64,000 nt of DNA from Geothrix limicola (GTDB lineage Bacteria; Acidobacteriota; Holophagae; Holophagales; Holophagaceae): NCBI RefSeq assembly GCF_030268085.1, contig NZ_BSDE01000001.1, positions 620,001 through 684,000 of the forward strand. The letters are read 5' to 3'. The translations under genes were made by a program, and so were the position numbers. Positions 1 through 64,000 of this stretch are shown in pieces (position 1 is the stretch's first letter; every line of letters begins with the position of its first letter). The notes under the pieces are model-generated. The model was not told the origin of the DNA, made no database searches, and saw nothing but the letters and a program-made list of their open reading frames with translations.

Positions 1-897
1 ATCGTTGGAGAGGATGACTTCCATGTCAGCGGCCTCGGCCTCACGCAGCGGCGCCGCGTAGGCGGCCAGCTCTTCGGGATTGGGCCTCGGGGCCGTGGGG
101 AAGGTGCCGTCCTGCACGCCCTGACTGGGGCTCACGGTCAGGGGCAGGCCCGCCTGCTCGAAGAGGGTGGGGACGAAGGCGATGCCCGTGCCGTGGAAGG
201 GCGTGTAAAGGATCCGGGCCGGCGTGAAGGCCTTGGGATGCTGCAGCAGATCCTGGCCGAGGGCGAGGTAGGCCTTCTCGATGGCGGCAGGGATCGGCTT
301 GATGCGCTCCGCGGGCGCGGTGGGCGGCACGGGCACGACGGGCAGCGCCGCCATGTGGGCCTCGATCTCGGCATCCCAGGGATCGACCACCTGGCCGCCA
401 AGGTCGTTGTAGGCCTTGAAGCCGTTGTATTCCTTCGGATTGTGGCTGGCGGTGATGATCACGCCGCAGGCGGATCCCAGCGCCTTCATCGCAAAGCAGA
501 GGAAGGGCGTGGGCAGGGGGCGCGTGCCGAGGAACACCTCGTAGCCCGCGGCGGCCAGCACGGCGGCGCTTTCCTTGGCGAAGACCTCCGAATTGATGCG
601 CGTGTCGTAGCCCACCACGGCGATCTTCTTGGCAGGCGCGTGGGCCTTGGCCACGGCCGCCAGGGCCATGGTGGTGCGGCGCACGTTGGGCTGGTTCATC
701 CGGCGCAGGCCGGCGGCCATGAAGCCGCGCAGGCCACCGGTGCCGAAGGCGAGGGGCTCGAAGAAGCGGTCTTCCAGCTCCGCGACGGCCTTGGCATCAC
801 CGGCCTCAGCCGCCTTCACCAGGGGCTCCAGCTCCGCCCGCAGCTCGGCTTCGAGGTGGGCGTGGGAGAGATACTGTTTCGCTGCATTCAGGGACAT
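1..897 (-). CDS. Phospho-sugar mutase (phosphoglucomutase/phosphomannomutase), C-terminus cut by window edge
   Basis: This is the N-terminal 299 codons of an alpha-D-phosphohexomutase; the frame runs off the left edge without a stop. Near residue 50 is the FGTGGLRG segment typical of the long PgcA-like branch. The phosphoserine loop TASHNPKEYNGFK follows, whose serine carries the phosphate moved between sugar C1 and C6. The start ATG at 897 gives MSLNAAKQYL and matches family N-termini. The enzyme would interconvert glucose-1-P/glucose-6-P or the mannose equivalents for envelope sugars; the specificity loop is not enough to choose. It is separated from the TldE gene upstream by about 75 bases. 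Confidence 0.88.
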   Translation of the reverse strand, partial: MSLNAAKQYLSHAHLEAELRAELEPLVKAAEAGDAKAVAELEDRFFEPLAFGTGGLRGFMAAGLRRMNQPNVRRTTMALAAVAKAHAPAKKIAVVGYDTRINSEVFAKESAAVLAAAGYEVFLGTRPLPTPFLCFAMKALGSACGVIITASHNPKEYNGFKAYNDLGGQVVDPWDAEIEAHMAALPVVPVPPTAPAERIKPIPAAIEKAYLALGQDLLQHPKAFTPARILYTPFHGTGIAFVPTLFEQAGLPLTVSPSQGVQDGTFPTAPRPNPEELAAYAAPLREAEAADMEVILSND

Positions 898-971
898 GAC
901 GGCCTCGTAAAGACAGAACGTATCGTGGGGAGGATGTGCCTAGGGTCAAGCACCGGGGTCAAGCACTCGGG

Positions 972-2357
972 TCAAGCGCCGCCGAGGGCGATGTCCTCCA
1001 GCAGGAGGCTCAGGCCCGCACTGCTTCCGTACCAGCGCAGATCATTGCCCAGGGCCACGATGCGGGTGAGGAAGTCGCGCAGGTTGCCCGCGAAGGTGAG
1101 CTTGTCCACGGGCTCGGCCAGCACGCCGTCGCGGATGCGGATGCCGCTGGCGCCCACGCTGAGATCGCCGCTGACGGGATCCACCGTGTGCAGGCCCATG
1201 ATCTCCGTGATGAGCACGCCGTTGCCGGCGAGCCTGTAGAGCGCCTCGGGAGCGGTGTTGCCGGGCAGGGGGAAGAGGTTGAAGGTGGTGGCGCTGGGCT
1301 GGCTGCCCAGGCCGCGGCCCGCCGTGCCCGTGGGCGCCATGCCCATTTCCGCGGCGGTCTTGAGGGTGTGCAGGTAGGTCTTCAGGACGCCGCCCTCCAG
1401 CAGCACATTGCGCCGCGTGGGCAGGCCCTCGGCGTCCCATGGCTCGGTGCCCAGGGCGGGGCAGCCGGGCGCTTCCGCGAGGCGGCCATCGTCCACGAGG
1501 GTGAGCAGGGGCGATGCGATGACTTCGCCCAGCTTGCCGGCGAAGAGGCTGCGCTGCTTGAGCACGGATTCCGCATCCAGCATGCCCGCCACGATGCCGA
1601 GCAGGTCGACGGCCACTTCCGGGTGCAGCACGACGGGATATTTCCCGGCGGGCAGCCGCTGGGGATTCAGCTTCCGCTCGCCCTTGAGGGCCGCCTCGGC
1701 ACCGATGGCGGCGAGATCCAGGTTGGGCCGGCGGGAGACATCCCAGTGCCAAGCGGCCTGGCGTTCCTCGCCGTCGGCCACGGCGAGCTCGATGGAGGCT
1801 GAGCAGCTGGATCCCACATCCGGGGTGCGCACGCCCTTCTGGGTCAGCAGCAGGCTGGCGCCCGTGCCGTCGCTCCAGGAGGCTTCGCGCACGGCGGCGA
1901 CCTTTGCGGAAGCCCGCCGGGCCTGGGTTTCCAGATCCAGGGCCCAGGCGATGCGCTGCTCGGGGGTGATGGCATCCACCGCGGGATCGAAACGGCTGGG
2001 CAGGTCGTCGACGCCGGATGGCTCGGCCTGGCGGAGCCAGGGGTCCTCATCGCCGAGGGCACTGAGTTCCCAGGCCTGGGCGAAGAGGCTGCGGAAATCG
2101 GCGGCCGCGAGATCCGTGGTGGTGGCCAGTCCCGCGCGGAAGCCCTTGGTCCCGGCGCGCAGCACCCGCACGCCGAGGCCGCCGCGCTTGCTGACGCTGA
2201 GGTCCTGGAGCTCGCCGTTCTGCACCTTGGCCTTGCGGCTGCGGGAGACGGAAATGAAGGCCTCGGCGCCTTCGGCGCCCAGGTCCATCGCGTGGCGGAT
2301 GCCGTCCTGGAGCCGGGCTTCAAGGGATTCGGGAAGGAAGGTCGAGAAGGGGCTCAT
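972..2357 (-). CDS. pmbA: TldE/PmbA-family metalloprotease partner subunit
   Basis: The 461-residue product is a TldD/PmbA-family protein. It lacks the HExxxH zinc motif present in the upstream TldD, which marks it as the non-catalytic TldE (PmbA) partner. The two form a heterodimeric protease that degrades unfolded peptides and matures microcin- and CcdA-type substrates. The N-terminus (LGAEGAEAFISVSRSRKAKVQNGELQDLS) and the C-terminal GIRIRDGVLAEPVDKLTFAGNL segment are family-typical. Its ATG lies one base after the TldD stop (TGACATG), implying translational coupling. Length agrees with the roughly 450 residues usual for PmbA. Confidence 0.9.
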   Translation of the reverse strand: MSPFSTFLPESLEARLQDGIRHAMDLGAEGAEAFISVSRSRKAKVQNGELQDLSVSKRGGLGVRVLRAGTKGFRAGLATTTDLAAADFRSLFAQAWELSALGDEDPWLRQAEPSGVDDLPSRFDPAVDAITPEQRIAWALDLETQARRASAKVAAVREASWSDGTGASLLLTQKGVRTPDVGSSCSASIELAVADGEERQAAWHWDVSRRPNLDLAAIGAEAALKGERKLNPQRLPAGKYPVVLHPEVAVDLLGIVAGMLDAESVLKQRSLFAGKLGEVIASPLLTLVDDGRLAEAPGCPALGTEPWDAEGLPTRRNVLLEGGVLKTYLHTLKTAAEMGMAPTGTAGRGLGSQPSATTFNLFPLPGNTAPEALYRLAGNGVLITEIMGLHTVDPVSGDLSVGASGIRIRDGVLAEPVDKLTFAGNLRDFLTRIVALGNDLRWYGSSAGLSLLLEDIALGGA

Positions 2358-2358
2358 G

Positions 2359-4443
2359 TCAGATCACGCTCGGCAGGGGTTCGGCGGTGCCGCCGACCAC
2401 GAGGGCGGGGCAGAGGATGGTGGGAAGGGCGTCGCTGACGGGCACGCCCTGGCCGTCCTTGCCGCAGGTGCCGATGTCGAAGTGGTGAAGGTCGTTACCG
2501 ATGCGGGTGAGGCCCTTCAGCACCTCAGGCCCACAGCCGCTGAGGGTGGCGTTCTTCACCGGGTACTGGGCCACGCCGTTCTCCACCCAGTAGCCTTCGG
2601 TCACCTGGAACACGAAGTTGCCGGTGACCGTGTCGACCTGTCCGCCGCCCATGTGCTTCACGAGCAGGCCGCGGTCGAGGTCACGCAGGATGGCTTCGGG
2701 GGCCTCGCTGCCGGCGGCCAGGAAGGTGTTGCGCATGCGCGGGATGGGCAGGTGGCGGTAGCTTTCGCGACGGCCGTTGCCGGTGGGTTCGGTCTCCATC
2801 TTCCGCGAGGTCTTCCGCGACTGCAGGTAGGCCTTCAGCACGCCGTTCTCGATGAGCACCACGCGGCTCACGGGATTGCCCTCGTCGTCGATGGCCTGGC
2901 TGCCGCGCTTGTGGGGCAGGGTACCGTCGTCGATGATCGTGACGCCTTCGCCGGCCACCTTCTGGCCGAGCTTGCCCGCGAAGGCGCTCATGCCAGCCAG
3001 GGCGAGATCGGCCTCGAGTCCATGCCCGCAGGCCTCGTGGATCATGGTGCCGCCGGCGCTGCTGCTGAGCACGACGGGGAAGGTGCCCGCCGGGGCGGGC
3101 TGCGCGTCGAGGGCCTGGATGGCCAGGCGCACGGCCTCCTGGACCATCTTCGTGACGGCCTCATCGGTGAACAGCTCGAAGCCGCGCGTCTCGCCCAGGG
3201 GCTGGTAACCGGTTTGCAACTGGACGCCGTCACCTGCGGTCACGTTGGCGCGCAGCACCACCTGGGTGCGGTGATCCTCGGTGATGCGGCTCGTCCAGGT
3301 GTCTTTCTTCAGCTCGGCCGAGGCGATCCAGACGCGCTGGGTGCTGTCGCCGTAGCCCACGGAAACCTGCTTCAGGGCGCCGGGACGGAGGGTCTCGGCG
3401 TAGGTGCGGGCGAGGCCTTCGGCGCGGCGCACGAGGGCCACCTTGTCACCGAGGGGCACCTGACCCGGATCCTGGGTCACGGGGCTGGGCGTCGGGAAGC
3501 TCTGGGGCGTGAGCGCAGGCACGGCAGCGGCAGAGCCGTGTCCCGGCGCGGCCAGGGTCCTGGCGGATTCCATGAGTTCTTCATGGCTGGGGGCGATGAG
3601 GTCTGCGAAGCGCGTGGTCTCGCCGTCCACCAGTCGGAGGCTGACGCCGAAGGTTTCGGAGGCAAGCACGTCCTCCATGCGGCCATCGTCCATGCCCAGG
3701 GCATGGGCCCGGCGCCGCTCGACGAAAACCTCGCCGTAGTCCCCGCCGCGGCTCAGCAGGTCGGTCAGAACATCGCGCAGCTGGTCTGCGCTGAAGGGTG
3801 CGGGCATCGTTGGTCTCCACGTCCGCGCGCGGCGGATCTTCCAGTTTGCCAGAAGGGCGGCCTGGGCCTCCCCCAGGATTCCGGACAGGTCCCTCCCATC
3901 GTTCCAAATCACCAGGTCGGCGTGGAGCGCCCGCTCGGGTGCCGTCGCCTGGGCGCGCAGGCGCGCCAGAGCGCCCTCGCGCGTCATCCCGTCGCGGGCC
4001 ATGAGGCGCCCGACGCGCAGCTCTTCGGGGGCGTCCACCGCCCAGAAGGCGTCGAAATGATGGGTCTTCCCCCGCTCCACCCACAGGGCCGCGTCGAGAA
4101 CCACCCCGAGGGTATCCGCCGGAAGGGCCCGGAGGCGGGCGTCCCGCAGTGCCTCGATGCGCGGGTGGAGGATGGCGTTGAGTCGCGCCCGCGCCCCATC
4201 ATCCGAGAACACCCGGCCGGCCATCCAGGTGCGGTCGAGAGTGCCGTCCGGGCGCAGGGCCTCAGGGCCGAAGGCTTCCGCCACCTTCCGCAACCCCTCG
4301 CTGCCCGGCGCCACGGCCTCACGGGCCAGCGCATCCGCGTCGATGACGACCCAGCCGAGTTTCTGCAGTTGCGCCGCGACGAAACTCTTCCCCGCCGCGA
4401 TGCCGCCGCTGAGGCCAAGGATGGGGAAGGGGGTGGAATGCAT
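2359..4443 (-). CDS. coaE-tldD: Dephospho-CoA kinase (CoaE) continuous in frame with TldD metalloprotease
   Basis: One uninterrupted frame encodes two full-length proteins. Residues 1-212 are CoaE, with the P-loop GLSGGIAAGKS at 10-20 and the DADALARE and LHPRIEALRD segments; CoaE makes CoA from dephospho-CoA with ATP. Residues 213-694 are TldD (482 residues, as in E. coli), with the zinc-protease motif HEACGH near 469-474. I chose ATG 4443 because AGGA precedes it; the in-frame ATG at 4467 has no ribosome site. No stop lies between the halves, but an internal ATG at 3807 has its own ribosome site. The locus may therefore make a fusion, a separate TldD, or both. The assignment of both halves is secure; the fusion itself is inference. 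Confidence 0.88.
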   Translation of the reverse strand: MHSTPFPILGLSGGIAAGKSFVAAQLQKLGWVVIDADALAREAVAPGSEGLRKVAEAFGPEALRPDGTLDRTWMAGRVFSDDGARARLNAILHPRIEALRDARLRALPADTLGVVLDAALWVERGKTHHFDAFWAVDAPEELRVGRLMARDGMTREGALARLRAQATAPERALHADLVIWNDGRDLSGILGEAQAALLANWKIRRARTWRPTMPAPFSADQLRDVLTDLLSRGGDYGEVFVERRRAHALGMDDGRMEDVLASETFGVSLRLVDGETTRFADLIAPSHEELMESARTLAAPGHGSAAAVPALTPQSFPTPSPVTQDPGQVPLGDKVALVRRAEGLARTYAETLRPGALKQVSVGYGDSTQRVWIASAELKKDTWTSRITEDHRTQVVLRANVTAGDGVQLQTGYQPLGETRGFELFTDEAVTKMVQEAVRLAIQALDAQPAPAGTFPVVLSSSAGGTMIHEACGHGLEADLALAGMSAFAGKLGQKVAGEGVTIIDDGTLPHKRGSQAIDDEGNPVSRVVLIENGVLKAYLQSRKTSRKMETEPTGNGRRESYRHLPIPRMRNTFLAAGSEAPEAILRDLDRGLLVKHMGGGQVDTVTGNFVFQVTEGYWVENGVAQYPVKNATLSGCGPEVLKGLTRIGNDLHHFDIGTCGKDGQGVPVSDALPTILCPALVVGGTAEPLPSVI
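3808..3820 (-). promoter_or_regulatory. Internal ribosome binding site for TldD inside the coaE-tldD frame
   Basis: On the minus strand GGAGA lies six bases before an in-frame ATG at 3807. Starting there gives a 482-residue TldD beginning MPAPFSADQL, the normal length of the family. This site is what makes a separately translated TldD plausible although no stop codon separates it from CoaE. Confidence 0.5.
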
Positions 4444-4540
4444 GCTCGAATCCTGCCAGCACTTCATTGAAAGGTCGCGCCTTGTTGGAGGCCGGGCAAT
4501 CTGTCACAAATAGATATCCACCCAAATCATCAGGAATCTT

Positions 4541-6481
4541 ATGTTGAAACAGCTTGCGATTGTTTTACTCATGGGAGCAGCCGGCCAATTGGCAGCGGGT
4601 TGGGCTCCCATTCCTTCGGATGTCTGGGCCATTCGTTCAGGGCCGAAGGGTGCCCTGGTGCTTGAAGAGCGAATGAAATTCACTGGAAGAGCCGTGGAAT
4701 ACGTTTATAGGGTGCGGGTGTTCGCCGAGGAAGGGCGCAAGGCCGCGCAGCTGCCGGATATGCCCACCACGGTTTCGGATATCAAGGGGCGGACGGTTTA
4801 CCCGGACGGGAGGCAGGTCGAGTTCAACGACCGGAAGGATTTCGCCGAGCGCAAGGTGGAGGTTGGAGGTTCCGAATCCAGTGCGACGCATGTTGTGCCG
4901 CCGGGTGTCACTTCGGATTGTGTGATGGAGGTGAGCTGGTCCGAGCCCGCCAACGGCTGGTTCCATGGACTCCCGCGCCGATACGATGACGGCCTCTACG
5001 CTAAGTGGACGCTTGCCAACTCGGTGCCCACCAAATTGTTGGTCATCGAGGTGTTCAAGTATTTCCCGCTGGCCTGGGTGGTGGAGCCTAGCGTGATCGC
5101 GAAACCGGAAACGTCGGATGTATCGGGATTCCGTGTCCTAACCTTCCATGATCTACCAGCCCTGGATACTCCTCCTTATGCCATCAAGCCCCTGCTGGGC
5201 CTACCGACTCTCCTGATGTTCTACCAGCCAGAAAGCCTGAGGGGCGTCGTTGACGATCCTCTGGAGGCCTACTGGAATCAGGCCGCTGAATCGATCTACA
5301 AGCCGGACTACGAGAGCGGCATTTCAAAAGGATCGGCCTTCAAGTCCCTGACGGATGAACTCCTGGCAGACCTCCCGCAGACTCCGGGCGAACGGGCGGG
5401 TGAACTGTTGAACCGCCTCAATCAAAATGTCGCCAACCTGAGCCATTCCACCTACGCCGAGGAGGCGGCGCTTCCCAAGACCTTCTGGAGGGGTTTCGAA
5501 TCCAAGGATTTGAACGAGGCGGCCAAGACTCGCAAGACAGACAGCTTCGGATTCCGGCTGCTCTACTACCACCTTCTGAAGGCCGCGGGTTTCGCTCCAA
5601 AGATCGGGAAGGTTGTCGACCGCGAGAAGGCTCTCTTCCAATGGGCGCAGAGGAATCCCTGGCAGTTTCATCACACTGTCATCGGCATCGATCTACCTTC
5701 CGGGGCGGTTATGTGGTTTGACCCGACCCGTCGATACGCAGCCCCGGGAGTTATCCACCCCGACTACACCGCCGTAAACATGCTCCAGGTGGATTCCGCT
5801 ACTTGGAAAGTGAGCCGGGGAGTCATTCCTGGGCTGGGGACTCTGGCGAATGGAAGGCAATTCACTTATGCCCTCGATCTCAGCGAGGATGGGGACAATG
5901 TGGAGGCCCAAGGCGAATTCTCGGGTTATCCCGAGTATTCGGAACGGTATTCCTACCTGCCCCTTGAACCGAAGGAGCAGGGCAAGGCCCTGAAGAAAAA
6001 ATTTGAGGCGGCATTGAAGGACATGGCGGTATCGGAGGCCACTGTATTCAACGCGGCAGATCCGAAAAAGAACGTGAGTTGGCGCGTCAAGGGATTCATC
6101 GAGCGAGAGGCGGGACGATCGCGCACTGTCACGCCATTTCCTGGGATGCCCTGGCCCCTCTGGGTGCCTTCGGAGCTGGACCAGACACGCAAGACGCCCA
6201 TCGTGCTCCCCTACATGTCCACCCAGGTCGCCCTCAGTCATTTCAAGGTCCCGCATGGATTCACGCCTCGTCTTTTGGCGGACCTCCACGACGAGAATGA
6301 ATTCGGGAAGGTTGTGTGGGCCCTTTCTTTTGATCCGACTACCCGCGAAGTTAAGGTGGCGCTGAGGGTGGAGGTCAGGGCCAATTCCAAGGGCGCAGAC
6401 CGGTGGGAGAGCTTCAAGGCCTACCTCGGATGGATCGAAACGGCCTGCCGCCGCCAGATCGTACTCGTGAAGGAGGGCTGA
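4541..6481 (+). CDS. Secreted DUF3857/transglutaminase-like protein lacking the catalytic cysteine
   Basis: The 646-residue protein starts with a signal peptide (MLKQLAIVLLMGAAGQLAAG). It has an N-terminal DUF3857-like beta domain (about 30-240) and a transglutaminase-like domain (about 280-420). At the position where the downstream paralog has GDCKD, this one has TDSFG, so Ser335 replaces the nucleophilic Cys. His378 and the WFDPT Asp remain. It is probably periplasmic or outer-membrane associated and a non-catalytic binding protein or pseudo-enzyme. Its TGA overlaps the next ATG (TGATG), so the pair is co-translated. Substrate is unknown. The family call is from fold-level motifs and is fairly sure. 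Confidence 0.75.
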   Translation: MLKQLAIVLLMGAAGQLAAGWAPIPSDVWAIRSGPKGALVLEERMKFTGRAVEYVYRVRVFAEEGRKAAQLPDMPTTVSDIKGRTVYPDGRQVEFNDRKDFAERKVEVGGSESSATHVVPPGVTSDCVMEVSWSEPANGWFHGLPRRYDDGLYAKWTLANSVPTKLLVIEVFKYFPLAWVVEPSVIAKPETSDVSGFRVLTFHDLPALDTPPYAIKPLLGLPTLLMFYQPESLRGVVDDPLEAYWNQAAESIYKPDYESGISKGSAFKSLTDELLADLPQTPGERAGELLNRLNQNVANLSHSTYAEEAALPKTFWRGFESKDLNEAAKTRKTDSFGFRLLYYHLLKAAGFAPKIGKVVDREKALFQWAQRNPWQFHHTVIGIDLPSGAVMWFDPTRRYAAPGVIHPDYTAVNMLQVDSATWKVSRGVIPGLGTLANGRQFTYALDLSEDGDNVEAQGEFSGYPEYSERYSYLPLEPKEQGKALKKKFEAALKDMAVSEATVFNAADPKKNVSWRVKGFIEREAGRSRTVTPFPGMPWPLWVPSELDQTRKTPIVLPYMSTQVALSHFKVPHGFTPRLLADLHDENEFGKVVWALSFDPTTREVKVALRVEVRANSKGADRWESFKAYLGWIETACRRQIVLVKEG

Positions 6482-8463
6482 TGCGAGGCTGCTTGCTGCT
6501 GTTGGCTCTTACCGCCCTGGTGGCCCCTGCTCAGGGTGTTTCCAAACTTCCTGATTGGGCCGTTCCTTCGGCCCAGGCGGCGCAATCCGAGCCTGGCCCT
6601 CAGGATGCCGAAGCATGGGTACTGCTGGATCGTACTGAGATGGCCTATACGGGAGGTGGCGAGGTCCGGCTCAGACGTCTTCGCTTGCTGAAAGTATTGG
6701 AAGAGCGTGGAACCCGATTCCGCCAGTATTCCATCAGCGGGCTGGGCGGAAAGGCTAGTCGGGTCAAGCGCCTGAAGGGGTGGAACCTCCGGCCGGACGG
6801 TGAGTTGGTCAAGTTGGATTCCGATCGGGTGGAAAGCATGAACGATGCCTTCGATGAAGAGTTCAGCACCTCCACATTGACCAGTGCTTCGCTCGGGCGG
6901 GTGGTGAAGGGGAGCTTATTGGCCTTTGAATCCCTGGAATCGCTTCAGAGTCCCATAGGCCCGGTTGCCTCGACGCGGCTCTTGGAGTCCCTTCCGGTGC
7001 GCACTTGGGAGCTGGAGGTTGCGAAGAGTGAAGGCTGGTTCAACAACCTGCAGGCTGTTGAGATCAAGATCGATCGGCGCCACTTCAAGCCCTGGGTGGA
7101 CCTTGTCGAGGAGCTTCCAGAGGGGGGAATGCGGGTGAGGGGCTTGCCGGCCCTTCCGACAGATGAAGGCGCCCACCCGCACGGCAACGAGGTGTTGCCC
7201 GTCGTGCAGGTGCGATTTTTGGATCCCAAGCTGCCCGTGGCGGCCATGTGGGGCTCCTGGGACGCCTACGCGTGTTGGACCGCGGAGACTTTCCGCACGC
7301 CCTGCCAGCCCACGGGCCTTCCCGGTATGAAGGGGATGGCCGGGCTGGAGGGTCTCCGGTCGCTCTGGGCCTGGATGCGCCAGGGGCTGACCTACAAGCA
7401 GGTCTACCTCAGCCCAGAACGGGGGTGGGTGCCCGAAGGGGCCGCTGAAGTGGGTCGCAAGCGCTACGGCGACTGCAAGGACCTGTCGGCCTTCTTCATG
7501 GGGGAAGCCAAAGGGCTCGGCTTCACGACCGCTCCGGCGCTCGCCGCCATAGGCCTCGGCTACATGGATGCAGATGCCTCCCCCTTTCCGATCTTCAACC
7601 ATGTCATCTCGGCCCTGCGCCTTGAAAAGAGCCTTGGTCTGGCCGCAGAGGTGGACACGAAGCAAGGCCGTTTCCTGCTGGTGGACCCGACGGACATGGG
7701 CACCCCCCTTGGGTTCCTATCGAGTGCCCACGAGCATGGTCGGGTGATGATCTGTCTCCCAACGGGAGCCGTCTGGGTGGATGTACCAGCTACGGCCATC
7801 CTACCCCAGCGGCTGGTCTTCCAGTTGAAGGGGGAAGTCACCGGGCGTGAACTGAAAGGTTCCATCAACCTGAAAGAGTCGGGAGGTTACTGGGGATTGC
7901 GGGTGGCCGCCCGGCGCGGGGGTGCTAAAGCCATCCACGACCTACTGCTTCGGAGCTATCTGGACCTTCCCCCCACGGCGAGCCTAGAGGTCGAAACCAT
8001 CTCGGACCCGCTCGACCTGGATCGACCTTTCGAGGCTTCCGTGAAAGTGAAGCACCCCGAGGGTTTCCGAATCCAGCAGGGAGGAGAGGGGTATCTTACA
8101 GATCTGGGGCTGCCCGTGGTTCGTGATGCCATCCAAAGAGTTGGTAAGGCCCGACGCTACCCGATCGTGAGCTACGCCCACGGAGAGCTCGACTACCAGG
8201 CCGAGTTGAAGTTCACATCAACGGTGAAGCCCTTCGTGGAAACCCAGTCCGTCGAAACCCCCTTCCGGACTTTCACATGGAACTCACATGCCATCCCGCA
8301 TGGGACCGGAACCTTGCTGAAGTTGAATTTCCATCAGCAGACCCTCCCCATGCGGTTTGGATTCGAAGCCCTCGACTCGGGGCTCAAAGCCTGGAAAAAG
8401 GATCGGACCGCGGTGAAAACCTTCCGGGATGATGCCCTGGCCTTTCGGGTCGGCCAGCCTTGA
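6481..8463 (+). CDS. Secreted DUF3857 and transglutaminase-like domain protein with intact triad
   Basis: The 660-residue protein has a signal peptide (MRGCLLLLALTALVAPAQG), a DUF3857 domain and a transglutaminase-like core. The triad is complete: Cys332 in RYGDCKDLS, His374 in FNHVIS and Asp402 in LLVDPTD. Such domains cross-link or hydrolyse amide bonds, or act in peptide handling outside the membrane; the substrate here is unknown. The start overlaps the stop of the preceding paralog by one base. The pairing of an active-looking with an inactive-looking copy suggests they work as a complex. Confidence 0.78.
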   Translation: MRGCLLLLALTALVAPAQGVSKLPDWAVPSAQAAQSEPGPQDAEAWVLLDRTEMAYTGGGEVRLRRLRLLKVLEERGTRFRQYSISGLGGKASRVKRLKGWNLRPDGELVKLDSDRVESMNDAFDEEFSTSTLTSASLGRVVKGSLLAFESLESLQSPIGPVASTRLLESLPVRTWELEVAKSEGWFNNLQAVEIKIDRRHFKPWVDLVEELPEGGMRVRGLPALPTDEGAHPHGNEVLPVVQVRFLDPKLPVAAMWGSWDAYACWTAETFRTPCQPTGLPGMKGMAGLEGLRSLWAWMRQGLTYKQVYLSPERGWVPEGAAEVGRKRYGDCKDLSAFFMGEAKGLGFTTAPALAAIGLGYMDADASPFPIFNHVISALRLEKSLGLAAEVDTKQGRFLLVDPTDMGTPLGFLSSAHEHGRVMICLPTGAVWVDVPATAILPQRLVFQLKGEVTGRELKGSINLKESGGYWGLRVAARRGGAKAIHDLLLRSYLDLPPTASLEVETISDPLDLDRPFEASVKVKHPEGFRIQQGGEGYLTDLGLPVVRDAIQRVGKARRYPIVSYAHGELDYQAELKFTSTVKPFVETQSVETPFRTFTWNSHAIPHGTGTLLKLNFHQQTLPMRFGFEALDSGLKAWKKDRTAVKTFRDDALAFRVGQP

Positions 8464-8551
8464 GGGCTGCCCTACCCCGGGTCAGCCCGCCCTATCCAAT
8501 CCTGTCTGGGCCCTCTACACTGGACCGTCGAACTTCTCGGCTCGAGGCTTC

Positions 8552-9511
8552 ATGAAAGACGCGTCCCCCGAACAGACCATGGATCTGTCCCAGCTGGAAA
8601 AGCCGGTGCTTGAGCTGGAGGCCCAGATCCGGGCCATGGAGATGGATCCCTCCCAGTCCAAGGAGAGGGAGAAGCTGGCGAAGAAGCTCGACAAGCTGAA
8701 GGCTGAGCTGTTCTCGAACCTGTCGGACTGGCAGCGGGCCCAGCTGGCGCGCCATCCCAAGCGGCCCTACACGCTGGACTACCTCGAGCGCATTTGCGAA
8801 CGCTTCGACGAACTGCACGGCGACCGCCGCTTCGGCGACGACGCGGCCATCGTCGGGGGCATGGGCTGGATCGAAGGCAACCCGGTCATGGTCATCGGCC
8901 AGCAGAAGGGCCGCGATACCAAGCAGAAGATCCTTCGGAATTTCGGCATGCCCAAGCCCGAGGGCTACCGCAAGGCGCTGCGCTTCATGAAGCTGGCCGA
9001 GAAGTTCCAGCGGCCCATCCTCTGCCTCATCGATACACCCGGCGCCTATCCTGGTGTGGACGCCGAAGAGCGCGGCCAGGCCGAGGCCATCGCGCGGAAC
9101 CTGATCGAAATGGCCAAGCTGGAAGTGCCCGTGGTGGCCGTCGTCATCGGCGAAGGCGGCAGCGGCGGGGCACTGGCCCTGGGCGTGGCCGACCGCGTGC
9201 TCATGATGGAGAACGCCATCTACTCGGTGATCTCGCCCGAAGGCTGCGCCTCCATCCTGTGGAAGGATGCGACCCAGGCCCCCAAGGCCGCCGCGGCTCT
9301 GAAACTCACGGCGCCGCACCTGCTGGAGCTGGGGGTTATCGACGGCATCGTTAAGGAGCCCCTCGGCGGCGCCCATTCCGATTTCGATGCCGCTGCCGCT
9401 TCGCTGAAGGAGGCCATCATCGAGGCCTTCTCCGAGCTGTCTGAACTCTCCGCGGAGCAGCTGGTGGAGGAGCGGTACCAGAAGTTCGCCCGCATGGGCA
9501 GCGTGGGCTGA
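8552..9511 (+). CDS. accA: Acetyl-CoA carboxylase carboxyltransferase subunit alpha
   Basis: AccA pairs with AccD to transfer the carboxyl group from biotin carrier protein to acetyl-CoA, the first step of fatty acid synthesis. The 319-residue length equals that of E. coli AccA. Family segments are clear: HPKRPYTLDYLERICERFDELHGDR, IGQQKGRDTKQKILRNFGMPKPEGYRKALR, LIDTPGAYPG, GEGGSGGALALG and the SVISPEGCASILW loop. GAGG four bases before ATG 8552 supports that start; a second in-frame ATG at 8579 aligns slightly better with other AccA N-termini but has no ribosome site. recJ follows closely downstream. Confidence 0.96.
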   Translation: MKDASPEQTMDLSQLEKPVLELEAQIRAMEMDPSQSKEREKLAKKLDKLKAELFSNLSDWQRAQLARHPKRPYTLDYLERICERFDELHGDRRFGDDAAIVGGMGWIEGNPVMVIGQQKGRDTKQKILRNFGMPKPEGYRKALRFMKLAEKFQRPILCLIDTPGAYPGVDAEERGQAEAIARNLIEMAKLEVPVVAVVIGEGGSGGALALGVADRVLMMENAIYSVISPEGCASILWKDATQAPKAAAALKLTAPHLLELGVIDGIVKEPLGGAHSDFDAAAASLKEAIIEAFSELSELSAEQLVEERYQKFARMGSVG

Positions 9512-9521
9512 GGTGGAAGCC

Positions 9522-11180
9522 ATGCGGTGGCGCCTCCGTCGGAACCTTCCGGCGGGCTCGGCGCCTTGGAGAACCCTGAGCGAAGCCTGGAACCTGGAGC
9601 CTCGTCTTGCACGGCTGGCCTGGATGCGCGGCGCGGACCATCCCGAAGCGTTGGCCTGGCGCCTGGATCCCTCCTGGGCGCGTAGCACGGACCCCCACCT
9701 GCTGCCGGGCGTGGACTCGGCCGTGGCGCGCATCCGCAGGGCCGTAGAGGCTCGCGAGCGCATCGTCGTCTACGGCGACTACGACGTGGATGGCGTCACC
9801 GCCACGGCCCTGCTGGTGCGCACCCTGGAGAAGCTGGGTGCGGACGTGTCGTTCTTCATCCCCAACCGCTTTTCCGACGGCTACGGCCTGCATCTGGACT
9901 GCATCCAGGAGCTGAAGGTCACGCGGGATCCGGGCCTGCTCATTTCCGTGGACTGCGGCGTGCGCAGCGTGGAGGAAGTAAAGGCCAGCACGGAGCTGGG
10001 CGTGGAGTGGGTGATCACCGACCACCACGCCCTGGGTGCGGAACTGCCGCCAGCCTGTGCCGTGGTGCATCCCCATCTGGGCGAGTACGCAAACCGCTAT
10101 CTCGCGGGCGTGGGCGTGGCCTTCAAGCTGGCGCAGGCGCTGCTTGGCGCGGTTCCCCATCCCGTGGGCTCCGATGCGGTTTTCCTGGACGGCCTGCTGA
10201 AGCTGGTGGCCATCGGCACGGTGGCCGACGTGATGCCGCTGGTGGATGAGAATGCACTGCTGGTGCGCCGCGGCCTGAACTCGCTCGCGGGGAAGAACGG
10301 CCCGGGCCTGGTGGCGCTGCTGAAGGCCGCGAAGAAGGAAGGCGCCCTCGGCGCGCAGGACATCGCCTTCGGCCTGGCGCCACGGTTGAACGCGGTGGGG
10401 CGAATGGGTGGCGCGGAGGATGCGGTCCGCCTGCTGCTCACCCGCGAGGAAGCCGAAGCCGAATCCCTGATGGCGCGGGTGGAGCTGCTCAACCAGGAGC
10501 GTCGCAGCATCCAGCAGGAGCTGGCGGCGAAGCTGCCGGAACCCACTGGCGAGGCCTTTGACCTGGTGATGGACCCCACGGCCCACAAGGGCGTCATTGG
10601 CATCGTGGCAGGCCATCGCATGCGCGCGAGTGGGCGCCCCGCGGGCGTCTGCACGGTCATCGACGGCGTGGCCCACTGCAGCCTGCGCGCGCCGGAAGGC
10701 TACGATCTCGGCGAACTGCTGGCCCTGGCCCAGCCCTTCATTCTCGGCGGTGGCGGCCATCGCGTGGCCGCGGGCCTCAGCTTCGAAGCCTCGCGCCTGG
10801 CCTTCGTGCGCCAGGCCCTTCAGCGTGGCGCCGCGGACCAGGCCCAGGGGCGGGAGCTTCCGCCGCTGCTCGTGGATGGCAGTCCCGACGAATTGCCCGA
10901 CGATGCGGATCTGGCCCGGCTGGAACCCTTCGGCCAGGGCTTCGCGCCTCCGCTGGCGAAGGTGGAAGGCGTGATCGCCTCCGCGACGGTCTTCGGTGCG
11001 GACCACTGGAAGCTGCGCGTGGCGGGGCTGGCGGATCCGCTGACCTGGTTCGCCGGTGCGGGACGTCCCGCCCTGCCGAGGTCCGGCGAGCGCCTGGCGG
11101 TCGTAGCCACACCCCAGGGCAGCGCGCGCTGGGGCCGCTCCTGGCTGGTGGATTCGGTGCTCGGGGAGGCGGCCCCGTGA
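9522..11180 (+). CDS. recJ: Single-stranded-DNA-specific 5'-3' exonuclease RecJ
   Basis: The 552-residue protein has the RecJ order: a DHH phosphoesterase domain with the metal-binding YGDYDVDGVTA (about residue 87) and ITDHHALG, then a DHHA1 domain with GGGGHRVAAG, then an OB-like C-terminus. RecJ degrades single strands in RecFOR recombination, base-excision and mismatch repair. ATG 9522 is preceded by AGGTGG; an in-frame GTG three codons earlier is possible. The stop overlaps the GTG start of the LptC-LptA gene (GTGA), so the two are coupled. Confidence 0.94.
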   Translation: MRWRLRRNLPAGSAPWRTLSEAWNLEPRLARLAWMRGADHPEALAWRLDPSWARSTDPHLLPGVDSAVARIRRAVEARERIVVYGDYDVDGVTATALLVRTLEKLGADVSFFIPNRFSDGYGLHLDCIQELKVTRDPGLLISVDCGVRSVEEVKASTELGVEWVITDHHALGAELPPACAVVHPHLGEYANRYLAGVGVAFKLAQALLGAVPHPVGSDAVFLDGLLKLVAIGTVADVMPLVDENALLVRRGLNSLAGKNGPGLVALLKAAKKEGALGAQDIAFGLAPRLNAVGRMGGAEDAVRLLLTREEAEAESLMARVELLNQERRSIQQELAAKLPEPTGEAFDLVMDPTAHKGVIGIVAGHRMRASGRPAGVCTVIDGVAHCSLRAPEGYDLGELLALAQPFILGGGGHRVAAGLSFEASRLAFVRQALQRGAADQAQGRELPPLLVDGSPDELPDDADLARLEPFGQGFAPPLAKVEGVIASATVFGADHWKLRVAGLADPLTWFAGAGRPALPRSGERLAVVATPQGSARWGRSWLVDSVLGEAAP

Positions 11181-12925
11181 AGGTGTCCTCTCCGCTCCAG
11201 GCCCTCCCTCCCGCGCGCCACCCGCTGTGGTACGGGCTGGGATGGGTGCTGGTCGCGGGCACCCTCGGCGTCACGCTACGCTTCCTGTCGAGCGGCAAGG
11301 AGGGCCTGCCGAGCCGCGTGGCGGGCGGGGACGCGCTGTTCGGCGAAGGCACCAGGGGCAGCGTGGGAACCCTCACCGAGCAGCTGGGGCCCAACCGCAT
11401 GGTGCTTTCCTACAAGACCATCGACGGCTCCGAGGAGGACCTCCACCTGGAACAGGTGACGGGCCGGCTGGAAGAGCAGGCGGGCCAGTGGCGCCTCCTG
11501 TCGCCCAGCGCGCGCCGGCAGGCCGGGATCTGGACCCTGCAGGGGCCCATGGATCTGGGCGTGGCCCAGCCCGGCACGACCACGCCGTTGGGCCGGGGCC
11601 GCGTCGATCAGGCGGGGCCCGCCATCCGCTGGACGGGTGGGGAATGGGAGGGCCTGGCGCCGCTGCGCTGGGAATCCCTGGCGGGTTCCTCCAGGGGCGT
11701 CTGGAACCTGCCCGCCGGCTGGCGACGCGAAGTGGACGGGCACCTGCGCGTGGAACGCGGCCCCGTGCGCTGGCAGGCGCCCGCGGACGGCCCCGCGGCC
11801 CCCACCCTCAAGTCGATGGACGCGGACCGTTTGTGGGCCACTCCAGGCTTCCAGACAGGCCATCTGGAGGGCGTGAAGGCCCAACTGAGCGAGGGATCCC
11901 TGCAGGCTTCGGTCGCGGACCTTTCGCCGGAAACGGTGTCCTGGCCCGGACCCCTCGCCTTCGAGCGGGCCGACGGGTGGCGCGGCGGAGCCCAGTCCGG
12001 CGTGGCGCCCAGGCCCGCGCCGGGCGCCAGCTTCCAGCAGGTGGAGTTCAGAAAATTCAAGGCCCATCGCGCCATGCCTACGGGCACGGAGCAGCTCTCG
12101 ACGGATGGGGCACGGTGGACGCCCGCGGGCCTGCGCCTGGAGGGCAGCGTGGTGTGGGACCAGCCCGTGGATGGCCAGCTCCTCACGCTGAAGGCCCCCA
12201 GGGTGCTCATTCGCGAGGCTCGCGGCGCGGATCTGCCCGAATCCCTGCCCGTGGGCCACGCCGTGGCCGAAGGCCAGGCCCTGCTTACCTGGGGGCGGCG
12301 CAGCCTGTCCTCGCCGCGCATCGACGTGGAGCGGGCCACGCGGCGCTGGAAGCTGCAAAGCCCCGTGCTGGGCCGCGGAGAAGACGGCACCTTCACGGGC
12401 GGCGCCGGGCAGGGCGATCCACACGGATGGACCATCGAAGGCCCCGTGCAGGTCAACCTGTTCTCAGGTGGCAGCCTGCGCGGGGCGAAGCTCGTGTGGG
12501 AAGATGCGCTGTGGACGCTCACGGGCCGGCCTGCCGCCTGGAACCGGCTGAGGGAGCGACTTTCCGGGACGCGCATCGTGCGCAAGGGCGACCAGGTGAG
12601 TTTCCCCGAGGGACTCAACGGCACCCTGGCGGCGGCGGACGGCGACCTGTTCCTGAGGGCCGAGCGCGGCCTGAGCGAGGGCCAGAAGATCACCCTCAGC
12701 GGTGGCGTGGAGTGTCAGGGCCAGGGCTGGCGGCTGGCGGCGGATTCGGTGACCGTGCTCATGGGACCTGACCGTTCGGTCAAGCTGGTGCAGGCCCAGG
12801 GGTCCGTGTCCCTGCGCGGCCGTCTGGGCGAAGGGCAGGGCGCAGCCCTGGAGTTGGAGCCAGGAACGCAGTCGGTGCGCTGGCAGGGGCACGTGCGGGG
12901 AAAGGGTGCGGGGTCCGGATGGTGA
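11177..12925 (+). CDS. LPS transport protein with LptC-like N-terminus and LptA/OstA-like C-terminus
   Basis: This 582-residue protein has one N-terminal membrane segment (about 18-36, [19 protein letters not shown]), an LptC-like beta region and a long middle section. The C-terminal stretch from about residue 495 ([19 protein letters not shown] onward) reads as an LptA/OstA jelly-roll strand set. In E. coli LptC and LptA are separate proteins of under 200 residues that bridge LPS from inner to outer membrane. It lies directly before lptB in the place lptC-lptA occupy elsewhere. The GTG start has GGGAGG eight bases upstream and overlaps the recJ stop. The fused role is inference from order and motifs. 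Confidence 0.72.
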
Positions 12926-12959
12926 GCGGTCCTGCGGCCGCGTGTGTTCTGATAGAGAC

Positions 12960-13697
12960 ATGACAGAGCCAACCCCCTGCCTCGAGGCCATGAACCTCCA
13001 GAAGCGCTACGGCGACCGCACCGTGGTGCGCGACGTGAGCCTGTGCGTGGGGCTCGGCGAGGTGGTGGGCCTGCTCGGTCCCAATGGCGCGGGCAAGACG
13101 ACGACCTTCTACATGGTCGTGGGCGTGGAGGCCCCGGACCAAGGCAGCATCAAGTGGCTTGGGCAAGATGTCACAGCCCTGCCCATGCACCGGCGGGCTC
13201 GATTGGGCATCGGCTACCTCGCCCAGGAATCCAGTGTATTCCGTGGACTCACCGTTTGGGAAAACCTCATGGCCCTGGGCGAGTTGCAGCCCATCTCCAA
13301 GGCCGAGCAGAAGGAGCGCTGCGAACGTCTGCTGTCGGAATTTCATTTGAACAAAGTGCGGGACACCCTGGGGATGAGCCTGTCCGGAGGCGAGCGGCGG
13401 CGCTGCGAACTGGCCCGGGCGCTGGTGACCGAACCGCGCATCATGCTGCTGGATGAACCCTTTGCGGGGGTGGACCCCAAGTCGGTGCTGGAGATCCAGG
13501 GGCTCATTGACGACCTCAAGGCGCGAGGCATCGGCGTGTTGATCACAGATCACAATGTCCGGGAGACCTTGCAGATCGCCGACCGCGCCTATATCTTGGC
13601 GGACGGGATGATCATGAAACACGGCTTGCCCAGTGAGATCGCAGAGGATCCGGACATCCGCCGGGTCTACCTCGGCGACAGATTCAGGTTGGATTGA
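12960..13697 (+). CDS. lptB: LPS export ABC transporter ATP-binding protein LptB
   Basis: The 245-residue ATPase powers LPS extraction by LptFG. Visible are Walker [10 protein letters not shown], the signature SLSGGERRR, Walker [14 protein letters not shown] and the H-loop ITDHNVRET. The latter two wordings are characteristic of LptB rather than of other ABC ATPases. ATG 12960 gives the usual short N-terminus ([18 protein letters not shown]). The preceding lptC/lptA-like gene and following rpoN reproduce the classic lptCAB-rpoN-hpf cluster. The TGA overlaps the rpoN ATG (TGATG). Confidence 0.96.
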
Positions 13698-15265
13698 TGG
13701 CTGCCGGACCTTTCCTTTCCCAGCGGCTCGCCCAGAGCCAGACCCTCGCGCTCACGCCGGCCATGCAGCTGAAGCTCAAGCTGTGGCAGATGAACCTGCA
13801 GGAGCTTTCCCAGACCATCGAACGGGAGCTCGAAGACAATCCCCTGCTCGAATTGGCCGATGATGGCGACGAGGTGCCCACCCTCGAGGCCATCGAAGAG
13901 GGCCGTGATTCCGAGGTGACAGAAGGCTCCGCGGAGCAGACCGCCGACGGCGTGGAGCTCCCCGAAGGTGTGGATACGGTGGACCTCGGCCCGCTGATGG
14001 ATGCTGCCACAGAGATGAATCCCGAGGGGGACCTGGAGCGGTTCACGGAAGAAGGCGTGGCGCAGGTGCAGGAGACCGAACTGGGCGCCGAGAACAGCTG
14101 GGATCAGGATCTGCCGCGCACGAGCAACCTGCCCGAGGAGGACCGACTCTCCTGGGAAGACCGCCTCAGCGCCTTCGAATCGCTGCAGGATCACCTGCTG
14201 GGCCAGCTCTACGAAACCCTTGAGCACGAAGACCCGCGGGCGCCTCTCGTGGAGCGCCTCATCGATCGCCTGGATGCCAAGGGATTCCTGCGCATGGACC
14301 CCGACCAGCCCTGCGCGGAAACGACGCCTGCGGCGCTGGCGGCGGATCTCGGTGTCAGCGAGACGGCGCTGCGCGAAGCCCTGGACGTGCTGCAGGAATT
14401 CGACCCCTCGGGGGTGGGCTGTTTCACCGTGCAGGAGAGCCTGCTGCTGCAGCTCCGCCATGCGGGCGCCGAACCCGACGACTTGGCCGTGCGCATCATC
14501 CACGATCATTGCGCCCTGGTGTCCCAGCGCGACAGCTCGAGGTTGCGGAAGGCCGTGGGTTGCTCCGATGAAGAGCTCAACCAGGCCATGGAGCAGCTCA
14601 AGCACCTCAACCCCTCGCCCGGGCGCGCCTTCGATCCCGAGGGCGAGCGGGTGGTGAAACCGGATGTCGTGGTGCTCAAGGGCGAGGACGGCAACTGGAA
14701 GGTCTACCTCAACGACGAGGGGCTTCCGCGCCTGCGCGTGAACGGCGAATACCCGCGCTTCATGGCCTCCAGCGAGGCGAAGTCCGACAAGGATTTCATC
14801 CGCGAGCGGTTCCGCAGCGCCCGGGATTTCATCCGCGGTGTCGAAGACCGCAACCGCACCGTGCTGCGCGTCTCGGCCCAGATCGTGGATCTCCAGAAGG
14901 AGTTCATGGAGCACGGCATCGAGCGCCTGCGCCCCATGGTGCTGCGCGATGTGGCCGAGGCGACGGGCTTCCATGAAAGCACCATCAGCCGCGTGGTGAA
15001 GGCCAAGACCATCCACACGCCCCAGGGCCTCTTCGACCTGAATTATTTCTTCTCGGCCCGTCCAAAAGATTCAGACGTTTCCGCCACCGTGGTCAAACAC
15101 CGGATCAAGGCCTTCGTGCAGGCCGAGGATCCCGCCAAACCCCTGTCCGACGAGGCCATTGCGGGCCTGCTGGAACGGGATGGCATCAAGGTGGCCCGCC
15201 GCACGGTGAACAAGTACCGCGAGGAATTGAAAATTCCTCCAGCTTCCCAGCGCCGGCGCCGATAA
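13697..15265 (+). CDS. rpoN: RNA polymerase sigma-54 factor
   Basis: The 522-residue protein has all sigma-54 parts. Region I is Gln/Leu-rich (QRLAQSQTLALTPAMQLKLKLWQMNLQEL), followed by an acidic linker (about 50-150) and the core-binding domain. The helix-turn-helix DVAEATGFHESTISRVVK comes next. The C-terminal RpoN box, ARRTVNKYREELKIP, recognises the -24 element. Sigma-54 directs transcription that needs AAA+ activators. ATG 13697 overlaps the lptB stop, with AGGTTGG upstream. Confidence 0.97.
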   Translation: MAAGPFLSQRLAQSQTLALTPAMQLKLKLWQMNLQELSQTIERELEDNPLLELADDGDEVPTLEAIEEGRDSEVTEGSAEQTADGVELPEGVDTVDLGPLMDAATEMNPEGDLERFTEEGVAQVQETELGAENSWDQDLPRTSNLPEEDRLSWEDRLSAFESLQDHLLGQLYETLEHEDPRAPLVERLIDRLDAKGFLRMDPDQPCAETTPAALAADLGVSETALREALDVLQEFDPSGVGCFTVQESLLLQLRHAGAEPDDLAVRIIHDHCALVSQRDSSRLRKAVGCSDEELNQAMEQLKHLNPSPGRAFDPEGERVVKPDVVVLKGEDGNWKVYLNDEGLPRLRVNGEYPRFMASSEAKSDKDFIRERFRSARDFIRGVEDRNRTVLRVSAQIVDLQKEFMEHGIERLRPMVLRDVAEATGFHESTISRVVKAKTIHTPQGLFDLNYFFSARPKDSDVSATVVKHRIKAFVQAEDPAKPLSDEAIAGLLERDGIKVARRTVNKYREELKIPPASQRRRR

Positions 15266-15318
15266 CAGGGCCGGATCCACACAACTTCGGGCCGACCGGC
15301 CCCTTTCCGGAGTGTCCT

Positions 15319-15642
15319 ATGAAGGTCAACTATACCGGTCGCCACATGGAGCTCACCGAGCCCCTGAAACACTTCACGAAGGAGCGGCTGGACAAGATGG
15401 CCACCTACCTGGATGACATCATCGATGTCCACGTGATCCTGGGTGTGGAAAAGCATCGCCATGCGGCCGAGATCACGCTGAAGACGCGGACCAGCGCCTT
15501 CGTCGCCTCGGCCACCACCGACGACATGTACTCGAGCATCACCCAGGCCACCGACAAGCTGGAGGCCCAGGCCCACAAGTACCAGGACAAGCGCAACACG
15601 CGCCCCCACGAGAGCGCCAAGGCGGCGACCGTCGAAGAGTAG
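15319..15642 (+). CDS. hpf: Ribosome hibernation promoting factor, short form
   Basis: The 107-residue protein matches HPF/YfiA/RaiA, starting MKVNYTGRHMELTEPLKHFTKERL and keeping the conserved HRHAAEITL and DDMYSSITQATDKLEAQ segments. It binds the 30S decoding centre of idle ribosomes. It has no long C-terminal dimerisation domain, so it is the short type. CGGAG lies eight bases before the ATG. Its position after rpoN is the standard arrangement. A strong hairpin terminator follows 22 bases after the stop. Confidence 0.93.
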   Translation: MKVNYTGRHMELTEPLKHFTKERLDKMATYLDDIIDVHVILGVEKHRHAAEITLKTRTSAFVASATTDDMYSSITQATDKLEAQAHKYQDKRNTRPHESAKAATVEE

Positions 15643-15664
15643 GGTTCGGCGCTGATCGCGATCC

Positions 15665-15690
15665 AAAGGCGGCCCTGCGGGGCCGCCTTT
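15665..15690 (+). terminator. Rho-independent terminator after hpf
   Basis: An 11-bp perfect stem (AAAGGCGGCCC / GGGCCGCCTTT) encloses the loop TGCG, with the downstream T-run partly inside the stem. It ends the accA-to-hpf transcription unit. Confidence 0.75.
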
Positions 15691-15789
15691 GTCATGCCCA
15701 TTGGAACCAGGGGCTGTGACCCGGGCTGTGACATCGGTGCCTGGGGCCCGGAGACGTTCCACGGTATTCTGGAGACTCCGGAGTCCGTC

Positions 15790-15954
15790 ATGGCCGATCC
15801 CACCCATCTCTACGCCCCCAAGACCTGCACCGATCCCACCCAGATCTGTGAGAAGTGCCGCAGCCCCTACACGCTGGAGCACTTCCAGCACGGCGTGGAA
15901 GGCCAGGAATGCGTCTGCCGGCGCTGCCTCCAGGTGATGGGGTACAAGGTCTAG
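15790..15954 (+). CDS. Small four-cysteine zinc-ribbon-like protein upstream of mqnC
   Basis: A 54-residue protein begins MADPTHLYAPKTC at ATG 15790, with GGAG upstream. It contains CEKC and CVCRRC pairs spaced as in a treble-clef or ribbon zinc site. I do not recognise a family. Its stop is followed after one base by the mqnC ATG, so the two are probably co-translated. That suggests, but does not show, a link with menaquinone synthesis or an iron/zinc role. Confidence 0.55.
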   Translation: MADPTHLYAPKTCTDPTQICEKCRSPYTLEHFQHGVEGQECVCRRCLQVMGYKV

Positions 15955-15955
15955 C

Positions 15956-17056
15956 ATGACGACGACCACGGCCGCGCCCGAGGCGATCCTGGACGGCGTG
16001 CTCCAGGGGCGCCGGATTTCCGCGCCGGAGGCGCTGATCCTCCTCGAGCAGGCGGAGTTGCCCGATCTCGCCATGGCGGCCACGGCAGCCCGGGACCGCC
16101 ACAACGATCCGAAGCGGGTCAGCTATGTCATCGACCGCAACGTCAACTACACCGACGTCTGCAACGTCTACTGCACTTTCTGCGCCTTCTACCACAAGCC
16201 CGGCGACAGCCGCGGCTACGTGCTCACCAAGGAGCAGTTGAAGCAGAAGGCCGAGGAGACCAAGGCCATCGGCGGCACGGGCTTCCTGCTGCAGGGCGGC
16301 GTCAATCCCGACCTGCCCTGGGACTACTACCTGGACCTGGTGCGCTACCTCCATCACGACCTCGGCATCTGGGTGCACGGCTTCTCGCCCGTGGAAATCC
16401 AGATGATGGCCAAACTCAGCGGCCAGACGCTCGGCAAGACCATCGCGGATCTGCGCGAGGCGGGCCTCGGCTCCATTCCCGGCGGCGGTGCCGAGATCCT
16501 CGTCGACCGCATCCGCAAGAAGATCGCGCCGCTGAAAGGTGGCCCCGAGAAGTGGCTCGAAGTCATGGAAGCCGCCCACGAGGAGGGCGTGAAGACCACG
16601 GGCACCATGATGTTCGGCATCACGGAGACTCTGGCTGAGCGCATTGAGCATTTCGAGGCACTGCGCACGCAGCAGGACCGCGCCCTCGCGCGGAACAACG
16701 GCGGCGGCTACACGGCCTTCGCCGCCTGGCCCTTCCAGAGCGGCCACACGCCCTGGGAAGGCAAGGTGCCCAAGCCCACCGACGTGGAATACCTGCGCAC
16801 CATCGCCGTGGCGCGCATCTTCCTCGACAACTTCGCGCACATCCAGAGCAGCTGGGTCACCATGGGCCGCAAGACGGGCCAGCTGGCCCTGCACTACGGC
16901 TGCGACGACATGGGCAGCCTCATGCTCGAAGAGAACGTCGTGAGCGCCGCGGGAACTTGCTACAGCGTGAACAAGGACGAGATGACGCGCATGATCCGAG
17001 CCGCGGGCTACGAGCCCTGGCAGCGGGACAACATCTACGGTGAGATCCGGGCCTGA
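15956..17056 (+). CDS. mqnC: Dehypoxanthine futalosine cyclase MqnC (radical SAM)
   Basis: This radical-SAM enzyme of 366 residues cyclises dehypoxanthine futalosine in the futalosine menaquinone pathway. The cluster motif is CNVYCTFC (Cys69, Cys73, Cys76), embedded in the MqnC-type NYTDVCN and FCAFYHK context. GGVNPDLPWDYY, SIPGGGAEIL and GRKTGQLALHYGCDDMGS also match the family. MqnE is the nearest alternative, but the C-terminal half and YVIDRNVNYT favour MqnC. The gene overlaps neither neighbour but starts one base after the zinc-ribbon gene. A UbiA-type prenyltransferase lies next downstream, fitting quinone synthesis. Confidence 0.9.
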   Translation: MTTTTAAPEAILDGVLQGRRISAPEALILLEQAELPDLAMAATAARDRHNDPKRVSYVIDRNVNYTDVCNVYCTFCAFYHKPGDSRGYVLTKEQLKQKAEETKAIGGTGFLLQGGVNPDLPWDYYLDLVRYLHHDLGIWVHGFSPVEIQMMAKLSGQTLGKTIADLREAGLGSIPGGGAEILVDRIRKKIAPLKGGPEKWLEVMEAAHEEGVKTTGTMMFGITETLAERIEHFEALRTQQDRALARNNGGGYTAFAAWPFQSGHTPWEGKVPKPTDVEYLRTIAVARIFLDNFAHIQSSWVTMGRKTGQLALHYGCDDMGSLMLEENVVSAAGTCYSVNKDEMTRMIRAAGYEPWQRDNIYGEIRA

Positions 17057-17133
17057 GCCGGGGTCAGAGACAGCGCCGGAGACAGCGCGAGGATGCGGCG
17101 TTAGCATGACCTCCCGTTCGGGGAGGATCGATC

Positions 17134-18669
17134 ATGCTCGCTTCCGGAGAGATCCCACACCCCAAGGTGCTGCTGATTCTGGGGCATCCCCGGAAGGACA
17201 GCTTCTGCGGCGCCCTGGCCGAGGTCTACGCGGAAGGCGCTGAGCGGGCGGGACTGGAGGTGCGGCGGCTGATCCTCGCTGACGCGGTCTTCGATCCGAA
17301 CGTGCGCGTGCCTTCTCCCGAGAACCAGATCCTCGAGCCGGATCTCCGGCGGGCGCAGGAACTGATCCTCTGGGCTGATCACCTGGTCTTCGTCTATCCC
17401 ACCTGGTGGGGCACGGCGCCGGCCCTCCTCAAGGGCTTTCTCGACCGCACCCTGGTGCCGGGCTTCGCCTTCGAGGATCAGGAAGGGGGGCCCGGCCCCG
17501 GGTGCGGGCTGCTGAAGGGGCGCTCGGCCCACCTGCTGGTGACCATGGACACGCCGCCCTGGGCCTATCGGCTCTTCATCCGCCAGCCCGGCCACATGGC
17601 CATGAAGCGGGCCACCCTGGGGTTTTGCGGCATTCGCCCGGCCTTCGTTTCCTCAATCGGCCCGGTCCGATCCGCCGCCCTGGCCCTTCGCCAAGCCTGG
17701 TTGGATCGTGTTCGTCAGGAGGCCTTCCGCCTCCCGGCCCGTCTGGCTGCGGCCCGGCGCTGGGCGCGGCTGAGGGCCTGGCTGAAGATCCTGCGCCTGC
17801 AGTTCTACCCCATGACCTGGGTGGCGTACACCCTGGGTGCCCTCGCCGCCAGCAGGGGCCGCCCCTGGTCAGCCCTGGGCTACGGGCTCGGCTACGCGTG
17901 CGTCTTTCTCGCGGAGGTCCTGACGGTGCTCGGGAACGAGTGGTACGACCAGGGCACGGATCGCCTGAACCGCCACGCGGGGCCCTTCAACGGCGGCTCG
18001 CGGGTGCTGGTCGAAGGGGCTCTCGGCGGCGCCAGCGTCCGTCGCGCGATGCGCTGCGTCGCGCTGCTGTTCCTGCTCGGGCTGTCGAGCCTGGCCTGGG
18101 CGCTGCCCACCTCGCACCGCGCGATCGGCCTGATGGTGGCGGTGACCTGCCTGGCCGTGAGCTACACCATGCCGCCTCTGCGCCTGGTCTACCGCGGCCT
18201 CGGCGAGCTGGACGTGGCGCTCACCCACAGTTTCGCCGCCATCGCCTGCGGGGCTTTGCTTCAGTGCGGCACCGCGCTGCCGCCTGCCGTGTGGCAGATC
18301 GGCGCGCCCCTCTTCCTGGCGACACTGCCGGCGATCATCCTGTCGGCCGTGCCCGATCTGGAGGCCGATGGGGCCGTCGGCAAGCGCACTCTGGCCGTCC
18401 TCCTGGGCCCCCGCCGGGCCGTGGCCCTGGCCCTGGGCGCGGCACTGGCGGCTGCGGCCCTGGGCCTTTGCGGGCGGCTGCTCGGGTACTACGATGGGCT
18501 CAGCGGCCTGGCGATCTACTTGGCCGTGGCCCATGGGCTCGTCCTCGCCTGGCGGCTGGCGCGGTTCTTCAGGCAGGGAGCCCCCACCATGCGGATCGAT
18601 GGCCTCATGGTCCTCGCTCTGACCTACCTCCTGTGGTTCGGGCTCATTCCCCTCGTCCACCTGCTGTAG
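17134..18669 (+). CDS. Fusion of NAD(P)H:quinone oxidoreductase-like flavodoxin fold and UbiA-type prenyltransferase
   Basis: The 511-residue frame joins two domains. Residues 1-200 are a flavodoxin-2 quinone-reductase/KefF-like domain (LILGHPRKDSFCGALAE, FVYPTWWGTAPALLKGFLDRT). Residues about 215-511 are a multi-helix UbiA prenyltransferase. It has both Asp-rich prenyl-diphosphate motifs: NEWYDQGTD at 268 and DLEADGAVGKRTL at 408, the latter very like MenA. The likely task is prenylation of a quinone or naphthoate ring, with the flavin domain reducing quinone or precursor. Location after mqnC supports a menaquinone role. I cannot tell whether it replaces MenA. The join is in frame and lacks a strong internal start. 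Confidence 0.8.
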   Translation: MLASGEIPHPKVLLILGHPRKDSFCGALAEVYAEGAERAGLEVRRLILADAVFDPNVRVPSPENQILEPDLRRAQELILWADHLVFVYPTWWGTAPALLKGFLDRTLVPGFAFEDQEGGPGPGCGLLKGRSAHLLVTMDTPPWAYRLFIRQPGHMAMKRATLGFCGIRPAFVSSIGPVRSAALALRQAWLDRVRQEAFRLPARLAAARRWARLRAWLKILRLQFYPMTWVAYTLGALAASRGRPWSALGYGLGYACVFLAEVLTVLGNEWYDQGTDRLNRHAGPFNGGSRVLVEGALGGASVRRAMRCVALLFLLGLSSLAWALPTSHRAIGLMVAVTCLAVSYTMPPLRLVYRGLGELDVALTHSFAAIACGALLQCGTALPPAVWQIGAPLFLATLPAIILSAVPDLEADGAVGKRTLAVLLGPRRAVALALGAALAAAALGLCGRLLGYYDGLSGLAIYLAVAHGLVLAWRLARFFRQGAPTMRIDGLMVLALTYLLWFGLIPLVHLL

Positions 18670-18680
18670 CGCGCCACGAT

Positions 18681-19328
18681 TCAGCTGGGACGGAGGGCCG
18701 CGATGAGCTGCTCCGCCAGGGGCCGGATGCGGCCGGGCTCGCTGAGGTAGGCGCCGCGGGCTGCGATGAGCCGGGCCGATGAATGCCCCAGCACGGCGGT
18801 TTCCACGAGACCGTGGGCCTTGAGGGTGCCCCCGGTCTGCACGAGATCCACGATGGCGTCGGCCAGACCCAGCAGGGGTGCCAGTTCGGCGCTGCTGCTC
18901 AGGGGCACCAGCTCGGCGGTGAGGCCTTCGCGGGTGAGCCAGGCTTCGGTGGCCTTGGGGAACTTGGTGGCCAGGCGCAGATGGGGTTTTTCGCGCAGGG
19001 CGTGGAGGGTGACGCCGGCCTGCGCGCAGAGGGAGAGGCGGCAGGCGCCGAAGCCGAGATCCGCCAGTTCGAGCACGTCCATGCCCATCTCATCGAGCGT
19101 GTCCGAGCCCACGATGCCAAGCGAAGCCACGCCCGCGGCCACGTAGCGCGGCAGGTCCGCGCCCTTGAGCAGCAGCGCGGCCACGCCGGGCGTGGCGGTG
19201 GGAATGCGCAGCACGCGGGATTTCAGGGCCGTGGCATCCAGGGCCAGCGGCGTGTCGGCGAGCTTCGGCACCAGCTCGTCGCCGAGGCGGCCCTTGGGGA
19301 AGGCGATGAGGAGGGAGGAGGGCGTCAT
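18681..19328 (-). CDS. hisG: ATP phosphoribosyltransferase catalytic subunit, short form
   Basis: HisG condenses ATP and PRPP in the first step of histidine synthesis. The 215-residue length is the short form without the regulatory C-terminal domain, which needs HisZ, encoded just upstream. Motifs include IAFPKGRLGDELVP, SLGIVGSDTLDEMG and the PRPP loop DAIVDLVQTGGTLKAHGL. The ATG overlaps the hisZ stop (ATGA), so the two subunits are coupled. It is the last gene of the his operon and converges on the prenyltransferase gene with only 11 bases between stops. Confidence 0.95.
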   Translation of the reverse strand: MTPSSLLIAFPKGRLGDELVPKLADTPLALDATALKSRVLRIPTATPGVAALLLKGADLPRYVAAGVASLGIVGSDTLDEMGMDVLELADLGFGACRLSLCAQAGVTLHALREKPHLRLATKFPKATEAWLTREGLTAELVPLSSSAELAPLLGLADAIVDLVQTGGTLKAHGLVETAVLGHSSARLIAARGAYLSEPGRIRPLAEQLIAALRPS

Positions 19329-20293
19329 CGGGGCTGCTCGAAGAGGTCGGGCCGGGTCTCGGCGAGATCGAGGAGGCGGGACAGGCGCACGCAGAAGCCC
19401 GCGGCCTGCCAGGGACGGCCGAGGCCAGGGAAGAGGCGGTCGTAGCGGCCGCCCGCGGCCAGTTCCTGCTGGGCGCCGGGGGCCCAGAGCCGCAGCGTGG
19501 GTCCGGTGTAGAAATCGAGGCCCGCCACGTCGGCCAGGTCCACGCGCAATTCCAGGTTGGGCGGCAGGATGGGCAGCAGGGCATGGAGCGCGCGTTCCAT
19601 GTGCTCCCGTTCCCCCTGCAGCAATTCGGCGTAGGGACTGGCTTTCAGCGCGTCGAGCGTGCGGGGGCCGTCCATGGCGGAAAGCAGCGCCTCGGCGTGG
19701 GCCGCCAGCCGCGAGGCGGACGGATGCCCGTCCAGGGCCTCGCGCACGCGGTGGGGCGCGCGCCGCGACAGCGCCGAAACCACCGCGTCCGCCAGGTCGC
19801 CGAAGAGGCCCTCGACCTCCAGGGGACGGCGCACCAGCGCGGCGTTGCCCAGGTGCAGGATGGCGCTCTTCAGGCCCAGCGCGCCGGGAATGGCCATGAG
19901 CAGGCGCGCCAATTCCACGTCGGCCTCGCCCGAGGCTTCGCCTTCGGGCTGGATGCGTTCGCAGCCGACCTCGAAGCGCTCCACGGCCTCCCAGGGCTGC
20001 ACGGGGCGGCGGAACACGGCACCCGCGTAGGACACGCGGGGCGGCGGCAGGGGGAAGCGGCGAGCCAGCAGGCCCGCGAGGGAGACGGTGAAATCCCAGC
20101 GGAGGGCCACCAACTCGTCGCCGTCGAAGAAGCGCATGGAGCCGTCGGGCACGCCTTCGCGCAGCACCAGGGAGGGGTGCAGCTCGCGGTAGCCGTGCGC
20201 CTCCAGCAGGCCCATGAGGGTGTTCTCCCACTGGCGCAGGCGCGCGGCGGATCCGAAGAGCAGGTCGGGGAAGTGGGGCGTGCGGACGGCCAT
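19325..20293 (-). CDS. hisZ: ATP phosphoribosyltransferase regulatory subunit HisZ
   Basis: The 322-residue protein is a histidyl-tRNA-synthetase-like paralog. It has class II motif 1 and 2 remnants (RFFDGDELVALRWDFTVSLAGL, RVSYAGAVFR) and the AAGGRYDRLFPGLG histidine-binding segment near the C-terminus. It lacks the anticodon-binding domain, as HisZ does. HisZ binds short HisG and confers histidine feedback control. Its start and stop overlap those of hisIE and hisG. Confusion with HisS is unlikely given length and context. Confidence 0.92.
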   Translation of the reverse strand: MAVRTPHFPDLLFGSAARLRQWENTLMGLLEAHGYRELHPSLVLREGVPDGSMRFFDGDELVALRWDFTVSLAGLLARRFPLPPPRVSYAGAVFRRPVQPWEAVERFEVGCERIQPEGEASGEADVELARLLMAIPGALGLKSAILHLGNAALVRRPLEVEGLFGDLADAVVSALSRRAPHRVREALDGHPSASRLAAHAEALLSAMDGPRTLDALKASPYAELLQGEREHMERALHALLPILPPNLELRVDLADVAGLDFYTGPTLRLWAPGAQQELAAGGRYDRLFPGLGRPWQAAGFCVRLSRLLDLAETRPDLFEQPR

Positions 20294-20937
20294 CAGGCGG
20301 GCCCTCCCGTGCGTTCCGCGTGGCGGCGATGCAGCACCTCCACGACGTCGAGCAGGCTGGCGCCGCGTTCGAGCAGCAGCATGTCGAGGTGGAAGATCAG
20401 GTCCGCCGCCTCGCCGAGAAAGTCTTCACGATTGTCATTCTTCGCGGCGAGGATGACTTCACCGGCTTCTTCGACGACCTTCTTGGCGATGCGGTCCACG
20501 CCCTGGGCGAAGAGCTTCTGCGTGTAGCTGCCCGCTAGATCCGCCTGGGCCTTGCGCGATGTCAGCAGGGCCTCCAGCCGGCCCAGCCAGGGCAGGGTGG
20601 CGGGCCAGGACTGCGTCACTTGGTCGTTCGGATCGCCATCAAAGCAGCTTTCGGTGCCGCGGTGGCAGGTGGGGCCCTCGGGATCGGCGAGGATGAGCAG
20701 GGCGTCCCCGTCGCAGTCGGGACGGATCTGGACGAGCTTCAGGCGGTTCCCGCTGGATTCGCCCTTGGTCCAGAGGGCCTGGCGCGAGCGGCTCCAGAAG
20801 GTGACGTAGCCCGAGTCGAGGGTGAGCTGAAGGGATTCGCGGTTGAGGAAGGCGACCATGCGGATGGCGCCCGCGCGGTCCTGCACGATGCCGGGGATGA
20901 GGCCATCGGGGCCGAAGCGGAGGGTGTCGAGGTCCAT
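20293..20937 (-). CDS. hisIE: Bifunctional phosphoribosyl-AMP cyclohydrolase / phosphoribosyl-ATP pyrophosphatase
   Basis: The 214-residue fusion carries steps 2 and 3 of histidine synthesis. The HisI part (about 1-115) has GYVTFWSRSRQALWTKGESSGN and the zinc-binding CHRGTESCF. The HisE part (about 120-214) has the DRIAKKVVEEAGEVILAAKN metal-binding helix and EAADLIFHLDMLL. The N-to-C order I then E is that of enterobacterial HisIE. Its TGA overlaps the hisZ ATG, and the hisF stop lies one base upstream. Confidence 0.95.
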   Translation of the reverse strand: MDLDTLRFGPDGLIPGIVQDRAGAIRMVAFLNRESLQLTLDSGYVTFWSRSRQALWTKGESSGNRLKLVQIRPDCDGDALLILADPEGPTCHRGTESCFDGDPNDQVTQSWPATLPWLGRLEALLTSRKAQADLAGSYTQKLFAQGVDRIAKKVVEEAGEVILAAKNDNREDFLGEAADLIFHLDMLLLERGASLLDVVEVLHRRHAERTGGPA

Positions 20938-20938
20938 G

Positions 20939-21691
20939 TCAGATCCGTACGGAAAGGTCGTTCTGGGCCAGGTAGGCCTTGAGTCGGGGAATCGGAAGGA
21001 TGCCTTCGTGGAAGAGCGTGGCGGCCAGCACGGCGTCGGCGCCGTGTTCGAGGGCTTCGAGGAAGTGGATCTCGCGACCCGCGCCGCCCGAGGCGATAAG
21101 GGGAATGGGCAGCTGCGACACCTGGTCGAGCAGCTGGATGTCGAAGCCGTCGCCCGTACCGTCGCGGTCCATGGAGGTGAGCAGGATCTCGCCGGCGCCC
21201 AGTTCGCTCAGTTCCTGGATCCAGTCCACGGCGGAGCGTTCGGTCGGTTCGGTGCCGCCCTTCAGGAAGACGCGCCAGCCCAGCTCGGCATCGCGCTTCA
21301 CGTCCACCGCGGCCACCACGCACTGGCGGCCGAAGGCATCGGCCAGCTCGCGGACGAGGGCCGGGCGGAGGGCCGCGGCGGTGTTCACGGCCACCTTGTC
21401 GGCGCCCGCCCGCAACAGGCTGCGGGCATCCTGCACGTGCGATACGCCGCCGCCGACGGTGAAGGGAATGCTCAGCTCGTGAGCCACGTCGCGCACCCAG
21501 GCTTCCCGCGTGCCGCGGTTCTCCAGCGAGGCCGCGATGTCGAGGAAGACGAGCTCATCGGCGCCCTCGGCGTCGTAGCGGCGGGCCAGATCCACGGGGT
21601 GTCCGAGGTCGCGGAGCTCCTTGAACTGCACGCCCTTCACGACGCGGCCGTTCTTCACGTCCAGGCAGGGGATGACGCGCTTGGCGGGCAT
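20939..21691 (-). CDS. hisF: Imidazole glycerol phosphate synthase cyclase subunit
   Basis: The 250-residue TIM barrel starts MPAKRVIPCLDVKNGRVVKGVQF and has the catalytic N-terminal Asp in CLDV and a second Asp in LLTSMDRDGTGDG. With HisH it converts PRFAR and ammonia to IGP and AICAR. Phosphate-binding segments GGGVSHVQDA and IASGGAG are present. The ATG overlaps the hisA stop by one base (TGATG). Confidence 0.96.
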   Translation of the reverse strand: MPAKRVIPCLDVKNGRVVKGVQFKELRDLGHPVDLARRYDAEGADELVFLDIAASLENRGTREAWVRDVAHELSIPFTVGGGVSHVQDARSLLRAGADKVAVNTAAALRPALVRELADAFGRQCVVAAVDVKRDAELGWRVFLKGGTEPTERSAVDWIQELSELGAGEILLTSMDRDGTGDGFDIQLLDQVSQLPIPLIASGGAGREIHFLEALEHGADAVLAATLFHEGILPIPRLKAYLAQNDLSVRI

Positions 21692-22404
21692 CAGGCGACC
21701 CCTTCCAGCGCCGCCCGGGTGCGCACGTCATCCAGCGGGATGAAGCCTTCCATGAGGGCCTTGCCACTGATGGCGCCGACGACGCCGGGGAGGTTCGAGA
21801 GCGGATCGAGATCCGCGAGGGCCTTCACGCCGCCCGAGGCCTGCACCTGGAAACCCTCGCGGGCGACCCAGGCCGCGGCTTCGACGCCGGGGCCCTGCAG
21901 CGTGCCGTCGCGGCTGACGTCTGTCACGAGGGCGCGGTCGAAGCCGAGTGTGAGCAGGGCCTCGAAGACGTCCGTCGACGCGCATTCGCTGGCGGTCTGC
22001 CAGCCGCGGGTGACGATGCGATCGCCCTGCAGATCGAGGGCCGCGACGATCCGCTGGCCGGGCAATCCCTTGAGGGCCGAAGGCTGCTCCACGGCCAGGG
22101 TGCCCACCACCGCGTCGAAGCCCAGGTCGAGCACTTCCTCGATGGCCGCGCGGTCGCGCAGGCCGCCGCCCACCTGGAAGCGGATTCCGGGGAAGCGCGC
22201 GGGAAAGGCCGTGAAGCGCCCCTGCCGCGGCAGGCCGAAGGCGCCGTCCAGATCGACGAGATGGATGCGCCGCGCGCCGGCCTCGGCCAGGCTGCTGATC
22301 CAGTCCTCGGGAGTCATCTCATAGAAGGTGGCCTGCTTCGGATCGCCGTGGCGCAGCCGCACCAGGCGGCCCTGCATCAGGTCGAGGCTGGGGATCAATT
22401 GCAT
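21691..22404 (-). CDS. hisA: ProFAR isomerase (phosphoribosylformimino-AICAR-P isomerase)
   Basis: The 237-residue TIM-barrel paralog of HisF begins MQLIPSLDLMQGRLVRLRHG. It has the paired catalytic Asp residues in SLDL and VTDVSRDGTLQGPG, and GGGLRD and ASGGVK phosphate loops. It performs the Amadori isomerisation before HisHF. The start overlaps the end of hisH by ten bases. A dual HisA/TrpF (PriA) role is possible in some bacteria, but nothing here points to it. Confidence 0.95.
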   Translation of the reverse strand: MQLIPSLDLMQGRLVRLRHGDPKQATFYEMTPEDWISSLAEAGARRIHLVDLDGAFGLPRQGRFTAFPARFPGIRFQVGGGLRDRAAIEEVLDLGFDAVVGTLAVEQPSALKGLPGQRIVAALDLQGDRIVTRGWQTASECASTDVFEALLTLGFDRALVTDVSRDGTLQGPGVEAAAWVAREGFQVQASGGVKALADLDPLSNLPGVVGAISGKALMEGFIPLDDVRTRAALEGVA

Positions 22405-23039
22405 GGAACCTCCGGGGCGGGCGCGGTCACGCCCATCCAGGCGAGGGTGGACTGGAGCAGGAGCAGGCCGGCACGCCCGGATTTCTCGGGATGGGGCTGG
22501 AAGCCCATGACGTTGCCGCGGGCCTCCACGGCGGCGAAGGGCCGTCCGTGCTCGGCCACGTAGACGGTGTCGACGGTGGGCTCGAGGGCGTAGCTGTGGA
22601 CGAAGTAGAGCCAGTCACCCTGCGGATCCGGCAGGGCCGGGTGCGGGTGGTGCAGGTGTACGCGGCTCCATCCCATGTGGGGCACCTTCACGCCGGGGCC
22701 GAGGCGGCGCACGATGCCGGGAATGAGGCCCAGGCCCGAGGCGCGCGGCGATTCCTCGCTGCCTTCGGCGAGCAGCTGTAGGCCGAGGCAGATGCCGAGC
22801 AGGGGCCGGCCATCCGCGACGAGGCCGGGCAACACCCGCCACCAGCCGCGCTCACGCAGGGATTTCTGCGCGGCCTCGAAATGCCCCACGCCGGGCAGCA
22901 CGATGGGCCCCGAGGCCGCGGCCTGGTCGGGTGAGGCCGCACGCTGGTAGGGCAGGCCCAGGCCGTCCAGGGCGCCCTCCAGCGAGGCCAGGTTCCCGGC
23001 GTCGTAATCGATGAGGGTGATGGAATCGGCTGCGCTCAT
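22395..23039 (-). CDS. hisH: Imidazole glycerol phosphate synthase glutamine amidotransferase subunit
   Basis: The 214-residue class I glutaminase has the nucleophile elbow GICLGLQLL and the His/Glu pair in FQPHPEKSG; it feeds ammonia to HisF. The start ATG at 23039 overlaps the hisB stop (ATGA) and yields MSAADSITLIDYDAGNLASLEGAL, a normal HisH N-terminus (DYDAGN). Lower-strand frames that read further upstream are only overlaps with hisB. Confidence 0.95.
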   Translation of the reverse strand: MSAADSITLIDYDAGNLASLEGALDGLGLPYQRAASPDQAAASGPIVLPGVGHFEAAQKSLRERGWWRVLPGLVADGRPLLGICLGLQLLAEGSEESPRASGLGLIPGIVRRLGPGVKVPHMGWSRVHLHHPHPALPDPQGDWLYFVHSYALEPTVDTVYVAEHGRPFAAVEARGNVMGFQPHPEKSGRAGLLLLQSTLAWMGVTAPAPEVPCN

Positions 23040-23620
23040 GCGGACAGGGTTCCTTTGGTGGAGGGGACGTCCTCGCCTTCGCGGCGCGTCGCCAAGCGCA
23101 GCGCCCGCGCCAGGGCCTTGAAGAGGGCCTCGACCTTGTGGTGGGTGTTCACGCCGCGCAGCAGATCTGCGTGGATGGCGAGGCCGCCGCGCATGGCGAG
23201 CGCCACGAAGAATTCGCGCACCATCTCCACCTGGAAACCATCGCCGAGGATGATCGGGGGAAGATCCGCGTGGAATTCGCACCAGGGGCGGCCCGACAGA
23301 TCCACCACCACGCGGGCCAGGGACTCGTCCAGCGGCACGTAGGCGTGGGCGAAGCGGGCGAGGCCGCGGCGGTCGCCGAGGGCCTCCTTCAGCGCGTCGC
23401 CGAGGCAAAGGCCCACATCCTCCACGAGGTGGTGACTGTCCACGGGCAGGTCGCCCTTGGCCTCGACGTCGAGCCCGAAGCCGCCGTGCTTGGCCAGTTG
23501 CATGAGCATGTGGTCGAGGTAGCCGAGGCCGGTGCGGATGCGTGCCTCGCCCCCATCCAGGCAGAGGCTCAGCTTCACGTCCGTTTCGGCGGTGGCGCGT
23601 TGGATGGTGGCCTTCCTCAT
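23036..23620 (-). CDS. hisB: Imidazoleglycerol-phosphate dehydratase, monofunctional
   Basis: The 194-residue protein is the dehydratase domain alone, without the N-terminal HAD phosphatase of E. coli HisB. Manganese-binding histidine clusters are visible (GYLDHMLMQLAKHGGFGL, DSHHLVEDVGLCLG, GVNTHHKVEALFKALARAL). ATG 23620 overlaps the hisC stop (ATGA) and has GGAG upstream. Because this HisB lacks the phosphatase, histidinol-phosphate hydrolysis must come from another protein, plausibly the HAD domain fused to HisC next door. Confidence 0.95.
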   Translation of the reverse strand: MRKATIQRATAETDVKLSLCLDGGEARIRTGLGYLDHMLMQLAKHGGFGLDVEAKGDLPVDSHHLVEDVGLCLGDALKEALGDRRGLARFAHAYVPLDESLARVVVDLSGRPWCEFHADLPPIILGDGFQVEMVREFFVALAMRGGLAIHADLLRGVNTHHKVEALFKALARALRLATRREGEDVPSTKGTLSA

Positions 23621-25380
23621 GGCAGCTCCTGATTCAGCATCGGCAGAAAGTCGCGCAAGCTCGCGGATTGGAGGTCTTCGGGCCCGGAGAAGCGGGCGCG
23701 GTCGGGGCCCAGGCCGAGGAAACGCCACAGGAGTTCGGGGCGCAGTCCGGCGGCGGCCCGCAGGCAGCGGGCATCGTCGATGGTGTCGCCCGCGAAGAGG
23801 ATGGTCTGGGCGCGGAAGGCGTCGGCCAGTTGCAGCAGGCCCGCGGGCTCGGGTTTGCGCAGGTGGGGCGCGGCATCGCAGACCGCAGGCAGCCGGAAGC
23901 CGAGCACGCGCCATGCGAGGTCGAGCTCTTCGGGGGGACGGCCCGTCAGCACCGCCAGATCCCAGCCCGTGGCGCGCAGCTCGTCGAGGCTTACCAGCGG
24001 CTTTTCCAGCCGGATTGTATCGGCGTAGTGCTTCTGCACCACGAGCTGCGCGGAGGGCTCCAGGGCCTGGATGCGGGCTTCGAGCTCAGGAAAGCCGCGG
24101 CCCAGGGCACCTTCGAGGATGGGCTGGAGATCAACGTCTCCGTTTGCTTCAGCCAAAGCGAGGGCTCCGGCCGTGAGCCGGAAATCGTTGTTGAATCCGC
24201 CCAGGCGCTTGAAGGCGCGGAAGGCCCCATCGGACCAGAGCAGGGCGGGGCGCAGCTCGGCGAGGGCGCGGGCGACGGCTTCCATGAAGCTGCGGTCGGC
24301 GTCGATGAGCACGCCGTCGATATCGAGTACGAGCAGCTTCCGTTCCGCGAGGGCCGCGGGGGCCGGCAGCTTCCCGCCGAGCACGGTGGCCACGCGGGAG
24401 GTGTCTGCTTCCGTGCCGATGGTGACCCGGGCCGCATCCGCGCCCGGAAGGCGGCGCACCTTCATGCCCGCGGCCTCCAGGGCCGGCGAGGGATCCGGCG
24501 AGATGTGCAGGAAGTTGCCTTCGCTGGGCGCGGCGCGGTGCACACTCAGCGCGGCGGAGAGCCGCTCCCGGCGTTCGGGCACGGCGCGCACGGCGGCCTC
24601 GAAATCGGCGGTGTAATCCAGGGCTACATCCAGGGCCTCCAGGCTGGCGGCGGGCAGGGAGTAGGGCAGCTGGAGGGTCGTGAGCTTCGAGACGAGCGAC
24701 GGATCCCCGATGAGGTAGCCGATGCGCCAGGCGGCCGAGGCCAGGGCCTTGCTGAAGGTGCGCAGCAGGAGCACGTTCGGGTAGCGGTCCACGGCCAGGC
24801 GGTGGGTGGCCGGCGCGAACTCGGCGTAGGCCTCGTCCAGCACCACGAGGGGCGGCTCGGACCGCGCCGCGAGGGCCGCCAGCAGGGGTTCCAGCCTGTC
24901 AGGATCGATCCAGGCGCCCGTGGGGTTGTTGGGCAGGGTGAGCCAGACCTGGCGGCAGTCCTGAGCCTCGAACCAGGGTCCCAGCGGGAAGCCGGTGTCC
25001 TGGGGCACCAGGCGTACGCGGCCGCCGTGGCGCCGCACGAGCATGGGGTAGAGGCTGAAGCCGGGGTCGGGGATGGCCACTTCTTCGCCCGCGCTGAGGC
25101 CCGCCATGGCCACCAGATCCAGCAGCGCGCCGGAGGAGGGCCCCAGCAGCAGGCCGCCTTCGGGCACGCCCAGGCGCTTGCGCAGGCGCTCGGTGAGTTC
25201 GCCCTGGCGCTCGGGATAGCGGTGGAAGGGCAGCTCGCGAAGCCGCGCCAGCAGCGCGTCGCGGGCGGCCGAGGGCCAGTCGTTCGCAGGCTCATTCATG
25301 TGCAGGCGCACACCCGCCGGCGGCTCGGGGGGACGCTGGTAGGCCGGAAGGTCGGACAGGTCAGGGCGGAGAAGCGACAT
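23617..25380 (-). CDS. hisC: Fusion of histidinol-phosphate aminotransferase (HisC) and HAD-family phosphatase
   Basis: Residues 1-340 are a fold-type I PLP aminotransferase of the HisC type, with NNPTG at 151-155, the DEAYAEF segment at 182-188 and the PLP lysine Lys211 in RTFSKALASAAWRIGY. Residues about 345-587 are a HAD phosphatase. Its motif I is LDIDGVLID (Asp353 and Asp355), followed by VLTGRP, the lysine in LRKPEP and FAGDTIDDA. With a phosphatase-free HisB beside it, the HAD domain is the natural candidate for histidinol-phosphatase, performing consecutive steps on one chain. This last point is inference. ATG 25380 was chosen; ATG 25395 is possible and neither has a strong ribosome site. 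Confidence 0.9.
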   Translation of the reverse strand: MSLLRPDLSDLPAYQRPPEPPAGVRLHMNEPANDWPSAARDALLARLRELPFHRYPERQGELTERLRKRLGVPEGGLLLGPSSGALLDLVAMAGLSAGEEVAIPDPGFSLYPMLVRRHGGRVRLVPQDTGFPLGPWFEAQDCRQVWLTLPNNPTGAWIDPDRLEPLLAALAARSEPPLVVLDEAYAEFAPATHRLAVDRYPNVLLLRTFSKALASAAWRIGYLIGDPSLVSKLTTLQLPYSLPAASLEALDVALDYTADFEAAVRAVPERRERLSAALSVHRAAPSEGNFLHISPDPSPALEAAGMKVRRLPGADAARVTIGTEADTSRVATVLGGKLPAPAALAERKLLVLDIDGVLIDADRSFMEAVARALAELRPALLWSDGAFRAFKRLGGFNNDFRLTAGALALAEANGDVDLQPILEGALGRGFPELEARIQALEPSAQLVVQKHYADTIRLEKPLVSLDELRATGWDLAVLTGRPPEELDLAWRVLGFRLPAVCDAAPHLRKPEPAGLLQLADAFRAQTILFAGDTIDDARCLRAAAGLRPELLWRFLGLGPDRARFSGPEDLQSASLRDFLPMLNQELP

Positions 25381-25462
25381 GGGCAGACTCGACATGAGGG
25401 TAGGAGGAATCCAGGCTTCCTGGAGCAAGAAGCGAAGCGGAGCGCTGTGGATCGAGCGCTCC

Positions 25463-26812
25463 CTATGCGTGATGATGGGCGTGATGATGGCCGCGAAGGG
25501 CCGCGCTGCGACCGTGGTGGGTGAGCCCTTCGGCCTCGGCCAGCCGTTCCACCCAGGGCGCCATCGAGGCCGCGTCTGCGGGGGAGAGCCGGAGCAGGCT
25601 CTGGCGCTTGAGGAAGGTGGCCACGCCGAGAGGGCTCGTGTAGCGGGCGCTGCGGTCGGTGGGCAGCACGTGATTCGGCCCGGCGCCGTAATCCCCGAAG
25701 GCCTCGGCGCTGGAGCTGCCGATGAAGACGGCGCCTGCGGTGGTGAGCGAGGGCAGCCAGGCCTCAGGGTCGGCCACGCACAGTTCGAGGTGTTCGGGAG
25801 CCCAGGCCTGGGCCAGTTCGATGGCCAGGTCGCGATCCGCGCAGACGAGCCGCCCGTGGACAGCCAGGCTCTGTTCGAGGATCGCGCGGCGCGGCGAGAC
25901 TTCGGTTCGGGTCTGCAGTTCGAGGGCGACGGCCTCCAGCAGCGCAGGATCCGAACTCACCAACACCGCGGCGGCGTCGGGATCATGCTCGGCCTGGGCC
26001 ATCAGGTCTTCCGCGAGCCAGGCGGGATCCGCGCTGCCGTCGGCGAGGATCAGCAGTTCCGTGGGGCCCGCGAGGGCATCGATGCCGCAGGTTCCGATGA
26101 GCTGCCGCTTGGCCTCGGCGACGAAGCGGTTGCCCGGTCCGGCGATGAGATCCACCGCGGGTTCGCCGTAGGCCAGCCAGCCCAGCGCCTGGGCGCCGCC
26201 GAAGGGGTAGAGTTCCGTCAGGCCCAGCTCCGCTGCGCAGGCCAGCACCAGGGGATCGACGCCGGAAGCGCCCGGCAGCGTGGCCTGGGGCTTGGGAGGG
26301 GTGACGCCGACGATGCGCGAGACGCCGGCCACCTGGGCCGGAATCACGGTCATGGCCAGGGTGGATGGGTAGAAGGCGCGACCGCCGGGAATGTAGACGC
26401 CCGCGGTTTTGAGCGCGCACCATCGTTCGCCCACGGTGCCGCCCCCGGGCAGGGAGAGGCTCAGATCGTTCAGGCAGGTCCGCTGGCCTTCGGCGAAGCG
26501 GCGGACGTGATCGATCATTTCTCTCAGCGCGGCCATGAGGTCCGGCTGGCGACGGTCGAGGTCGGCGCGGGCGGCCTGGAGGCTGGACTCGGGAATGCGC
26601 AGGGCGGCCGGATCCAGGCCGACGCCATCCAGGCGCTGGGTCCAGTCCAGCACGGCCTCCAGCCCCTTCCGACGCACGTCCGCCAGGATGGACGCCACGG
26701 CCTTCCGCGTGTCCTCTTCCGTTTCCCCACTTCTGGCCAGCGAGGCCACCCACCCGGGCACGTCCGCCCGGTTCGTCAGGTCACTGATGGGGATGAAGTA
26801 ACACCTATTCAC
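25463..26812 (-). CDS. hisD: Histidinol dehydrogenase
   Basis: HisD oxidises histidinol to histidine in two NAD-dependent steps. The 449-residue protein has VYIPGGRAFYPSTLAMTVIPA, AGPGNRFVAEAKRQL, GPTELLILAD, AQAEHDPDAAAVLV and GDYGAGPNHVLPT, the conserved blocks holding the zinc and catalytic histidines. The C-terminus ends in an unusual His-rich tail (RGHHHAHHHA). The likely start is GTG 26812, as there is no nearby ATG; the ribosome site is weak. It is the first gene of the his operon, 71 bases after lpxC. Confidence 0.94.
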   Translation of the reverse strand: MNRCYFIPISDLTNRADVPGWVASLARSGETEEDTRKAVASILADVRRKGLEAVLDWTQRLDGVGLDPAALRIPESSLQAARADLDRRQPDLMAALREMIDHVRRFAEGQRTCLNDLSLSLPGGGTVGERWCALKTAGVYIPGGRAFYPSTLAMTVIPAQVAGVSRIVGVTPPKPQATLPGASGVDPLVLACAAELGLTELYPFGGAQALGWLAYGEPAVDLIAGPGNRFVAEAKRQLIGTCGIDALAGPTELLILADGSADPAWLAEDLMAQAEHDPDAAAVLVSSDPALLEAVALELQTRTEVSPRRAILEQSLAVHGRLVCADRDLAIELAQAWAPEHLELCVADPEAWLPSLTTAGAVFIGSSSAEAFGDYGAGPNHVLPTDRSARYTSPLGVATFLKRQSLLRLSPADAASMAPWVERLAEAEGLTHHGRSAALRGHHHAHHHA

Positions 26813-26883
26813 CTCAAGGGCAGAAATATCAGCGTGCCAGACCCAGGGTCAGTACGCAAGACCAAATTCAACCTGCGGATGAT

Positions 26884-27804
26884 TCAGGCCGGCTGGGCCG
26901 TGACGTTCAGTCCTGCAGGCTGAAAGAAGAAGTGCACGTTGGCGGGTTCGGCATCCTCGGTCCATTCCCAGTGGCTGGGGTTGGCGAGGATGGCCTGGGC
27001 CAGGGCGACATGCATGGCGTGGCCGGCGGCATGGGCTTCCACGAGGCCCAGCAGGGGCGCACCCAGCAGGGCGAGATCGCCCACCAGATCCAACATCTTG
27101 TGGCGGACCGCTTCGTCTTCGAAGCGGAGGGATTCGTTCAGGGGGCCGTCGGCGCCGAAGACGACGGCGTTGTCGAGGCTGCCGCCGAGGGCCAGGCCGC
27201 GGGCGCGCATCTGGTCGATCTCCTGGGCGAGGCAGAAGGTGCGCGCGGCGCCCAGTTCCCGGCGGTATTTCTCGGGGGTGAGGCTCAGTTCGCGGCTCTG
27301 GCGGCCCAGGGCGGGGATCGGGAAGTCGATGACGTAGCGCAGGCGCAGGCCGTCGAAGGGGAGGGCGCGGATCCAGCGGCTGCCATTCCGGATTTCCACC
27401 GGCTGGGTGATCTTCATGAACCGGCGGCGGCCTTCGAGGCTGCGCACGCCCGCCTGCAGGATGGCATCCACCCAGGGGGCGGCGCTGCCATCGAGGATGG
27501 GCAGTTCTTCGGCATCCACCTCGATGCGGAGGTGCTCGACCTCCAGACCGGACAGGGCCGAGAGCAGGTGCTCAATGGTCTGAAGCCGCACACCATCCTT
27601 GACCAGGGTGGTGGACAGGACGAGGTCGCCGGCCAGATCCGCCTTGGCGGGGATCTCGGTGCCGGTGGGCGTGTGGACGAAGCGCAGACCCGAGGGGGAG
27701 GAGACGGGCACCAGGCGGACCGAGCAGGGGCGATTGCTGTGCAGGCCGTGGCCCGAGATCGTGATCTCGCGGTCCAGGGTCTGGGGTGTGGTGCTGCGGG
27801 GCAT
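26884..27804 (-). CDS. lpxC: UDP-3-O-acyl-N-acetylglucosamine deacetylase
   Basis: LpxC commits to lipid A synthesis by zinc-dependent deacetylation. The 306-residue sequence shows zinc ligands in TIEHLLSALSGL and RHKMLDLVGDLALLG, and the catalytic histidine in AHAAGHAMHVALAQAI. The N-terminus (TLDREITISGHGLHSNRP) is typical. GAGGA seven bases before ATG 27804 fixes the start. It lies between ispD and hisD on the same strand; an AT-rich palindrome precedes it. Confidence 0.96.
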   Translation of the reverse strand: MPRSTTPQTLDREITISGHGLHSNRPCSVRLVPVSSPSGLRFVHTPTGTEIPAKADLAGDLVLSTTLVKDGVRLQTIEHLLSALSGLEVEHLRIEVDAEELPILDGSAAPWVDAILQAGVRSLEGRRRFMKITQPVEIRNGSRWIRALPFDGLRLRYVIDFPIPALGRQSRELSLTPEKYRRELGAARTFCLAQEIDQMRARGLALGGSLDNAVVFGADGPLNESLRFEDEAVRHKMLDLVGDLALLGAPLLGLVEAHAAGHAMHVALAQAILANPSHWEWTEDAEPANVHFFFQPAGLNVTAQPA

Positions 27805-27846
27805 GGTTCGTCCTCGCAGTCTGGTAAGCTATTTTCATGCCTATTG

Positions 27847-27877
27847 TCTATCTAAATCATTTCATGATTTAGATAGT
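27847..27877. repeat. AT-rich perfect palindrome upstream of lpxC
   Basis: A 13-bp perfect inverted repeat (CTATCTAAATCAT / ATGATTTAGATAG) flanks a three-base TTC centre at 27848-27876. It stands out against the GC-rich surroundings. It sits about 45 bases upstream of the lpxC start, between ispD and lpxC. No T-run follows on either strand, so it looks more like an operator for a dimeric regulator or an mRNA hairpin than a terminator. Function is unknown. Confidence 0.6.
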
Positions 27878-27921
27878 GGTAAAGGCAACGAGGTTGTGGG
27901 TCTGACCACCACACACTGTGG

Positions 27922-28626
27922 TCAGTGGGGCCTGGAGCGTTCCCAGTCCTCGGGTGTGGTGAGCTTCAGATTGGAACTGGGGCTCGGGATGAGTTTGACC
28001 GACAGGCCCAGGCGCTCGAGGAGGGATACATCGTCCGTGCCGATAAAGCCGGCCTCTTCGGCGGCCTGGAAGGCCTGGAGCCAGGTCCCCAGACGGGCGA
28101 TCTGGGGGGTCTGGGCCCGGAAGAACTCCTCCCGGGGCTCGGTGCGCAACACCCGGCCGAGGGAATCCACGCGCTTCAGCGTGTCGGTGGAGGGCTCGCC
28201 GAGCAGCACGCCATCGAAACGGTTGAGGGCTTCCAGCGCCTCCCAGAGCGGAACGGCGGGCGGAAACGGACGCACGGCGTCATGGATCATGACCGGAGCC
28301 ATGGGCAGGTTGGGCAGGGTCCGGAGGGCGAGCCACACGGACTCCTGGCGGGTATCCCCGCCCGGGACGACGGTGTAGGGCACCGGAAAGGGCCAGCTGC
28401 GGGCCTCCTCCAGGTGGGAATCGGGCACGGCCAGGGCGATTCCCGCCAGGCGGGGCATGCCCGGGGCCAGGAAGGCCTCCACGGTCACCTGGAGCAGGGG
28501 GCGGCCATCCCAGTCACGGAACTGCTTGGGCAGGCCCCCGCCCATGCGCAGGCCCCGCCCCCCGGCCGGAATGACCAGGAAGGGGCGCAGGGGATCAGCG
28601 CTGGCGGGTGATGAAGGGTTCGACAC
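27922..28626 (-). CDS. ispD: 2-C-methyl-D-erythritol 4-phosphate cytidylyltransferase
   Basis: IspD adds CMP to MEP in the non-mevalonate isoprenoid pathway. The CTP-binding N-terminal motif PAGGRGLRMGGGLPKQF, IHDAVRPF, and the C-terminal GTDDVSLLERLG and LKLTTPEDW segments identify it; length is about 234 residues. Two consecutive GTG codons (28629, 28626) can start translation; AAGGA is better spaced from the second. The gene overlaps the end of rlpA by about 30 bases. Its product may feed the UbiA-type prenyltransferase chain supply elsewhere in the cell. Confidence 0.92.
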   Translation of the reverse strand: MSNPSSPASADPLRPFLVIPAGGRGLRMGGGLPKQFRDWDGRPLLQVTVEAFLAPGMPRLAGIALAVPDSHLEEARSWPFPVPYTVVPGGDTRQESVWLALRTLPNLPMAPVMIHDAVRPFPPAVPLWEALEALNRFDGVLLGEPSTDTLKRVDSLGRVLRTEPREEFFRAQTPQIARLGTWLQAFQAAEEAGFIGTDDVSLLERLGLSVKLIPSPSSNLKLTTPEDWERSRPH

Positions 28627-29317
28627 CACGGTCCTTCAGGAGCTTGGCGATCTGTTCGGCGACTTGTTCGGCATCCTGCCGGGTGGTGAAGCTGCCGACG
28701 CGGACCCGCTTCACGGACTGGCCGTTGCGAGCTGTGGCGCTTTGGAGGGACACGGCGCCGAAGGCGTTCTCAAGTTCGTGCGTAAGGGACTCAATGTTCT
28801 TGGGATCCGAAAGTGAGGCCACCTGAATGACGAAGGGATCGGCCTGATTTCCGGCCGGATCCAGGGCCGTCGGCAGACCCATGGCATCCACCGAACGCAG
28901 CCGGACGCGCGAGGTGCCCTGGCCGATGAGGCCCAGATCCTGGGCGCCCCGCTTGGACAGATCCAGGATCCTGCCCTTCACGAAGGGGCCGCGGTCGTTC
29001 ACCCGCAGCACCGTCCGCTTGTGGTTTTCCAGGTTTTCGACTTCCACGAAGCTGCCCAGGGGGAGGGTCCTATGGGCGCAGGTGTACTGTTCGGGGTCGA
29101 ACAGCTCCCCGCTGGCGGTGGGCCGCCCGGAGAAGCCATCGTCATTGCCGCCATACCAGCTGGCCATGCCTTCTTCGACATAGGCCTGGGCGTCATGGGC
29201 GGAGGAGCCGCTCCGGGATCCGGTGCGCGTGGTCGTGATGGAGGCGGGGGGACGCGTGCAGTGAAGGGTGAAGCTCAGGATGACCAGGGTTGCCACCCGG
29301 GGGGTGCCCCAGCGCAT
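28595..29317 (-). CDS. rlpA: RlpA-family lipoprotein with SPOR domain
   Basis: The protein starts near MRWGTPRVATLVILSFTLHC, a lipoprotein signal with a Cys lipobox. It then has a double-psi beta-barrel (GMASWYGGNDDGFSGRPTASGELFDPEQYTCAHRTLPLGS, cited here only as a landmark region at about 45-90, and NDRGPFVKGRILDLS). A C-terminal SPOR domain (DPFVIQVASLSD to the end) binds denuded septal glycan. RlpA proteins are lytic transglycosylases or septal ring lipoproteins. ATG 29317 was chosen for the lipobox distance; a TTG at 29329 with AGGTGG upstream is an alternative. Confidence 0.85.
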   Translation of the reverse strand: MRWGTPRVATLVILSFTLHCTRPPASITTTRTGSRSGSSAHDAQAYVEEGMASWYGGNDDGFSGRPTASGELFDPEQYTCAHRTLPLGSFVEVENLENHKRTVLRVNDRGPFVKGRILDLSKRGAQDLGLIGQGTSRVRLRSVDAMGLPTALDPAGNQADPFVIQVASLSDPKNIESLTHELENAFGAVSLQSATARNGQSVKRVRVGSFTTRQDAEQVAEQIAKLLKDRGVEPFITRQR

Positions 29318-29438
29318 CAGGCGCAGCAAGCCACCTTTCCCTGGTTCCACCGGCGTTGGAGGGTCGAAGGCGATCTGGATCTCATGGATCCAAGACACGC
29401 AAGCCTGACTCCAATTGGTAGGGTGGAAGGGGGACGTC

Positions 29439-29467
29439 ATTGGACTCCACAAAGATCAGTTGGTCAA
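29439..29467 (-). promoter_or_regulatory. Possible sigma-70-type promoter for rlpA
   Basis: On the minus strand TTGACC and TCCAAT are separated by 17 bases within an AT-rich gap between the DUF4388 gene and rlpA. The -35 matches five of six consensus bases and the -10 four of six. Predicted only from sequence. Confidence 0.3.
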
Positions 29468-29559
29468 ATTTAATGGACCAGTTCGTATACATATGAAGTA
29501 TGGCCGAACCTAGATCGTTTGTAAAGAGTCGGTAATTAAAATAAAGATATATTGGGGGT

Positions 29560-31200
29560 TTACTGACGATCCGGAATCTGGGCGACGCGGTAGGGCTTCG
29601 GGCGGTTCCCCTCGGCGAGGAAGGGGGGCGGGAGCTTCTTGGCCGCGGCCTTGGTGGCGGCTTCGGACCCGTAGGATCCGTAAAAGACCTGATAACAGGT
29701 ACGACCATCCCGCATGGCCATGGGCACGAGGAAGAGGTCGGGGTCCTGCCCCTTCAGGATGTCAGCCGCGTGCTGGACGGTACTGCCCTGGCAGGCGATC
29801 TCCAGGCGGAGGGTCCAGCGACCCTGGATGGCCTTCCTTTGAAGGGCACCCTGGGCCACGGCCCGCTTCCAATCGCCTCCGAGAATGGTCTGGAGCCGCT
29901 CGGACTTGGAAGGAACCGCGGACGGTTCCGGCTTGGCGGGCGGCGGTGTGGGTTTGGGAGGCTCGGCCTGGGTCGCCTTCGGCTCGGGTTGTTTGACCGG
30001 TTCCGGAGCCGGAGCCGGCTTGGGCACCTCCGGCGCGGGGGGGGTGGGCTTGGTATCTGAGGGTGCGGGCTTGACGGTCGGAGTGGGGAGGCTGGCCTTC
30101 GGGGGAACCGGAGGGGCGCTTCGGTGCCGGCGGACCCACCGGAAACCGCCCCATGCCGCTCCAATAAGGAGGACGACGGCGAGGAGGACCAGGGGGCGCC
30201 GGGAAGGGGGTTTCCGGGCGAGATCCGGGGGTGGGAGTGGCAGGTCGGGGAGTTCGGTGCTGCCTTCCGCCTCATGGTGGATGGGCAGGGCCGGTTCGAC
30301 GGGGGCGGGCGTCGGGATCTCGGGCTCGGGCGGGAAGGGATCTTCCAGCTCATCCTCGGGGCCCAACTGGTCGAGGGCCTCCGAAAGATGCTCCAGGTTG
30401 GTGGTGGGGTGCTGGCTGGCGTGGATTTCCGCAAACAGGGAGGGCTGGGGTGCGGGCGTGGGCAGGGCGGGTGTGATGGTGGGCTCGCCGGGCTCGAGTG
30501 CCAGTTCAAGGGCCCGGCGGTCCAGGGGCGGCAGTTCGTGGAGGCGGGCCCAGCCCATTTCGCGCAGGAAGAGGGCGAACGCGCCCAGCCGGAAGGGCTC
30601 GACGCTGGATTCCCGGCTCAGTTCCATCAGCGTGCGGCTGCCATCGAGGAGGCCCGGCAGCTTCACCAGGTCCGGGGGCAGGGTGAGTTCCTGGTAGCGG
30701 CGGCCTTCCAGGACCACGACCTGGTTCAGGGGGCCGAGTTCTTCGAGCACCCGCTCGCGGTCGCCCAGGTTCAGGACGCCGGAAAGCAGCATGGCCGGGG
30801 TATCGAAGGGCAGGCGCACCGTGGTGGCGTCCAGATCCTTTTCATCGAAGACCGGGGCCTGGTCCGGGGTGGCCATGCTCGCCCAGACCACCCGCTCCAC
30901 CTGGGCCCGGGCCACGTCCAGCAGGTCCCGCTGGGTGATGAACCCCATCTCGATGAGGTTCTTGCCGATGGACATGGATGGGTTGAGGCTCGTCATGGCG
31001 TAGTCGAGCTGGGCCTGGGTGATCTTGCCCCGTTCCACCAGCAGGTGGGTCAGGCGGTCCAGCGGGTGGGTGCTGGCGGCGAAGACGATGTCGCCCGACT
31101 CGATGAAGACGGTGCGGTAGGGGTCCTGCCCCAGGCGCCATACCCCGGTCGCACGGGCCCGGTGCCGGGCGAACAGATCCTTGAGGGCCGGAAGGCTCAT
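29560..31200 (-). CDS. DUF4388-type protein with membrane segment, proline-rich linker and C-terminal SPOR-like domain
   Basis: The 546-residue protein begins with a DUF4388-like module (about 1-230: [43 protein letters not shown]) found in delta-proteobacterial and acidobacterial signalling proteins. A single membrane helix lies near 335-355 ([18 protein letters not shown]), then a long Pro/Lys/Glu linker (about 360-445). The C-terminal domain (about 450-546) reads like a SPOR or peptidoglycan-binding fold ([14 protein letters not shown]...[17 protein letters not shown]). It could link a cytoplasmic signal to the periplasm. Start ATG 31200 overlaps the tyrS stop (ATGA). Exact function unknown. 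Confidence 0.65.
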
Positions 31201-32399
31201 GTGACCACCACCCATCGTTCGAGCTTGAGTTTGCCGACCTTCACCAGGAGGGACTGGCCGGGTTGCAGGGCGATCCGAAGGGCCGGATCACTGGCCTTCT
31301 CCCCGTCCAGGCTCACGGCACCCTGGCCGATGAGGCGCTCGGCCTCCTTGCGGCTGGCGGCCATGCCCCGCTCCACCAGGAGGCGGGAAAGCTGAACTTC
31401 GCCCTCGGTAGGTGGCACGGCGATGTCGGGGGCCTGTTCCTGGCTGCGTTCGGAGAAACGTCGGATCCAGCGCTCCTCGGCTTCCCGGCCCGCTTCGGCC
31501 CCGTGGAAATCCGAGACGATCTGTCGGGCCAGGGCCTTCTTGGCGTCCATGGGATGGCCCTGCTTGAGGGCCTCGATTTCCGCGGGCAGCTTGTCCGTGA
31601 GCAGCAGGTACCAGTCCCACATCAGCCGGTCGCTGGCGCTCATGGCCTTGCCGAACTGGGTGTCCGGATCCTCCATGAAGCCGATGTAGTTGCCCAGGGA
31701 CTTGGACATCTTCTCGACGCCGTCGAGGCCCAGCAGCAGCGGCACCGTCAGCACCACCTGGGGCTTCTGGCCCGAGGCCTCCTGGAGGATGCGGCCCTGC
31801 ATGAGGTTGAACAGCTGGTCGTTGCCGCCCAGCTCCACGTCGGCCTGGAGGGCGACGGAATCGTAAGCCTGGGTTAGGGGGTAGAGCAGCTCGTGGAGGG
31901 CGATGGGCTCGCGGGCCTCCATGCGCTTGGCGAAATCATTGCGCTCGAGCATCTGGGCTACGGTGAAGCGCGAGGCCAGGCGGATCCAGGCCTCGCCGGC
32001 CATGCCGCCCAGCCACTCGCTGTTGAAGCGCACCTTCGTCTTGTCCGGATCCAGGATCTTGAACACCTGGGATTTGTAGGTCTCGGCGTTGGCCAGCACT
32101 TCCTCCCGCGTGAGCGGGGGTCGCGTGGCCTTCTTGCCCGTGGGATCGCCGATGAGGCCCGTGAAATCGCCGATGAGGAAGGTGACCTCATGGCCGAGCT
32201 TCTGAAACTGGGCCATCTTGCGGATGAGCACCCCATGGCCCAGGTGCAGGTCCGGCGCCGTGGGATCGAAGCCCGCCTTGATGCGGAGGGGCCGGCCCTC
32301 CTTGAGCTTGGCCTCGAGCTGCTCGATTTTATGGCAGGTCACCGTGCCCTTCGTGAGCAGGGCGAGGGCCTCAGATACGGATCCGAAAGCTGCAGTCAT
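31197..32399 (-). CDS. tyrS: Tyrosyl-tRNA synthetase
   Basis: The 400-residue class I synthetase has the HIGH-type motif HLGH ([21 protein letters not shown]), the KMSKS motif in [15 protein letters not shown] and a C-terminal S4 RNA-binding domain from about 335. It belongs to the TyrZ-like subgroup by the [15 protein letters not shown] wording. It charges tRNA-Tyr. The stop overlaps the next gene's ATG. Confidence 0.95.
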
Positions 32400-32444
32400 A
32401 ACTGCATCTTGGCGGAAAATCCGCGCTTGCTCAACGTAGATCAG

Positions 32445-32996
32445 CTACCGGACATCCAGTTCGAGGATGCGCCTGGGGCCCTTGTCACCGGGCTTCTTGG
32501 CGCTTTCAAACGTGAGGTAGACGCTCCGGCCGGATTTGGGACTCCAGCCCACGCGCACAGAACCGCCGAAGTCGCGGTTGATCTGAAGGCCGCCGCGCTC
32601 CATGAGATCCGGGGTGAGGTCGGGCGCGGAGACGATCTCCTTGTGCCAGCGGGAGGCGGCATCCAGGAAGGCGGCTTCGGTGGGCCAGGTTTTCGCGAGG
32701 GCCGGATTGGCGGCATAGAGGGCCTGGCAGCCTTCCGGGGTTCGCAGCTGTTCGACGACGGTGCGGAAATCCTCCCAGTCCGGGCGCACCTTGTCGGCCA
32801 CCAGGTTCATGGCCTTCTGCTTGAAGCCCTCGGGATCCTTCTTGATCTTATTGGCGACGAAGGCGACGCCGCCCACGCAGGTCACGAGGACGATCAGGAA
32901 GGCCACGCCGCAGCCGATGGCGATCTTGCCCCAGAGGGGCAGGCCCGGTTTGAGGGGCTGCCCGTGACCACTGTTGTCCCAGGATGAATCGGCCAT
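32445..32996 (-). CDS. Hypothetical single-pass membrane protein
   Basis: A 183-residue protein of no recognised family. A hydrophobic segment at about 24-48 (GKIAIGCGVAFLIVLVTCVGGVAFV) predicts one membrane helix with a short cytoplasmic N-terminus. The rest is a soluble domain with WPTEAAFLDAASRWHKEI and a beta-rich end (GSVRVGWSPKSGRSVYLTFESAK). It lies between the PIN-PhoH gene and tyrS on the same strand, ten bases from the former. Confidence 0.7.
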   Translation of the reverse strand: MADSSWDNSGHGQPLKPGLPLWGKIAIGCGVAFLIVLVTCVGGVAFVANKIKKDPEGFKQKAMNLVADKVRPDWEDFRTVVEQLRTPEGCQALYAANPALAKTWPTEAAFLDAASRWHKEIVSAPDLTPDLMERGGLQINRDFGGSVRVGWSPKSGRSVYLTFESAKKPGDKGPRRILELDVR

Positions 32997-33005
32997 CGAA
33001 GGCTC

Positions 33006-34337
33006 CTAGAGAAGGTTGCTCGCCAGTTCCGCCAGCTTGCTGCGCTCGCCCTTCTGCAGGGTGACGTGGCCCGAGATGTCGAGGTGCTTGAAGTGTTCGG
33101 CCAGGAAGCTGAGGCCGTTGGTGCTGGCATCCACGTAAGGGTTGTCGATCTGGTGCGGATCCCCCGTGAAGATCACCTTGGTGCCTTCGCCGGCCCGCGT
33201 GAGGATGGTCTTCACCTCGTGGGGCGTGAGGTTCTGGGCCTCGTCCACCACCAGGTACTGCTTGGGGATGCTGCGACCGCGGATGTAGGTGAGGGGTTCG
33301 ACACTGAGGTAGCCCGCTTCTTCCAGCTGCTGCGCGGTCATGGTGGTGCGTTTGCGGGCCTCGGTGTTGGCGCCCACGATGAATTCGAGGTTGTCGTAGA
33401 TGGGCTGCATGTAGGGGCGCAGCTTCTCGCCGATGTCCCCGGGCAGGTAGCCGAGGTCGCGGCCCATGGGCATGACGGGCCGGCTGACGAGGATCTTGTC
33501 GTAGGCCTCGTCGTCCACCACCTGCTGCAGGCCCGCTGCGATGGCCAGCAGAGTCTTGCCCGTGCCCGCCTTGCCCAGCAGGGTGACCACCTGGACCGTG
33601 GGGTCCAGCAGCAGTTCCATGGCGAACTGCTGCTCGCGGTTCCTCGGCTTGATGCCCCAGGGATAGGACTCCATGCGGTGGAGCGGGCGCAGCAGGCCCT
33701 CGGTGGCCATGAAGCGGGCCAGGGCCGTGTGGCTGGGATTGGTCTGGTCCACCAGGGTGAGGAACTGGTTGGGCTGGAGGTTCAGCTCCTCGGCGGGCTG
33801 CAGTCCGCCGTCGTAGAGCAGGTCCACCTTGGCGGGATCGACCTCCCAGGACTTGTGGCCCGTGTAGAGTTCGTCCATTTCCACGCGGTCGGTGGTGTAG
33901 TCCTCGGCCTGCACGCCGATGGCGTCGGCCTTGATGCGCAGGTTCGTGTCCTTGGTGACGAGGACGACGCGGTCCTTGCAGGTGTGGAGCAGCTCGCGCG
34001 CGCAGGCCAGGATCTGGTTATCGGCCTTGTGCTTGTCGGCGGACAGGATGCCGATGTCGAGGTTGTGGGCGGCCACGTCGACCTTGAGGGTGCCGCCGTC
34101 GCCCAGGGGCACGCCCCGGCTGAGGGATCCGCTGGCCCTCAGCTTGTCCAGCAGGCGGGACACGGTGCGGGCGTTGCGTCCGACTTCGGTCTGATCCTTC
34201 TTGAAATGATCCACCTCTTCGATCACCACGATGGGCAGCACCACGTCGTGTTCCTGGAAGTGGAGGATGGAGCTCGGGTCGTGCAGGAGGACGTTCGTAT
34301 CCAGGACGAAGACCTTCTTGCTGGATGGTGGGACCAA
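33006..34337 (-). CDS. PhoH-like ATPase with N-terminal PIN domain
   Basis: The 443-residue protein joins a PIN nuclease domain (FVLDTNVLLHDP, later VTKDTNLRIKA) and a PhoH ATPase. The latter has the P-loop LLGKAGTGKTLLA, Walker B LVVDEAQNLTPHE and GDPHQIDNPYV. Such PhoH2 (YlaK-type) proteins act as sequence-specific RNA helicase/RNases. I chose TTG 34337 because GGAGG lies exactly six bases upstream and the protein then begins just before the PIN strand. An ATG 16 codons earlier has no ribosome site. Confidence 0.88.
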   Translation of the reverse strand: MVPPSSKKVFVLDTNVLLHDPSSILHFQEHDVVLPIVVIEEVDHFKKDQTEVGRNARTVSRLLDKLRASGSLSRGVPLGDGGTLKVDVAAHNLDIGILSADKHKADNQILACARELLHTCKDRVVLVTKDTNLRIKADAIGVQAEDYTTDRVEMDELYTGHKSWEVDPAKVDLLYDGGLQPAEELNLQPNQFLTLVDQTNPSHTALARFMATEGLLRPLHRMESYPWGIKPRNREQQFAMELLLDPTVQVVTLLGKAGTGKTLLAIAAGLQQVVDDEAYDKILVSRPVMPMGRDLGYLPGDIGEKLRPYMQPIYDNLEFIVGANTEARKRTTMTAQQLEEAGYLSVEPLTYIRGRSIPKQYLVVDEAQNLTPHEVKTILTRAGEGTKVIFTGDPHQIDNPYVDASTNGLSFLAEHFKHLDISGHVTLQKGERSKLAELASNLL

Positions 34338-34343
34338 ATCAAA

Positions 34344-34348
34344 CCTCC
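34344..34348 (-). promoter_or_regulatory. Ribosome binding site that selects a TTG start
   Basis: GGAGG on the minus strand, six bases before TTG 34337 of the PIN-PhoH gene; the alternative upstream ATG at 34385 lacks any such site. Confidence 0.6.
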
Positions 34349-34445
34349 AGGGATGCAGGCACCCTACCACCAAGCGGGCGCCCATGCACGGCTAGGCTTG
34401 AGCCGGAGGAAGTGGGATGATGGCTGCCCGTCTGGAGACCGTCCT

Positions 34446-36557
34446 ATGAGGTTCCTTCCCATGGCCATCGCCCTCGGCACCGTCCTTTCGGCCCAAACCC
34501 CCTTGAGTTATCCCGCCACCCGCAAATCGGATGTGGTGGAGGATTTCTTCGGCACCAAGGTGGCCGATCCCTACCGCTGGCTGGAGGACGACAACAGCGC
34601 GGAGACCAAGGCCTGGGTGGAGGCCCAGAACAAGGTCACCTTCGGCTACCTGGAGAAGATCCCGGCCCGGGCGAAGATTCAGGAACGCATCACCAAGCTC
34701 TGGGACTTCGAGAAATTCAGCGCCCCCTTCAAGCGGGGCAAGCGCTACTTCTATTCGTACAACACGGGCCTGCAGAATCAGGCGGTGCTCTTCGTCACCG
34801 AGGATCCCAAGGCCAAGGGCCGCGTGCTCCTCGATCCCAACACCCTTAGCAAGGATGGCACCGTCGCCCTCAGCGGCCTCAGCCTCACGGAAGACGGCCG
34901 GCTCATGGCCTACTCCGTCTCCGTCGCCGGATCCGACTGGCAGACCTGGAAGGTGCGCGACGTGGCCACCGGCAAGGATCTCTCCGATGAGATCCGCTGG
35001 TCCAAGGCCAGTGGCGCCTCCTGGCTGAAGGACGGCAGCGGCTTCTACTACAGCCGCTATGAAGCGCCGAAAGAGGGCGGGGCGCTCACGGGCGTGAACA
35101 ACAACCACCAGCTCTGCTTCCACAAGCTGGGAACGCCGCAGTCCGAAGACAAGCTGGTCTATCAGCGACCGGATCAGCCCGAGTGGTACCTGGGCGGCAC
35201 CGTCACGGATGATGGCCGCTGGCTGGTCATCTCCGCGGGCAAGGGCACGAACCCCGAATCCAGCCTCTTCCTGCAGGACCTCACCAAGCCCGGCAGCCCG
35301 GTGGAACCCTTCCTGGACAAGATGGACGCCACCTACAACGTGGTGGACAACGAGGGCGACCGCTTCTTCGTCAGCACCAACCAGGGCGCGCCGCGCAACC
35401 GCCTGGTGGCCATCCGCAAGGGACACACCGAGCCTTCCGCCTGGACCGAAATCATCCCCCAGGCCAAGGGCAAGGACGTGCTGGAATCCGTGTCCCTGGT
35501 GGGTGGGCGCTTCGTCGCCACCTGGATGCGGGATGCCCATTCCGCCATCGAGTTCTACGATCTGAAGGGCAAGAAGACTGGCACGCTGGCCCTGCCGGCC
35601 CTCGGCACCGCCGCCGGCTTCGGCGGACGCCGCGAGGACCAGGAGACCTTCTACACCTTCGGCAGCTTCACCTATCCCGGAACCATCTACCGCCTGGATC
35701 TGAAGACGGCCAAGAGCACGGTCTTCCGCGAACCCAAGGTGGCCTTCAAGTCCGGGGACTACGAGGTGAAGCAGGTCTTCTATCCCAGCAAGGACGGCAC
35801 GAAGGTGCCCATGTTCCTCGTGCACAAGAAGGGCCTCAAGCTGGACGGCCAGAACCCGACCCTGCTCTACGGCTACGGCGGCTTCAACGTCTCGCTGACT
35901 CCGAGCTTCTCCGTGTCGCGCATGGTGTGGCTGGAGATGGGCGGCGTCTACGCCATGGCGAACCTGCGCGGCGGCGGCGAGTATGGCCTCGAGTGGTACG
36001 ACGCGGGCCGGAAGAACAAGAAGCAGAACGTCTTCGACGACTTCATCGCCGCGGCCGAGTGGCTCATCGCCCACAAGGTGACCTCGACGCCCAAGCTCGC
36101 CATCAACGGCGGCAGCAACGGCGGCCTGCTGGTGGGCGCCTGCCTCACGCAGCGCCCCGACCTCTTCGGCGCCGCCGTGCCCGAAGTGGGCGTGATGGAC
36201 ATGCTGCGCTTCCACAAGTTCACCCTGGGCTGGGGCTGGAAGAGCGACTACGGCAGCAGCGAAACGAAGGAGGGCTTCGACACCCTCATGACGTATTCAC
36301 CCCTGCACACCATCAAGCCCGGCGTGAAGTATCCGCCGACCCTGATCACGACCGGCGATCACGACGACCGCGTGGTGCCCGCCCACAGCCACAAGTTCAC
36401 CGCCACGCTGCAGGCGGCCCAGGCGGGCCCCGCGCCCATCCTCACGCGCATCGAAACGAGCGCGGGCCATGGCGCGGGCAAGCCCACGGCCAAGCAGATC
36501 GCCGAAAGGGCCGACGTGCTGGCCTTCCTGGTGAAGAACCTGGGCATGAAACCCTGA
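34446..36557 (+). CDS. Prolyl oligopeptidase (S9A), secreted, first of a tandem pair
   Basis: The 703-residue serine peptidase has a signal peptide (MRFLPMAIALGTVLSAQ), a seven-blade propeller (about 70-420) and an alpha/beta-hydrolase domain. The triad is Ser557 in GGSNGGLL, Asp641 in DHDDRVV and His675 in AGHGAGK. It cleaves short proline-containing peptides, here probably in the periplasm. ATG 34446 has GGAG eight bases upstream. The next gene is a close paralog sharing long identical stretches, so the pair arose by duplication. It is divergent from the PIN-PhoH gene. Confidence 0.93.
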   Translation: MRFLPMAIALGTVLSAQTPLSYPATRKSDVVEDFFGTKVADPYRWLEDDNSAETKAWVEAQNKVTFGYLEKIPARAKIQERITKLWDFEKFSAPFKRGKRYFYSYNTGLQNQAVLFVTEDPKAKGRVLLDPNTLSKDGTVALSGLSLTEDGRLMAYSVSVAGSDWQTWKVRDVATGKDLSDEIRWSKASGASWLKDGSGFYYSRYEAPKEGGALTGVNNNHQLCFHKLGTPQSEDKLVYQRPDQPEWYLGGTVTDDGRWLVISAGKGTNPESSLFLQDLTKPGSPVEPFLDKMDATYNVVDNEGDRFFVSTNQGAPRNRLVAIRKGHTEPSAWTEIIPQAKGKDVLESVSLVGGRFVATWMRDAHSAIEFYDLKGKKTGTLALPALGTAAGFGGRREDQETFYTFGSFTYPGTIYRLDLKTAKSTVFREPKVAFKSGDYEVKQVFYPSKDGTKVPMFLVHKKGLKLDGQNPTLLYGYGGFNVSLTPSFSVSRMVWLEMGGVYAMANLRGGGEYGLEWYDAGRKNKKQNVFDDFIAAAEWLIAHKVTSTPKLAINGGSNGGLLVGACLTQRPDLFGAAVPEVGVMDMLRFHKFTLGWGWKSDYGSSETKEGFDTLMTYSPLHTIKPGVKYPPTLITTGDHDDRVVPAHSHKFTATLQAAQAGPAPILTRIETSAGHGAGKPTAKQIAERADVLAFLVKNLGMKP

Positions 36558-36586
36558 GGCTTTATTTGGCCTAGTTTTGCGAGGTA

Positions 36587-36616
36587 TCCTGAAGGGCATC
36601 CCCATGTCCTTCAGGA
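36587..36616 (+). repeat. Inverted repeat covering the Shine-Dalgarno of the second prolyl oligopeptidase
   Basis: A 9-bp perfect stem (TCCTGAAGG / CCTTCAGGA, 12-base loop) ends inside the AGGAGG ribosome site for the ATG at 36626. In RNA the hairpin would hide part of that site. It may temper translation of the downstream paralog or act as a weak intercistronic structure. Confidence 0.5.
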
Positions 36617-36625
36617 GGCCCCTTC

Positions 36626-38779
36626 ATGCCCCTTTCCCTGTCTCGCACCGGCCTGCTGGCCCTGGCGACCTCGGCCCTCGTGGCCTCGTCCCCCCTGGCC
36701 GCGCCCCCGGCCTATCCGAACACTCGCAAGGCCGACGTGGTGGAGGACTATCACGGCACCAAGGTGGCCGATCCCTACCGCTGGCTGGAGGATGACCGTT
36801 CGCCCGAAACCGCCGCCTGGGTGGAAGCCCAGAACAAGGTGACCCAGGCCTATCTGGGCGGGATTCCCGAGCGGAAGCCCATCGAGGCCCGCCTCACGAA
36901 ACTGTGGGACTACGAGAAGTTCAGCACCCCCAGCAAGCGGGGGAAATACTACATCTACAGCTACAACTCGGGCCTGCAGAACCAGGGCGTGCTGTACGTG
37001 ACGACAGACCTGAAGGAGAAGGGCCGGGTGCTGCTGGATCCCAACGGGCTCAGCACCGACGGCACGGTGTCCCTGGGCGGCACCGTGTTCACGGAAGACG
37101 GACGCCTCATGGCGTATTCCCTCTCCAAGGGCGGCGCGGATCTGAACATCTGGAAGGTCCGCAATGTCGAGACGGGCCAGGATCTCGCGGACGAACTGCC
37201 CATGGGTCGCAACGGCGTCAGCGACTGGGCGAAGGATGGCCGCGGCTTCTACTACACGCGCTACCCGCTGCCCAAGGACCGCAGCGCCCTCACGGGCGTC
37301 TTCAAGCATCAGCAGCTCTTCTTCCACCTGCTGGGTACGCCGGTGGAAAAGGATGTGGTCGTCTACGAGCGTCCCGACCAGCCGGATTGGGGCTTCAGTG
37401 CCCATGTCACGGATGACGGCAAGTGGCTCGTCATCTACCAGAACCAGGGCACGGACCGTCGCAGCCGCGTCTACCTCAAAGACCTGACGAAGGCCGACGC
37501 GAAGGTCGAGCCCTGGCTCGACAAGTTCGATGCCACCTATCACGTGATCGGCAATGATGGCGGCACCTTCTACGTCTACACCGACCAGGGTGCGGCGCGC
37601 GGACGCCTCGTCGCCATTGATGCGACCAAGGGCGAGGCGAAGGATTGGAAGACGCTGATTCCCGAGGCGCCTGGCCGTGACGTGCTGGCGGGCGTGAACC
37701 TGGTGGCCAACCGCTTCGCCACCACCTGGCGCGTGGACGCGCTGAACAAGGTCCGTCTCTACGATCTGAAGGGCAAGCTGGAGCGGGAGATCGCGCTGCC
37801 CGGCGTGGGTTCCCTCATGGGTTTCGGTGGCCGCCGCCAGGATCAGGAGGCCTTCTACGGCTTCACCAGCTTCAACCTGCCCACCACCCTCTACCGCTAC
37901 GACTTCGCCTCGGGCAAGAGCGAGGTCTTCCGCCAGCCCAAGGTGGCCTTCGATCCCGCGGCCTTCGAGGTGAAGGAAGTCTTCTACCCCAGCAAGGACG
38001 GCACGAAGGTGCCCCTCTTCCTGGCCCATCGCAAGGGCCTCAGGCTCGACGGCCAGAACCCAACGCTGCTCTACGCCTACGGCGGATTCAACATCCCCAT
38101 GGCGCCCGGCTTCAGCCCCGCGAACCTGGCCTGGATGGAGATGGGCGGCGTCTACGCCATGGCCTGCCTGCGCGGCGGTAGCGAGTACGGGCGGGAGTGG
38201 TACGACGCGGGCAAGCTGCACCAGAAGCAGAATGTCTTCGACGACTTCATCGCCGCGGCCGAATGGCTGATCCGCGAGAAATACACCAGCACTCCGAAGC
38301 TGGCCATCCACGGGGGCTCCAACGGCGGCCTGCTCGTGGGCGCCTGCATGACCCAGCGTCCCGAACTCTTCGGCGCGGCCCTGCCTGCCGTGGGGGTCAT
38401 GGACATGCTGCGGTACCACAAGTTCACCATCGGCTGGATGTGGAAGAGCGACTACGACTGCTCCGACGAGGCCGAGGGTTTCCGCTACCTGATGACCTAC
38501 AGCCCCCTGCAGAAGCTGAAACCCGGTGTGAGCTACCCGGCCACCCTCGTGACCACCGGCGACCATGACGACCGCGTGGTGCCCGCCCACAGCCACAAGT
38601 TCATCGCCACCCTGCAGGCCGACCAGGCCGGCCCCGCCCCCGTGCTCACCCGCATCGAGACCAACGCGGGCCACGGCGCCGGCAAGCCCACCGCCAAGCA
38701 GATCGCCGAAAGAGCCGACCAGTGGGCCTTCCTCGTCAAGAACCTCGGCATGAAACTGCCCTCCGGATTCGCCCAGTAG
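36626..38779 (+). CDS. Prolyl oligopeptidase (S9A), secreted, second of a tandem pair
   Basis: The 717-residue paralog of the upstream gene has a signal peptide (MPLSLSRTGLLALATSALVASSPLA) and the same propeller plus hydrolase layout. The triad is Ser565 in GGSNGGLL, Asp649 in DHDDRVV and His683 in AGHGAGK. The hydrolase half is much more alike than the propeller, suggesting shared catalysis but different substrate access. AGGAGG precedes ATG 36626. Two co-directional secreted prolyl peptidases fit a peptide-scavenging lifestyle. Confidence 0.93.
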   Translation: MPLSLSRTGLLALATSALVASSPLAAPPAYPNTRKADVVEDYHGTKVADPYRWLEDDRSPETAAWVEAQNKVTQAYLGGIPERKPIEARLTKLWDYEKFSTPSKRGKYYIYSYNSGLQNQGVLYVTTDLKEKGRVLLDPNGLSTDGTVSLGGTVFTEDGRLMAYSLSKGGADLNIWKVRNVETGQDLADELPMGRNGVSDWAKDGRGFYYTRYPLPKDRSALTGVFKHQQLFFHLLGTPVEKDVVVYERPDQPDWGFSAHVTDDGKWLVIYQNQGTDRRSRVYLKDLTKADAKVEPWLDKFDATYHVIGNDGGTFYVYTDQGAARGRLVAIDATKGEAKDWKTLIPEAPGRDVLAGVNLVANRFATTWRVDALNKVRLYDLKGKLEREIALPGVGSLMGFGGRRQDQEAFYGFTSFNLPTTLYRYDFASGKSEVFRQPKVAFDPAAFEVKEVFYPSKDGTKVPLFLAHRKGLRLDGQNPTLLYAYGGFNIPMAPGFSPANLAWMEMGGVYAMACLRGGSEYGREWYDAGKLHQKQNVFDDFIAAAEWLIREKYTSTPKLAIHGGSNGGLLVGACMTQRPELFGAALPAVGVMDMLRYHKFTIGWMWKSDYDCSDEAEGFRYLMTYSPLQKLKPGVSYPATLVTTGDHDDRVVPAHSHKFIATLQADQAGPAPVLTRIETNAGHGAGKPTAKQIAERADQWAFLVKNLGMKLPSGFAQ

Positions 38780-38819
38780 TTGATTCCAGCGGCCTCTCAG
38801 GGCAAACTAAGAGGCCAGC

Positions 38820-38895
38820 GCCAACTTAGCTCAGCTGGTAGAGCAGCTGATTCGTAATCAGCAGGTCGCAGGTTCGAATCCTGTAGTTGGCTCCA
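38820..38895 (+). tRNA. tRNA-Thr (anticodon CGT)
   Basis: A complete 76-base cloverleaf: acceptor GCCAACT/AGTTGGC, D arm with AGCTCAGCTGGTAGAGC, anticodon stem GCTGA/TCAGC around loop TTCGTAA (anticodon CGT, reading ACG), T arm GGTTCGAATCC and an encoded CCA end. Its 3' half is repeated at 48249-48293, marking it as the integration site of the element downstream. Confidence 0.95.
38851..38895 (+). repeat. attL: Left attachment site copy (inside tRNA-Thr)
   Basis: The 45 bases from the anticodon loop (TTCGTAATCAG) to the CCA end are identical to 48249-48293. Flanking bases on both sides differ, so this is the crossover core. Here it belongs to the intact tRNA gene. Confidence 0.9.
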
Positions 38896-38900
38896 CACTT

Positions 38901-38920
38901 AGGCCCCTTCCGAGGGGCCT
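38901..38920 (+). terminator. Hairpin terminator just after tRNA-Thr
   Basis: Perfect 8-bp stem AGGCCCCT / AGGGGCCT with loop TCCG, followed by TCGCTTT. Being inside the element, it would replace the host terminator now moved to the right-hand junction at 48301. Confidence 0.6.
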
Positions 38921-39003
38921 TCGCTTTGCTCGATAAACATCCCATGCGTTCTCAGGTTGGCTGGAGGCCTTGACGTAAAGTGGCCCCATGAAGATCAAGC
39001 AGC

Positions 39004-39477
39004 TCATCCCCGACGACCGAACCCGGTCCAAGGTTCTAGCCCTGGCAGAGGTACAGCACCTGCCAGTGCGACAGGACGGCCCTTGGGCTGTCTTCGAAGC
39101 AGTGAACGAATCGGAGCGGGTGCTGGAGGTATTGCAGGCCGCAGGGGTGCCTGTGCCGGCACTAGGGGCGGCTCCAATGCCCAGAGACGCCTCCGCTCGA
39201 AGTTCCAAGCCCACTCGAAAGCGTTCATAGCCTGGTACGGATCTTCACCGAAGGATTCCGGCATCGGATAGACAAGTTGGTGAAGGAACCCACCGCCGAA
39301 TTTGTAGGGCGTTGGGTATGGGTAGGGATGGTGGAGCCAGATCCAGCGGTCTCCGTCTACCCCCAGGGCAGTTGAGCCGATGTGGAACCCCAAATGAAGC
39401 TTCTGGCCCGCACACACCTTCTTCACTAGCTCAAAGTCGCTTGGATCGAACGAGTCAGTTTGGAATGGGTGGCGCAT
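39004..39477 (-). CDS. Hypothetical protein at the left end of the element
   Basis: A 157-residue protein of unknown family. The N-terminal two thirds are rich in aromatic residues (GDRWIWLHHPYPYPTPYKFGGGF, region about 43-65), then a Pro/Arg-rich stretch. The last residues include ALAGAVPLPGLEPWTGFGR, which recurs at 48387-48569 with nearly all base changes synonymous, so this reading frame has been under protein-level selection. GAGG five bases before ATG 39477 supports the start. It is the last of three co-directional genes after the SRAP gene. A plus-strand frame over the same bases was rejected. Confidence 0.55.
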   Translation of the reverse strand: MRHPFQTDSFDPSDFELVKKVCAGQKLHLGFHIGSTALGVDGDRWIWLHHPYPYPTPYKFGGGFLHQLVYPMPESFGEDPYQAMNAFEWAWNFERRRLWALEPPLVPAQAPLRPAIPPAPAPIRSLLRRQPKGRPVALAGAVPLPGLEPWTGFGRRG

Positions 39478-39540
39478 TGATGCCTCGGGGCACCAAGCAT
39501 AGGCCTCTCGAATCGACAGGGAATGGCTACTCCAGTTCGA

Positions 39541-40185
39541 TTAGGCAATGGGGAGGATTAGCTCCGGCCCCTGCGCCTTCACATTCCCCACTGCCGAACT
39601 CACCTCATATGCCTCGATCCATTCGTCAGGACAGGGGCCCAGCAGGGCCTGGAGGTCCGCCTGCGATGTGTTGGGGTCCAGCCACGCCTCGGCGGCCTCT
39701 GGTGAAAGTATCGCCGGCATGGACTTGGGGTGGAGCTCCTCCATGATCTTGTTCGGAAAGGTGGTGATGACGGCGCAAACGTCCTCCCCTTCGTGGCGCA
39801 GCCCCAGGCCCGCGAAGAGAAAGTGATGCCCCTCGGCAGGGTGGATGAACATGGCGCGCTTGCGGCCCGCGATCACCGGCCATTCGTAGAAGCCAGTGGC
39901 CGGCACCACCAGGCGCCCGTCCTTGAATGGCCCGCGCCAGGTCTTCAACTCATGCAGGGTTTCCGCCCGAGCATTGATGAGGGGTCGCTTGCTCCATCCA
40001 GGTTGGAAGCCCCACATGCGTTCCGTGACCGTCCATTCCTCACCTGGCTCGATGACTGGGACCTTCTGCCCCGGACTTACATTCCAGCGATCCATGAACT
40101 CCTTGATGAGTTCTTTCATGGGGCGGCCTGGGAAGGCCTCCCGCAGCATCCGTTTTATCGCCGCAGATACCATGCGTCCGCACAT
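39541..40185 (-). CDS. SOS response-associated peptidase (SRAP; HMCES/YedK family)
   Basis: The 214-residue protein starts MCGRM; after removal of Met, Cys2 forms the thiazolidine crosslink to abasic sites in single-stranded DNA. Other family residues are present: NARAET, the VPATGFYEW glutamate block and the histidine in the LHPKSMPAIL block. SRAP proteins shield abasic sites at replication forks and are frequent on mobile elements. The start lies two bases after the stop of the small gene upstream, implying one operon. Here it may protect the element's own replication. Confidence 0.92.
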   Translation of the reverse strand: MCGRMVSAAIKRMLREAFPGRPMKELIKEFMDRWNVSPGQKVPVIEPGEEWTVTERMWGFQPGWSKRPLINARAETLHELKTWRGPFKDGRLVVPATGFYEWPVIAGRKRAMFIHPAEGHHFLFAGLGLRHEGEDVCAVITTFPNKIMEELHPKSMPAILSPEAAEAWLDPNTSQADLQALLGPCPDEWIEAYEVSSAVGNVKAQGPELILPIA

Positions 40186-40187
40186 AG

Positions 40188-40385
40188 TTATTCTCTGAGA
40201 AAGTCAGCAGGGTCGCCCATGTCGAACCCGGCGTCATTGGTGAAGTAACGCCTGTCACGGAGGCGAACAGTGGGATTCGCTTCGTAAGTTGCGAAGAGCA
40301 GACTTGAGCATCCCTCCACCACTTCACGGGAGGCTTCTATGGTGTGGTCATCGGGCGCTTTGATCAGAAAAGTCAGCACTTTCAA
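40188..40385 (-). CDS. Small hypothetical protein co-translated with SRAP
   Basis: A 65-residue protein (MKVLTFLIKAPDDHTIEASREVVEGC at the start) of unknown family. It uses TTG 40385, placed four to five bases after a near-perfect AAGGAGG, which makes translation likely despite the rare start. The TAA stop is two bases from the SRAP ATG. The end of the protein is acidic (FDMGDPADFLRE). It may be a partner or regulator of SRAP. Confidence 0.6.
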   Translation of the reverse strand: MKVLTFLIKAPDDHTIEASREVVEGCSSLLFATYEANPTVRLRDRRYFTNDAGFDMGDPADFLRE

Positions 40386-40490
40386 TGTGCCTCCTTATGG
40401 TTTGAATCTCCGGTTTACCTGTAAGTGTTTATTTAACATGTGTTGCCGCAAGCCTGAAATACTGTGAGCAAATTAATTAAGGAGGCAATT

Positions 40491-40805
40491 ATGAGCATTA
40501 CTCGAAAACTATCTGATTTCATTTCTGACTGTGAAAAGTTTGGTTATAAGCCAAGCGACACGAGCAACGCTGGGCTACGGTCAATGCATGGGTTGTTCAA
40601 GCTTTGGGAAACCGCAGCATCTGAAAATGACGGGGTGGTTGCCATGGCGTGGGGGCGGTATTCAGACCAAGTGGTAATGGCCTACTGCGAATCAATTGGT
40701 TGCCAGAAAATGACATCGAAAGCGCTTGAATTGATGGAAATCGCGAGTCACGTCTGGGGTGCTTGGAATCACCAGGCGCAGGTGAAATCCGATCGGGAGG
40801 CCTGA
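40491..40805 (+). CDS. Hypothetical protein of the element
   Basis: A 104-residue protein (start MSITRKLSDFISDCEKFGYKPSD) of no recognised family, predicted mostly helical. A perfect AAGGAGG stands five bases before ATG 40491. The coding sequence and the region upstream are more AT-rich than the host, as expected of acquired DNA. It is divergent from the SRAP operon; the shared gap 40386-40490 probably holds both promoters, though I see no clear consensus. The next gene starts three bases after its stop. Confidence 0.65.
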   Translation: MSITRKLSDFISDCEKFGYKPSDTSNAGLRSMHGLFKLWETAASENDGVVAMAWGRYSDQVVMAYCESIGCQKMTSKALELMEIASHVWGAWNHQAQVKSDREA

Positions 40806-40807
40806 GG

Positions 40808-41149
40808 ATGCGAAATCATTACGTTGGTCAGAAAATCGAACGGACTGATGGACATTGGGTTTTGATCGAATCTCTTGGGCCTGGGCGCTGGCTTGCGGAA
40901 CGATTCGACCAGGTGACCCAAGAAATATCCGAATGGGAGGAGTCCGGATGGGTGTCTCCCGTTTGTGTCCCTCCACCAACAACTGTCTGCAAAACCTGCG
41001 ACGGGAAGGGTGCAGTGATGTTGATGCCCTTGGCCCACATTAGTGATTGCCCTGATTGCGTGAAAAATGGTAACTGCCCGCGATGTGGGAAACCAACTAT
41101 GACTGATAGGTTCGTGACGAAATGTAATGAGTGCGGGTTTCACGGCTGA
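40808..41149 (+). CDS. Zinc-ribbon protein with DnaJ-like cysteine motifs
   Basis: A 113-residue protein with a winged N-terminal part (about 1-55: GQKIERTDGHWVLIESLGPG) and a Cys-rich C-terminal half. It has CKTCDGKG, CPDC, CPRCGKP and CNECGFHG, i.e. two zinc ribbons, the first resembling the CxxCxGxG repeats of DnaJ. GGGAGG precedes ATG 40808. It follows the previous gene with a gap of two bases. A nucleic-acid or protein-binding role is plausible; the family is not recognised. Confidence 0.65.
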   Translation: MRNHYVGQKIERTDGHWVLIESLGPGRWLAERFDQVTQEISEWEESGWVSPVCVPPPTTVCKTCDGKGAVMLMPLAHISDCPDCVKNGNCPRCGKPTMTDRFVTKCNECGFHG

Positions 41150-41151
41150 TC

Positions 41152-41247
41152 ATGGGAAGCATGATGCCCGAAATCCTCAATGACGGTGCAGAAGCGGTTG
41201 CATTCTCGCCTCAGGGCAAGCAGGAGGTGAGGTTAGATCTCTGCTGA
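41152..41247 (+). CDS. Possible 31-residue peptide
   Basis: A short frame starting MGSMMPEILNDGAEAVAF directly after the zinc-ribbon gene (two-base gap) and ending in Cys. There is no clear ribosome site, so expression would rely on coupling. It is listed as a possible gene only. Confidence 0.2.
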   Translation: MGSMMPEILNDGAEAVAFSPQGKQEVRLDLC

Positions 41248-41277
41248 ATTCTGGGTGCAGGTGGGAGAACTACTGGC

Positions 41278-41807
41278 TCATGCCAGCATCCCGCCCGGCC
41301 GCTTCTGCTTCACGGCCCAGTCATTCATGACTGGCTCAAACATCTTCACGAGGTCCCGACTGGCTGCGCCGGCGTTGTCCGCGCTCACTGTGGCGCCACC
41401 CGTGTTGCTCACGTGGACGACAATCGGGGCCGAGATCTGCGTTTGCATGGACGCGGCCGGCGCTGAGAGCCCACCACTCCAGAAGGGATTGGAGCCGGCT
41501 GCCGATGCGGCCGGGGCAGGGGAACCGCAGTGTCTCGCAGAAGGGTGGCGGAATCACGCCAGAGCCCCCGTTGCTCCGCGATTGCATCCCAGAGAAGTCG
41601 TGCCTGGGCCCCCAAAGCGTCGAGTTCGGGGGCTGTATGCAGGGGCTCAATTGCCGTGGTCTTCCATGCCAAGGTTCGGCTGCTATCCGTATTGATGGCA
41701 GCGATCTTGGAAATCCGAGCCGTGTTCAGCGTCTCCATCCTGTCCGCGAAGGCAACCATCTGCCCAAGCATTTCCTTGAGACGGTCCATCGGTAACTTTA
41801 CGATCAT
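41278..41807 (-). pseudogene. Frameshifted phage-type protein ending like a tail tape-measure C-terminus
   Basis: From ATG 41807 (AAGGAGG upstream, overlapping the previous stop) the frame reads MIVKLPMDRLKEMLGQMVAFADRM... to about residue 97. It then degrades into Arg/Pro-rich sequence ending at 41409. In the -1 frame the DNA continues with a good protein: a Pro/Ala linker, NPFWSGG, QISAPIVVHVSNTGG, and a terminal WAVKQKRPGGMLA resembling tape-measure C-termini. One added base at the run of four G (41519-41522 on the plus strand) joins both into about 176 residues. This may be a mutation, a sequencing error or recoding. Tail relation is inference from the end motif. Confidence 0.55.
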
Positions 41808-42169
41808 GAATCCTCCTTGAGTTGTGACTTGAGCAGTGCGTCGAGTTCCTGTAGTTCGGCTTCGTCGGTACGGGCCAGAGTCAAGAACTCCGAACGGATG
41901 GAGTCCAAGCCGCCGGCGATTTCATCTAACAGGGCGTCTTTCTCGGAAATCTCTGAGATCTCTTTCAGCAGGGATTCTTTTGACGTGGCCCTAAACCGGA
42001 TTGCATCCGGGATGAACCGTGAATAGCGAATTTGGAGCGTGAGCGCGCGGGTCCTGATCTCCTGAAACGAATTCTTGAGAATTTGAAGCCGATCCTCCAT
42101 CTCGCCGATTTGCTGAAGCGCAGCCTGCCGCCGCCTTTTCTTCGCGCGTAATCGGTCGAGTTCATTCAC
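41804..42169 (-). CDS. Hypothetical coiled-coil protein
   Basis: The 121-residue product is almost wholly charged helix (MNELDRLRAKKRRRQAALQQ, then QILKNSFQEIRTRALTLQIRY and ISEISEKDALLDEIAGGLDSIRSEF regions), predicting a long coiled coil. No family is recognised. Its stop overlaps the ATG of the tape-measure-like gene (ATGA), so both are expressed together and may interact. GGAGG is 11 bases before the ATG. Confidence 0.55.
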   Translation of the reverse strand: MNELDRLRAKKRRRQAALQQIGEMEDRLQILKNSFQEIRTRALTLQIRYSRFIPDAIRFRATSKESLLKEISEISEKDALLDEIAGGLDSIRSEFLTLARTDEAELQELDALLKSQLKEDS

Positions 42170-42218
42170 GGCGCAGCCTCCACAGCCAAGGATGAGGCGC
42201 CGTTGTCGCGTTGGTGGC

Positions 42219-42539
42219 TCAAGGGGCGACAGTATTTTTAGTTGCTCGGCGTCGGAGTTTGATGCGATTGACGGTGGATCTGTGGAGATTCACTCTCGTG
42301 GCAATCTCGGCTTCAGGAACCCCAATCCCAAGAAGTTCTATTACCCGCTTGTGGCGTTCCTCTCGCGTTTCTGGGGAAAGCGGAGTCGTGGGTGGGGGTG
42401 GAACTCGATGGCCTGCCAAGCACTCACGACTCACGGCGTAGGCCAGGTTCGCGAGCACGATAGCCAGGTCTTCGTTGTTCGGCATAGATACCCTGAACGC
42501 TTCTCGAAGTCGCGTCAGCCATTCATCCATTGAGTTCAT
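42219..42539 (-). CDS. HTH DNA-binding protein of the element
   Basis: A 106-residue protein with an N-terminal helical part (MDEWLTRLREAFRVSMPNNEDLAIVLANLA) and a C-terminal helix-turn-helix. The latter spans about residues 60-100 (RHKRVIELLGIGVPEAEIATRVNLHRSTVNRIKLRRR), like sigma-70 region 4 or homeodomain-like resolvase tails. ATG 42539 overlaps the antirepressor stop (ATGA), with AAAGGTG upstream. It could be a late-gene activator or repressor of the element. Confidence 0.6.
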   Translation of the reverse strand: MNSMDEWLTRLREAFRVSMPNNEDLAIVLANLAYAVSRECLAGHRVPPPPTTPLSPETREERHKRVIELLGIGVPEAEIATRVNLHRSTVNRIKLRRRATKNTVAP

Positions 42540-42979
42540 GCCGCACCTTTGCGGCCTGAATGAGGGTGAGATGTGTAACCCATGGACCAATACTTGCATT
42601 CCCCCGCATGGAGCCAGCGATTGAGATGCTTGGATGTCTGTTTGCCAGTCGCGCGGCGCTCACACTCGATGAAATAGAGGCGGGCCTGTTTGCCTTTGGC
42701 TGTTCGCTGAACCATCGCCAATTCCTTGGCCATGGAAATGGAGGTCATGTATTCCTTAGCGGGGCGACCACCCTTGGGGTTTTCCCCGTTTTCGGTGAAA
42801 ACCTCGAAGTCCTGGCCCTCAATGAAACTGAATGCTTCAACGTGATCTTTGATCCAAGTAGTGAAGTCTTTGCCCACTTCCAGGAATGCATGGAGGTCCC
42901 TACCTGAAACGGCGTTGACCTCCGAACCGCCAAGCTGGGCCTTCTGGATCGGGATCAATTTGGACGACGCGCGCCTCAT
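42536..42979 (-). CDS. AntA/AntB-type phage antirepressor
   Basis: The 147-residue protein has the AntA/AntB signature VSGRDLHAFLEVGKDFTTWIKDHVEAFSF (about 27-55) followed by FIEGQDFEVF and YMTSISMAKELAMVQRT. These proteins bind a phage repressor and lift repression. GGGGAGG five bases before ATG 42979 fixes the start, overlapping the DnaC-like stop (ATGA). It sits in the replication block, so derepression and replication are expressed together. A separate KilA-type C-terminal domain is absent. Confidence 0.85.
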   Translation of the reverse strand: MRRASSKLIPIQKAQLGGSEVNAVSGRDLHAFLEVGKDFTTWIKDHVEAFSFIEGQDFEVFTENGENPKGGRPAKEYMTSISMAKELAMVQRTAKGKQARLYFIECERRATGKQTSKHLNRWLHAGECKYWSMGYTSHPHSGRKGAA

Positions 42980-43725
42980 GCGGGCCTCCCCGGAAGATTG
43001 AACGGCTTCAAGCCTGTGACCCATGAAAGAGGGTTAGGCTCGATCAGCCGGCGAACCGTGGCGGCACCGTACAGCCGCACCAGGTCAACCTGGGAGACGT
43101 TCGTGGTCCAGATCGTGGGGAGCTCCGCCCGGTAGCGTGAGTTGATGATGTGATCGAGCTGGGAGGCCCCCCAGTCTTCCGTATAGCTGCCTTTGAGGCG
43201 CTCCCGTCCCAGGTCATCCAGGACCAAGAGATGAGCCATCGCCAATCGTTCCACGCGCTCCTCTGCCCCATTCACGGCATTGGACCGAAGCCAATGGACC
43301 TCATCGGGCCAGCTGGACCACACGACTCGCGGGAAGTCCTTCCGGCTGTCCCATTGCCCCTGGATGCTAGGCACGATCACACGCTCGGACCAGTGGGTGA
43401 GACCTTCGGTCAGGAGGGCCGCGATGGCCTGGGTCTTTCCAATCCCGGTCCCGCCTCCAATCCCGAATCCAACCTCCAGGTGCCCGGCCCGGAATCTGCC
43501 TGGGATTGCCTCGAGGATGAGCCCAGGGATCCGTTCCCGTTCGGCACGGGCCTCCCGGCGCTGGAGCCCGCGGCCATCGTCCCAGAGGAGGTCTAGGATT
43601 CGCCGGGAGCGTTCGGCCCGGAATTGGGCAATCGCATCCAGACGTTCCGATTCCTTGCGGCACTTCCAGCATTCGCCATCGAGGATAGCGTCTTGGTGTT
43701 CGGGAGTCCGGCAGAGTTCAGGCAC
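42976..43725 (-). CDS. DnaC-like helicase loader ATPase
   Basis: The 249-residue AAA+ protein has Walker A GGGTGIGKTQA, Walker B AHLLVLDDLG, a sensor-1-like TIWTTNVS and the arginine-finger region of DnaC/IstB loaders. A Cys-rich N-terminus (CRTPEHQDAILDGECWKC) may bind zinc. The start GTG 43725 has GGAG seven bases upstream and overlaps the end of the O-like gene. It would load the host replicative helicase onto the element's origin, acting with the O-like initiator, as phage P/DnaC proteins do. Confidence 0.85.
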   Translation of the reverse strand: MPELCRTPEHQDAILDGECWKCRKESERLDAIAQFRAERSRRILDLLWDDGRGLQRREARAERERIPGLILEAIPGRFRAGHLEVGFGIGGGTGIGKTQAIAALLTEGLTHWSERVIVPSIQGQWDSRKDFPRVVWSSWPDEVHWLRSNAVNGAEERVERLAMAHLLVLDDLGRERLKGSYTEDWGASQLDHIINSRYRAELPTIWTTNVSQVDLVRLYGAATVRRLIEPNPLSWVTGLKPFNLPGRPA

Positions 43726-44665
43726 CGATTTGCTCCCTCTCCAGCAATGCCGCGTATTCCTCGTCGGACTCACGGCGGTGAGAAGGGGCCATCCCTGCCG
43801 AAGGTGCGTCGGGGTTTAGGTATCCCTGACCATCCAGCCATTTCTGGAGCTGTGGCATGAACTGTGGCCCTGAGAGGGAGTCCCTGAGATTCTGTGCCTT
43901 GGCCAGGATGGAATGAGGTGGAATGGTCATCATGGCATTTACGAATGCCTGTGCAGTCTGAGTCGGAGCTGGATTCTTAGCCGCTCCGAAGATTCCGACT
44001 AGCTTCCAATAGGCCAAATCATCCGGCGACCCTTTGGGGCCAAGGATGGCCTCTAGCTTTGGGATGGGTTTCGGTTGCCGTTCCGCTTTCGGTTTCGGAC
44101 CTTGCCGGGTGAGTGGTTCCAACCTAGGTACATCTTCTTCCTGGCTTGGGCCTTCTTTTCCTTCTTTTCCTTCTTTGTCCGTTGCTGACAACCTGCCCGC
44201 AACCTCTGTGCAAGTTGCCAGCAACCTGCCTGCAAGTTGCAGCCAAGGGTAAAGGCCACGTTCGATCTCGGGAGACTCAAAGGCCGTGTCTCCTGGCTTG
44301 CGCCACCTAACCTCTTTCACCTTCACCTGGAAGTCAGGGTCATCGGATGGGCGTGGGAATATGGGTTTCTCCCCTGGGTGGGGATCCTGGTGCTTGTGCC
44401 AGTTCACTACGAAGCCGAACCGCTTCCCTCCGACCGTGTAGGACCGAATGAATCCGTCATGCTCTAGGCGGGCCAGGGCCTCCCCAGCGTCGAAGTCATC
44501 TCGAGGGAGACCCTTCATAGCCAGGGCCTCTGGATCCCACTGGAAGGCTCCATCGAAGTCCGCATGCGTCCAGATCACCTGGAACATCAGCCGCGTGAGG
44601 GCAGGGCATTTTGACAGCAGGGGATTGGACCAGAAACCAGGCTGGAGGAATCGGCGTCGGGCCAT
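43718..44665 (-). CDS. Phage O-like replication initiator
   Basis: The 315-residue protein has a winged-helix N-terminal region (about 10-120: FWSNPLLSKCPALTRLMFQVIWTHADFDGAF, LARLEHDGFIRSYTVGGKRFG, NWHKHQDPHPGEKP), typical of phage replication proteins of the O/DnaT type. A charged linker (DKEGKEGKEG, residues about 165) and a C-terminal helical part follow. The gene contains iteron-like repeats and a purine/pyrimidine-biased tract at 44151-44240, as in lambda O. GGGAGG precedes ATG 44665. With the DnaC-like neighbour it forms an autonomous replication module. Confidence 0.75.
   Translation of the reverse strand: MARRRFLQPGFWSNPLLSKCPALTRLMFQVIWTHADFDGAFQWDPEALAMKGLPRDDFDAGEALARLEHDGFIRSYTVGGKRFGFVVNWHKHQDPHPGEKPIFPRPSDDPDFQVKVKEVRWRKPGDTAFESPEIERGLYPWLQLAGRLLATCTEVAGRLSATDKEGKEGKEGPSQEEDVPRLEPLTRQGPKPKAERQPKPIPKLEAILGPKGSPDDLAYWKLVGIFGAAKNPAPTQTAQAFVNAMMTIPPHSILAKAQNLRDSLSGPQFMPQLQKWLDGQGYLNPDAPSAGMAPSHRRESDEEYAALLEREQIGA
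44151..44240. repeat. Putative replication origin: iteron-like repeats and a 9-bp tandem repeat inside the O-like gene
   Basis: Three tandem 9-mers (CCTTCTTTT, CCTTCTTTT, CCTTCTTTG) at 44151-44177 form a strand-biased tract. Next come two 20-bp units, GCAACCTCTGTGCAAGTTGC (44199-44218) and GCAACCTGCCTGCAAGTTGC (44221-44240), each with a GCAAC/GTTGC dyad, and a partial third CAACCTGCC at 44189. Iterons beside an easily melted tract within an initiator gene match the lambda origin layout. Activity is untested. Confidence 0.5.
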
Positions 44666-44698
44666 TAGACGGCCCTCCCTTGGGCCTGGAAGGACCTA

Positions 44699-45118
44699 TT
44701 AGGCCTCGTGTGGAGCATGGCCCGCCTCCGCATCGTCAACCTGGGCCCGGAGCTCCGGCATGACCTTTCGCGCCTCGGCAAATACGGATTCATCGGTCAG
44801 CAGCTCACCTCGGAGGGCCAGGCGGTAGGCACCCAATGAGCAGGCCAATTCGATGATTCGGAAAGCCGCTGAATTTGGGTTCTGCACTCCCTTGGCATTG
44901 GGGTTCGCCTTGGCCCGAACCCTGGCCACATACGAGCCGAAGAGGTAACACACTTCATTCGGTGTGGCATTCGGGGCCATCAGTGGCGCGAACCGTTCTT
45001 CCATCCGAGGCATGGAGGGGAGTGGGGCCTTGGTTTGTAGAACCTTCAGAACGTTGGAATGGATCGTGACACTGGCGCTGGCCTTCTTCTTTCGCGGGAT
45101 CCAACGGAAGGTACTCAT
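44699..45118 (-). CDS. Hypothetical protein of the element
   Basis: A 139-residue protein (start MSTFRWIPRKKKASASVTIHS) with a basic N-terminus and a helical middle (NEVCYLFGSYVARVRAKANP, AFRIIELACSLGAYRLALRGELL). No family is recognised. The ATG overlaps the stop of the preceding small gene (ATGA). It lies just upstream of the O-like gene and may belong to replication control. Confidence 0.55.
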   Translation of the reverse strand: MSTFRWIPRKKKASASVTIHSNVLKVLQTKAPLPSMPRMEERFAPLMAPNATPNEVCYLFGSYVARVRAKANPNAKGVQNPNSAAFRIIELACSLGAYRLALRGELLTDESVFAEARKVMPELRAQVDDAEAGHAPHEA

Positions 45119-45360
45119 ACTCCGAATCCGTATCCACCGGGGCAGGGGGCACCTTCCTCAGGTGAAGTCGGCATCGTCCTCCGGAGGGCGTCACGCCACT
45201 CCCAGGGGACGCCGGCCGCCTCAAGAGCCTCGTGCTCCGCTGCCAAGAAGTCCAGGTCCTGCGGTCTTGAGCATGGGATGTTCACCGTGACTGATGCTGG
45301 ATTCGCAGATCCGCATGAGTCCTCAGCCCCCATTAAGTGGGATGCGTGATCGGTTCTCAT
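45115..45360 (-). CDS. Small hypothetical protein of the element
   Basis: An 81-residue protein (start MRTDHASHLMGAEDSCGSAN) with an acidic helical part (DLDFLAAEHEALEAAG) and a Gly/Pro-rich end. No family is recognised. GAGG lies seven bases before ATG 45360, and start/stop overlap with the next gene shows it belongs to the same operon. Confidence 0.5.
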   Translation of the reverse strand: MRTDHASHLMGAEDSCGSANPASVTVNIPCSRPQDLDFLAAEHEALEAAGVPWEWRDALRRTMPTSPEEGAPCPGGYGFGV

Positions 45361-45369
45361 CGGGTCGCC

Positions 45370-45573
45370 TCAACTCGCCTTGCGAAGGAGCAGGGACTCA
45401 TACCAGGAGTCCCCATCTTCCACGGCGATCAGGGTCGCTCGTCCTGCTTTCCTGGCAGGGAGCCGACCCGCCTTGATCTCTTCAAAAACCCGCGTTCGGC
45501 TAACGCTGTATCGGATACAGAAGTCAGCGATTCTCAGCGCTACTCTCTGGGGTTCTGGGTGTGCAGTCTTCAC
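45370..45573 (-). CDS. Small HTH protein, possible excisionase or AlpA-like regulator
   Basis: The 67-residue protein has one MerR/excisionase-type winged helix: LRIADFCIRYSVSRTRVFEEIKAGRLPARKAGRATLIAVED (about residues 13-53). Phage Xis and satellite AlpA proteins have this size and fold. GTG 45573 is eight bases after AAAAGGAGT. It heads the leftward block that includes the replication genes, so it may both assist excision and activate transcription. It is not adjacent to the integrase. Confidence 0.65.
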   Translation of the reverse strand: MKTAHPEPQRVALRIADFCIRYSVSRTRVFEEIKAGRLPARKAGRATLIAVEDGDSWYESLLLRKAS

Positions 45574-45655
45574 GATTGGACTCCTTTTGGTTCGGCGGTT
45601 TTCCGCTGTATCAAAAGGGTCGTGCTAGGACTATCAACTGTCAGGACCAGTCAAT

Positions 45656-46339
45656 TCAGGAATTCGGGTTGGTTTTCTGGTCCTCAACCCACTTTTTGAT
45701 GTTTGTTGTTAGTTGATCCATAGATATTAATTCAATTGTCTTTAGTGGCTCGTCCTCATCCTTCAACTCCTTTACCCAGGCCTCAGCGTGTGAACCCCAG
45801 GCGCGTAAGGTGGTCATGTCGTCCCCACCAGCCTCGATCCAGACCCACCTAGCCAGATTGGCAACCGGCCCGTTCTGGTGCATTCCGTGACGTTTGCCGA
45901 GTGATTTTAGGGTCTCATAAACGTATAACACGCAACCTCTTTTACCTTCCTCCTCTGGGCGGCCTGCTTTGCGGAGTGGCAGAGGCCCATGGGCTGCAAT
46001 CTCGGACGCCAACCAGTCTTCATCCTTTTTAATCAGACCAGCGACACCAAGGTTGACCGTTTCGATCGAAGCCTTCCAACCTTTTGCCTTCTCTGAATCG
46101 TTAAAAATTCTGTGGTCGGGCAAGGATTCAAGTAGCAGCGCTACTGCATCCAGATGTTCTTTGACGAGGCGGAGTTTGGGGATAATGCGTGGGCCTTCTG
46201 TGTCTAGATAATTGAGGTCTTCAACTGTCTCAATCACCTCTCTTAGCGCGGCCTCGATCTTGGCAACCTCTTCATCATCGACCGGCTTTGGGTTGATCCA
46301 TTGCAGCCAAACCGGATCTGAATGATTACTTGAATCCAC
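45656..46339 (-). CDS. Hypothetical protein of the element
   Basis: A 227-residue protein of unknown family, acidic and mainly helical (VAKIEAALREVIETVEDLNYLDTEG, RLVKEHLDAVALLLESLPDH, and a RGCVLYVYETLKSLGKRHG block). GTG 46339 was taken as start after a G-rich stretch; GTG 46363 is possible. The region upstream holds a multi-branched inverted repeat (46369-46421). It lies between the excisionase-like gene and the small gene next to the integrase, a place often held by repressors, but it shows no clear DNA-binding motif. Confidence 0.55.
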   Translation of the reverse strand: MDSSNHSDPVWLQWINPKPVDDEEVAKIEAALREVIETVEDLNYLDTEGPRIIPKLRLVKEHLDAVALLLESLPDHRIFNDSEKAKGWKASIETVNLGVAGLIKKDEDWLASEIAAHGPLPLRKAGRPEEEGKRGCVLYVYETLKSLGKRHGMHQNGPVANLARWVWIEAGGDDMTTLRAWGSHAEAWVKELKDEDEPLKTIELISMDQLTTNIKKWVEDQKTNPNS

Positions 46340-46368
46340 AACGCACCCCCACCGATGCCCCACAAAGG

Positions 46369-46421
46369 AGGCGCGGCAGCTGGTGTGGGACCAGCGTTCG
46401 GGAGCTACCCTAGCCGCGCCT
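46369..46421. other. Branched inverted-repeat structure (three-way-junction-like)
   Basis: A 9-bp outer stem AGGCGCGGC / GCCGCGCCT encloses a 6-bp hairpin (GCTGGT-GTGGG-ACCAGC) and a short GGG-AGCTA-CCC hairpin, fitting a 53-base three-way junction. It lies between the 46431-46754 gene and the 45656-46339 gene. It could be a terminator, a leader structure or a small RNA; no T-run follows on the minus strand. Confidence 0.35.
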
Positions 46422-46423
46422 GT

Positions 46424-46448
46424 CTTAAGCTTAGCTTCGAAGCTTAAG
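46424..46448. repeat. Inverted repeat at the stop of the 46431-46754 gene
   Basis: Perfect 9-bp arms CTTAAGCTT / AAGCTTAAG with a seven-base loop, overlapping the TAA stop. Together with the adjacent branched structure it may end transcription of this gene or protect the message. Confidence 0.4.
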
Positions 46449-46754
46449 CAGAGCAGTTAACGTATCAATGGCAATCTGGGCTTCTCTCTTGGCCTTTGCT
46501 CGAACGAGAGGCGATGGGTGCATCGTGAGCATGGCAACATCGTGTATTACTCCATCACATTCACGTTTCAGGCCGCTCAGCTTAATTGCAGGCTGGGCCA
46601 TTCTCCGCTTCATTTTTAATTCGAACTTTTTGTAGGATGGCTCCTTTTCGGTTTCGGTCATAAAGATTTTCAGCCCGTATTCAGAGGGGGTGAGGTTTGG
46701 TTTCCTCACCTTTAATTCATCAAATGTCGGGATGACATTTCCATTGGTGCTCAT
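46431..46754 (-). CDS. Hypothetical protein beside the integrase
   Basis: A 107-residue basic, helical protein (start MSTNGNVIPTFDELKVRKPN; later KKFELKMKRRMAQPAIKLSG and KAKREAQIAIDTLTALL). No family is recognised. ATG 46754 follows GGGGGTACC, a weak ribosome site. It lies 47 bases after the integrase stop on the same strand and is AT-richer than host genes. Confidence 0.55.
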   Translation of the reverse strand: MSTNGNVIPTFDELKVRKPNLTPSEYGLKIFMTETEKEPSYKKFELKMKRRMAQPAIKLSGLKRECDGVIHDVAMLTMHPSPLVRAKAKREAQIAIDTLTALLKLRS

Positions 46755-46801
46755 GGTACCCCCAGCAAATTGCAGGGCGTTGCCCTGCGGGTGTGATTGG
46801 T

Positions 46802-48112
46802 TCAGCCCAGAGATGCTGCGATCTTGGCGCTGATCTGTTCGGAGGCCTGGAGGCGGGGATCCGTATCCAGGTGGGCATAACGGTTTGTTACAGATGGCTG
46901 AGAATGACCAAGCAACGACCCAACCATAGGCAAACTCATGCCTTCTGTGACTCCCACAGAGGCAAAGGTGTGGCGTAGATCGTGGATTCGGACGTCCAGG
47001 CATTTAGCGGCGGTCCTAATGCGATCCCAGGGCTTCTGGAGATTGACCAGGTGCTCCCCGTGCTTGTGCCCCTGGATGACGTATCGGCCCTTGAGTTCAC
47101 GAGTGGGCAATTTCTCCAGGTCTTGGAGGATGGATAGGACAGCTGCGTTCAAGGGCAATTCCTTGGCGCCCTTCTTCCCGCTGGTCTTGTGCTTCTCGAT
47201 TCGGATAACCCCCCTGACTTTGTCCACCTGTGACCATTCCAGGCCAAGAATTTCATTCAGGCGGGCTCCGGTCAGCATCAGGAGCTTGATTGCTGCGATC
47301 TCATAGGGGACCGTCTTCAGCGGGTGCTTTTCGGCCGCGTTGGCTGCCAGGGTCTTCCGCATGACTTTGCCCAGGCTCTCCAGTTCTTTAGGGGTCAAGA
47401 AGCGTTCCTTCCCCTTGGCCTCCGCCTGCTTTTCGATAAGTTGGCAGGGATTTGTGTGCTGAGTCCTCAATCCCTTTCGCTCGGATTCACTGAAGAGCTT
47501 AGATAGGGCGGCCTGGAATCGGTTTGCTGCGGCGGGAGTCGGCTTCGACGGCTTCTCGCCCTTCTTTATGCCTGGACGCCACCCCGTGGCCACCTTGTCC
47601 ACTAAAGCAGACACCTGGAAGCGTTCTACCTCATTGATACGGAAGTCCCCCAGCTCCGGCACGGCTAACTCATCAAGGTAGAATTTCGTCCCTTTGTAGG
47701 AGGAGGGGCGCAGCTTCTTCTTCTGTGCCTCCAGATGGGTCTTCACGAATTCCCGGAAGGTTGGAATGTCCAGGGCCTTCTTCTTCTCGATGCGGGGATC
47801 CTTCCCGTTGGCGATCTGGGTTCTGTACTCCCCGGCCAGCTTTCGAGCGCTAAGGAGTGAGAGGTTCTCCCCTTCAGCATCCACAACACCAGGGATGTAG
47901 GGCCCAAGAGGCATCCAGGCCTGCTTCCCGTGGGTATCGATGAACTTGAGGCAGAAGGTTTTCGTTCCCAGGGCGGTAATGCGCAGCCCGAAGCCTCGGA
48001 TGGCCGAATCCCACTCATAGGTCATGACCGGCTCGCCCGTCTTTGGGTGCTTCTTCACCTTCGCCCGCTGGCAGCGCGTGTCTGTAAGTTGCTTTATGGA
48101 CACCCTGGGCAT
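46802..48112 (-). CDS. int: Tyrosine recombinase integrase (P4/phage type)
   Basis: The 436-residue integrase has an N-terminal arm-binding DUF4102-like domain (SAIRGFGLRITALGTKTFCLKF), a core-binding domain (about 110-220) and a catalytic domain. Catalytic residues are visible: Arg in LTGARLNEILGL, Lys in EKHKTSGKKG, HxxR in HDLRHTFASVG, His in LGHSQPSVTNRYAH and the Tyr in the same block. It recombines the tRNA-Thr site. ATG 48112 has GGGAG six bases upstream. The gene points inward from the right repeat and has its own promoter. Confidence 0.94.
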   Translation of the reverse strand: MPRVSIKQLTDTRCQRAKVKKHPKTGEPVMTYEWDSAIRGFGLRITALGTKTFCLKFIDTHGKQAWMPLGPYIPGVVDAEGENLSLLSARKLAGEYRTQIANGKDPRIEKKKALDIPTFREFVKTHLEAQKKKLRPSSYKGTKFYLDELAVPELGDFRINEVERFQVSALVDKVATGWRPGIKKGEKPSKPTPAAANRFQAALSKLFSESERKGLRTQHTNPCQLIEKQAEAKGKERFLTPKELESLGKVMRKTLAANAAEKHPLKTVPYEIAAIKLLMLTGARLNEILGLEWSQVDKVRGVIRIEKHKTSGKKGAKELPLNAAVLSILQDLEKLPTRELKGRYVIQGHKHGEHLVNLQKPWDRIRTAAKCLDVRIHDLRHTFASVGVTEGMSLPMVGSLLGHSQPSVTNRYAHLDTDPRLQASEQISAKIAASLG

Positions 48113-48181
48113 TGTTTCTCCCGTTGTCCTACCAATATACATCCGGGCTTAGATCCATCAAGTCCCAATTCGTTCTATCAG

Positions 48182-48209
48182 ATTATAACTCAAACAAAAT
48201 CAATCTGAA
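48182..48209 (-). promoter_or_regulatory. Predicted integrase promoter
   Basis: A consensus TATAAT (minus strand, 48187-48182) lies 16 bases downstream of TTCAGA in an AT-rich gap between the right repeat and int. About 70 bases separate it from the int ATG. Confidence 0.5.
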
Positions 48210-48248
48210 TGTGTTCCAATCAGTTCCACAAAGTCATAGACCATCTTT

Positions 48249-48293
48249 TTCGTAATCAGCAGGTCGCAGGTTCGAATCCTGTAGTTGGCTCCA
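48249..48293 (+). repeat. attR: Right attachment site copy
   Basis: 45 bases identical to 38851-38895 (3' part of tRNA-Thr from the anticodon loop to CCA). The 5' half of the tRNA is missing, so this is the integration scar, next to the integrase. The tRNA's original terminator follows at 48301. Confidence 0.9.
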
Positions 48294-48300
48294 GTGAGGT

Positions 48301-48332
48301 ACCCCCGGAGACTTTGAGTCGACGGGGGTTTT
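48301..48332 (+). terminator. Terminator downstream of the right attachment site
   Basis: Stem ACCCCCG / CGGGGGT with an inner GACT/AGTC pairing, followed by TTTTCCTTTT. It sits eight bases after the CCA of attR and was probably the original terminator of tRNA-Thr. Confidence 0.8.
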
Positions 48333-48386
48333 CCTTTTGTCTGAGCGGCTGGTCGAAGAAAGTCCCTGCCCCTGCCGGATTGGATG

Positions 48387-48569
48387 TCAACGAAGACGGC
48401 CGAAACCAGTCCATGGTTCGAGGCCGGGCAGGGGGACGGCGCCAGCCAGGGCAGCGAGGTGATTTGCGGGGTGGACGCCGGGTCGCCGACGGTCTGCCGG
48501 GAGCTCCCCGGTTGCGGGAGGCTGCTGAGTCGGGGGTGTCTGCATGGGTGTGATTTCGAGGGGTCGCAT
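48387..48569 (-). CDS. Short frame sharing a conserved C-terminal peptide with the element's left-end gene
   Basis: A 60-residue frame starting MRPLEITPMQTPPTQQPPATG. Its last part, ALAGAVPLPGLEPWTGFGR, is identical in protein sequence to the end of the 39004-39477 product. The DNA differs almost only at third codon positions, so it derives from a real gene. The rest is Pro-rich with no ribosome site, so it may be a remnant or a small gene. The stretch 48294-48690 otherwise holds only the tRNA terminator; I see nothing else in it. Confidence 0.35.
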   Translation of the reverse strand: MRPLEITPMQTPPTQQPPATGELPADRRRPGVHPANHLAALAGAVPLPGLEPWTGFGRLR

Positions 48570-48690
48570 GGAGCCAACTTAGGCCGGTCGATTGGACATT
48601 TTCTGGCGAATTCGAAGATTCTTTTGGGGCATTCGCTGATGGTTGACATTCGCTTTTAATTCGCCATTCTGGATAACCCAGGAGGCACCC

Positions 48691-48966
48691 ATGAATGTCC
48701 AGGCACACACCACTCCAGAGAGCAGGCAGGCCCTGAAGGAATACCTCCGGAACCGCCGCCTTACGTCTTCAGTCCCTTTGACCATCGCCTCCTTGGCTCT
48801 GACTGATCTGGAGGAGGCGCTGTCCCTCCTGCGCGGCATCGAGCACCCCAACGCGACCTGGGCGGACGACGTGGACAAGTTCCTGGCGAAGTGCACGAAT
48901 TCGCCTGCGCCGAACGCGGCATGGGCGCTTCCGGGTCTTCTCGCGGAGGAGGAAGCGGCGGGATGA
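48691..48966 (+). CDS. Small hypothetical protein
   Basis: A 91-residue protein of unknown family (start MNVQAHTTPESRQALKEYLR). It has a helical centre (LTIASLALTDLEEALSLLRGIEHP, WADDVDKFLAKC) and an Ala/Glu-rich tail. AGGAGG five bases before ATG 48691 supports it. It converges on the hybrid kinase gene with 25 bases between the stops. Confidence 0.6.
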   Translation: MNVQAHTTPESRQALKEYLRNRRLTSSVPLTIASLALTDLEEALSLLRGIEHPNATWADDVDKFLAKCTNSPAPNAAWALPGLLAEEEAAG

Positions 48967-48991
48967 AGGTCGGACGGATGGGCGATCCGGG

Positions 48992-50788
48992 TTATCCTCC
49001 GCTGGCCTGCTGCGCCATCCGCTCAAGCGTTTCCCGGACTTTGATCCTGAGTTTCCTGGGGGTGAACGGCTTCTCAAGGAAGGGCACATTCGCTTCTATG
49101 ACGCCATGGCGGAGGATGGCGTCGTCGGTGTATCCGGACATGAACAGGACGGCCATGTCTGGGTGGGCGGAGATCGCCATTTCGGACACCTTCCGCCCGT
49201 TCATGCCGGGCATGATCACGTCCGTGAGGAGCAAGTGGATGGGGGCTTCGGATTGGAGGCAGATCTCGACGGCTTCGTCTCCGTTCCGGGCCTCCAGGAC
49301 CTTGTAGCCCGCCTCCCTCAAGGTGTTTCCGGCGACTTCGCGGACCTGGTCTTCATCTTCCACCAGGAGGATGGTTTCGTTGCCGCCCTCGTCCGCCGTC
49401 TGAGTGGCCGTCATCGCCAGTGACGCCCCATGATCCTGCGGTATTTCCGGGAAGTAGATCTTGAATGTCGTGCCCACGCCAGGCTCGCTGTACAGCCAGA
49501 TGTGGCCATGGCTCTGCTTCACGATTCCGAAGACGGTGGAGAGGCCCAGGCCGGTCCCCTTCCCGAGTTCTTTTGTCGTGAAGAAGGGCTCGAAAATGCG
49601 GGCCTGTGTCGCCTTGTCCATGCCATGGCCCGTGTCGCTCACGGCCAGTTTGGCGTAGGGGCCGGGTGCAACGCCGTGGTGTTCCTGAGCGTAGGATTCG
49701 TCGAGATCGACATTCTGGGTTTCGATGACGAGCCTTCCGCCTTCGGGCATCGCATCCCGCGCATTGATCGCCAGATTGAGGATCACCTGCTCGATCTGGC
49801 CGGGATCCGCAAAGATGGTCCGGAGCCCGGGAACCGTTCGGACCTGAAGCTCGATCTCCTCTCCCACGAGTCGCTGAAGGATCGGGCCCAGTCCGTCGAG
49901 GGAGGCATTGAGGTCGATGGCATGCGGGGCCAGGATCTGCTGGCGGCTGAATGCGAGGAGCTGGCGGGTCAGGCGGGCCGCGCGCTCGGAGGCCACCAGG
50001 ATCGCCTCCAGGTTCTTATCCTCCCCGAGCTTCGTTTCGAGGGCCTGGGAGGCGCTGAACATCACGGTCAGCAGGTTGTTGAAATCATGAGCAATGCCTC
50101 CGGCCAGACGGCCCACCGCTTCCATCTTCTGGGACTGGCGCAGCTGTTCCTCGCTCTGCTTCAGGGCCTGGATGGCCTCCTGAAGTTCAGCCGTGCGTTC
50201 CGCCACGCGGGCCTCGAGGTGGGCCTGGAGATCCCGCAACTGCCGGTTCGTTTCCTGGATCTCCTGGGCCCGCTGGAAGACCTCCACTTCCATTCTGGAG
50301 GCCTGGTCTTTCAGTTCTTCTGCAAGGTCACCCTGGGCGCGGTGGGCCTCCTTGAGGCGCACGAATTCGGTGACGTCCTCCACCCGGTGGATGATGTAGA
50401 TCAAGTCGCCATCCTGCGACAGGACGGGTGTGTTGACGGGGCTCCAGTGGCGCACTTCGAAGCCGCCCCCCTCGGGAAGTGGGCGTTGGATGTCGTATTT
50501 CTGAACGGCCATGACATCGGGCCGCTTCAGGGCGATCACCCGCCGGAGGGAATCGAGAAGGTTGGACACTCCGGTGGCCCCAAGATCGTCCGGATTATCG
50601 GGAAACACGTCGAAGATGTCGCGGCCAAGGATCTCCTCGCGGCGAGTCAAGGTCGCGGAAAGGTAGGCCTGGCTCACGGCGACGATCCTGAGGTGCGGAT
50701 CCAGGACCAGGTACAGGTTCGGTGACGACTCGAAGATGGCCTTGAAATCCGGGCCCGGGTCGCCAGCGGTGGACTTGGCAGGGAGCAT
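48992..50788 (-). CDS. Hybrid histidine kinase: PAS, HisKA, HATPase, receiver
   Basis: The 598-residue soluble sensor has a PAS domain (about 12-145: FKAIFESSPNLYLVLDPHLRIVAVSQAYL), a coiled coil (150-220) and a HisKA domain with phospho-His234 in GGIAHDFNNLL. The ATPase has NLAINARDAMPEGG, DTGHGMD and GKGTGLGLSTV. A C-terminal receiver (about 475-598) carries ILLVEDEDQVRE and the phospho-Asp in LLTDVIMPGMNG. No membrane helix is seen, so it senses a cytoplasmic or diffusible signal; the ligand is unknown. GGAGG six bases before ATG 50788 fixes the start; longer upstream frames are spurious. Confidence 0.92.
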   Translation of the reverse strand: MLPAKSTAGDPGPDFKAIFESSPNLYLVLDPHLRIVAVSQAYLSATLTRREEILGRDIFDVFPDNPDDLGATGVSNLLDSLRRVIALKRPDVMAVQKYDIQRPLPEGGGFEVRHWSPVNTPVLSQDGDLIYIIHRVEDVTEFVRLKEAHRAQGDLAEELKDQASRMEVEVFQRAQEIQETNRQLRDLQAHLEARVAERTAELQEAIQALKQSEEQLRQSQKMEAVGRLAGGIAHDFNNLLTVMFSASQALETKLGEDKNLEAILVASERAARLTRQLLAFSRQQILAPHAIDLNASLDGLGPILQRLVGEEIELQVRTVPGLRTIFADPGQIEQVILNLAINARDAMPEGGRLVIETQNVDLDESYAQEHHGVAPGPYAKLAVSDTGHGMDKATQARIFEPFFTTKELGKGTGLGLSTVFGIVKQSHGHIWLYSEPGVGTTFKIYFPEIPQDHGASLAMTATQTADEGGNETILLVEDEDQVREVAGNTLREAGYKVLEARNGDEAVEICLQSEAPIHLLLTDVIMPGMNGRKVSEMAISAHPDMAVLFMSGYTDDAILRHGVIEANVPFLEKPFTPRKLRIKVRETLERMAQQASGG

Positions 50789-51042
50789 CTGCGGCCTCCG
50801 GTTCGACAGAGTCCGCCTACATCGAGGGATGCAGGAGGCGGCCCACGGGCCTGCTCCGGCGGGGCTTCTGCCATCCCTCTTTGATGGCACGGAGGAGGCA
50901 GGAATCCCTGCTTTCGTCCCGATCTGAAAGCATCTGCCCTCCTTCGAGTCGCATGGCGCCGCCTGGGCCATCTACCAAATACCCGCCCACAGCCTTCCCA
51001 AGGCTGAAAACAGCCGAACGGTCATTTTCGGGCCTCCAACGG

Positions 51043-51360
51043 TCAGGAGGGCAGGCGTCGGAAGGGCACGATGTTGGTCGGTTGGTCGCTCAAGGGTTCA
51101 GCGTCCGGCCCTGGTTCCGCGGGGGTGGCGGCCTCCAGATCTTCTTCCCGGTAGCTGTTCTCGACCTGGTTGTCCCAGCGGACATAGTAGGGTCTGGGAG
51201 CGGCTCCGGGCTTGTGCGGGCGGTCCTCGGCGACGAGCACCGTGCCGGTGGTTCCTCCGCCTTGACCCTGGGGGACATGGTGCGGCCATGCACCTCCGTA
51301 GAAGGTCACGCCCGTGCGCGTGAGGCGCACCCGGTCACCAGGCTTGAACTCGAAACCCAT
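51043..51360 (-). CDS. Hypothetical protein with SH3-like N-terminus
   Basis: A 105-residue protein (start MGFEFKPGDRVRLTRTGVTF). The pattern GDRVRLTRTG, GTVLVAE, YYVRWDN resembles small SH3/HERC2-like barrels, with an acidic tail. AAGGAG five bases before ATG 51360 supports the start. No partner is evident. The gap 50789-51042 before it holds no gene that I can support. Confidence 0.55.
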   Translation of the reverse strand: MGFEFKPGDRVRLTRTGVTFYGGAWPHHVPQGQGGGTTGTVLVAEDRPHKPGAAPRPYYVRWDNQVENSYREEDLEAATPAEPGPDAEPLSDQPTNIVPFRRLPS

Positions 51361-51475
51361 GGACGCTCCTTGCCGCGCGGCGTCCTTCAGTATCGCCGGT
51401 ACCACCTCGCAGGCGGCAGGTTCGGATCCAGAGTTCGCGGCCATGCATAAAGGCCTTCGTTGGTAGGACCGGCCC

Positions 51476-51685
51476 TCAAATGCCTTGCCCGCCTTCCATG
51501 TGGGGCGCTCCCAGCAATTCCTCTTCGATGAACCGGGCGACCTGCTCGGCAGCCTTGGATCCCAGCGGGTCATTCCCCTGGAAATGGACGCGGGCCACAC
51601 GGTGCGCGATGGCGACGCAGGCTTCGGCGGTGGCTTTTTCAATGACTTTGGCCGGTATTTTGGTGCGCTGATTCCCAGGTGGCAT
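51476..51685 (-). CDS. Small hypothetical protein
   Basis: A 69-residue protein (start MPPGNQRTKIPAKVIEKATAE), helical, with CVAIAHRVARVHFQGNDPLG and ARFIEEELLG segments. No family is recognised. GGAGG four bases before ATG 51685 argues for translation. It stands between the SH3-like gene and the divergent lipoprotein gene. Confidence 0.55.
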   Translation of the reverse strand: MPPGNQRTKIPAKVIEKATAEACVAIAHRVARVHFQGNDPLGSKAAEQVARFIEEELLGAPHMEGGQGI

Positions 51686-51858
51686 AAAGCCTCCAGGCGG
51701 TGGATGGATGGGTGTCTGATCTTTGGATGCCAGGATTCCGCCAAGAGTTCCGGGGACCGGGGTCTGGATGATCCGGAAAAGCGGCCGGAGTCCGGTAGGT
51801 TCTTAATCCTGTGCCTGCTCCGGCTCGATAATGGAGGCAGAAGCCACAAGGAGGGCCT

Positions 51859-52695
51859 ATGTCCGTCCGAACCTATCCGGCTACTTTCCTCACGCTGGGC
51901 CTGATGCCGAGCCTGGTGTTGGGCCTGATGTTGGGCATCGTCGCGTGCAGCAGTACCTCGAGCCCCGAGGTGACTGTTCAGAACACGGATCCGGCCTCCC
52001 TGAAGGTCTCGCCCGCAGGGGTGGCGACCATCGTGTTCACGGATCTTGAAACCATCCGGCCCGACAACCTGTCGGCGGGCGTCTCGGGCAGCGGCTGCAT
52101 CACGGTCACGCCGGTCAACCTCACCACGTTCAGATACACCTTCAACGGATGCCGCTCCGCCAACGGTGGCACCCTGTCTGGCACGGTGACAGTCACAGCC
52201 GCCGGGACGACCACCCTCGTCGATACGGCCGTCTACGATCTGACCGTTGCGGATTCGGCCGGGACCTGGCACTACACGGGCACCAAGATCACCACCATCA
52301 ATACCGCGGCCAAGACCGGCAGCGTGGCGGTACCGGCCGGCCAGCCCTTCAGCGTGACCTTCCAGCACGCCACCGATGCCAGCAAGAACAAGTCCTGGTC
52401 GTACACACCGAATCTCCAGGCCGACTGGTCGAATGCGAATGCCATGAAGTTCTGGGGAACCTACAGCTTCCAGCAGACCCAGCCCGCGGGAGACACCCTG
52501 ACGGCCACCATCGCACAGGCCACGCCCCTCATCTGGACCTCGGGCTGCACCTATCCGACTTCGGGCGTGCTCAACCTCTCGCTTCCCCCCGCCAGCGCGG
52601 AGATCCGCTTCAATACTTCGATCACGGATCCGAACATCCAGACCGGCTGCGGAGTCATCACCATCAACGGCTACCGGCTCACTCTGGGTCAATGA
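51859..52695 (+). CDS. Putative lipoprotein, beta-rich
   Basis: The 278-residue protein has a lipoprotein signal (about 12-30, MPSLVLGLMLGIVAC, lipobox LGIVAC). The rest is Thr/Ser/Gly-rich with many short strands (GTLSGTVTVTAAGTTTLVD, ATIAQATPLIWTSGCTY) and four further cysteines that could pair. AAGGAGGG precedes ATG 51859. No family recognised; it is probably anchored to the outer membrane. It converges on the outer-membrane-type gene 52708-53487. Confidence 0.65.
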   Translation: MSVRTYPATFLTLGLMPSLVLGLMLGIVACSSTSSPEVTVQNTDPASLKVSPAGVATIVFTDLETIRPDNLSAGVSGSGCITVTPVNLTTFRYTFNGCRSANGGTLSGTVTVTAAGTTTLVDTAVYDLTVADSAGTWHYTGTKITTINTAAKTGSVAVPAGQPFSVTFQHATDASKNKSWSYTPNLQADWSNANAMKFWGTYSFQQTQPAGDTLTATIAQATPLIWTSGCTYPTSGVLNLSLPPASAEIRFNTSITDPNIQTGCGVITINGYRLTLGQ

Positions 52696-52707
52696 GGAAA
52701 GGCGGGA

Positions 52708-53487
52708 TCAGAAGCGGACGACCACGCCGAATCCCGTTCCCTGGCGGTCCAGGCGGACTTCGAGGTCGTCCTTGAGGGAGCCCTTGGGCACGTCCAGCTT
52801 TTCATCGTCCGTGAAGACCCGGACGCCGAGCCACTGGATGGGGAAGAAGCGAACGTCGGCGCCCACGTGATGGTACGTGGCGCCCTTGTAGCTGAGCAGG
52901 TGGTAGTAGCCCTTGGCGATGAGGCGCCGGTCGAAGGCGTTGAAGCCCGTGGAAATGCCGACCTGGGGGATGGGCAGGGGCACTTTTTCCGTGACGGGCG
53001 GTATGTAGGCGGTGGTCAGCGGCTCATAGCCCGAGGCGGTCATGTCCAGGGCCCACACGCGGGCGCCCAGGTCGACGCCGATCCAGAACTGGGGCCGAGT
53101 GAAGGCGCGGATGGTCCAGTTGAAGGTGTAGTCGGTCATCTTGACGGTCGAATCCACCACCGCGCCCGCATGGAAGGTCGAACCGTTGATCTGGATATCC
53201 CGCTGGATGAAGTTGTGGCCGCGGTAGTCCTGCTCTTCGGCCGAAAGCTCCACGCCGAAACGCGGCCCCTGGTATTCCATGCCGAGGCCGATCTTGGTGG
53301 TGTCCTTCTGGATGCCGAAATCGTTCTTGAGGTCGACGACCAGGGGCTTGCCGTCCTGAACCCCCAGGAAATGACCTTCGAAGGTTGGCCCGACCCGGTG
53401 GAGGTCGAACTGGAAGCTGCGGCTGGGATCTTCCGCCGCCAGGGGCAGGGTGGAACAGAGGGCGAGCGTCGCAAAGGTCCGGATCAT
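52708..53487 (-). CDS. Putative outer-membrane beta-barrel protein
   Basis: The 259-residue protein has a signal peptide (MIRTFATLALCSTLPLAAED) and alternating amphipathic strands ending in an aromatic residue (GFGVVVRF), as outer-membrane barrels do. Repeated strand/turn segments such as TKIGLGMEYQGPRFGVELSA and FWIGVDLGARVWALDM support this. GAGGAG six bases before ATG 53487 fixes the start. No specific family or substrate is recognised. Confidence 0.65.
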   Translation of the reverse strand: MIRTFATLALCSTLPLAAEDPSRSFQFDLHRVGPTFEGHFLGVQDGKPLVVDLKNDFGIQKDTTKIGLGMEYQGPRFGVELSAEEQDYRGHNFIQRDIQINGSTFHAGAVVDSTVKMTDYTFNWTIRAFTRPQFWIGVDLGARVWALDMTASGYEPLTTAYIPPVTEKVPLPIPQVGISTGFNAFDRRLIAKGYYHLLSYKGATYHHVGADVRFFPIQWLGVRVFTDDEKLDVPKGSLKDDLEVRLDRQGTGFGVVVRF

Positions 53488-53560
53488 GGTGGACTCCTCG
53501 AAGGCTGGGTAAAGAATCGGCATCGATTCCACCCGGCATTCGTTCTGCGATGAAATCCGA

Positions 53561-54208
53561 CTATTTCGCGCCCGTCAGGCCGAGGATCCGCTCGGAAGTC
53601 TCGATCACCAGGCTGACCAGGCTCGAGACGAAGGCCGCGAACTGCTGCTCCTCGGGCTGCCAGGCGCGGCAGGGCCCCGTATGTTCGAGGCAGACGACGC
53701 CGATCAGCCGGTCGCCCACCTTGATGGGCACGTCCATCATGGACGAGATGCGGAGGGGTCGGAGGTAACCCTCGGCGAATTCGCAAGTGCGGGGGTCCTG
53801 GAGGGCGTCCTCGGCGGCCACCACGCGACCCCGCTCGATCTCCGCGAAGTAGGCGGGGTAGTTGCGGGCCAGCAGCCGAGCGCCCTCGCCGTGCAGGCTT
53901 TCAAGGCTGTCGAAGATGCAGGCGCAGGTCAGATCCGTGCGCGCCTCGTCCAGGAACCAGATGCTGGCCCGCTGCACCTCCACCGACAGGGCGGCCATGC
54001 GGGTGATGTCGCGGAGGGCGTTCTTGAGGTCGCCGGAGGCCAGGGAGCGGTGCCGGGTCAGGAGCGTCATGGCCATGAGCAGGCGGTTGAGGAAGGCCTC
54101 CTTCGTGCGCAGCTGCTGGTTCTCCTGCCGCAGGGCCGCGAGGGCGGTCTCGTCGGAATCGAGGAAGGTGATCTCGGAATCGTAGGCCTGGCGGAACGGA
54201 TGCTGCAA
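53561..54208 (-). CDS. GAF domain protein
   Basis: About 215 residues: a coiled-coil lead-in (ETALAALRQENQQLRTKEAFLNRLL), then a GAF domain (about 55-210: ALSVEVQRASIWFLDEARTDLTCACIFDS, SSMMDVPIKVGDRLIGVVCLEHTGPCRAW). GAF domains bind small ligands in signalling; there is no output domain, so it may act with a kinase such as the hybrid kinase encoded nearby. The start is unsure. TTG 54208 has AGGGG five bases upstream; ATG 54307 gives 33 more residues without a ribosome site. Confidence 0.75.
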   Translation of the reverse strand: MQHPFRQAYDSEITFLDSDETALAALRQENQQLRTKEAFLNRLLMAMTLLTRHRSLASGDLKNALRDITRMAALSVEVQRASIWFLDEARTDLTCACIFDSLESLHGEGARLLARNYPAYFAEIERGRVVAAEDALQDPRTCEFAEGYLRPLRISSMMDVPIKVGDRLIGVVCLEHTGPCRAWQPEEQQFAAFVSSLVSLVIETSERILGLTGAK

Positions 54209-54373
54209 AGGAGCCCCTGACAAACGTGTTTCAGTCTGCACGAGTGGGGATCGGACCGCGGTGGCGGACGTCACACTTCGGGGCCTCGGTGAGGAGACGG
54301 CCGGCATTGATCATTCTGAGGATAGGAACCAGGCCCCGGGAGGGCTGCCCCTGTTGTGACAAAGGTCGACGGC

Positions 54374-56437
54374 TCAGGAGGGCTTTGGAACCGGTTCCAC
54401 GATGTTGCAGTCCGAACAGCGATGGAAGAAGTCGCCGCGCCGGGTGCTCGGAATGATCCGCATGGGCTTGGCGCAGGTGGGGCAGGGCTTCCCGTGGACG
54501 TGGGGGGCCGGTGCGTCCTGGAGTTCAGCGACGACGCCGCTGACGAAGCCGCGGATATCGGTCATGAAGGTCTCGCGGGCCTCTTCGCCGCGCCGCATGC
54601 GCTCCAGGCGAGCCTCCCAGCTGCCCGTCAGCTCGGCGCTGCGCAGGGCCTCGGCGGGCAGGCCCTGGATGAGCCGGATGCCCTTCTCCGTGGGCAGCAG
54701 GACGTTGCGCTTGCGTTCGATGTAGGCCCGCTTGATGAGGGTCTCGATCATGTTGGCGCGGGTGGCGGGCGTGCCCAGGCCGCAATCTTTCATGGCGCCA
54801 CGCAGCGCTTCGTCATCCAGATCCTTGCCCGCACCCTGCATGGCGGCCAGCAGGTCGCCTTCGCTCATGCGCTTGGGCGGTGTGGTCTTTCCTTCCTTGG
54901 GATGCAGCGAGGCGACGTCGACGGCCTCGCCCTTCTTCACAATGGGCAGGCCGCCCTCGACCTCTTCATCCGCCTCCTCTTCACTCGGCACTTCCTGTGC
55001 CTCGCCCTGTGGGCCTGCCTTCGGCAGGTGGCCCTCCGCTCCTGCTTCGGCCTCCGCAGGATCGGCGGTCTTTTCGGCCTTCTTGCGTCGATGGGGGGGA
55101 TCGATGGCGGACCAGCCTTCTTCTTTCACGATGGTGCCGTTGGTCTTGAAGGTCTCGCCTTCGACCTCCGTGATGATGGTGGTCTTGGCTTCCACGCGAT
55201 CTGGGAAGTAGGCGCCGAGGAAGCGCCGCGCGATGAGGTCGTAGATGCGCAGCTCGTCGCCGGCGAGGCCCCTGGCGGGCTTTTCCGTGGGCACGAGGGC
55301 GGCGTGGTCCTCCACTTCCTTGTCGTTGACGAAGCGCTTGTCCAGCTTGACGGGCCACTTTTTGCGCAGCTCGTCGAGGAAGGGCTGCAGCTCCGTGAGC
55401 TGGCCCTGGGCCAGGGCCTTGATCCACTGGGGCGCCTTCTGGGCGTCGGCCTCCGTGAGGTGGCGGCTGTTCGTGCGGGGGTACGAGATGAGCTGCTTCT
55501 CGTAGAGGTTCTGCGCCAGGCCCAGGGTGCCTTCGGCGGTGAAACCGAAGCGCTTGTTGGCTTCCTTTTGCAGGGTGGTGAGGTCGTAGAGCAGTTCGGG
55601 TTTCTTCTTTTCCGTGCGGCCCGTGGCGCTGCGGATCTTCCCGGGCCTGCCTTCGAGCCTCGCCGCGAGTTCGCGGGCTTCGGTCTCGTTGGCGAAGCGC
55701 TCCTGAGTCTGGCCTTCCGCCTCCTTGAACCAGCGGCCCTCGTATGCGCCGTTGGGATGGGCGAAGCGGGCCCGCAGCGTCCAGAAGGGCTGGGGCTTGA
55801 AATCGCGGATGTCCAGTTCCCGGCGCACGAGCAGGGCGAGCGTCGGCGTCTGCACGCGGCCCACGCTCCACACGCCGTCCTCGGCGCCCGCGCGGCGCAT
55901 GCGCAGGGTCTGGGCGCGGGTGGCGTTGATGCCCACGAGCCAGTCCGCTTCCTGGCGGCTGCGGGCGGCCTCGCGCAGGCCCGTGTAGGCCTCGCCGGGC
56001 TTCATGTTGGCGTAGGCTTCGCGGATGGCTTCGGGGGTGAGGCTCGACGCCCAGAAGCGCTTCACGGGCTTGGTGCACTCCGCCAGACGGTAGACGAGGT
56101 CGAAGATGAGCTCGCCTTCGCGCCCGGCGTCCGTGGCGTTCACCACATCGGTGATGTCGGCGCGGTTGAGGAGGCGCGCCACCACGTCGAACTGCTCGCG
56201 GGTCTGCGCGATGGGCGCGTAGCGGAAGGGCGCGGGGAAGATGGGCAGGCGGTCCCAGCGCCAGGCCTTCCAGGCGGGATCGTAGCCTTCGGGGTTCAGG
56301 GCCTCCACCAGGTGGCCCACGCACCAGGTCACCACGAGGCCGTTCCCCTCGATGAGGCTCCGTCCCTTGCCGGGCAGCCCGAGGGCTTCCGCCAGGGCAC
56401 GGCCCATGCTCGGTTTCTCGGCGATGATCAGACGCAG
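54374..56437 (-). CDS. topB: DNA topoisomerase III (type IA), probable CTG start
   Basis: The 687-residue protein has the TOPRIM domain with the catalytic Glu in LIIAEKPSMGR, DATDAGREGELIFD, the active-site Tyr in LISYPRTNSRHL and a C-terminal zinc finger (CPTCAKP, HRCSDCN). It decatenates DNA and resolves recombination junctions. The first ATG (56407) would remove the IIAEKPS motif with its catalytic Glu. CTG 56437 keeps it and has AGGAG five bases upstream, so CTG is the likely start. A Glu/Ala-rich insert lies near residues 450-500. Confidence 0.92.
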   Translation of the reverse strand: MRLIIAEKPSMGRALAEALGLPGKGRSLIEGNGLVVTWCVGHLVEALNPEGYDPAWKAWRWDRLPIFPAPFRYAPIAQTREQFDVVARLLNRADITDVVNATDAGREGELIFDLVYRLAECTKPVKRFWASSLTPEAIREAYANMKPGEAYTGLREAARSRQEADWLVGINATRAQTLRMRRAGAEDGVWSVGRVQTPTLALLVRRELDIRDFKPQPFWTLRARFAHPNGAYEGRWFKEAEGQTQERFANETEARELAARLEGRPGKIRSATGRTEKKKPELLYDLTTLQKEANKRFGFTAEGTLGLAQNLYEKQLISYPRTNSRHLTEADAQKAPQWIKALAQGQLTELQPFLDELRKKWPVKLDKRFVNDKEVEDHAALVPTEKPARGLAGDELRIYDLIARRFLGAYFPDRVEAKTTIITEVEGETFKTNGTIVKEEGWSAIDPPHRRKKAEKTADPAEAEAGAEGHLPKAGPQGEAQEVPSEEEADEEVEGGLPIVKKGEAVDVASLHPKEGKTTPPKRMSEGDLLAAMQGAGKDLDDEALRGAMKDCGLGTPATRANMIETLIKRAYIERKRNVLLPTEKGIRLIQGLPAEALRSAELTGSWEARLERMRRGEEARETFMTDIRGFVSGVVAELQDAPAPHVHGKPCPTCAKPMRIIPSTRRGDFFHRCSDCNIVEPVPKPS

Positions 56438-56442
56438 GGTGG

Positions 56443-56447
56443 CTCCT
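56443..56447 (-). promoter_or_regulatory. Ribosome site supporting a CTG start for topB
   Basis: AGGAG on the minus strand, five bases before CTG 56437. The reading from CTG restores the invariant TOPRIM N-terminus of topoisomerase III. Confidence 0.6.
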
Positions 56448-56587
56448 AATGCGCAGGCTCCATTGTAGTGGAAGGCCCGCCCTTCCTGGGGCTGGACGCG
56501 ATGGAAACCCGCCTGGAACCGACCCGGAAAGGGATTTGTACCATCCGGAGGATTCTATGCATCCAACCCTTCATACCGGAGGTTTTC

Positions 56588-57661
56588 ATGCGTCCACGAG
56601 CCATCTGGGGCGGCATAGCTCTTACAGTGGCCCTTGCGGGCTGTCGGTTCTCCGCCTCTGCCAACCCGTCCATCAATCCTGGGGCTGCCTCTGCGACAGC
56701 CTCGCCCAATCGAGAGGATCAGGTGTCCGATTCCAAGAAGCCCAGCCCTGCCGAACTGAAGAAGAAGCTCACGCCCATGCAGTACCACGTGACCCAGGAG
56801 GCCGGCACCGAGCCGCCCTTCCGCAACGAGTACTGGAACGAGCACCGCGAGGGCGTCTACGTCGATGTCGTCAGCGGGAAGCCTCTCTTCTCCTCCAAGG
56901 ACAAGTTCGATTCAGGCTGCGGCTGGCCCAGTTTCTCGAAGCCGCTGGCCGGTCAGGATGTCGTGGAGAAGCGCGACATGAGCCTCGGCATGGTCCGCAC
57001 GGAGGTGCGCTCCAAGGATGCGGATTCGCACCTGGGCCACGTCTTCGACGACGGCCCGCGGGATCGCGGCGGCCTGCGCTACTGCATCAACAGCGCCTCA
57101 CTGCGCTTCGTGCCCGTGCAGGATCTGGAGAAGGAGGGTCTGGGTGCCTTCCTGCCGCTGTTCGGCAAACCCGCGCCGAAAGAGACGAAAGAGGAGATCG
57201 CCACCCTTGCCGGCGGCTGCTTCTGGGGCATGGAGGACCTGCTGCGCAAACAGCCCGGCGTGACCGGCATCGAGGTGGGCTACACCGGCGGCAGCGTGGC
57301 CAACGCCACCTATCAGCATCACGAGGGTCACGCCGAGGCCGTGCAGATCCGCTTCGATCCCACCAAGACCACTTTCGAGGCCCTGGTGCGCTTCTTCTTC
57401 CGCATCCACGATCCCACCACCCTGAACCGCCAGGGCAACGACATGGGCACCTCGTACCGCAGCGCGATCTTCTACCACTCCGAAGCGCAGCGCCAGACGG
57501 CCGAGCGTGTGAAGGCCGAGGTGGATGCCAGCGGCAAGTGGAAGCGGCCCATCGTCACCGAGATCACCGCCGCGGGCCCCTGGTGGAAGGCCGAGGAATA
57601 CCACCAGGACTACCTGGTCAAGAACCCCGGCGGCTACACCTGCCACTACATCCGCGATTGA
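56588..57661 (+). CDS. msrBA: Secreted methionine sulfoxide reductase, MsrB-MsrA fusion
   Basis: The 357-residue lipoprotein (signal [19 protein letters not shown]) carries MsrB first (about 60-185; catalytic Cys166 in [11 protein letters not shown]) and MsrA second (about 200-357; Cys211 in GGCFWGMED). Together they reduce both diastereomers of methionine sulfoxide in exported proteins. This order is the reverse of the MsrA-MsrB part of neisserial PilB. The usual CxxC zinc site of MsrB is not visible. GGAGG five bases before ATG 56588 sets the start. A reductant (thioredoxin-like) partner is not encoded nearby. Confidence 0.92.
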
Positions 57662-57675
57662 CGCGATGCGTTCAG

Positions 57676-57719
57676 GACGGATCCACCACGCGGTTTAGGC
57701 CCCTCGTGGTGGATCCGTC
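57676..57719. terminator. Bidirectional terminator between msrBA and the DUF6526 gene
   Basis: A perfect 15-bp stem (GACGGATCCACCACG / CGTGGTGGATCCGTC) with a 14-base loop, followed by GTTTT on the plus strand, lies between two convergent genes. Confidence 0.85.
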
Positions 57720-57727
57720 GTTTTCGC

Positions 57728-58159
57728 TCAGATCCTGTACGTGTCGGGCCGCCAGGTCTGGACGCGCTTCTTGATGGCCTCGCTGCTGAGCTTTTCATCG
57801 AGGGCCTCGCGGACCCGGATCGTCAGTTCGGCGTCCGAGGCGAAGCGAAGGGCGACCACCTGGGGGATCGTCAGTTCGGAGCTGCGCGCTTTGAGATCTT
57901 CAGGCAGCAGGGTTGCCATGCGCTGGGCTTCTTCCAGCCGGATGAGGCGGTTCTGGAGTTTCAGCGCGTAGAGCCGAACCTTGAAGATCAGCATGAGGAA
58001 CGCGAAGGAGCCCAGCAGCGCGAAAGCCTGATGGAGGCTGGGCTTGCGGAAGAGGGCGACGGCCGCCACGCACACCAGGAGAAAGCCAAAAGGCATCACG
58101 AAGTAGTGGTACCAGGGATCGACGCGACGGTGCGAGGCGTAGGTCTGCGGCTCGGACAT
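57728..58159 (-). CDS. DUF6526-type membrane protein
   Basis: A 143-residue protein with two membrane helices (about 22-40 FVMPFGFLLVCVAAVALF and 50-68 FALLGSFAFLMLIFKVRLYAL) and a soluble C-terminal helical domain (ARSSELTIPQVVALRFASDAEL, VREALDEKLSSEAIKKRV). The start SEPQTYASHRRVDPWYHYFVMPF fits the DUF6526 family. Function unknown. ATG 58159 has GGGGA upstream. Confidence 0.7.
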   Translation of the reverse strand: MSEPQTYASHRRVDPWYHYFVMPFGFLLVCVAAVALFRKPSLHQAFALLGSFAFLMLIFKVRLYALKLQNRLIRLEEAQRMATLLPEDLKARSSELTIPQVVALRFASDAELTIRVREALDEKLSSEAIKKRVQTWRPDTYRI

Positions 58160-58184
58160 GGAATCCCCTTCGGTGGTCTTTAGG

Positions 58185-58610
58185 TTAATCGAAGCTTCCC
58201 CTTCGCTGCTGCTTGGTCTGGGAGGCCCGCTTCTTGGCCTCCAGCCTGCGTTCCTTCGAGCCCCGCGTGGGGCGGGTGGCGCGCCTGGCAACGGGCCTCA
58301 CGAGGGCCTCGCGCACGGCTTCGGCGGCCTTCTCGCGGGCGTCCTCGAGGTTCTTGAGCTGATCGCGGGTGCGGTCGCTGAGGATGATCCAGAGCCCTTC
58401 GGCGTCGAGCCGGTTGCGCTGGGCCACGCGCAGGCGGAACAGCGCGTCCTCGGGCAGGCCTTCGATGGCGGCGAGGTCGATGCGGAGTTCGACCTTGGAA
58501 GACACCTTGTTCACGTTCTGCCCGCCCGCGCCGCCGGCCCGCACCGCCTTGAAGCGGATGGCGTCGCCCGGGATGCGGACGGAGGCGGTGACTTGGATGG
58601 GATCGGCCAT
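58185..58610 (-). CDS. arfB: Alternative ribosome-rescue factor / aminoacyl-tRNA hydrolase
   Basis: The 141-residue protein matches ArfB (YaeJ, mitochondrial ICT1). The GGQ loop AGGAGGQNVNKVSSKVELR (about 25-43) hydrolyses peptidyl-tRNA. A basic C-terminal tail (RATRPTRGSKERRLEAKKRAS) enters the empty mRNA channel of stalled ribosomes. Release factors proper are far longer. It follows the export permease gene by nine bases but is functionally unrelated. Confidence 0.93.
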   Translation of the reverse strand: MADPIQVTASVRIPGDAIRFKAVRAGGAGGQNVNKVSSKVELRIDLAAIEGLPEDALFRLRVAQRNRLDAEGLWIILSDRTRDQLKNLEDAREKAAEAVREALVRPVARRATRPTRGSKERRLEAKKRASQTKQQRRGSFD

Positions 58611-58619
58611 GGCCTGATC

Positions 58620-59933
58620 CTACCTCATTGCTTCCATGGGGCTGAGGCGCATGGCGCGGAAGGCAGGGTAGAGGCCGAAGATCAGGGCCAGGCTCAGGGC
58701 GACCACCCAGGCGGTGAGGAGGCCCAGGGGATTCACGACGAGGCCGTAGGGGAAGTTGGCGGATAGGGCCTGGCAGAGCAGGCCGCCGGAGACGGTTCCC
58801 AGCAGGGCGCCGATGGCGGCCAGCACCACGGCTTCCAGCAGGAACTGGATGAAGATCTCGTGGTCGGAGGCGCCCAGAGCCTTGCGCAGGCCGATCTCGA
58901 AGCGGCGGTCGCTGAAGCTGATGAGCATCACGGACAGCACGCCCACGCCACCCACCAGGAGCACCGTGCCGGCCAGGCTGAGCAGCACGATCTGCCAGCC
59001 CCGCATCTGTTCGAGGAAGTTCTGGTAGCTCTTGGCGGCCTCGGAATCCAGGTCCACCACCTCTGCATCCTCGATGCCGTGGTGAGCCTGCCGGACGCGG
59101 CCCAGCAGCATGGCCGAGACCTCACCCATATCCTCCGGGCGGCGGAGCTTGACGGTCACCTGGGAGAGCTTGTGGGCCGAATCCATGCGGTCCATGTACG
59201 TTTCCAGCGGGATGAGGATGCCGTTGGCGTCGTAGTAGTTTTCGTCGTTGAAGATCTGGCCTGGGGCCTGGACGCCGACGATGCGGAAGGGGATGCCGTC
59301 GACCACCAGGTCGCGGCCCACGGGATCGGCCCCGCCGAACAGCTTGGTGGCGAGGGTGGCGCCCACCACGGCCACCGTGGAGCGGCGGCGCTGGTCGTCC
59401 TCGGTGAGGCCGCGCCCGATGCCGATGGGACGGTTCATCCACTGGGCGTAATCGGGCGTCACGCCGTTCACGAAGATGCGTTCGGAGTCGCCGAAGATCC
59501 GCACGGTCACGGTCTTCTGGGCCCGGGGCAGGAAGGCCAGCACCTTGGGATTGGGCGTGGCGACCCGGCTGAGATCCTCGAAGCGCAGGCCGGGGCTCAT
59601 GTTGAAGCGCTTGCGGTCCTCCCCGGTTTCGGGCGCCTTCGGGGCGATGCGGACGGTACCGTCCCAGCTCATGCCCGCGAAGCCGGTGCTGATCTTGTCC
59701 ATGACGCCATCGAGCACGGAGGTCATCACGACCAGCGCGAAGACGCCGAGCATGAGCAGCGTGAGCGTGAGCACACTGCGCCCCTTGTGGGCCCAGAGTT
59801 CCACCAGGCCGGTGCGGACGATCTCCCACAGCATGCCGAGGCTGAACCCGCGCGAGGCCGGGGCCGGGGCAGGGGCCACGCCGTTCAGGAGGGAGGGCCC
59901 GGGGGAGCGGAGGAGGAGGGTCTCGTCACTCAT
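58620..59933 (-). CDS. MacB-like ABC transporter permease (second of two)
   Basis: The 437-residue permease has one N-terminal membrane helix (about 53-75), a large periplasmic MacB-PCD domain (80-290) and three C-terminal helices (about 315-430) with the FtsX motif RRFEIGLRKALGAS. It would work with the ATPase, adaptor and sister permease of the same operon in exporting a peptide, lipid or drug. The start overlaps the sister gene by eight bases. Two different permeases suggest a heterodimer. Confidence 0.87.
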   Translation of the reverse strand: MSDETLLLRSPGPSLLNGVAPAPAPASRGFSLGMLWEIVRTGLVELWAHKGRSVLTLTLLMLGVFALVVMTSVLDGVMDKISTGFAGMSWDGTVRIAPKAPETGEDRKRFNMSPGLRFEDLSRVATPNPKVLAFLPRAQKTVTVRIFGDSERIFVNGVTPDYAQWMNRPIGIGRGLTEDDQRRRSTVAVVGATLATKLFGGADPVGRDLVVDGIPFRIVGVQAPGQIFNDENYYDANGILIPLETYMDRMDSAHKLSQVTVKLRRPEDMGEVSAMLLGRVRQAHHGIEDAEVVDLDSEAAKSYQNFLEQMRGWQIVLLSLAGTVLLVGGVGVLSVMLISFSDRRFEIGLRKALGASDHEIFIQFLLEAVVLAAIGALLGTVSGGLLCQALSANFPYGLVVNPLGLLTAWVVALSLALIFGLYPAFRAMRLSPMEAMR

Positions 59934-61176
59934 AGCGCAGGGCCTCCATGGGAGAGAGGCGCGAGGCCTTCCAGGCGGGATACAACGCGAAGACGAACCC
60001 GAACACCCCGGCCAAGCCGTAGGCCCACACGAAGCTGGCGGGCGTCATGTAGAGCGGGATGCCGATGCTGGAGGTGATGATCCACGAGAACCCGACACCG
60101 AGCACCAGGCCGGCGAAGCCGCCCAGGGCCGTGAGGAGGAGGGCCTCGGTCATGAAGCCCTTGAAGATCTCGCGCCCCGAGGCGCCGATGGCCATCTTCA
60201 CGCCGACCTCGCGGACGCGCTCCTTGAGGCTGGCCATCTGGATGTTCACGTTCACGATGCCGCCGCCCACCAGCGCGAGGACGCCCGAGAGCATGAAGAT
60301 GATGTTGTAGACATCGCCCTGGCTGCGCCTCTTGCGGACCCGCGCCGCCACGTCGTCGAGCCGAAAATCATCCTGCAGGCGATGGTTCGACTTCAGGAGG
60401 TTCTGGAGCTGGTCGGCGAAGCCGCTCATGAGGTTGAGGTCGGGGATGCGGAAGGTCACGCGGTCCACGCGGCGGTAGGCGTCGCCGTTCATGCGGCGCT
60501 GCACCAGGTTGGCGGGCACGGCGATGATCCGGTTGCGCCACCAGAACTGGTTGCCCTGGTTCTCGCGGAAGCGGAACACCCGTTCCTCGAAGGTGCCGAT
60601 CACCGTGACGGGCACGTCGCCGATGCGGATGGACTGCCCGAGGGCGTCGCCTTTTGGGAAGAAGGTGTTGGCGGCCTCGGTGCCGAGGACGACGACGGGG
60701 GCGCCGGTCTCCATCTCCGTGTTCGAGAAGCCGCGGCCCTGGGCGATGCCATAGCCGTTGGCTGGAATGAAATCGCCGCCGATGCCGCTGATCTGCCGAT
60801 CCTGGTCCGCATAGGCAGAAACGACGCGAGACCGGGCGTTCCGCTGGCGGCTCACGCCCTGGATGGCGTCGGCCTTGAGGGCCTCGCCACCGGTGGCGTC
60901 CGCGTCCCGGAGCCCCAGGTTGGCCTGCTGGAGGGCCGTGGGTTGGCCGTCCTTGATGGCGGCCCGGGGCTGGACGTTCAGCTTGTCGAGGCCGCCCAGC
61001 TTCACGTACAGCTCGTCGGAGCGCTTGCGCTGGCTATCCGAAATCGAGAAGCCGCCCAGCACGGAGGCCACGCCCAGCAGCACGCCGAGGGCCTGCAGCA
61101 CCGAGCGTCCGAGGTTTTCCCGGATCTCCACCCAGGCCCCGAACAGCCGCTCGCGGAAGGCGCCGGAGGCGATCAT
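59926..61176 (-). CDS. MacB-like ABC transporter permease (first of two)
   Basis: The 416-residue permease has a helix at about 20-45, a periplasmic domain (45-285) and a C-terminal FtsX core with VREVGVKMAIGASGREIFKGF and three helices. Its ATG directly follows the ATPase TAG. It resembles the sister permease in layout but not closely in sequence, so they are old paralogs. Confidence 0.87.
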   Translation of the reverse strand: MIASGAFRERLFGAWVEIRENLGRSVLQALGVLLGVASVLGGFSISDSQRKRSDELYVKLGGLDKLNVQPRAAIKDGQPTALQQANLGLRDADATGGEALKADAIQGVSRQRNARSRVVSAYADQDRQISGIGGDFIPANGYGIAQGRGFSNTEMETGAPVVVLGTEAANTFFPKGDALGQSIRIGDVPVTVIGTFEERVFRFRENQGNQFWWRNRIIAVPANLVQRRMNGDAYRRVDRVTFRIPDLNLMSGFADQLQNLLKSNHRLQDDFRLDDVAARVRKRRSQGDVYNIIFMLSGVLALVGGGIVNVNIQMASLKERVREVGVKMAIGASGREIFKGFMTEALLLTALGGFAGLVLGVGFSWIITSSIGIPLYMTPASFVWAYGLAGVFGFVFALYPAWKASRLSPMEALRYE

Positions 61177-61863
61177 CTAGGCCACTCCCTCGGTCACGGC
61201 GATGAGACCGTCGCGGATCTCGACCCGCCGCTGGGCCTGGGCCGCGATGGAGGGATCGTGGGTGACGAGCAGCAGGGTGTTGCCCTGCTGATGGAGTTCG
61301 CGGAAGAGGTCGAGCACCTCGGCGCCGGTCTTGGAATCGAGGGCGCCCGTGGGCTCGTCCGCCAGCAGGAGGGCGGGTTCGTTGGCCAGGGCCCGGGCCA
61401 CCGCGACGCGCTGCCGCTGACCGCCCGAGAGGGTGCCCGGCAGCTTGTCGGCCTTGTCGGCGATGCCCACCTTTTCAAGCAGGGCCATGGCCCGCTCGCG
61501 GCGCTCCTTGCGTCCCACGCCCGCGTAGAGCATGGGCAGCTCGACGTTGCGGGCGATGCTCGCCTTGGGTAGCAGGTTGTAGCTCTGGAAGACGAAGCCC
61601 ACCTTCTCGTTGCGGATGCGGGCCAGCTCTCCGCCTGCCAGCCCCTGGACCTGGTGGCCATCCAGCGTGTAGGTGCCCGCGGTGGGCAGGTCCAGGCAGC
61701 CGAGAATGGCCATGAGCGTGGACTTGCCCGATCCCGAAGGGCCGATGAGGGCGACGAATTCGCCGCGGCTCACGGTGAAGTCGATGCCGCGCAGGGCGTG
61801 CACCGCCGTGCCGTTGGCGCCGTAGACCTTGGTGAGGGCTTCGGTCTGGATGATGGGTTTCAT
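61177..61863 (-). CDS. MacB/LolD-type ABC transporter ATPase
   Basis: The 228-residue ATPase has Walker A GPSGSGKSTLM, Q-loop FVFQSYNLLP, signature LSGGQRQRVAVARAL, Walker B LLLADEPTGALD and H-loop VTHDPS. It is the cytoplasmic motor for the two permeases. ATG 61863 gives a normal start (MKPIIQTEALTKVYG). Confidence 0.93.
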   Translation of the reverse strand: MKPIIQTEALTKVYGANGTAVHALRGIDFTVSRGEFVALIGPSGSGKSTLMAILGCLDLPTAGTYTLDGHQVQGLAGGELARIRNEKVGFVFQSYNLLPKASIARNVELPMLYAGVGRKERRERAMALLEKVGIADKADKLPGTLSGGQRQRVAVARALANEPALLLADEPTGALDSKTGAEVLDLFRELHQQGNTLLLVTHDPSIAAQAQRRVEIRDGLIAVTEGVA

Positions 61864-61953
61864 GGGCGTTCTCTCAGGAGAGCAGAGCAGGCAGGCCATT
61901 CATGGATGGAGTAGAGGCCCGGAGGGAGGCGAAGGCCGACCGAGGGGCGGGGG

Positions 61954-61998
61954 TGCGGGGGGACATCGCGAGCGAAGCGAGTAGGCGGTCCCCCCGCA
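61954..61998. repeat. GC-rich inverted repeat between the adaptor and ATPase genes
   Basis: A perfect 11-bp stem (TGCGGGGGGAC / GTCCCCCCGCA) surrounds a 23-base loop that itself contains TCGC/GCGA arms. No T-run follows. It lies inside the export operon and looks like a REP-type element or message-stabilising hairpin. Confidence 0.55.
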
Positions 61999-62003
61999 GA
62001 GCA

Positions 62004-63224
62004 TCAATTGTTCTCATCGTCTTTCTCGACCTTCTTCTTGCTGGGGTCTTCCAGGCTCACCTGGTCGTTGGCCTTGAGGCCCGAAAGGATCTCCACGCGC
62101 TCCAGGGTGGCGATGCCGGCCTTGACGGGCACGACTTCGAAGTATTCCTTCCAGTGGTCCGAGAGCCAGATGAACTTGCCGCGCCCCGTCAGGCCATCCT
62201 TGGCTTTGGCGATGTCCTGGGGCGTGAGGTTCTCCTTCATGCGGTAGACGACCGTTTGGCCATCGCGGCGCTGCAGGGCCTCCAGCGGGATGCTGACGGC
62301 CTTGGCGCGCTTCTCGCCGAGGATCTCCACGTTGGCGCTCATGCCGGTCTTGAAGGCATCAGTGAGTTCGTCCAGGGCGATCTCCACGCGGAAGACCTTG
62401 ATCTTCTCCACGAGGTCGGCGGCGGGGGCGACGAAACGCACCTTGCCCGTGAAGGCGCGCTGCGGATAGGCGTCCAGGGTGATGCGCACGGGTTGGCCCA
62501 CCTGTACCTTGGCGATGTCGACCTCGTTGAGGTTCACCTTCACGATGAGGGAGGCCAGGTCGGCCACGGTGAACACGACGGTGCCGGCGTTGAAGGAGCT
62601 GACGCCAGAAGTGATGGTGTCACCCAGCTCGACGCCCCTCTTGATGACGACACCGTTCATGGGCGCCGTGACACGGGCGAGCTGAGTGGAGGCGTTGCCG
62701 CTGATGGGAATGCCGCGATCCTCGACGATCTGGTAGCGAGTCTGGGCGCTCTTGTAGGTTTCTTCGGCGAGGTCACGGGCGGTCCTGGCACTGCGGTAGG
62801 CCTGATCGGAAATGAGGCCAGCCTTGAAGAGCTCGGATTGCTGGGTGAAGTCGCGCTCGGCGTTCTTGAAACTCACCCGGGCCTGGGAGACGCTGCCCTG
62901 CACGTCGGATAGCGTCTGCGCCTGGTTCACGTCGGGCTCCACCTCGGCGAGCACCTCACCGCTGCGCACGGTGGCGCCCTCGCGGACCTTCAGCCCCACG
63001 ATGCGCCCCGACACGGTGGACTTCACATCCACCTTGATGAGCGGATCCACCACGCCCACCTCGCGCACGCTGACCTGCAGATCCTCGGCCTGCACCTTGC
63101 CCACCCGGAACGGGGTGTTGGTCTCGGCTTTCTTGGCCTTGCCGTCGCCGCCCTTCAGGGTGAAGAACATGCCCGCCGCCAAGACCGCACCGGCCACGGA
63201 CACGATGACCCATCGCTTTTGCAT
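62004..63224 (-). CDS. MacA/HlyD-family periplasmic adaptor protein
   Basis: The 406-residue protein has an N-terminal membrane anchor (MQKRWVIVSVAGAVLAAGMFF), a biotinyl-lipoyl hairpin (TVSGRIVGLKVREGATVRSGEVLAEVEPDV and the returning RVTAPMNGVVIKRGVELGDTI), a coiled coil between them, and beta-barrel domains. It would link the permeases to an outer-membrane channel that is not in this window. GGGAGG before ATG 63224 fixes the start; it is the first gene of the operon. Confidence 0.92.
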   Translation of the reverse strand: MQKRWVIVSVAGAVLAAGMFFTLKGGDGKAKKAETNTPFRVGKVQAEDLQVSVREVGVVDPLIKVDVKSTVSGRIVGLKVREGATVRSGEVLAEVEPDVNQAQTLSDVQGSVSQARVSFKNAERDFTQQSELFKAGLISDQAYRSARTARDLAEETYKSAQTRYQIVEDRGIPISGNASTQLARVTAPMNGVVIKRGVELGDTITSGVSSFNAGTVVFTVADLASLIVKVNLNEVDIAKVQVGQPVRITLDAYPQRAFTGKVRFVAPAADLVEKIKVFRVEIALDELTDAFKTGMSANVEILGEKRAKAVSIPLEALQRRDGQTVVYRMKENLTPQDIAKAKDGLTGRGKFIWLSDHWKEYFEVVPVKAGIATLERVEILSGLKANDQVSLEDPSKKKVEKDDENN

Positions 63225-63534
63225 GGAACCTCCCTGATGGGAAAGACGCCGGACTCGCCGGGATGATGGAATGCCTACGCGGCAGAGTCTGGGGTCGTTT
63301 AGAGGCCGGTTCTTCGGGGAATCGGCAAGCCGCCGCTCTCGACCGGCCAGTCCCCTTTTGAGGCCGCGGGCCGGGCCGTGGCGTCCCGCAACATGGCTGT
63401 GGCAAGGAACCGCAGTGTTGCCGTTAAACCTTTTCCTATTGCAGGAATAAGTGCGGATGTGGAATTGGCATGCCAAGCGCAATAAAGCCCGCGGGACGAT
63501 TCCCTCAGGCGGCGCCGCCGCATCAGGAGCAACC
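63225..63534. other. Intergenic region between divergent genes
   Basis: 310 bases separate the adaptor gene (minus) from the repeat-protein gene (plus) and must hold promoters for both. There is an AT-richer core near 63415-63455, but I see no convincing consensus, terminator or RNA gene. Confidence 0.4.
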
Positions 63535-63990
63535 ATGTTCAACACACAGAAACGCATCGCCCTCGTCGTGGCGGCCGGCCTCATCGGGATGTCCCTGGCG
63601 GCCCAGCAGCCCCCGGTTCAGCCGCCGACGGGCCAGCAGGTCGAGCGGAAGGGCGAACGCATCGAGCGCCGTGGCGAAGCCCAGGAGCGCAACGGCGAGC
63701 GCCAGGTGAGACGGGGCGAGCGCAACGAGGTCAAGGGCGGGCAGAAGGAGCGCCAGGGTGAGCGGATGGAGAAGAATGGCGAAAAGCTCGTGGCCGAGGG
63801 CAAGGTGAACGCCGGCGAGTCCCTCGAGCGCAAGGGTGAGCGGCGCGAGGCGGCTGGCCAGGCCCAGCGGGCCAAGGGCGTTCGCCAGGAGAAGCGCGGC
63901 GAACGCAACGAGCGCAAGGGTGAGCGCAGGGAGAACCGTGGCGAGCGCGTCGAGAAGAAGGGCGAGCGCATGGAGGCCGCGGGCAAATAG
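63535..63990 (+). CDS. Secreted low-complexity protein of Lys/Arg-Gly-Glu-Arg repeats
   Basis: The 151-residue protein has a signal peptide (MFNTQKRIALVVAAGLIGMSLAAQ) and a Pro/Gln linker. The rest (about 40-151) is nearly all repeats of the type (K/R)GER(x)E, such as VERKGERIERRGEAQERNGER. It has many charged residues, no Cys and few hydrophobics. It is likely extended or helical and could bind anions, nucleic acid or the cell wall. AGGAG five bases before ATG 63535 supports the start. Divergent from the export operon. No known family is assigned. Confidence 0.7.
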   Translation: MFNTQKRIALVVAAGLIGMSLAAQQPPVQPPTGQQVERKGERIERRGEAQERNGERQVRRGERNEVKGGQKERQGERMEKNGEKLVAEGKVNAGESLERKGERREAAGQAQRAKGVRQEKRGERNERKGERRENRGERVEKKGERMEAAGK

Positions 63991-64000
63991 CCTTCGACCC

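Follow-up and report, generated by a model that had tools for sequence, protein, structure and literature searches.

The 9,398-bp element described here, found in Geothrix limicola, is deemed, at a probability of roughly 0.6, to be an integrated phage satellite at tRNA-Thr(CGT) that belongs to a Geothrix lineage carrying its own tape-measure protein (TMP), although most of the TMP gene has been lost from this copy.

Bounds and gene content of the element

The element lies within a window of 64,000 nucleotides, the whole stretch of DNA that was analysed, and is bounded by a terminal repeat of the tRNA-Thr 3' end (57 bp at 93%, perfect over 45 bp, 38851-38895 and 48249-48293), so that the perfect 45-bp repeat around some 9.4 kb reported in a preliminary description was confirmed. 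It is integrated, bounded and provided with its own integrase, as a phage satellite would be. That description had also suggested looking for empty sites, and among 29 other loci sharing the left flank of the window, three (L021, L032, and L042) continue from the tRNA into 66-92 bp of DNA resembling the window's right flank, the two flanks thus being continuous in three related genomes. Nine of the 29, including the Geothrix terrae locus discussed below, resemble the element's own left end over the next 11-65 bp, while 17 match neither the right flank nor the element end beyond a few bases. The features of the element are as follows; E-values refer to profile matches, and G-numbers denote other elements and loci compared.

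38820-38895, forward: tRNA-Thr (CGT), integration target, of which the 3' 45 bp (38851-38895) are attL
39004-39477, reverse: conserved end-of-element ORF, 157 aa (38% to G018, 61% to G069)
39541-40185, reverse: SRAP (SOS-response-associated peptidase), 214 aa (PF02586, 5.8e-48)
40188-40385, reverse: 65-aa ORF upstream of SRAP
40464-41149, forward: two small genes (40464-40805 and 40808-41149, the latter cysteine-rich), no assigned function
41278-41553, reverse: TMP remnant of 91 C-terminal codons, lacking a start codon at the upstream end
41409-41807, reverse: ORF, 132 aa, no homologue among the loci compared; shares its final third, read in a different frame, with the TMP remnant
41804-42169, reverse: coiled-coil-like protein, 121 aa, no family above cut-off
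42219-42539, reverse: HTH DNA-binding protein (HTH_23, E 3e-4, below cut-off; scanned as 42219-42599)
42536-42979, reverse: AntA/AntB antirepressor (PF08346, 3.5e-24), no homologue among the loci compared
42976-43725, reverse: DnaC-like helicase loader, 249 aa (phrog_50, 5.9e-17; 62-64% to G018 and G006)
43718-44665, reverse: replication initiator, replisome-organizer-like, 315 aa (phrog_16167, 3.9e-22)
44170-44245, reverse: iteron-like repeats in the initiator gene, possible replication origin (repeat analysis)
44699-45118, reverse: conserved protein, 139 aa (69% to G018; dN/dS 0.18)
45115-45360, reverse: conserved protein, 81 aa (72% over 46 aa to G029, 56% over 57 aa to G018)
45370-45573, reverse: Xis/AlpA-like HTH, 67 aa
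45656-46339, reverse: protein, 227 aa, no function assigned by profile searches
46358-46420, reverse: int-alpA RNA, Rfam RF02996 (45.0 bits against a gathering score of 35.8)
46431-46754, reverse: small ORF of 107 aa without a family match (scanned as 46431-46760)
46802-48112, reverse: tyrosine integrase, 436 aa (phrog_1, 4.1e-55; PF00589, 7.4e-23)
48249-48293, forward: attR, perfect 45-bp copy of the tRNA-Thr 3' end (repeat comparison)

The profile matches listed above agree with the preliminary description in the integrase, the O-like initiator, the DnaC-like loader, the antirepressor and SRAP. The internal repeats that it had placed in the initiator were also recovered, as five CAACC/GGTTG-type sites within 85 nt (44188-44240) compared with a maximum of three in 300 Markov resamples, the motif having been picked after inspection. 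The excisionase/AlpA-like HTH is present and has homologues in sister elements, but its profile matches are weak: HTH_17 scores 17.3 bits (E 0.0059), below its cut-off of 27, and excisionase phrog_66 reaches E 0.0048. The int-alpA RNA, which the first reading had overlooked, sits between the integrase and the AlpA-like gene and is a covariance-model match above the gathering score. The DNA of this region aligns by BLAST at 95% with G006, 96% with G018, and 75% with G020, despite which the RF02996 model gave no report in these three. We had considered a conserved intergenic stretch of 80-90 nt as a new RNA, a candidate rejected since it is the Rfam int-alpA RNA, and a literature search by that name returned no relevant paper. 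An 80-aa ORF at 38988-39230 overlaps the 157-aa end-of-element ORF on the opposite strand, and homologues exist for both. The ORFs at 48200-48649 reading YRIRTCDLL were read as the tRNA repeat translated in antisense and set aside.

The tape-measure remnant and related Geothrix elements

Terminase, portal, and capsid are missing from the best 25 of 36 families matched by the 55 stop-to-stop frames of at least 80 aa, a scan that covers named families and frames of that size, the 11 further families being weaker than E 1.6e-5; within this scope the same statement in the preliminary description stands. Its broader claim that structural genes are missing holds for the head families but fails at 41278-41553, where the C-terminal end of a TMP can be recognised. 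This remnant had escaped the first reading. By named families, a complete set of head and tail genes is absent from the element, and neither a primase nor TerS was recognised in the family scans.

The single-profile E-values of the remnant are modest (0.0031 against phrog_24, at model positions 989-1051 of 1151, and 1e-3 against an Acinetobacter phage TMP). Against the TMP of the closest relative found, an element of Geothrix terrae SG184 (G018), the E-value is 1.5e-5 and the reciprocal one 2.1e-4, with a Smith-Waterman score of 94, whereas the maximum in 5000 shuffles was 61 and the next best of 88 frames scored 44. The G. terrae element occupies the same tRNA-Thr with the same 45-bp att repeat, measures 12,223 bp, and has an integrase 93% identical to that of the window (dN/dS 0.064). 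It encodes a full TMP (phrog_24, 2.5e-9) and Neck1 (phrog_169, 8.5e-46), and among the best 25 of its 26 families there is none for a terminase, portal, capsid, or tube. Its TMP lies where the remnant lies in the window, between the replication and SRAP genes. Only nine of the 19 window proteins compared have a homologue in it, with partial collinearity; the initiator, the antirepressor, and the ORFs adjoining the remnant have no homologue there. A whole-element DNA search of 47 genomes gave only patches beyond this relative. It is the sole close one found in the 46 other genomes; no intact relative with the same att site and a capsid, portal, and terminase was found, although one relative is a small sample. 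Given the TMP C-terminus in the window, reduced to 91 codons, and the intact gene in G. terrae, the window copy would seem to descend by deletion from a TMP-bearing satellite.

An open TMP was also found in two relatives of 15.7-15.8 kb at tRNA-Met (G007 and G029; integrase 53%; att repeats of 51 and 48 bp, respectively), one of them in G. oryzisoli SG189, bringing the number of such elements to three in the 47 genomes for the TMP families used as queries. In both, the genes follow the order TMP, TerS, TerL, and these are the only named virion families recognised, at E 0.001, in 64 and 52 frames of at least 110 aa (all 25 families and the best 25 of 28, respectively). The dN/dS values (0.28 for TMP, 0.15 for TerS, and 0.10 for TerL) indicate that the three genes are under purifying selection; dS exceeds 1 for TMP, TerL, the loader, and the 139-aa protein, and the low ratios could partly stem from time spent in phages before capture. 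The preliminary view of the window element as satellite-like with replication genes thus gains from the G. terrae element lacking recognised terminase, portal, and capsid genes and from the reduced gene set of the tRNA-Met elements, and has to be amended for the structural TMP remnant. None of these four elements has a capsid gene of its own among the matches listed for named families. Nor is a tail-assembly chaperone listed among the frames of at least 80 or 110 aa that the scans covered, a size below which such small genes may fall.

In G025 and G064, homologous TMPs belong to phage modules that also encode a portal, a prohead protease, and a putative capsid. In G025 the candidate is a 497-aa protein, which PHROGs (phrog_13692) and Pfam leave unnamed and which is judged a putative capsid because it follows the prohead protease (PF04586, 2.9e-5); with the capsid of such phages unnamed in PHROGs and Pfam, unnamed capsids could escape the element scans. 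In IMG/VR, eight loci carry a TMP of the G007 type, and the seven annotated ones (L095-L101, not L102) all resemble ordinary phage tail modules. IMG/VR scans with the remnant and with the integrase found no relative, while the initiator retrieved three contigs (L013, L014, and L015), the last two compared by BLAST only.

A possible reduced prophage and other rival origins

The main rival explanation, which we consider unlikely yet the most serious of those weighed, holds that a siphophage at tRNA-Thr lost its head and tail module except for the TMP end, the G. terrae element being an earlier stage of this decay. The TMP remnant and Neck1 are indeed phage virion genes, and the initiator, loader, and AntA are of phage type. 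L013 reads as a phage from its ORFs and carries a homologous initiator and loader beside the apparent phage genes, and an island at the same tRNA-Thr (G020) retains the minor tail genes phrog_32 and phrog_1924. A 58-aa ORF of this island that resembled a TMP start by eye gave no family match. Decay is harder to reconcile with elements devoid of recognised head genes in two species at tRNA-Thr, whose integrase is strongly constrained, and with the four elements whose ends are fixed all spanning 9.4-15.8 kb. Moreover, a phage contig (G017) has its terminase first (Terminase_3, 2.3e-26) and its TMP last, so that simple deletion would not give the TMP-TerS-TerL arrangement seen at tRNA-Met.

It is less probable still that the element is a P4- or PICI-like satellite with no need of a TMP, the fragment being incidental phage debris. 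Three other int-alpA elements of the genus (L076, L077, and L080), which from their ORFs read as small primase-type elements with no TMP in view, fit such an origin (a further element of this type, L079, is cut by a contig end), as does the G006 element, in which no TMP was recognised; against it, the closest relative has a full TMP at the matching place. For a 583-aa protein of the G006 element, tried as an internal virion protein, PHROGs, Pfam, and phage records gave nothing, and we therefore make no claim on its identity.

An integrative element moved by other means than phage, for example by conjugation, is very improbable: the families tried for a helper in the host genome (phrog_2 terminase, phrog_12 portal, the G025-type putative capsid, and the G007-type TMP) gave no match and the loader weakly matches a domain of type IV coupling proteins (TrwB_AAD_bind, E 0.0089, with 15.4 bits where the cut-off is 20.5), but the Pfam matches of 19 window ORFs include no relaxase family, and phage functions are represented by the antirepressor and loader here and by TMP, TerS, and TerL among the relatives.

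Known satellites and the proposed role of the tape measure

P4-like satellites replicate with a P4-type primase-helicase, and PICIs have primase-type replication with their own TerS or capsid-redirecting genes. The window element instead has an initiator and a DnaC-like loader, and with no primase or TerS recognised and an AlpA-like HTH of weak match, it falls outside both groups. With P4-like satellites and Pseudomonas AH14b it shares an integrase, an AlpA-like regulator, and replication genes of its own; as far as the available part of that report goes, AH14b has a Rha-family regulator and tail assembly protein I, its DNA is found in capsids made of AH14a proteins, and it has no terminase, with no TMP mentioned (PMC4936722). 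The cfPICIs resemble the Geothrix elements in bringing some virion or packaging genes of their own, but are described as making their own capsid (PMC11389934, in the part available), whereas the matches listed for named families include no capsid gene in the Geothrix elements.

In the satellite reading that we favour, relief of repression or entry of a helper would lead to excision, replication would start from the repeats inside the initiator gene, and the DNA would be packaged with heads and tail tubes that a helper siphophage provides. Intact members would supply their own TMP, yielding particles with chimeric tails, and some would add Neck1, others TerS and TerL. The window copy would need the helper's TMP or be stranded. 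The failure to find a helper in the host genome with the families tried tells against this reading, as does the lack of TerS and of a full TMP in the window copy. By analogy, the TMP probably serves chimeric tails as it does in Vibrio PLEs (Mathur et al. 2026). In the portions of that work available (PMC12987554), PLEs, with PLE11 as the case in point, are presented in March 2026 as the first known instance of satellites that use a tape measure of their own to make chimeric tails, and putative tmp genes are noted in other satellites, including a sampling of cfPICIs (Extended Data Fig. 10). As proposed for the Geothrix lineage, Vibrio cholerae PLE1, PLE4, and PLE11 combine their own TMP with the helper's head and tail tube; they differ in having a lytic, contractile-tailed helper and tmp accompanied by tac, and in PLE11 also bhuB (same source), in place of a siphophage-type TMP with Neck1 or TerS and TerL, a tyrosine integrase at a tRNA, and the int-alpA RNA. 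The tails of PLE11 are reported there as shorter than those of the phage, whereas the G007 TMP, at 761 aa, agrees in length with the phage homologues nearest to it (761, 762, and 766 aa; the others span 686-930).

More tentatively, and at somewhat less than even odds, a lineage independent of PLEs may have captured a siphophage TMP, accompanied in two members by TerS and TerL, and may build full-length chimeric tails in helper tubes, the window element having gone back to the helper's tape measure. Since the G. oryzisoli TMP equals its nearest phage homologues in length, it can be asked whether the gain is one of tail length or lies elsewhere, for instance in ejection of the DNA, in the specificity of the particles, or in evading defences aimed at tails. 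Elements of a distant phylum that bear a TMP together with TerS and TerL, and no recognised head gene, offer an outside test of generality. Two of the hosts are named isolates that are not known to be pathogenic. If the proposal is true, tail piracy by tape-measure replacement arose more than once and reaches the Acidobacteriota.

Insertion site and gene content of the element

The element lies in a tRNA-Thr gene of a 4.2-Mb genome and is delimited, as the preliminary description held, by a perfect 45-bp repeat of the tRNA 3' end (38851-38895 and 48249-48293), which belongs to a 57-bp repeat pair at 93% identity and encloses 9,398 bp. The features are listed below; the RNA and the tail tape-measure protein (TMP) had been missed in that description.

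38820-38895, tRNA-Thr(CGT), the sole tRNA found by ARAGORN
41278-41553, minus strand, C-terminal end of a TMP (PHROGs family phrog_24, E 0.0031, positions 989-1051 of 1151)
46358-46420, minus strand, int-alpA RNA (RF02996, 45 bits)
48249-48293, attR-side repeat, perfect copy of the last 45 bp of the tRNA-Thr

When a query fusing both flanks was compared with 29 other loci holding the left flank, three of them (L021, L032, and L042, from genomes G010, G066, and G032) ran through the junction, with 86 to 90% identity over 164 to 191 bp, of which 66 to 92 bp are right flank. These are taken, by sequence comparison, as sites unoccupied by this element, the empty form that had been proposed as a check. 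G032 holds an additional copy of the att repeat on a different contig. Nine loci, including that of Geothrix terrae SG184, go on for 11 to 65 bp with DNA resembling the element's own left end, which shows that the DNA following the tRNA is more widely distributed than the element itself; a terminator-like sequence immediately after the interrupted tRNA, within the element (38896-38930), may thus be either an end common to several elements or the native terminator. The other 17 resemble neither the right flank nor the element end beyond a few bases, and in 5 of these the tRNA beside the left flank is partly or wholly absent. The tRNA-Thr(CGT) gene is an integration hotspot, three other islands being closed by a copy of this att repeat at about 12.9 kb (L069, in G002), 6.9 kb (L070, in G067), and 16.4 kb (L071, in G020) from the tRNA. 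The G002 island reads as an element of the primase type that also carries genes resembling type I restriction-modification, and in that of G020 there are a transposon and a pair of tail genes (phrog_32 and phrog_1924).

Among the genes named in the preliminary description, the integrase, the initiator, the DnaC-like loader, the antirepressor (AntA), and SRAP are secure identifications; the Xis/AlpA-like HTH protein gives weak profile matches, yet has homologues in sister elements. The initiator matches 90 phage records; of ten listed matches, nine are confined to its first 31 to 43%, and two carry the annotation replisome organizer. The short-repeat cluster inside its gene could be the origin of replication. 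The int-alpA RNA covariance model found seven places in 6 of the 47 genomes of the genus, five of them over the cut-off.

The tape-measure gene and its closest relative

The claim that structural genes are lacking stands for terminase, portal, capsid, and tail tube, none of which occurs among the PHROGs matches listed for 55 stop-to-stop frames of at least 80 aa (best 25 of 36 families, those beyond being weaker than 1.6e-5; chosen ORFs were additionally compared down to E 1), but it does not extend to the TMP. Against 50,697 phage records the TMP frame has one match only, an Acinetobacter phage TMP (E 1e-3), and of the 46 other genomes of the genus it matches one, that of G. terrae SG184 (E 1.5e-5). 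Its alignment with the TMP of that strain scores 94; the highest score among 5000 shuffles is 61, and the second best of the element's 88 frames reaches 44. The frame lacks a start codon at the upstream end and shares sequence with another ORF, so the gene is truncated.

The SG184 element (12,223 bp) occupies the same tRNA-Thr with an identical 45-bp repeat, and its integrase is 93% identical (dN/dS 0.06, Nei-Gojobori). Both elements share the order integrase, int-alpA-like DNA, HTH, 81- and 139-aa proteins, loader, TMP, SRAP, and end ORF. Homologues were found there for 9 of the 19 proteins compared, and none for the initiator, the antirepressor, or the ORFs adjoining the remnant of the TMP gene. 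The SG184 element has a complete TMP frame (553 aa, phrog_24, 2.5e-9), although it falls only partly within the stretch used for the frame scan, and a Neck1/tail-completion protein (phrog_169, 8.5e-46) comes after it. No terminase, portal, capsid, or tube was seen among the matches listed (best 25 of 26 families; 58 frames of at least 80 aa); capsid or terminase genes in an intact relative, which had been named as evidence for a deletion derivative, are therefore not found in the sole close relative recovered. On these comparisons, the copy studied here is best described as a shortened form of a TMP-bearing element. Four consecutive small ORFs of 63 to 75 aa in the SG184 element (L017 1665-2651; G018:C1:246065-247051) have a common N-terminal 'M(S)RALxRRLxRLE'-like motif and weak mutual BLAST matches (E 0.003 to 0.015), resembling a tandem family.

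Distant relatives and phage homologues

More distant elements are found in tRNA-Met of G007 (Geothrix oryzisoli SG189; 15,681 bp, 51-bp repeat) and G029 (15,807 bp, 48-bp repeat), with integrases 53% identical to the one studied here. Both have the order TMP (761 and 764 aa), TerS, TerL, where TerS and TerL are terminase subunits; a 96-aa ORF follows the TMP in G029. Whole-element scans (E 0.001, frames of at least 110 aa) gave these three as the sole named virion families in G007 (64 frames, 25 of 25 families) and, among the matches listed, in G029 (52 frames, best 25 of 28), and the phrog_12 portal and the G025-type putative capsid are absent from both genomes. Between the two, TerS, TerL, and TMP are 78%, 83%, and 61.5% identical with Nei-Gojobori dN/dS of 0.15, 0.10, and 0.28; in the comparison of the element studied here with that of SG184, the 139-aa protein and the loader give 0.18 and 0.24. 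Several dS values exceed 1, so these ratios are approximate. Both TMP-TerS-TerL satellites also encode a glycosyltransferase-9-like protein (L074 10097-11416 and L073 14192-15160; sub-threshold Pfam matches at E 0.001 and 0.0004), possibly cargo. In the G006 element, a 583-aa protein without family or phage-record match stands at the place of the TMP (L072 15311-17062).

Seven of the 47 genomes encode a G007-type TMP, namely, G007, G029, G025 and G064 (762 and 766 aa, within phage modules that also have a portal and a putative capsid), and G017, G005, and G065 (on contigs reading as ordinary phage tail genes); other homologues span 686 to 930 aa. The G017 phage contig runs terminase (Terminase_3, 2.3e-26), portal-like protein, putative capsid, TMP, and thus differs from the satellites in having the terminase first and the TMP last. 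In IMG/VR, eight loci encode relatives, all seven of those annotated being ordinary phage tail modules; the nearest TMP shares 63% identity with the G007 protein and matches it in length (761 aa). L013, an IMG/VR contig, carries a homologous initiator and loader, as well as a 1059-aa tail-fibre-like protein (364-3543) with an apparent Hint/intein-like domain at its end and no Pfam match at E 0.01.

Predicted life cycle and relation to known satellites

By analogy with known families, derepression or helper entry would lead to excision, replication would start at the repeat cluster inside the initiator gene, and the DNA would be packaged in helper heads. Searches for the phrog_2 terminase, phrog_12 portal, G025-type putative capsid, and G007-type TMP revealed no helper in the host genome. 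This negative is a limited one, covering those four families: the portal search recovered the portals of G025 and G064, but the terminase search, made in seven genomes, yielded the TerLs of the two satellites alone and nothing in G025 or G064. In intact members, helper tail tubes would polymerise around the satellite TMP, as with the Vibrio cholerae satellite PLE11, for which Mathur et al. 2026 (PMC12987554), the source from which the strategy is known, describe mass spectrometry and western blot evidence, together with a 96 to about 99.9% loss of transfer upon tmp deletion in three PLEs. The element studied here would have to borrow the helper's TMP, possibly with low efficiency, or else would be stranded.

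Literature searches returned no description of such elements in Geothrix or Acidobacteriota among the matches listed. None of the satellite families tested accommodates the combination of TMP-TerS-TerL with a tRNA-associated tyrosine integrase and an int-alpA RNA. Since the strategy itself is known, the Geothrix elements are a variation on that of satellites encoding their own TMP, of which the present copy is, as judged from its sequence, a decayed member.
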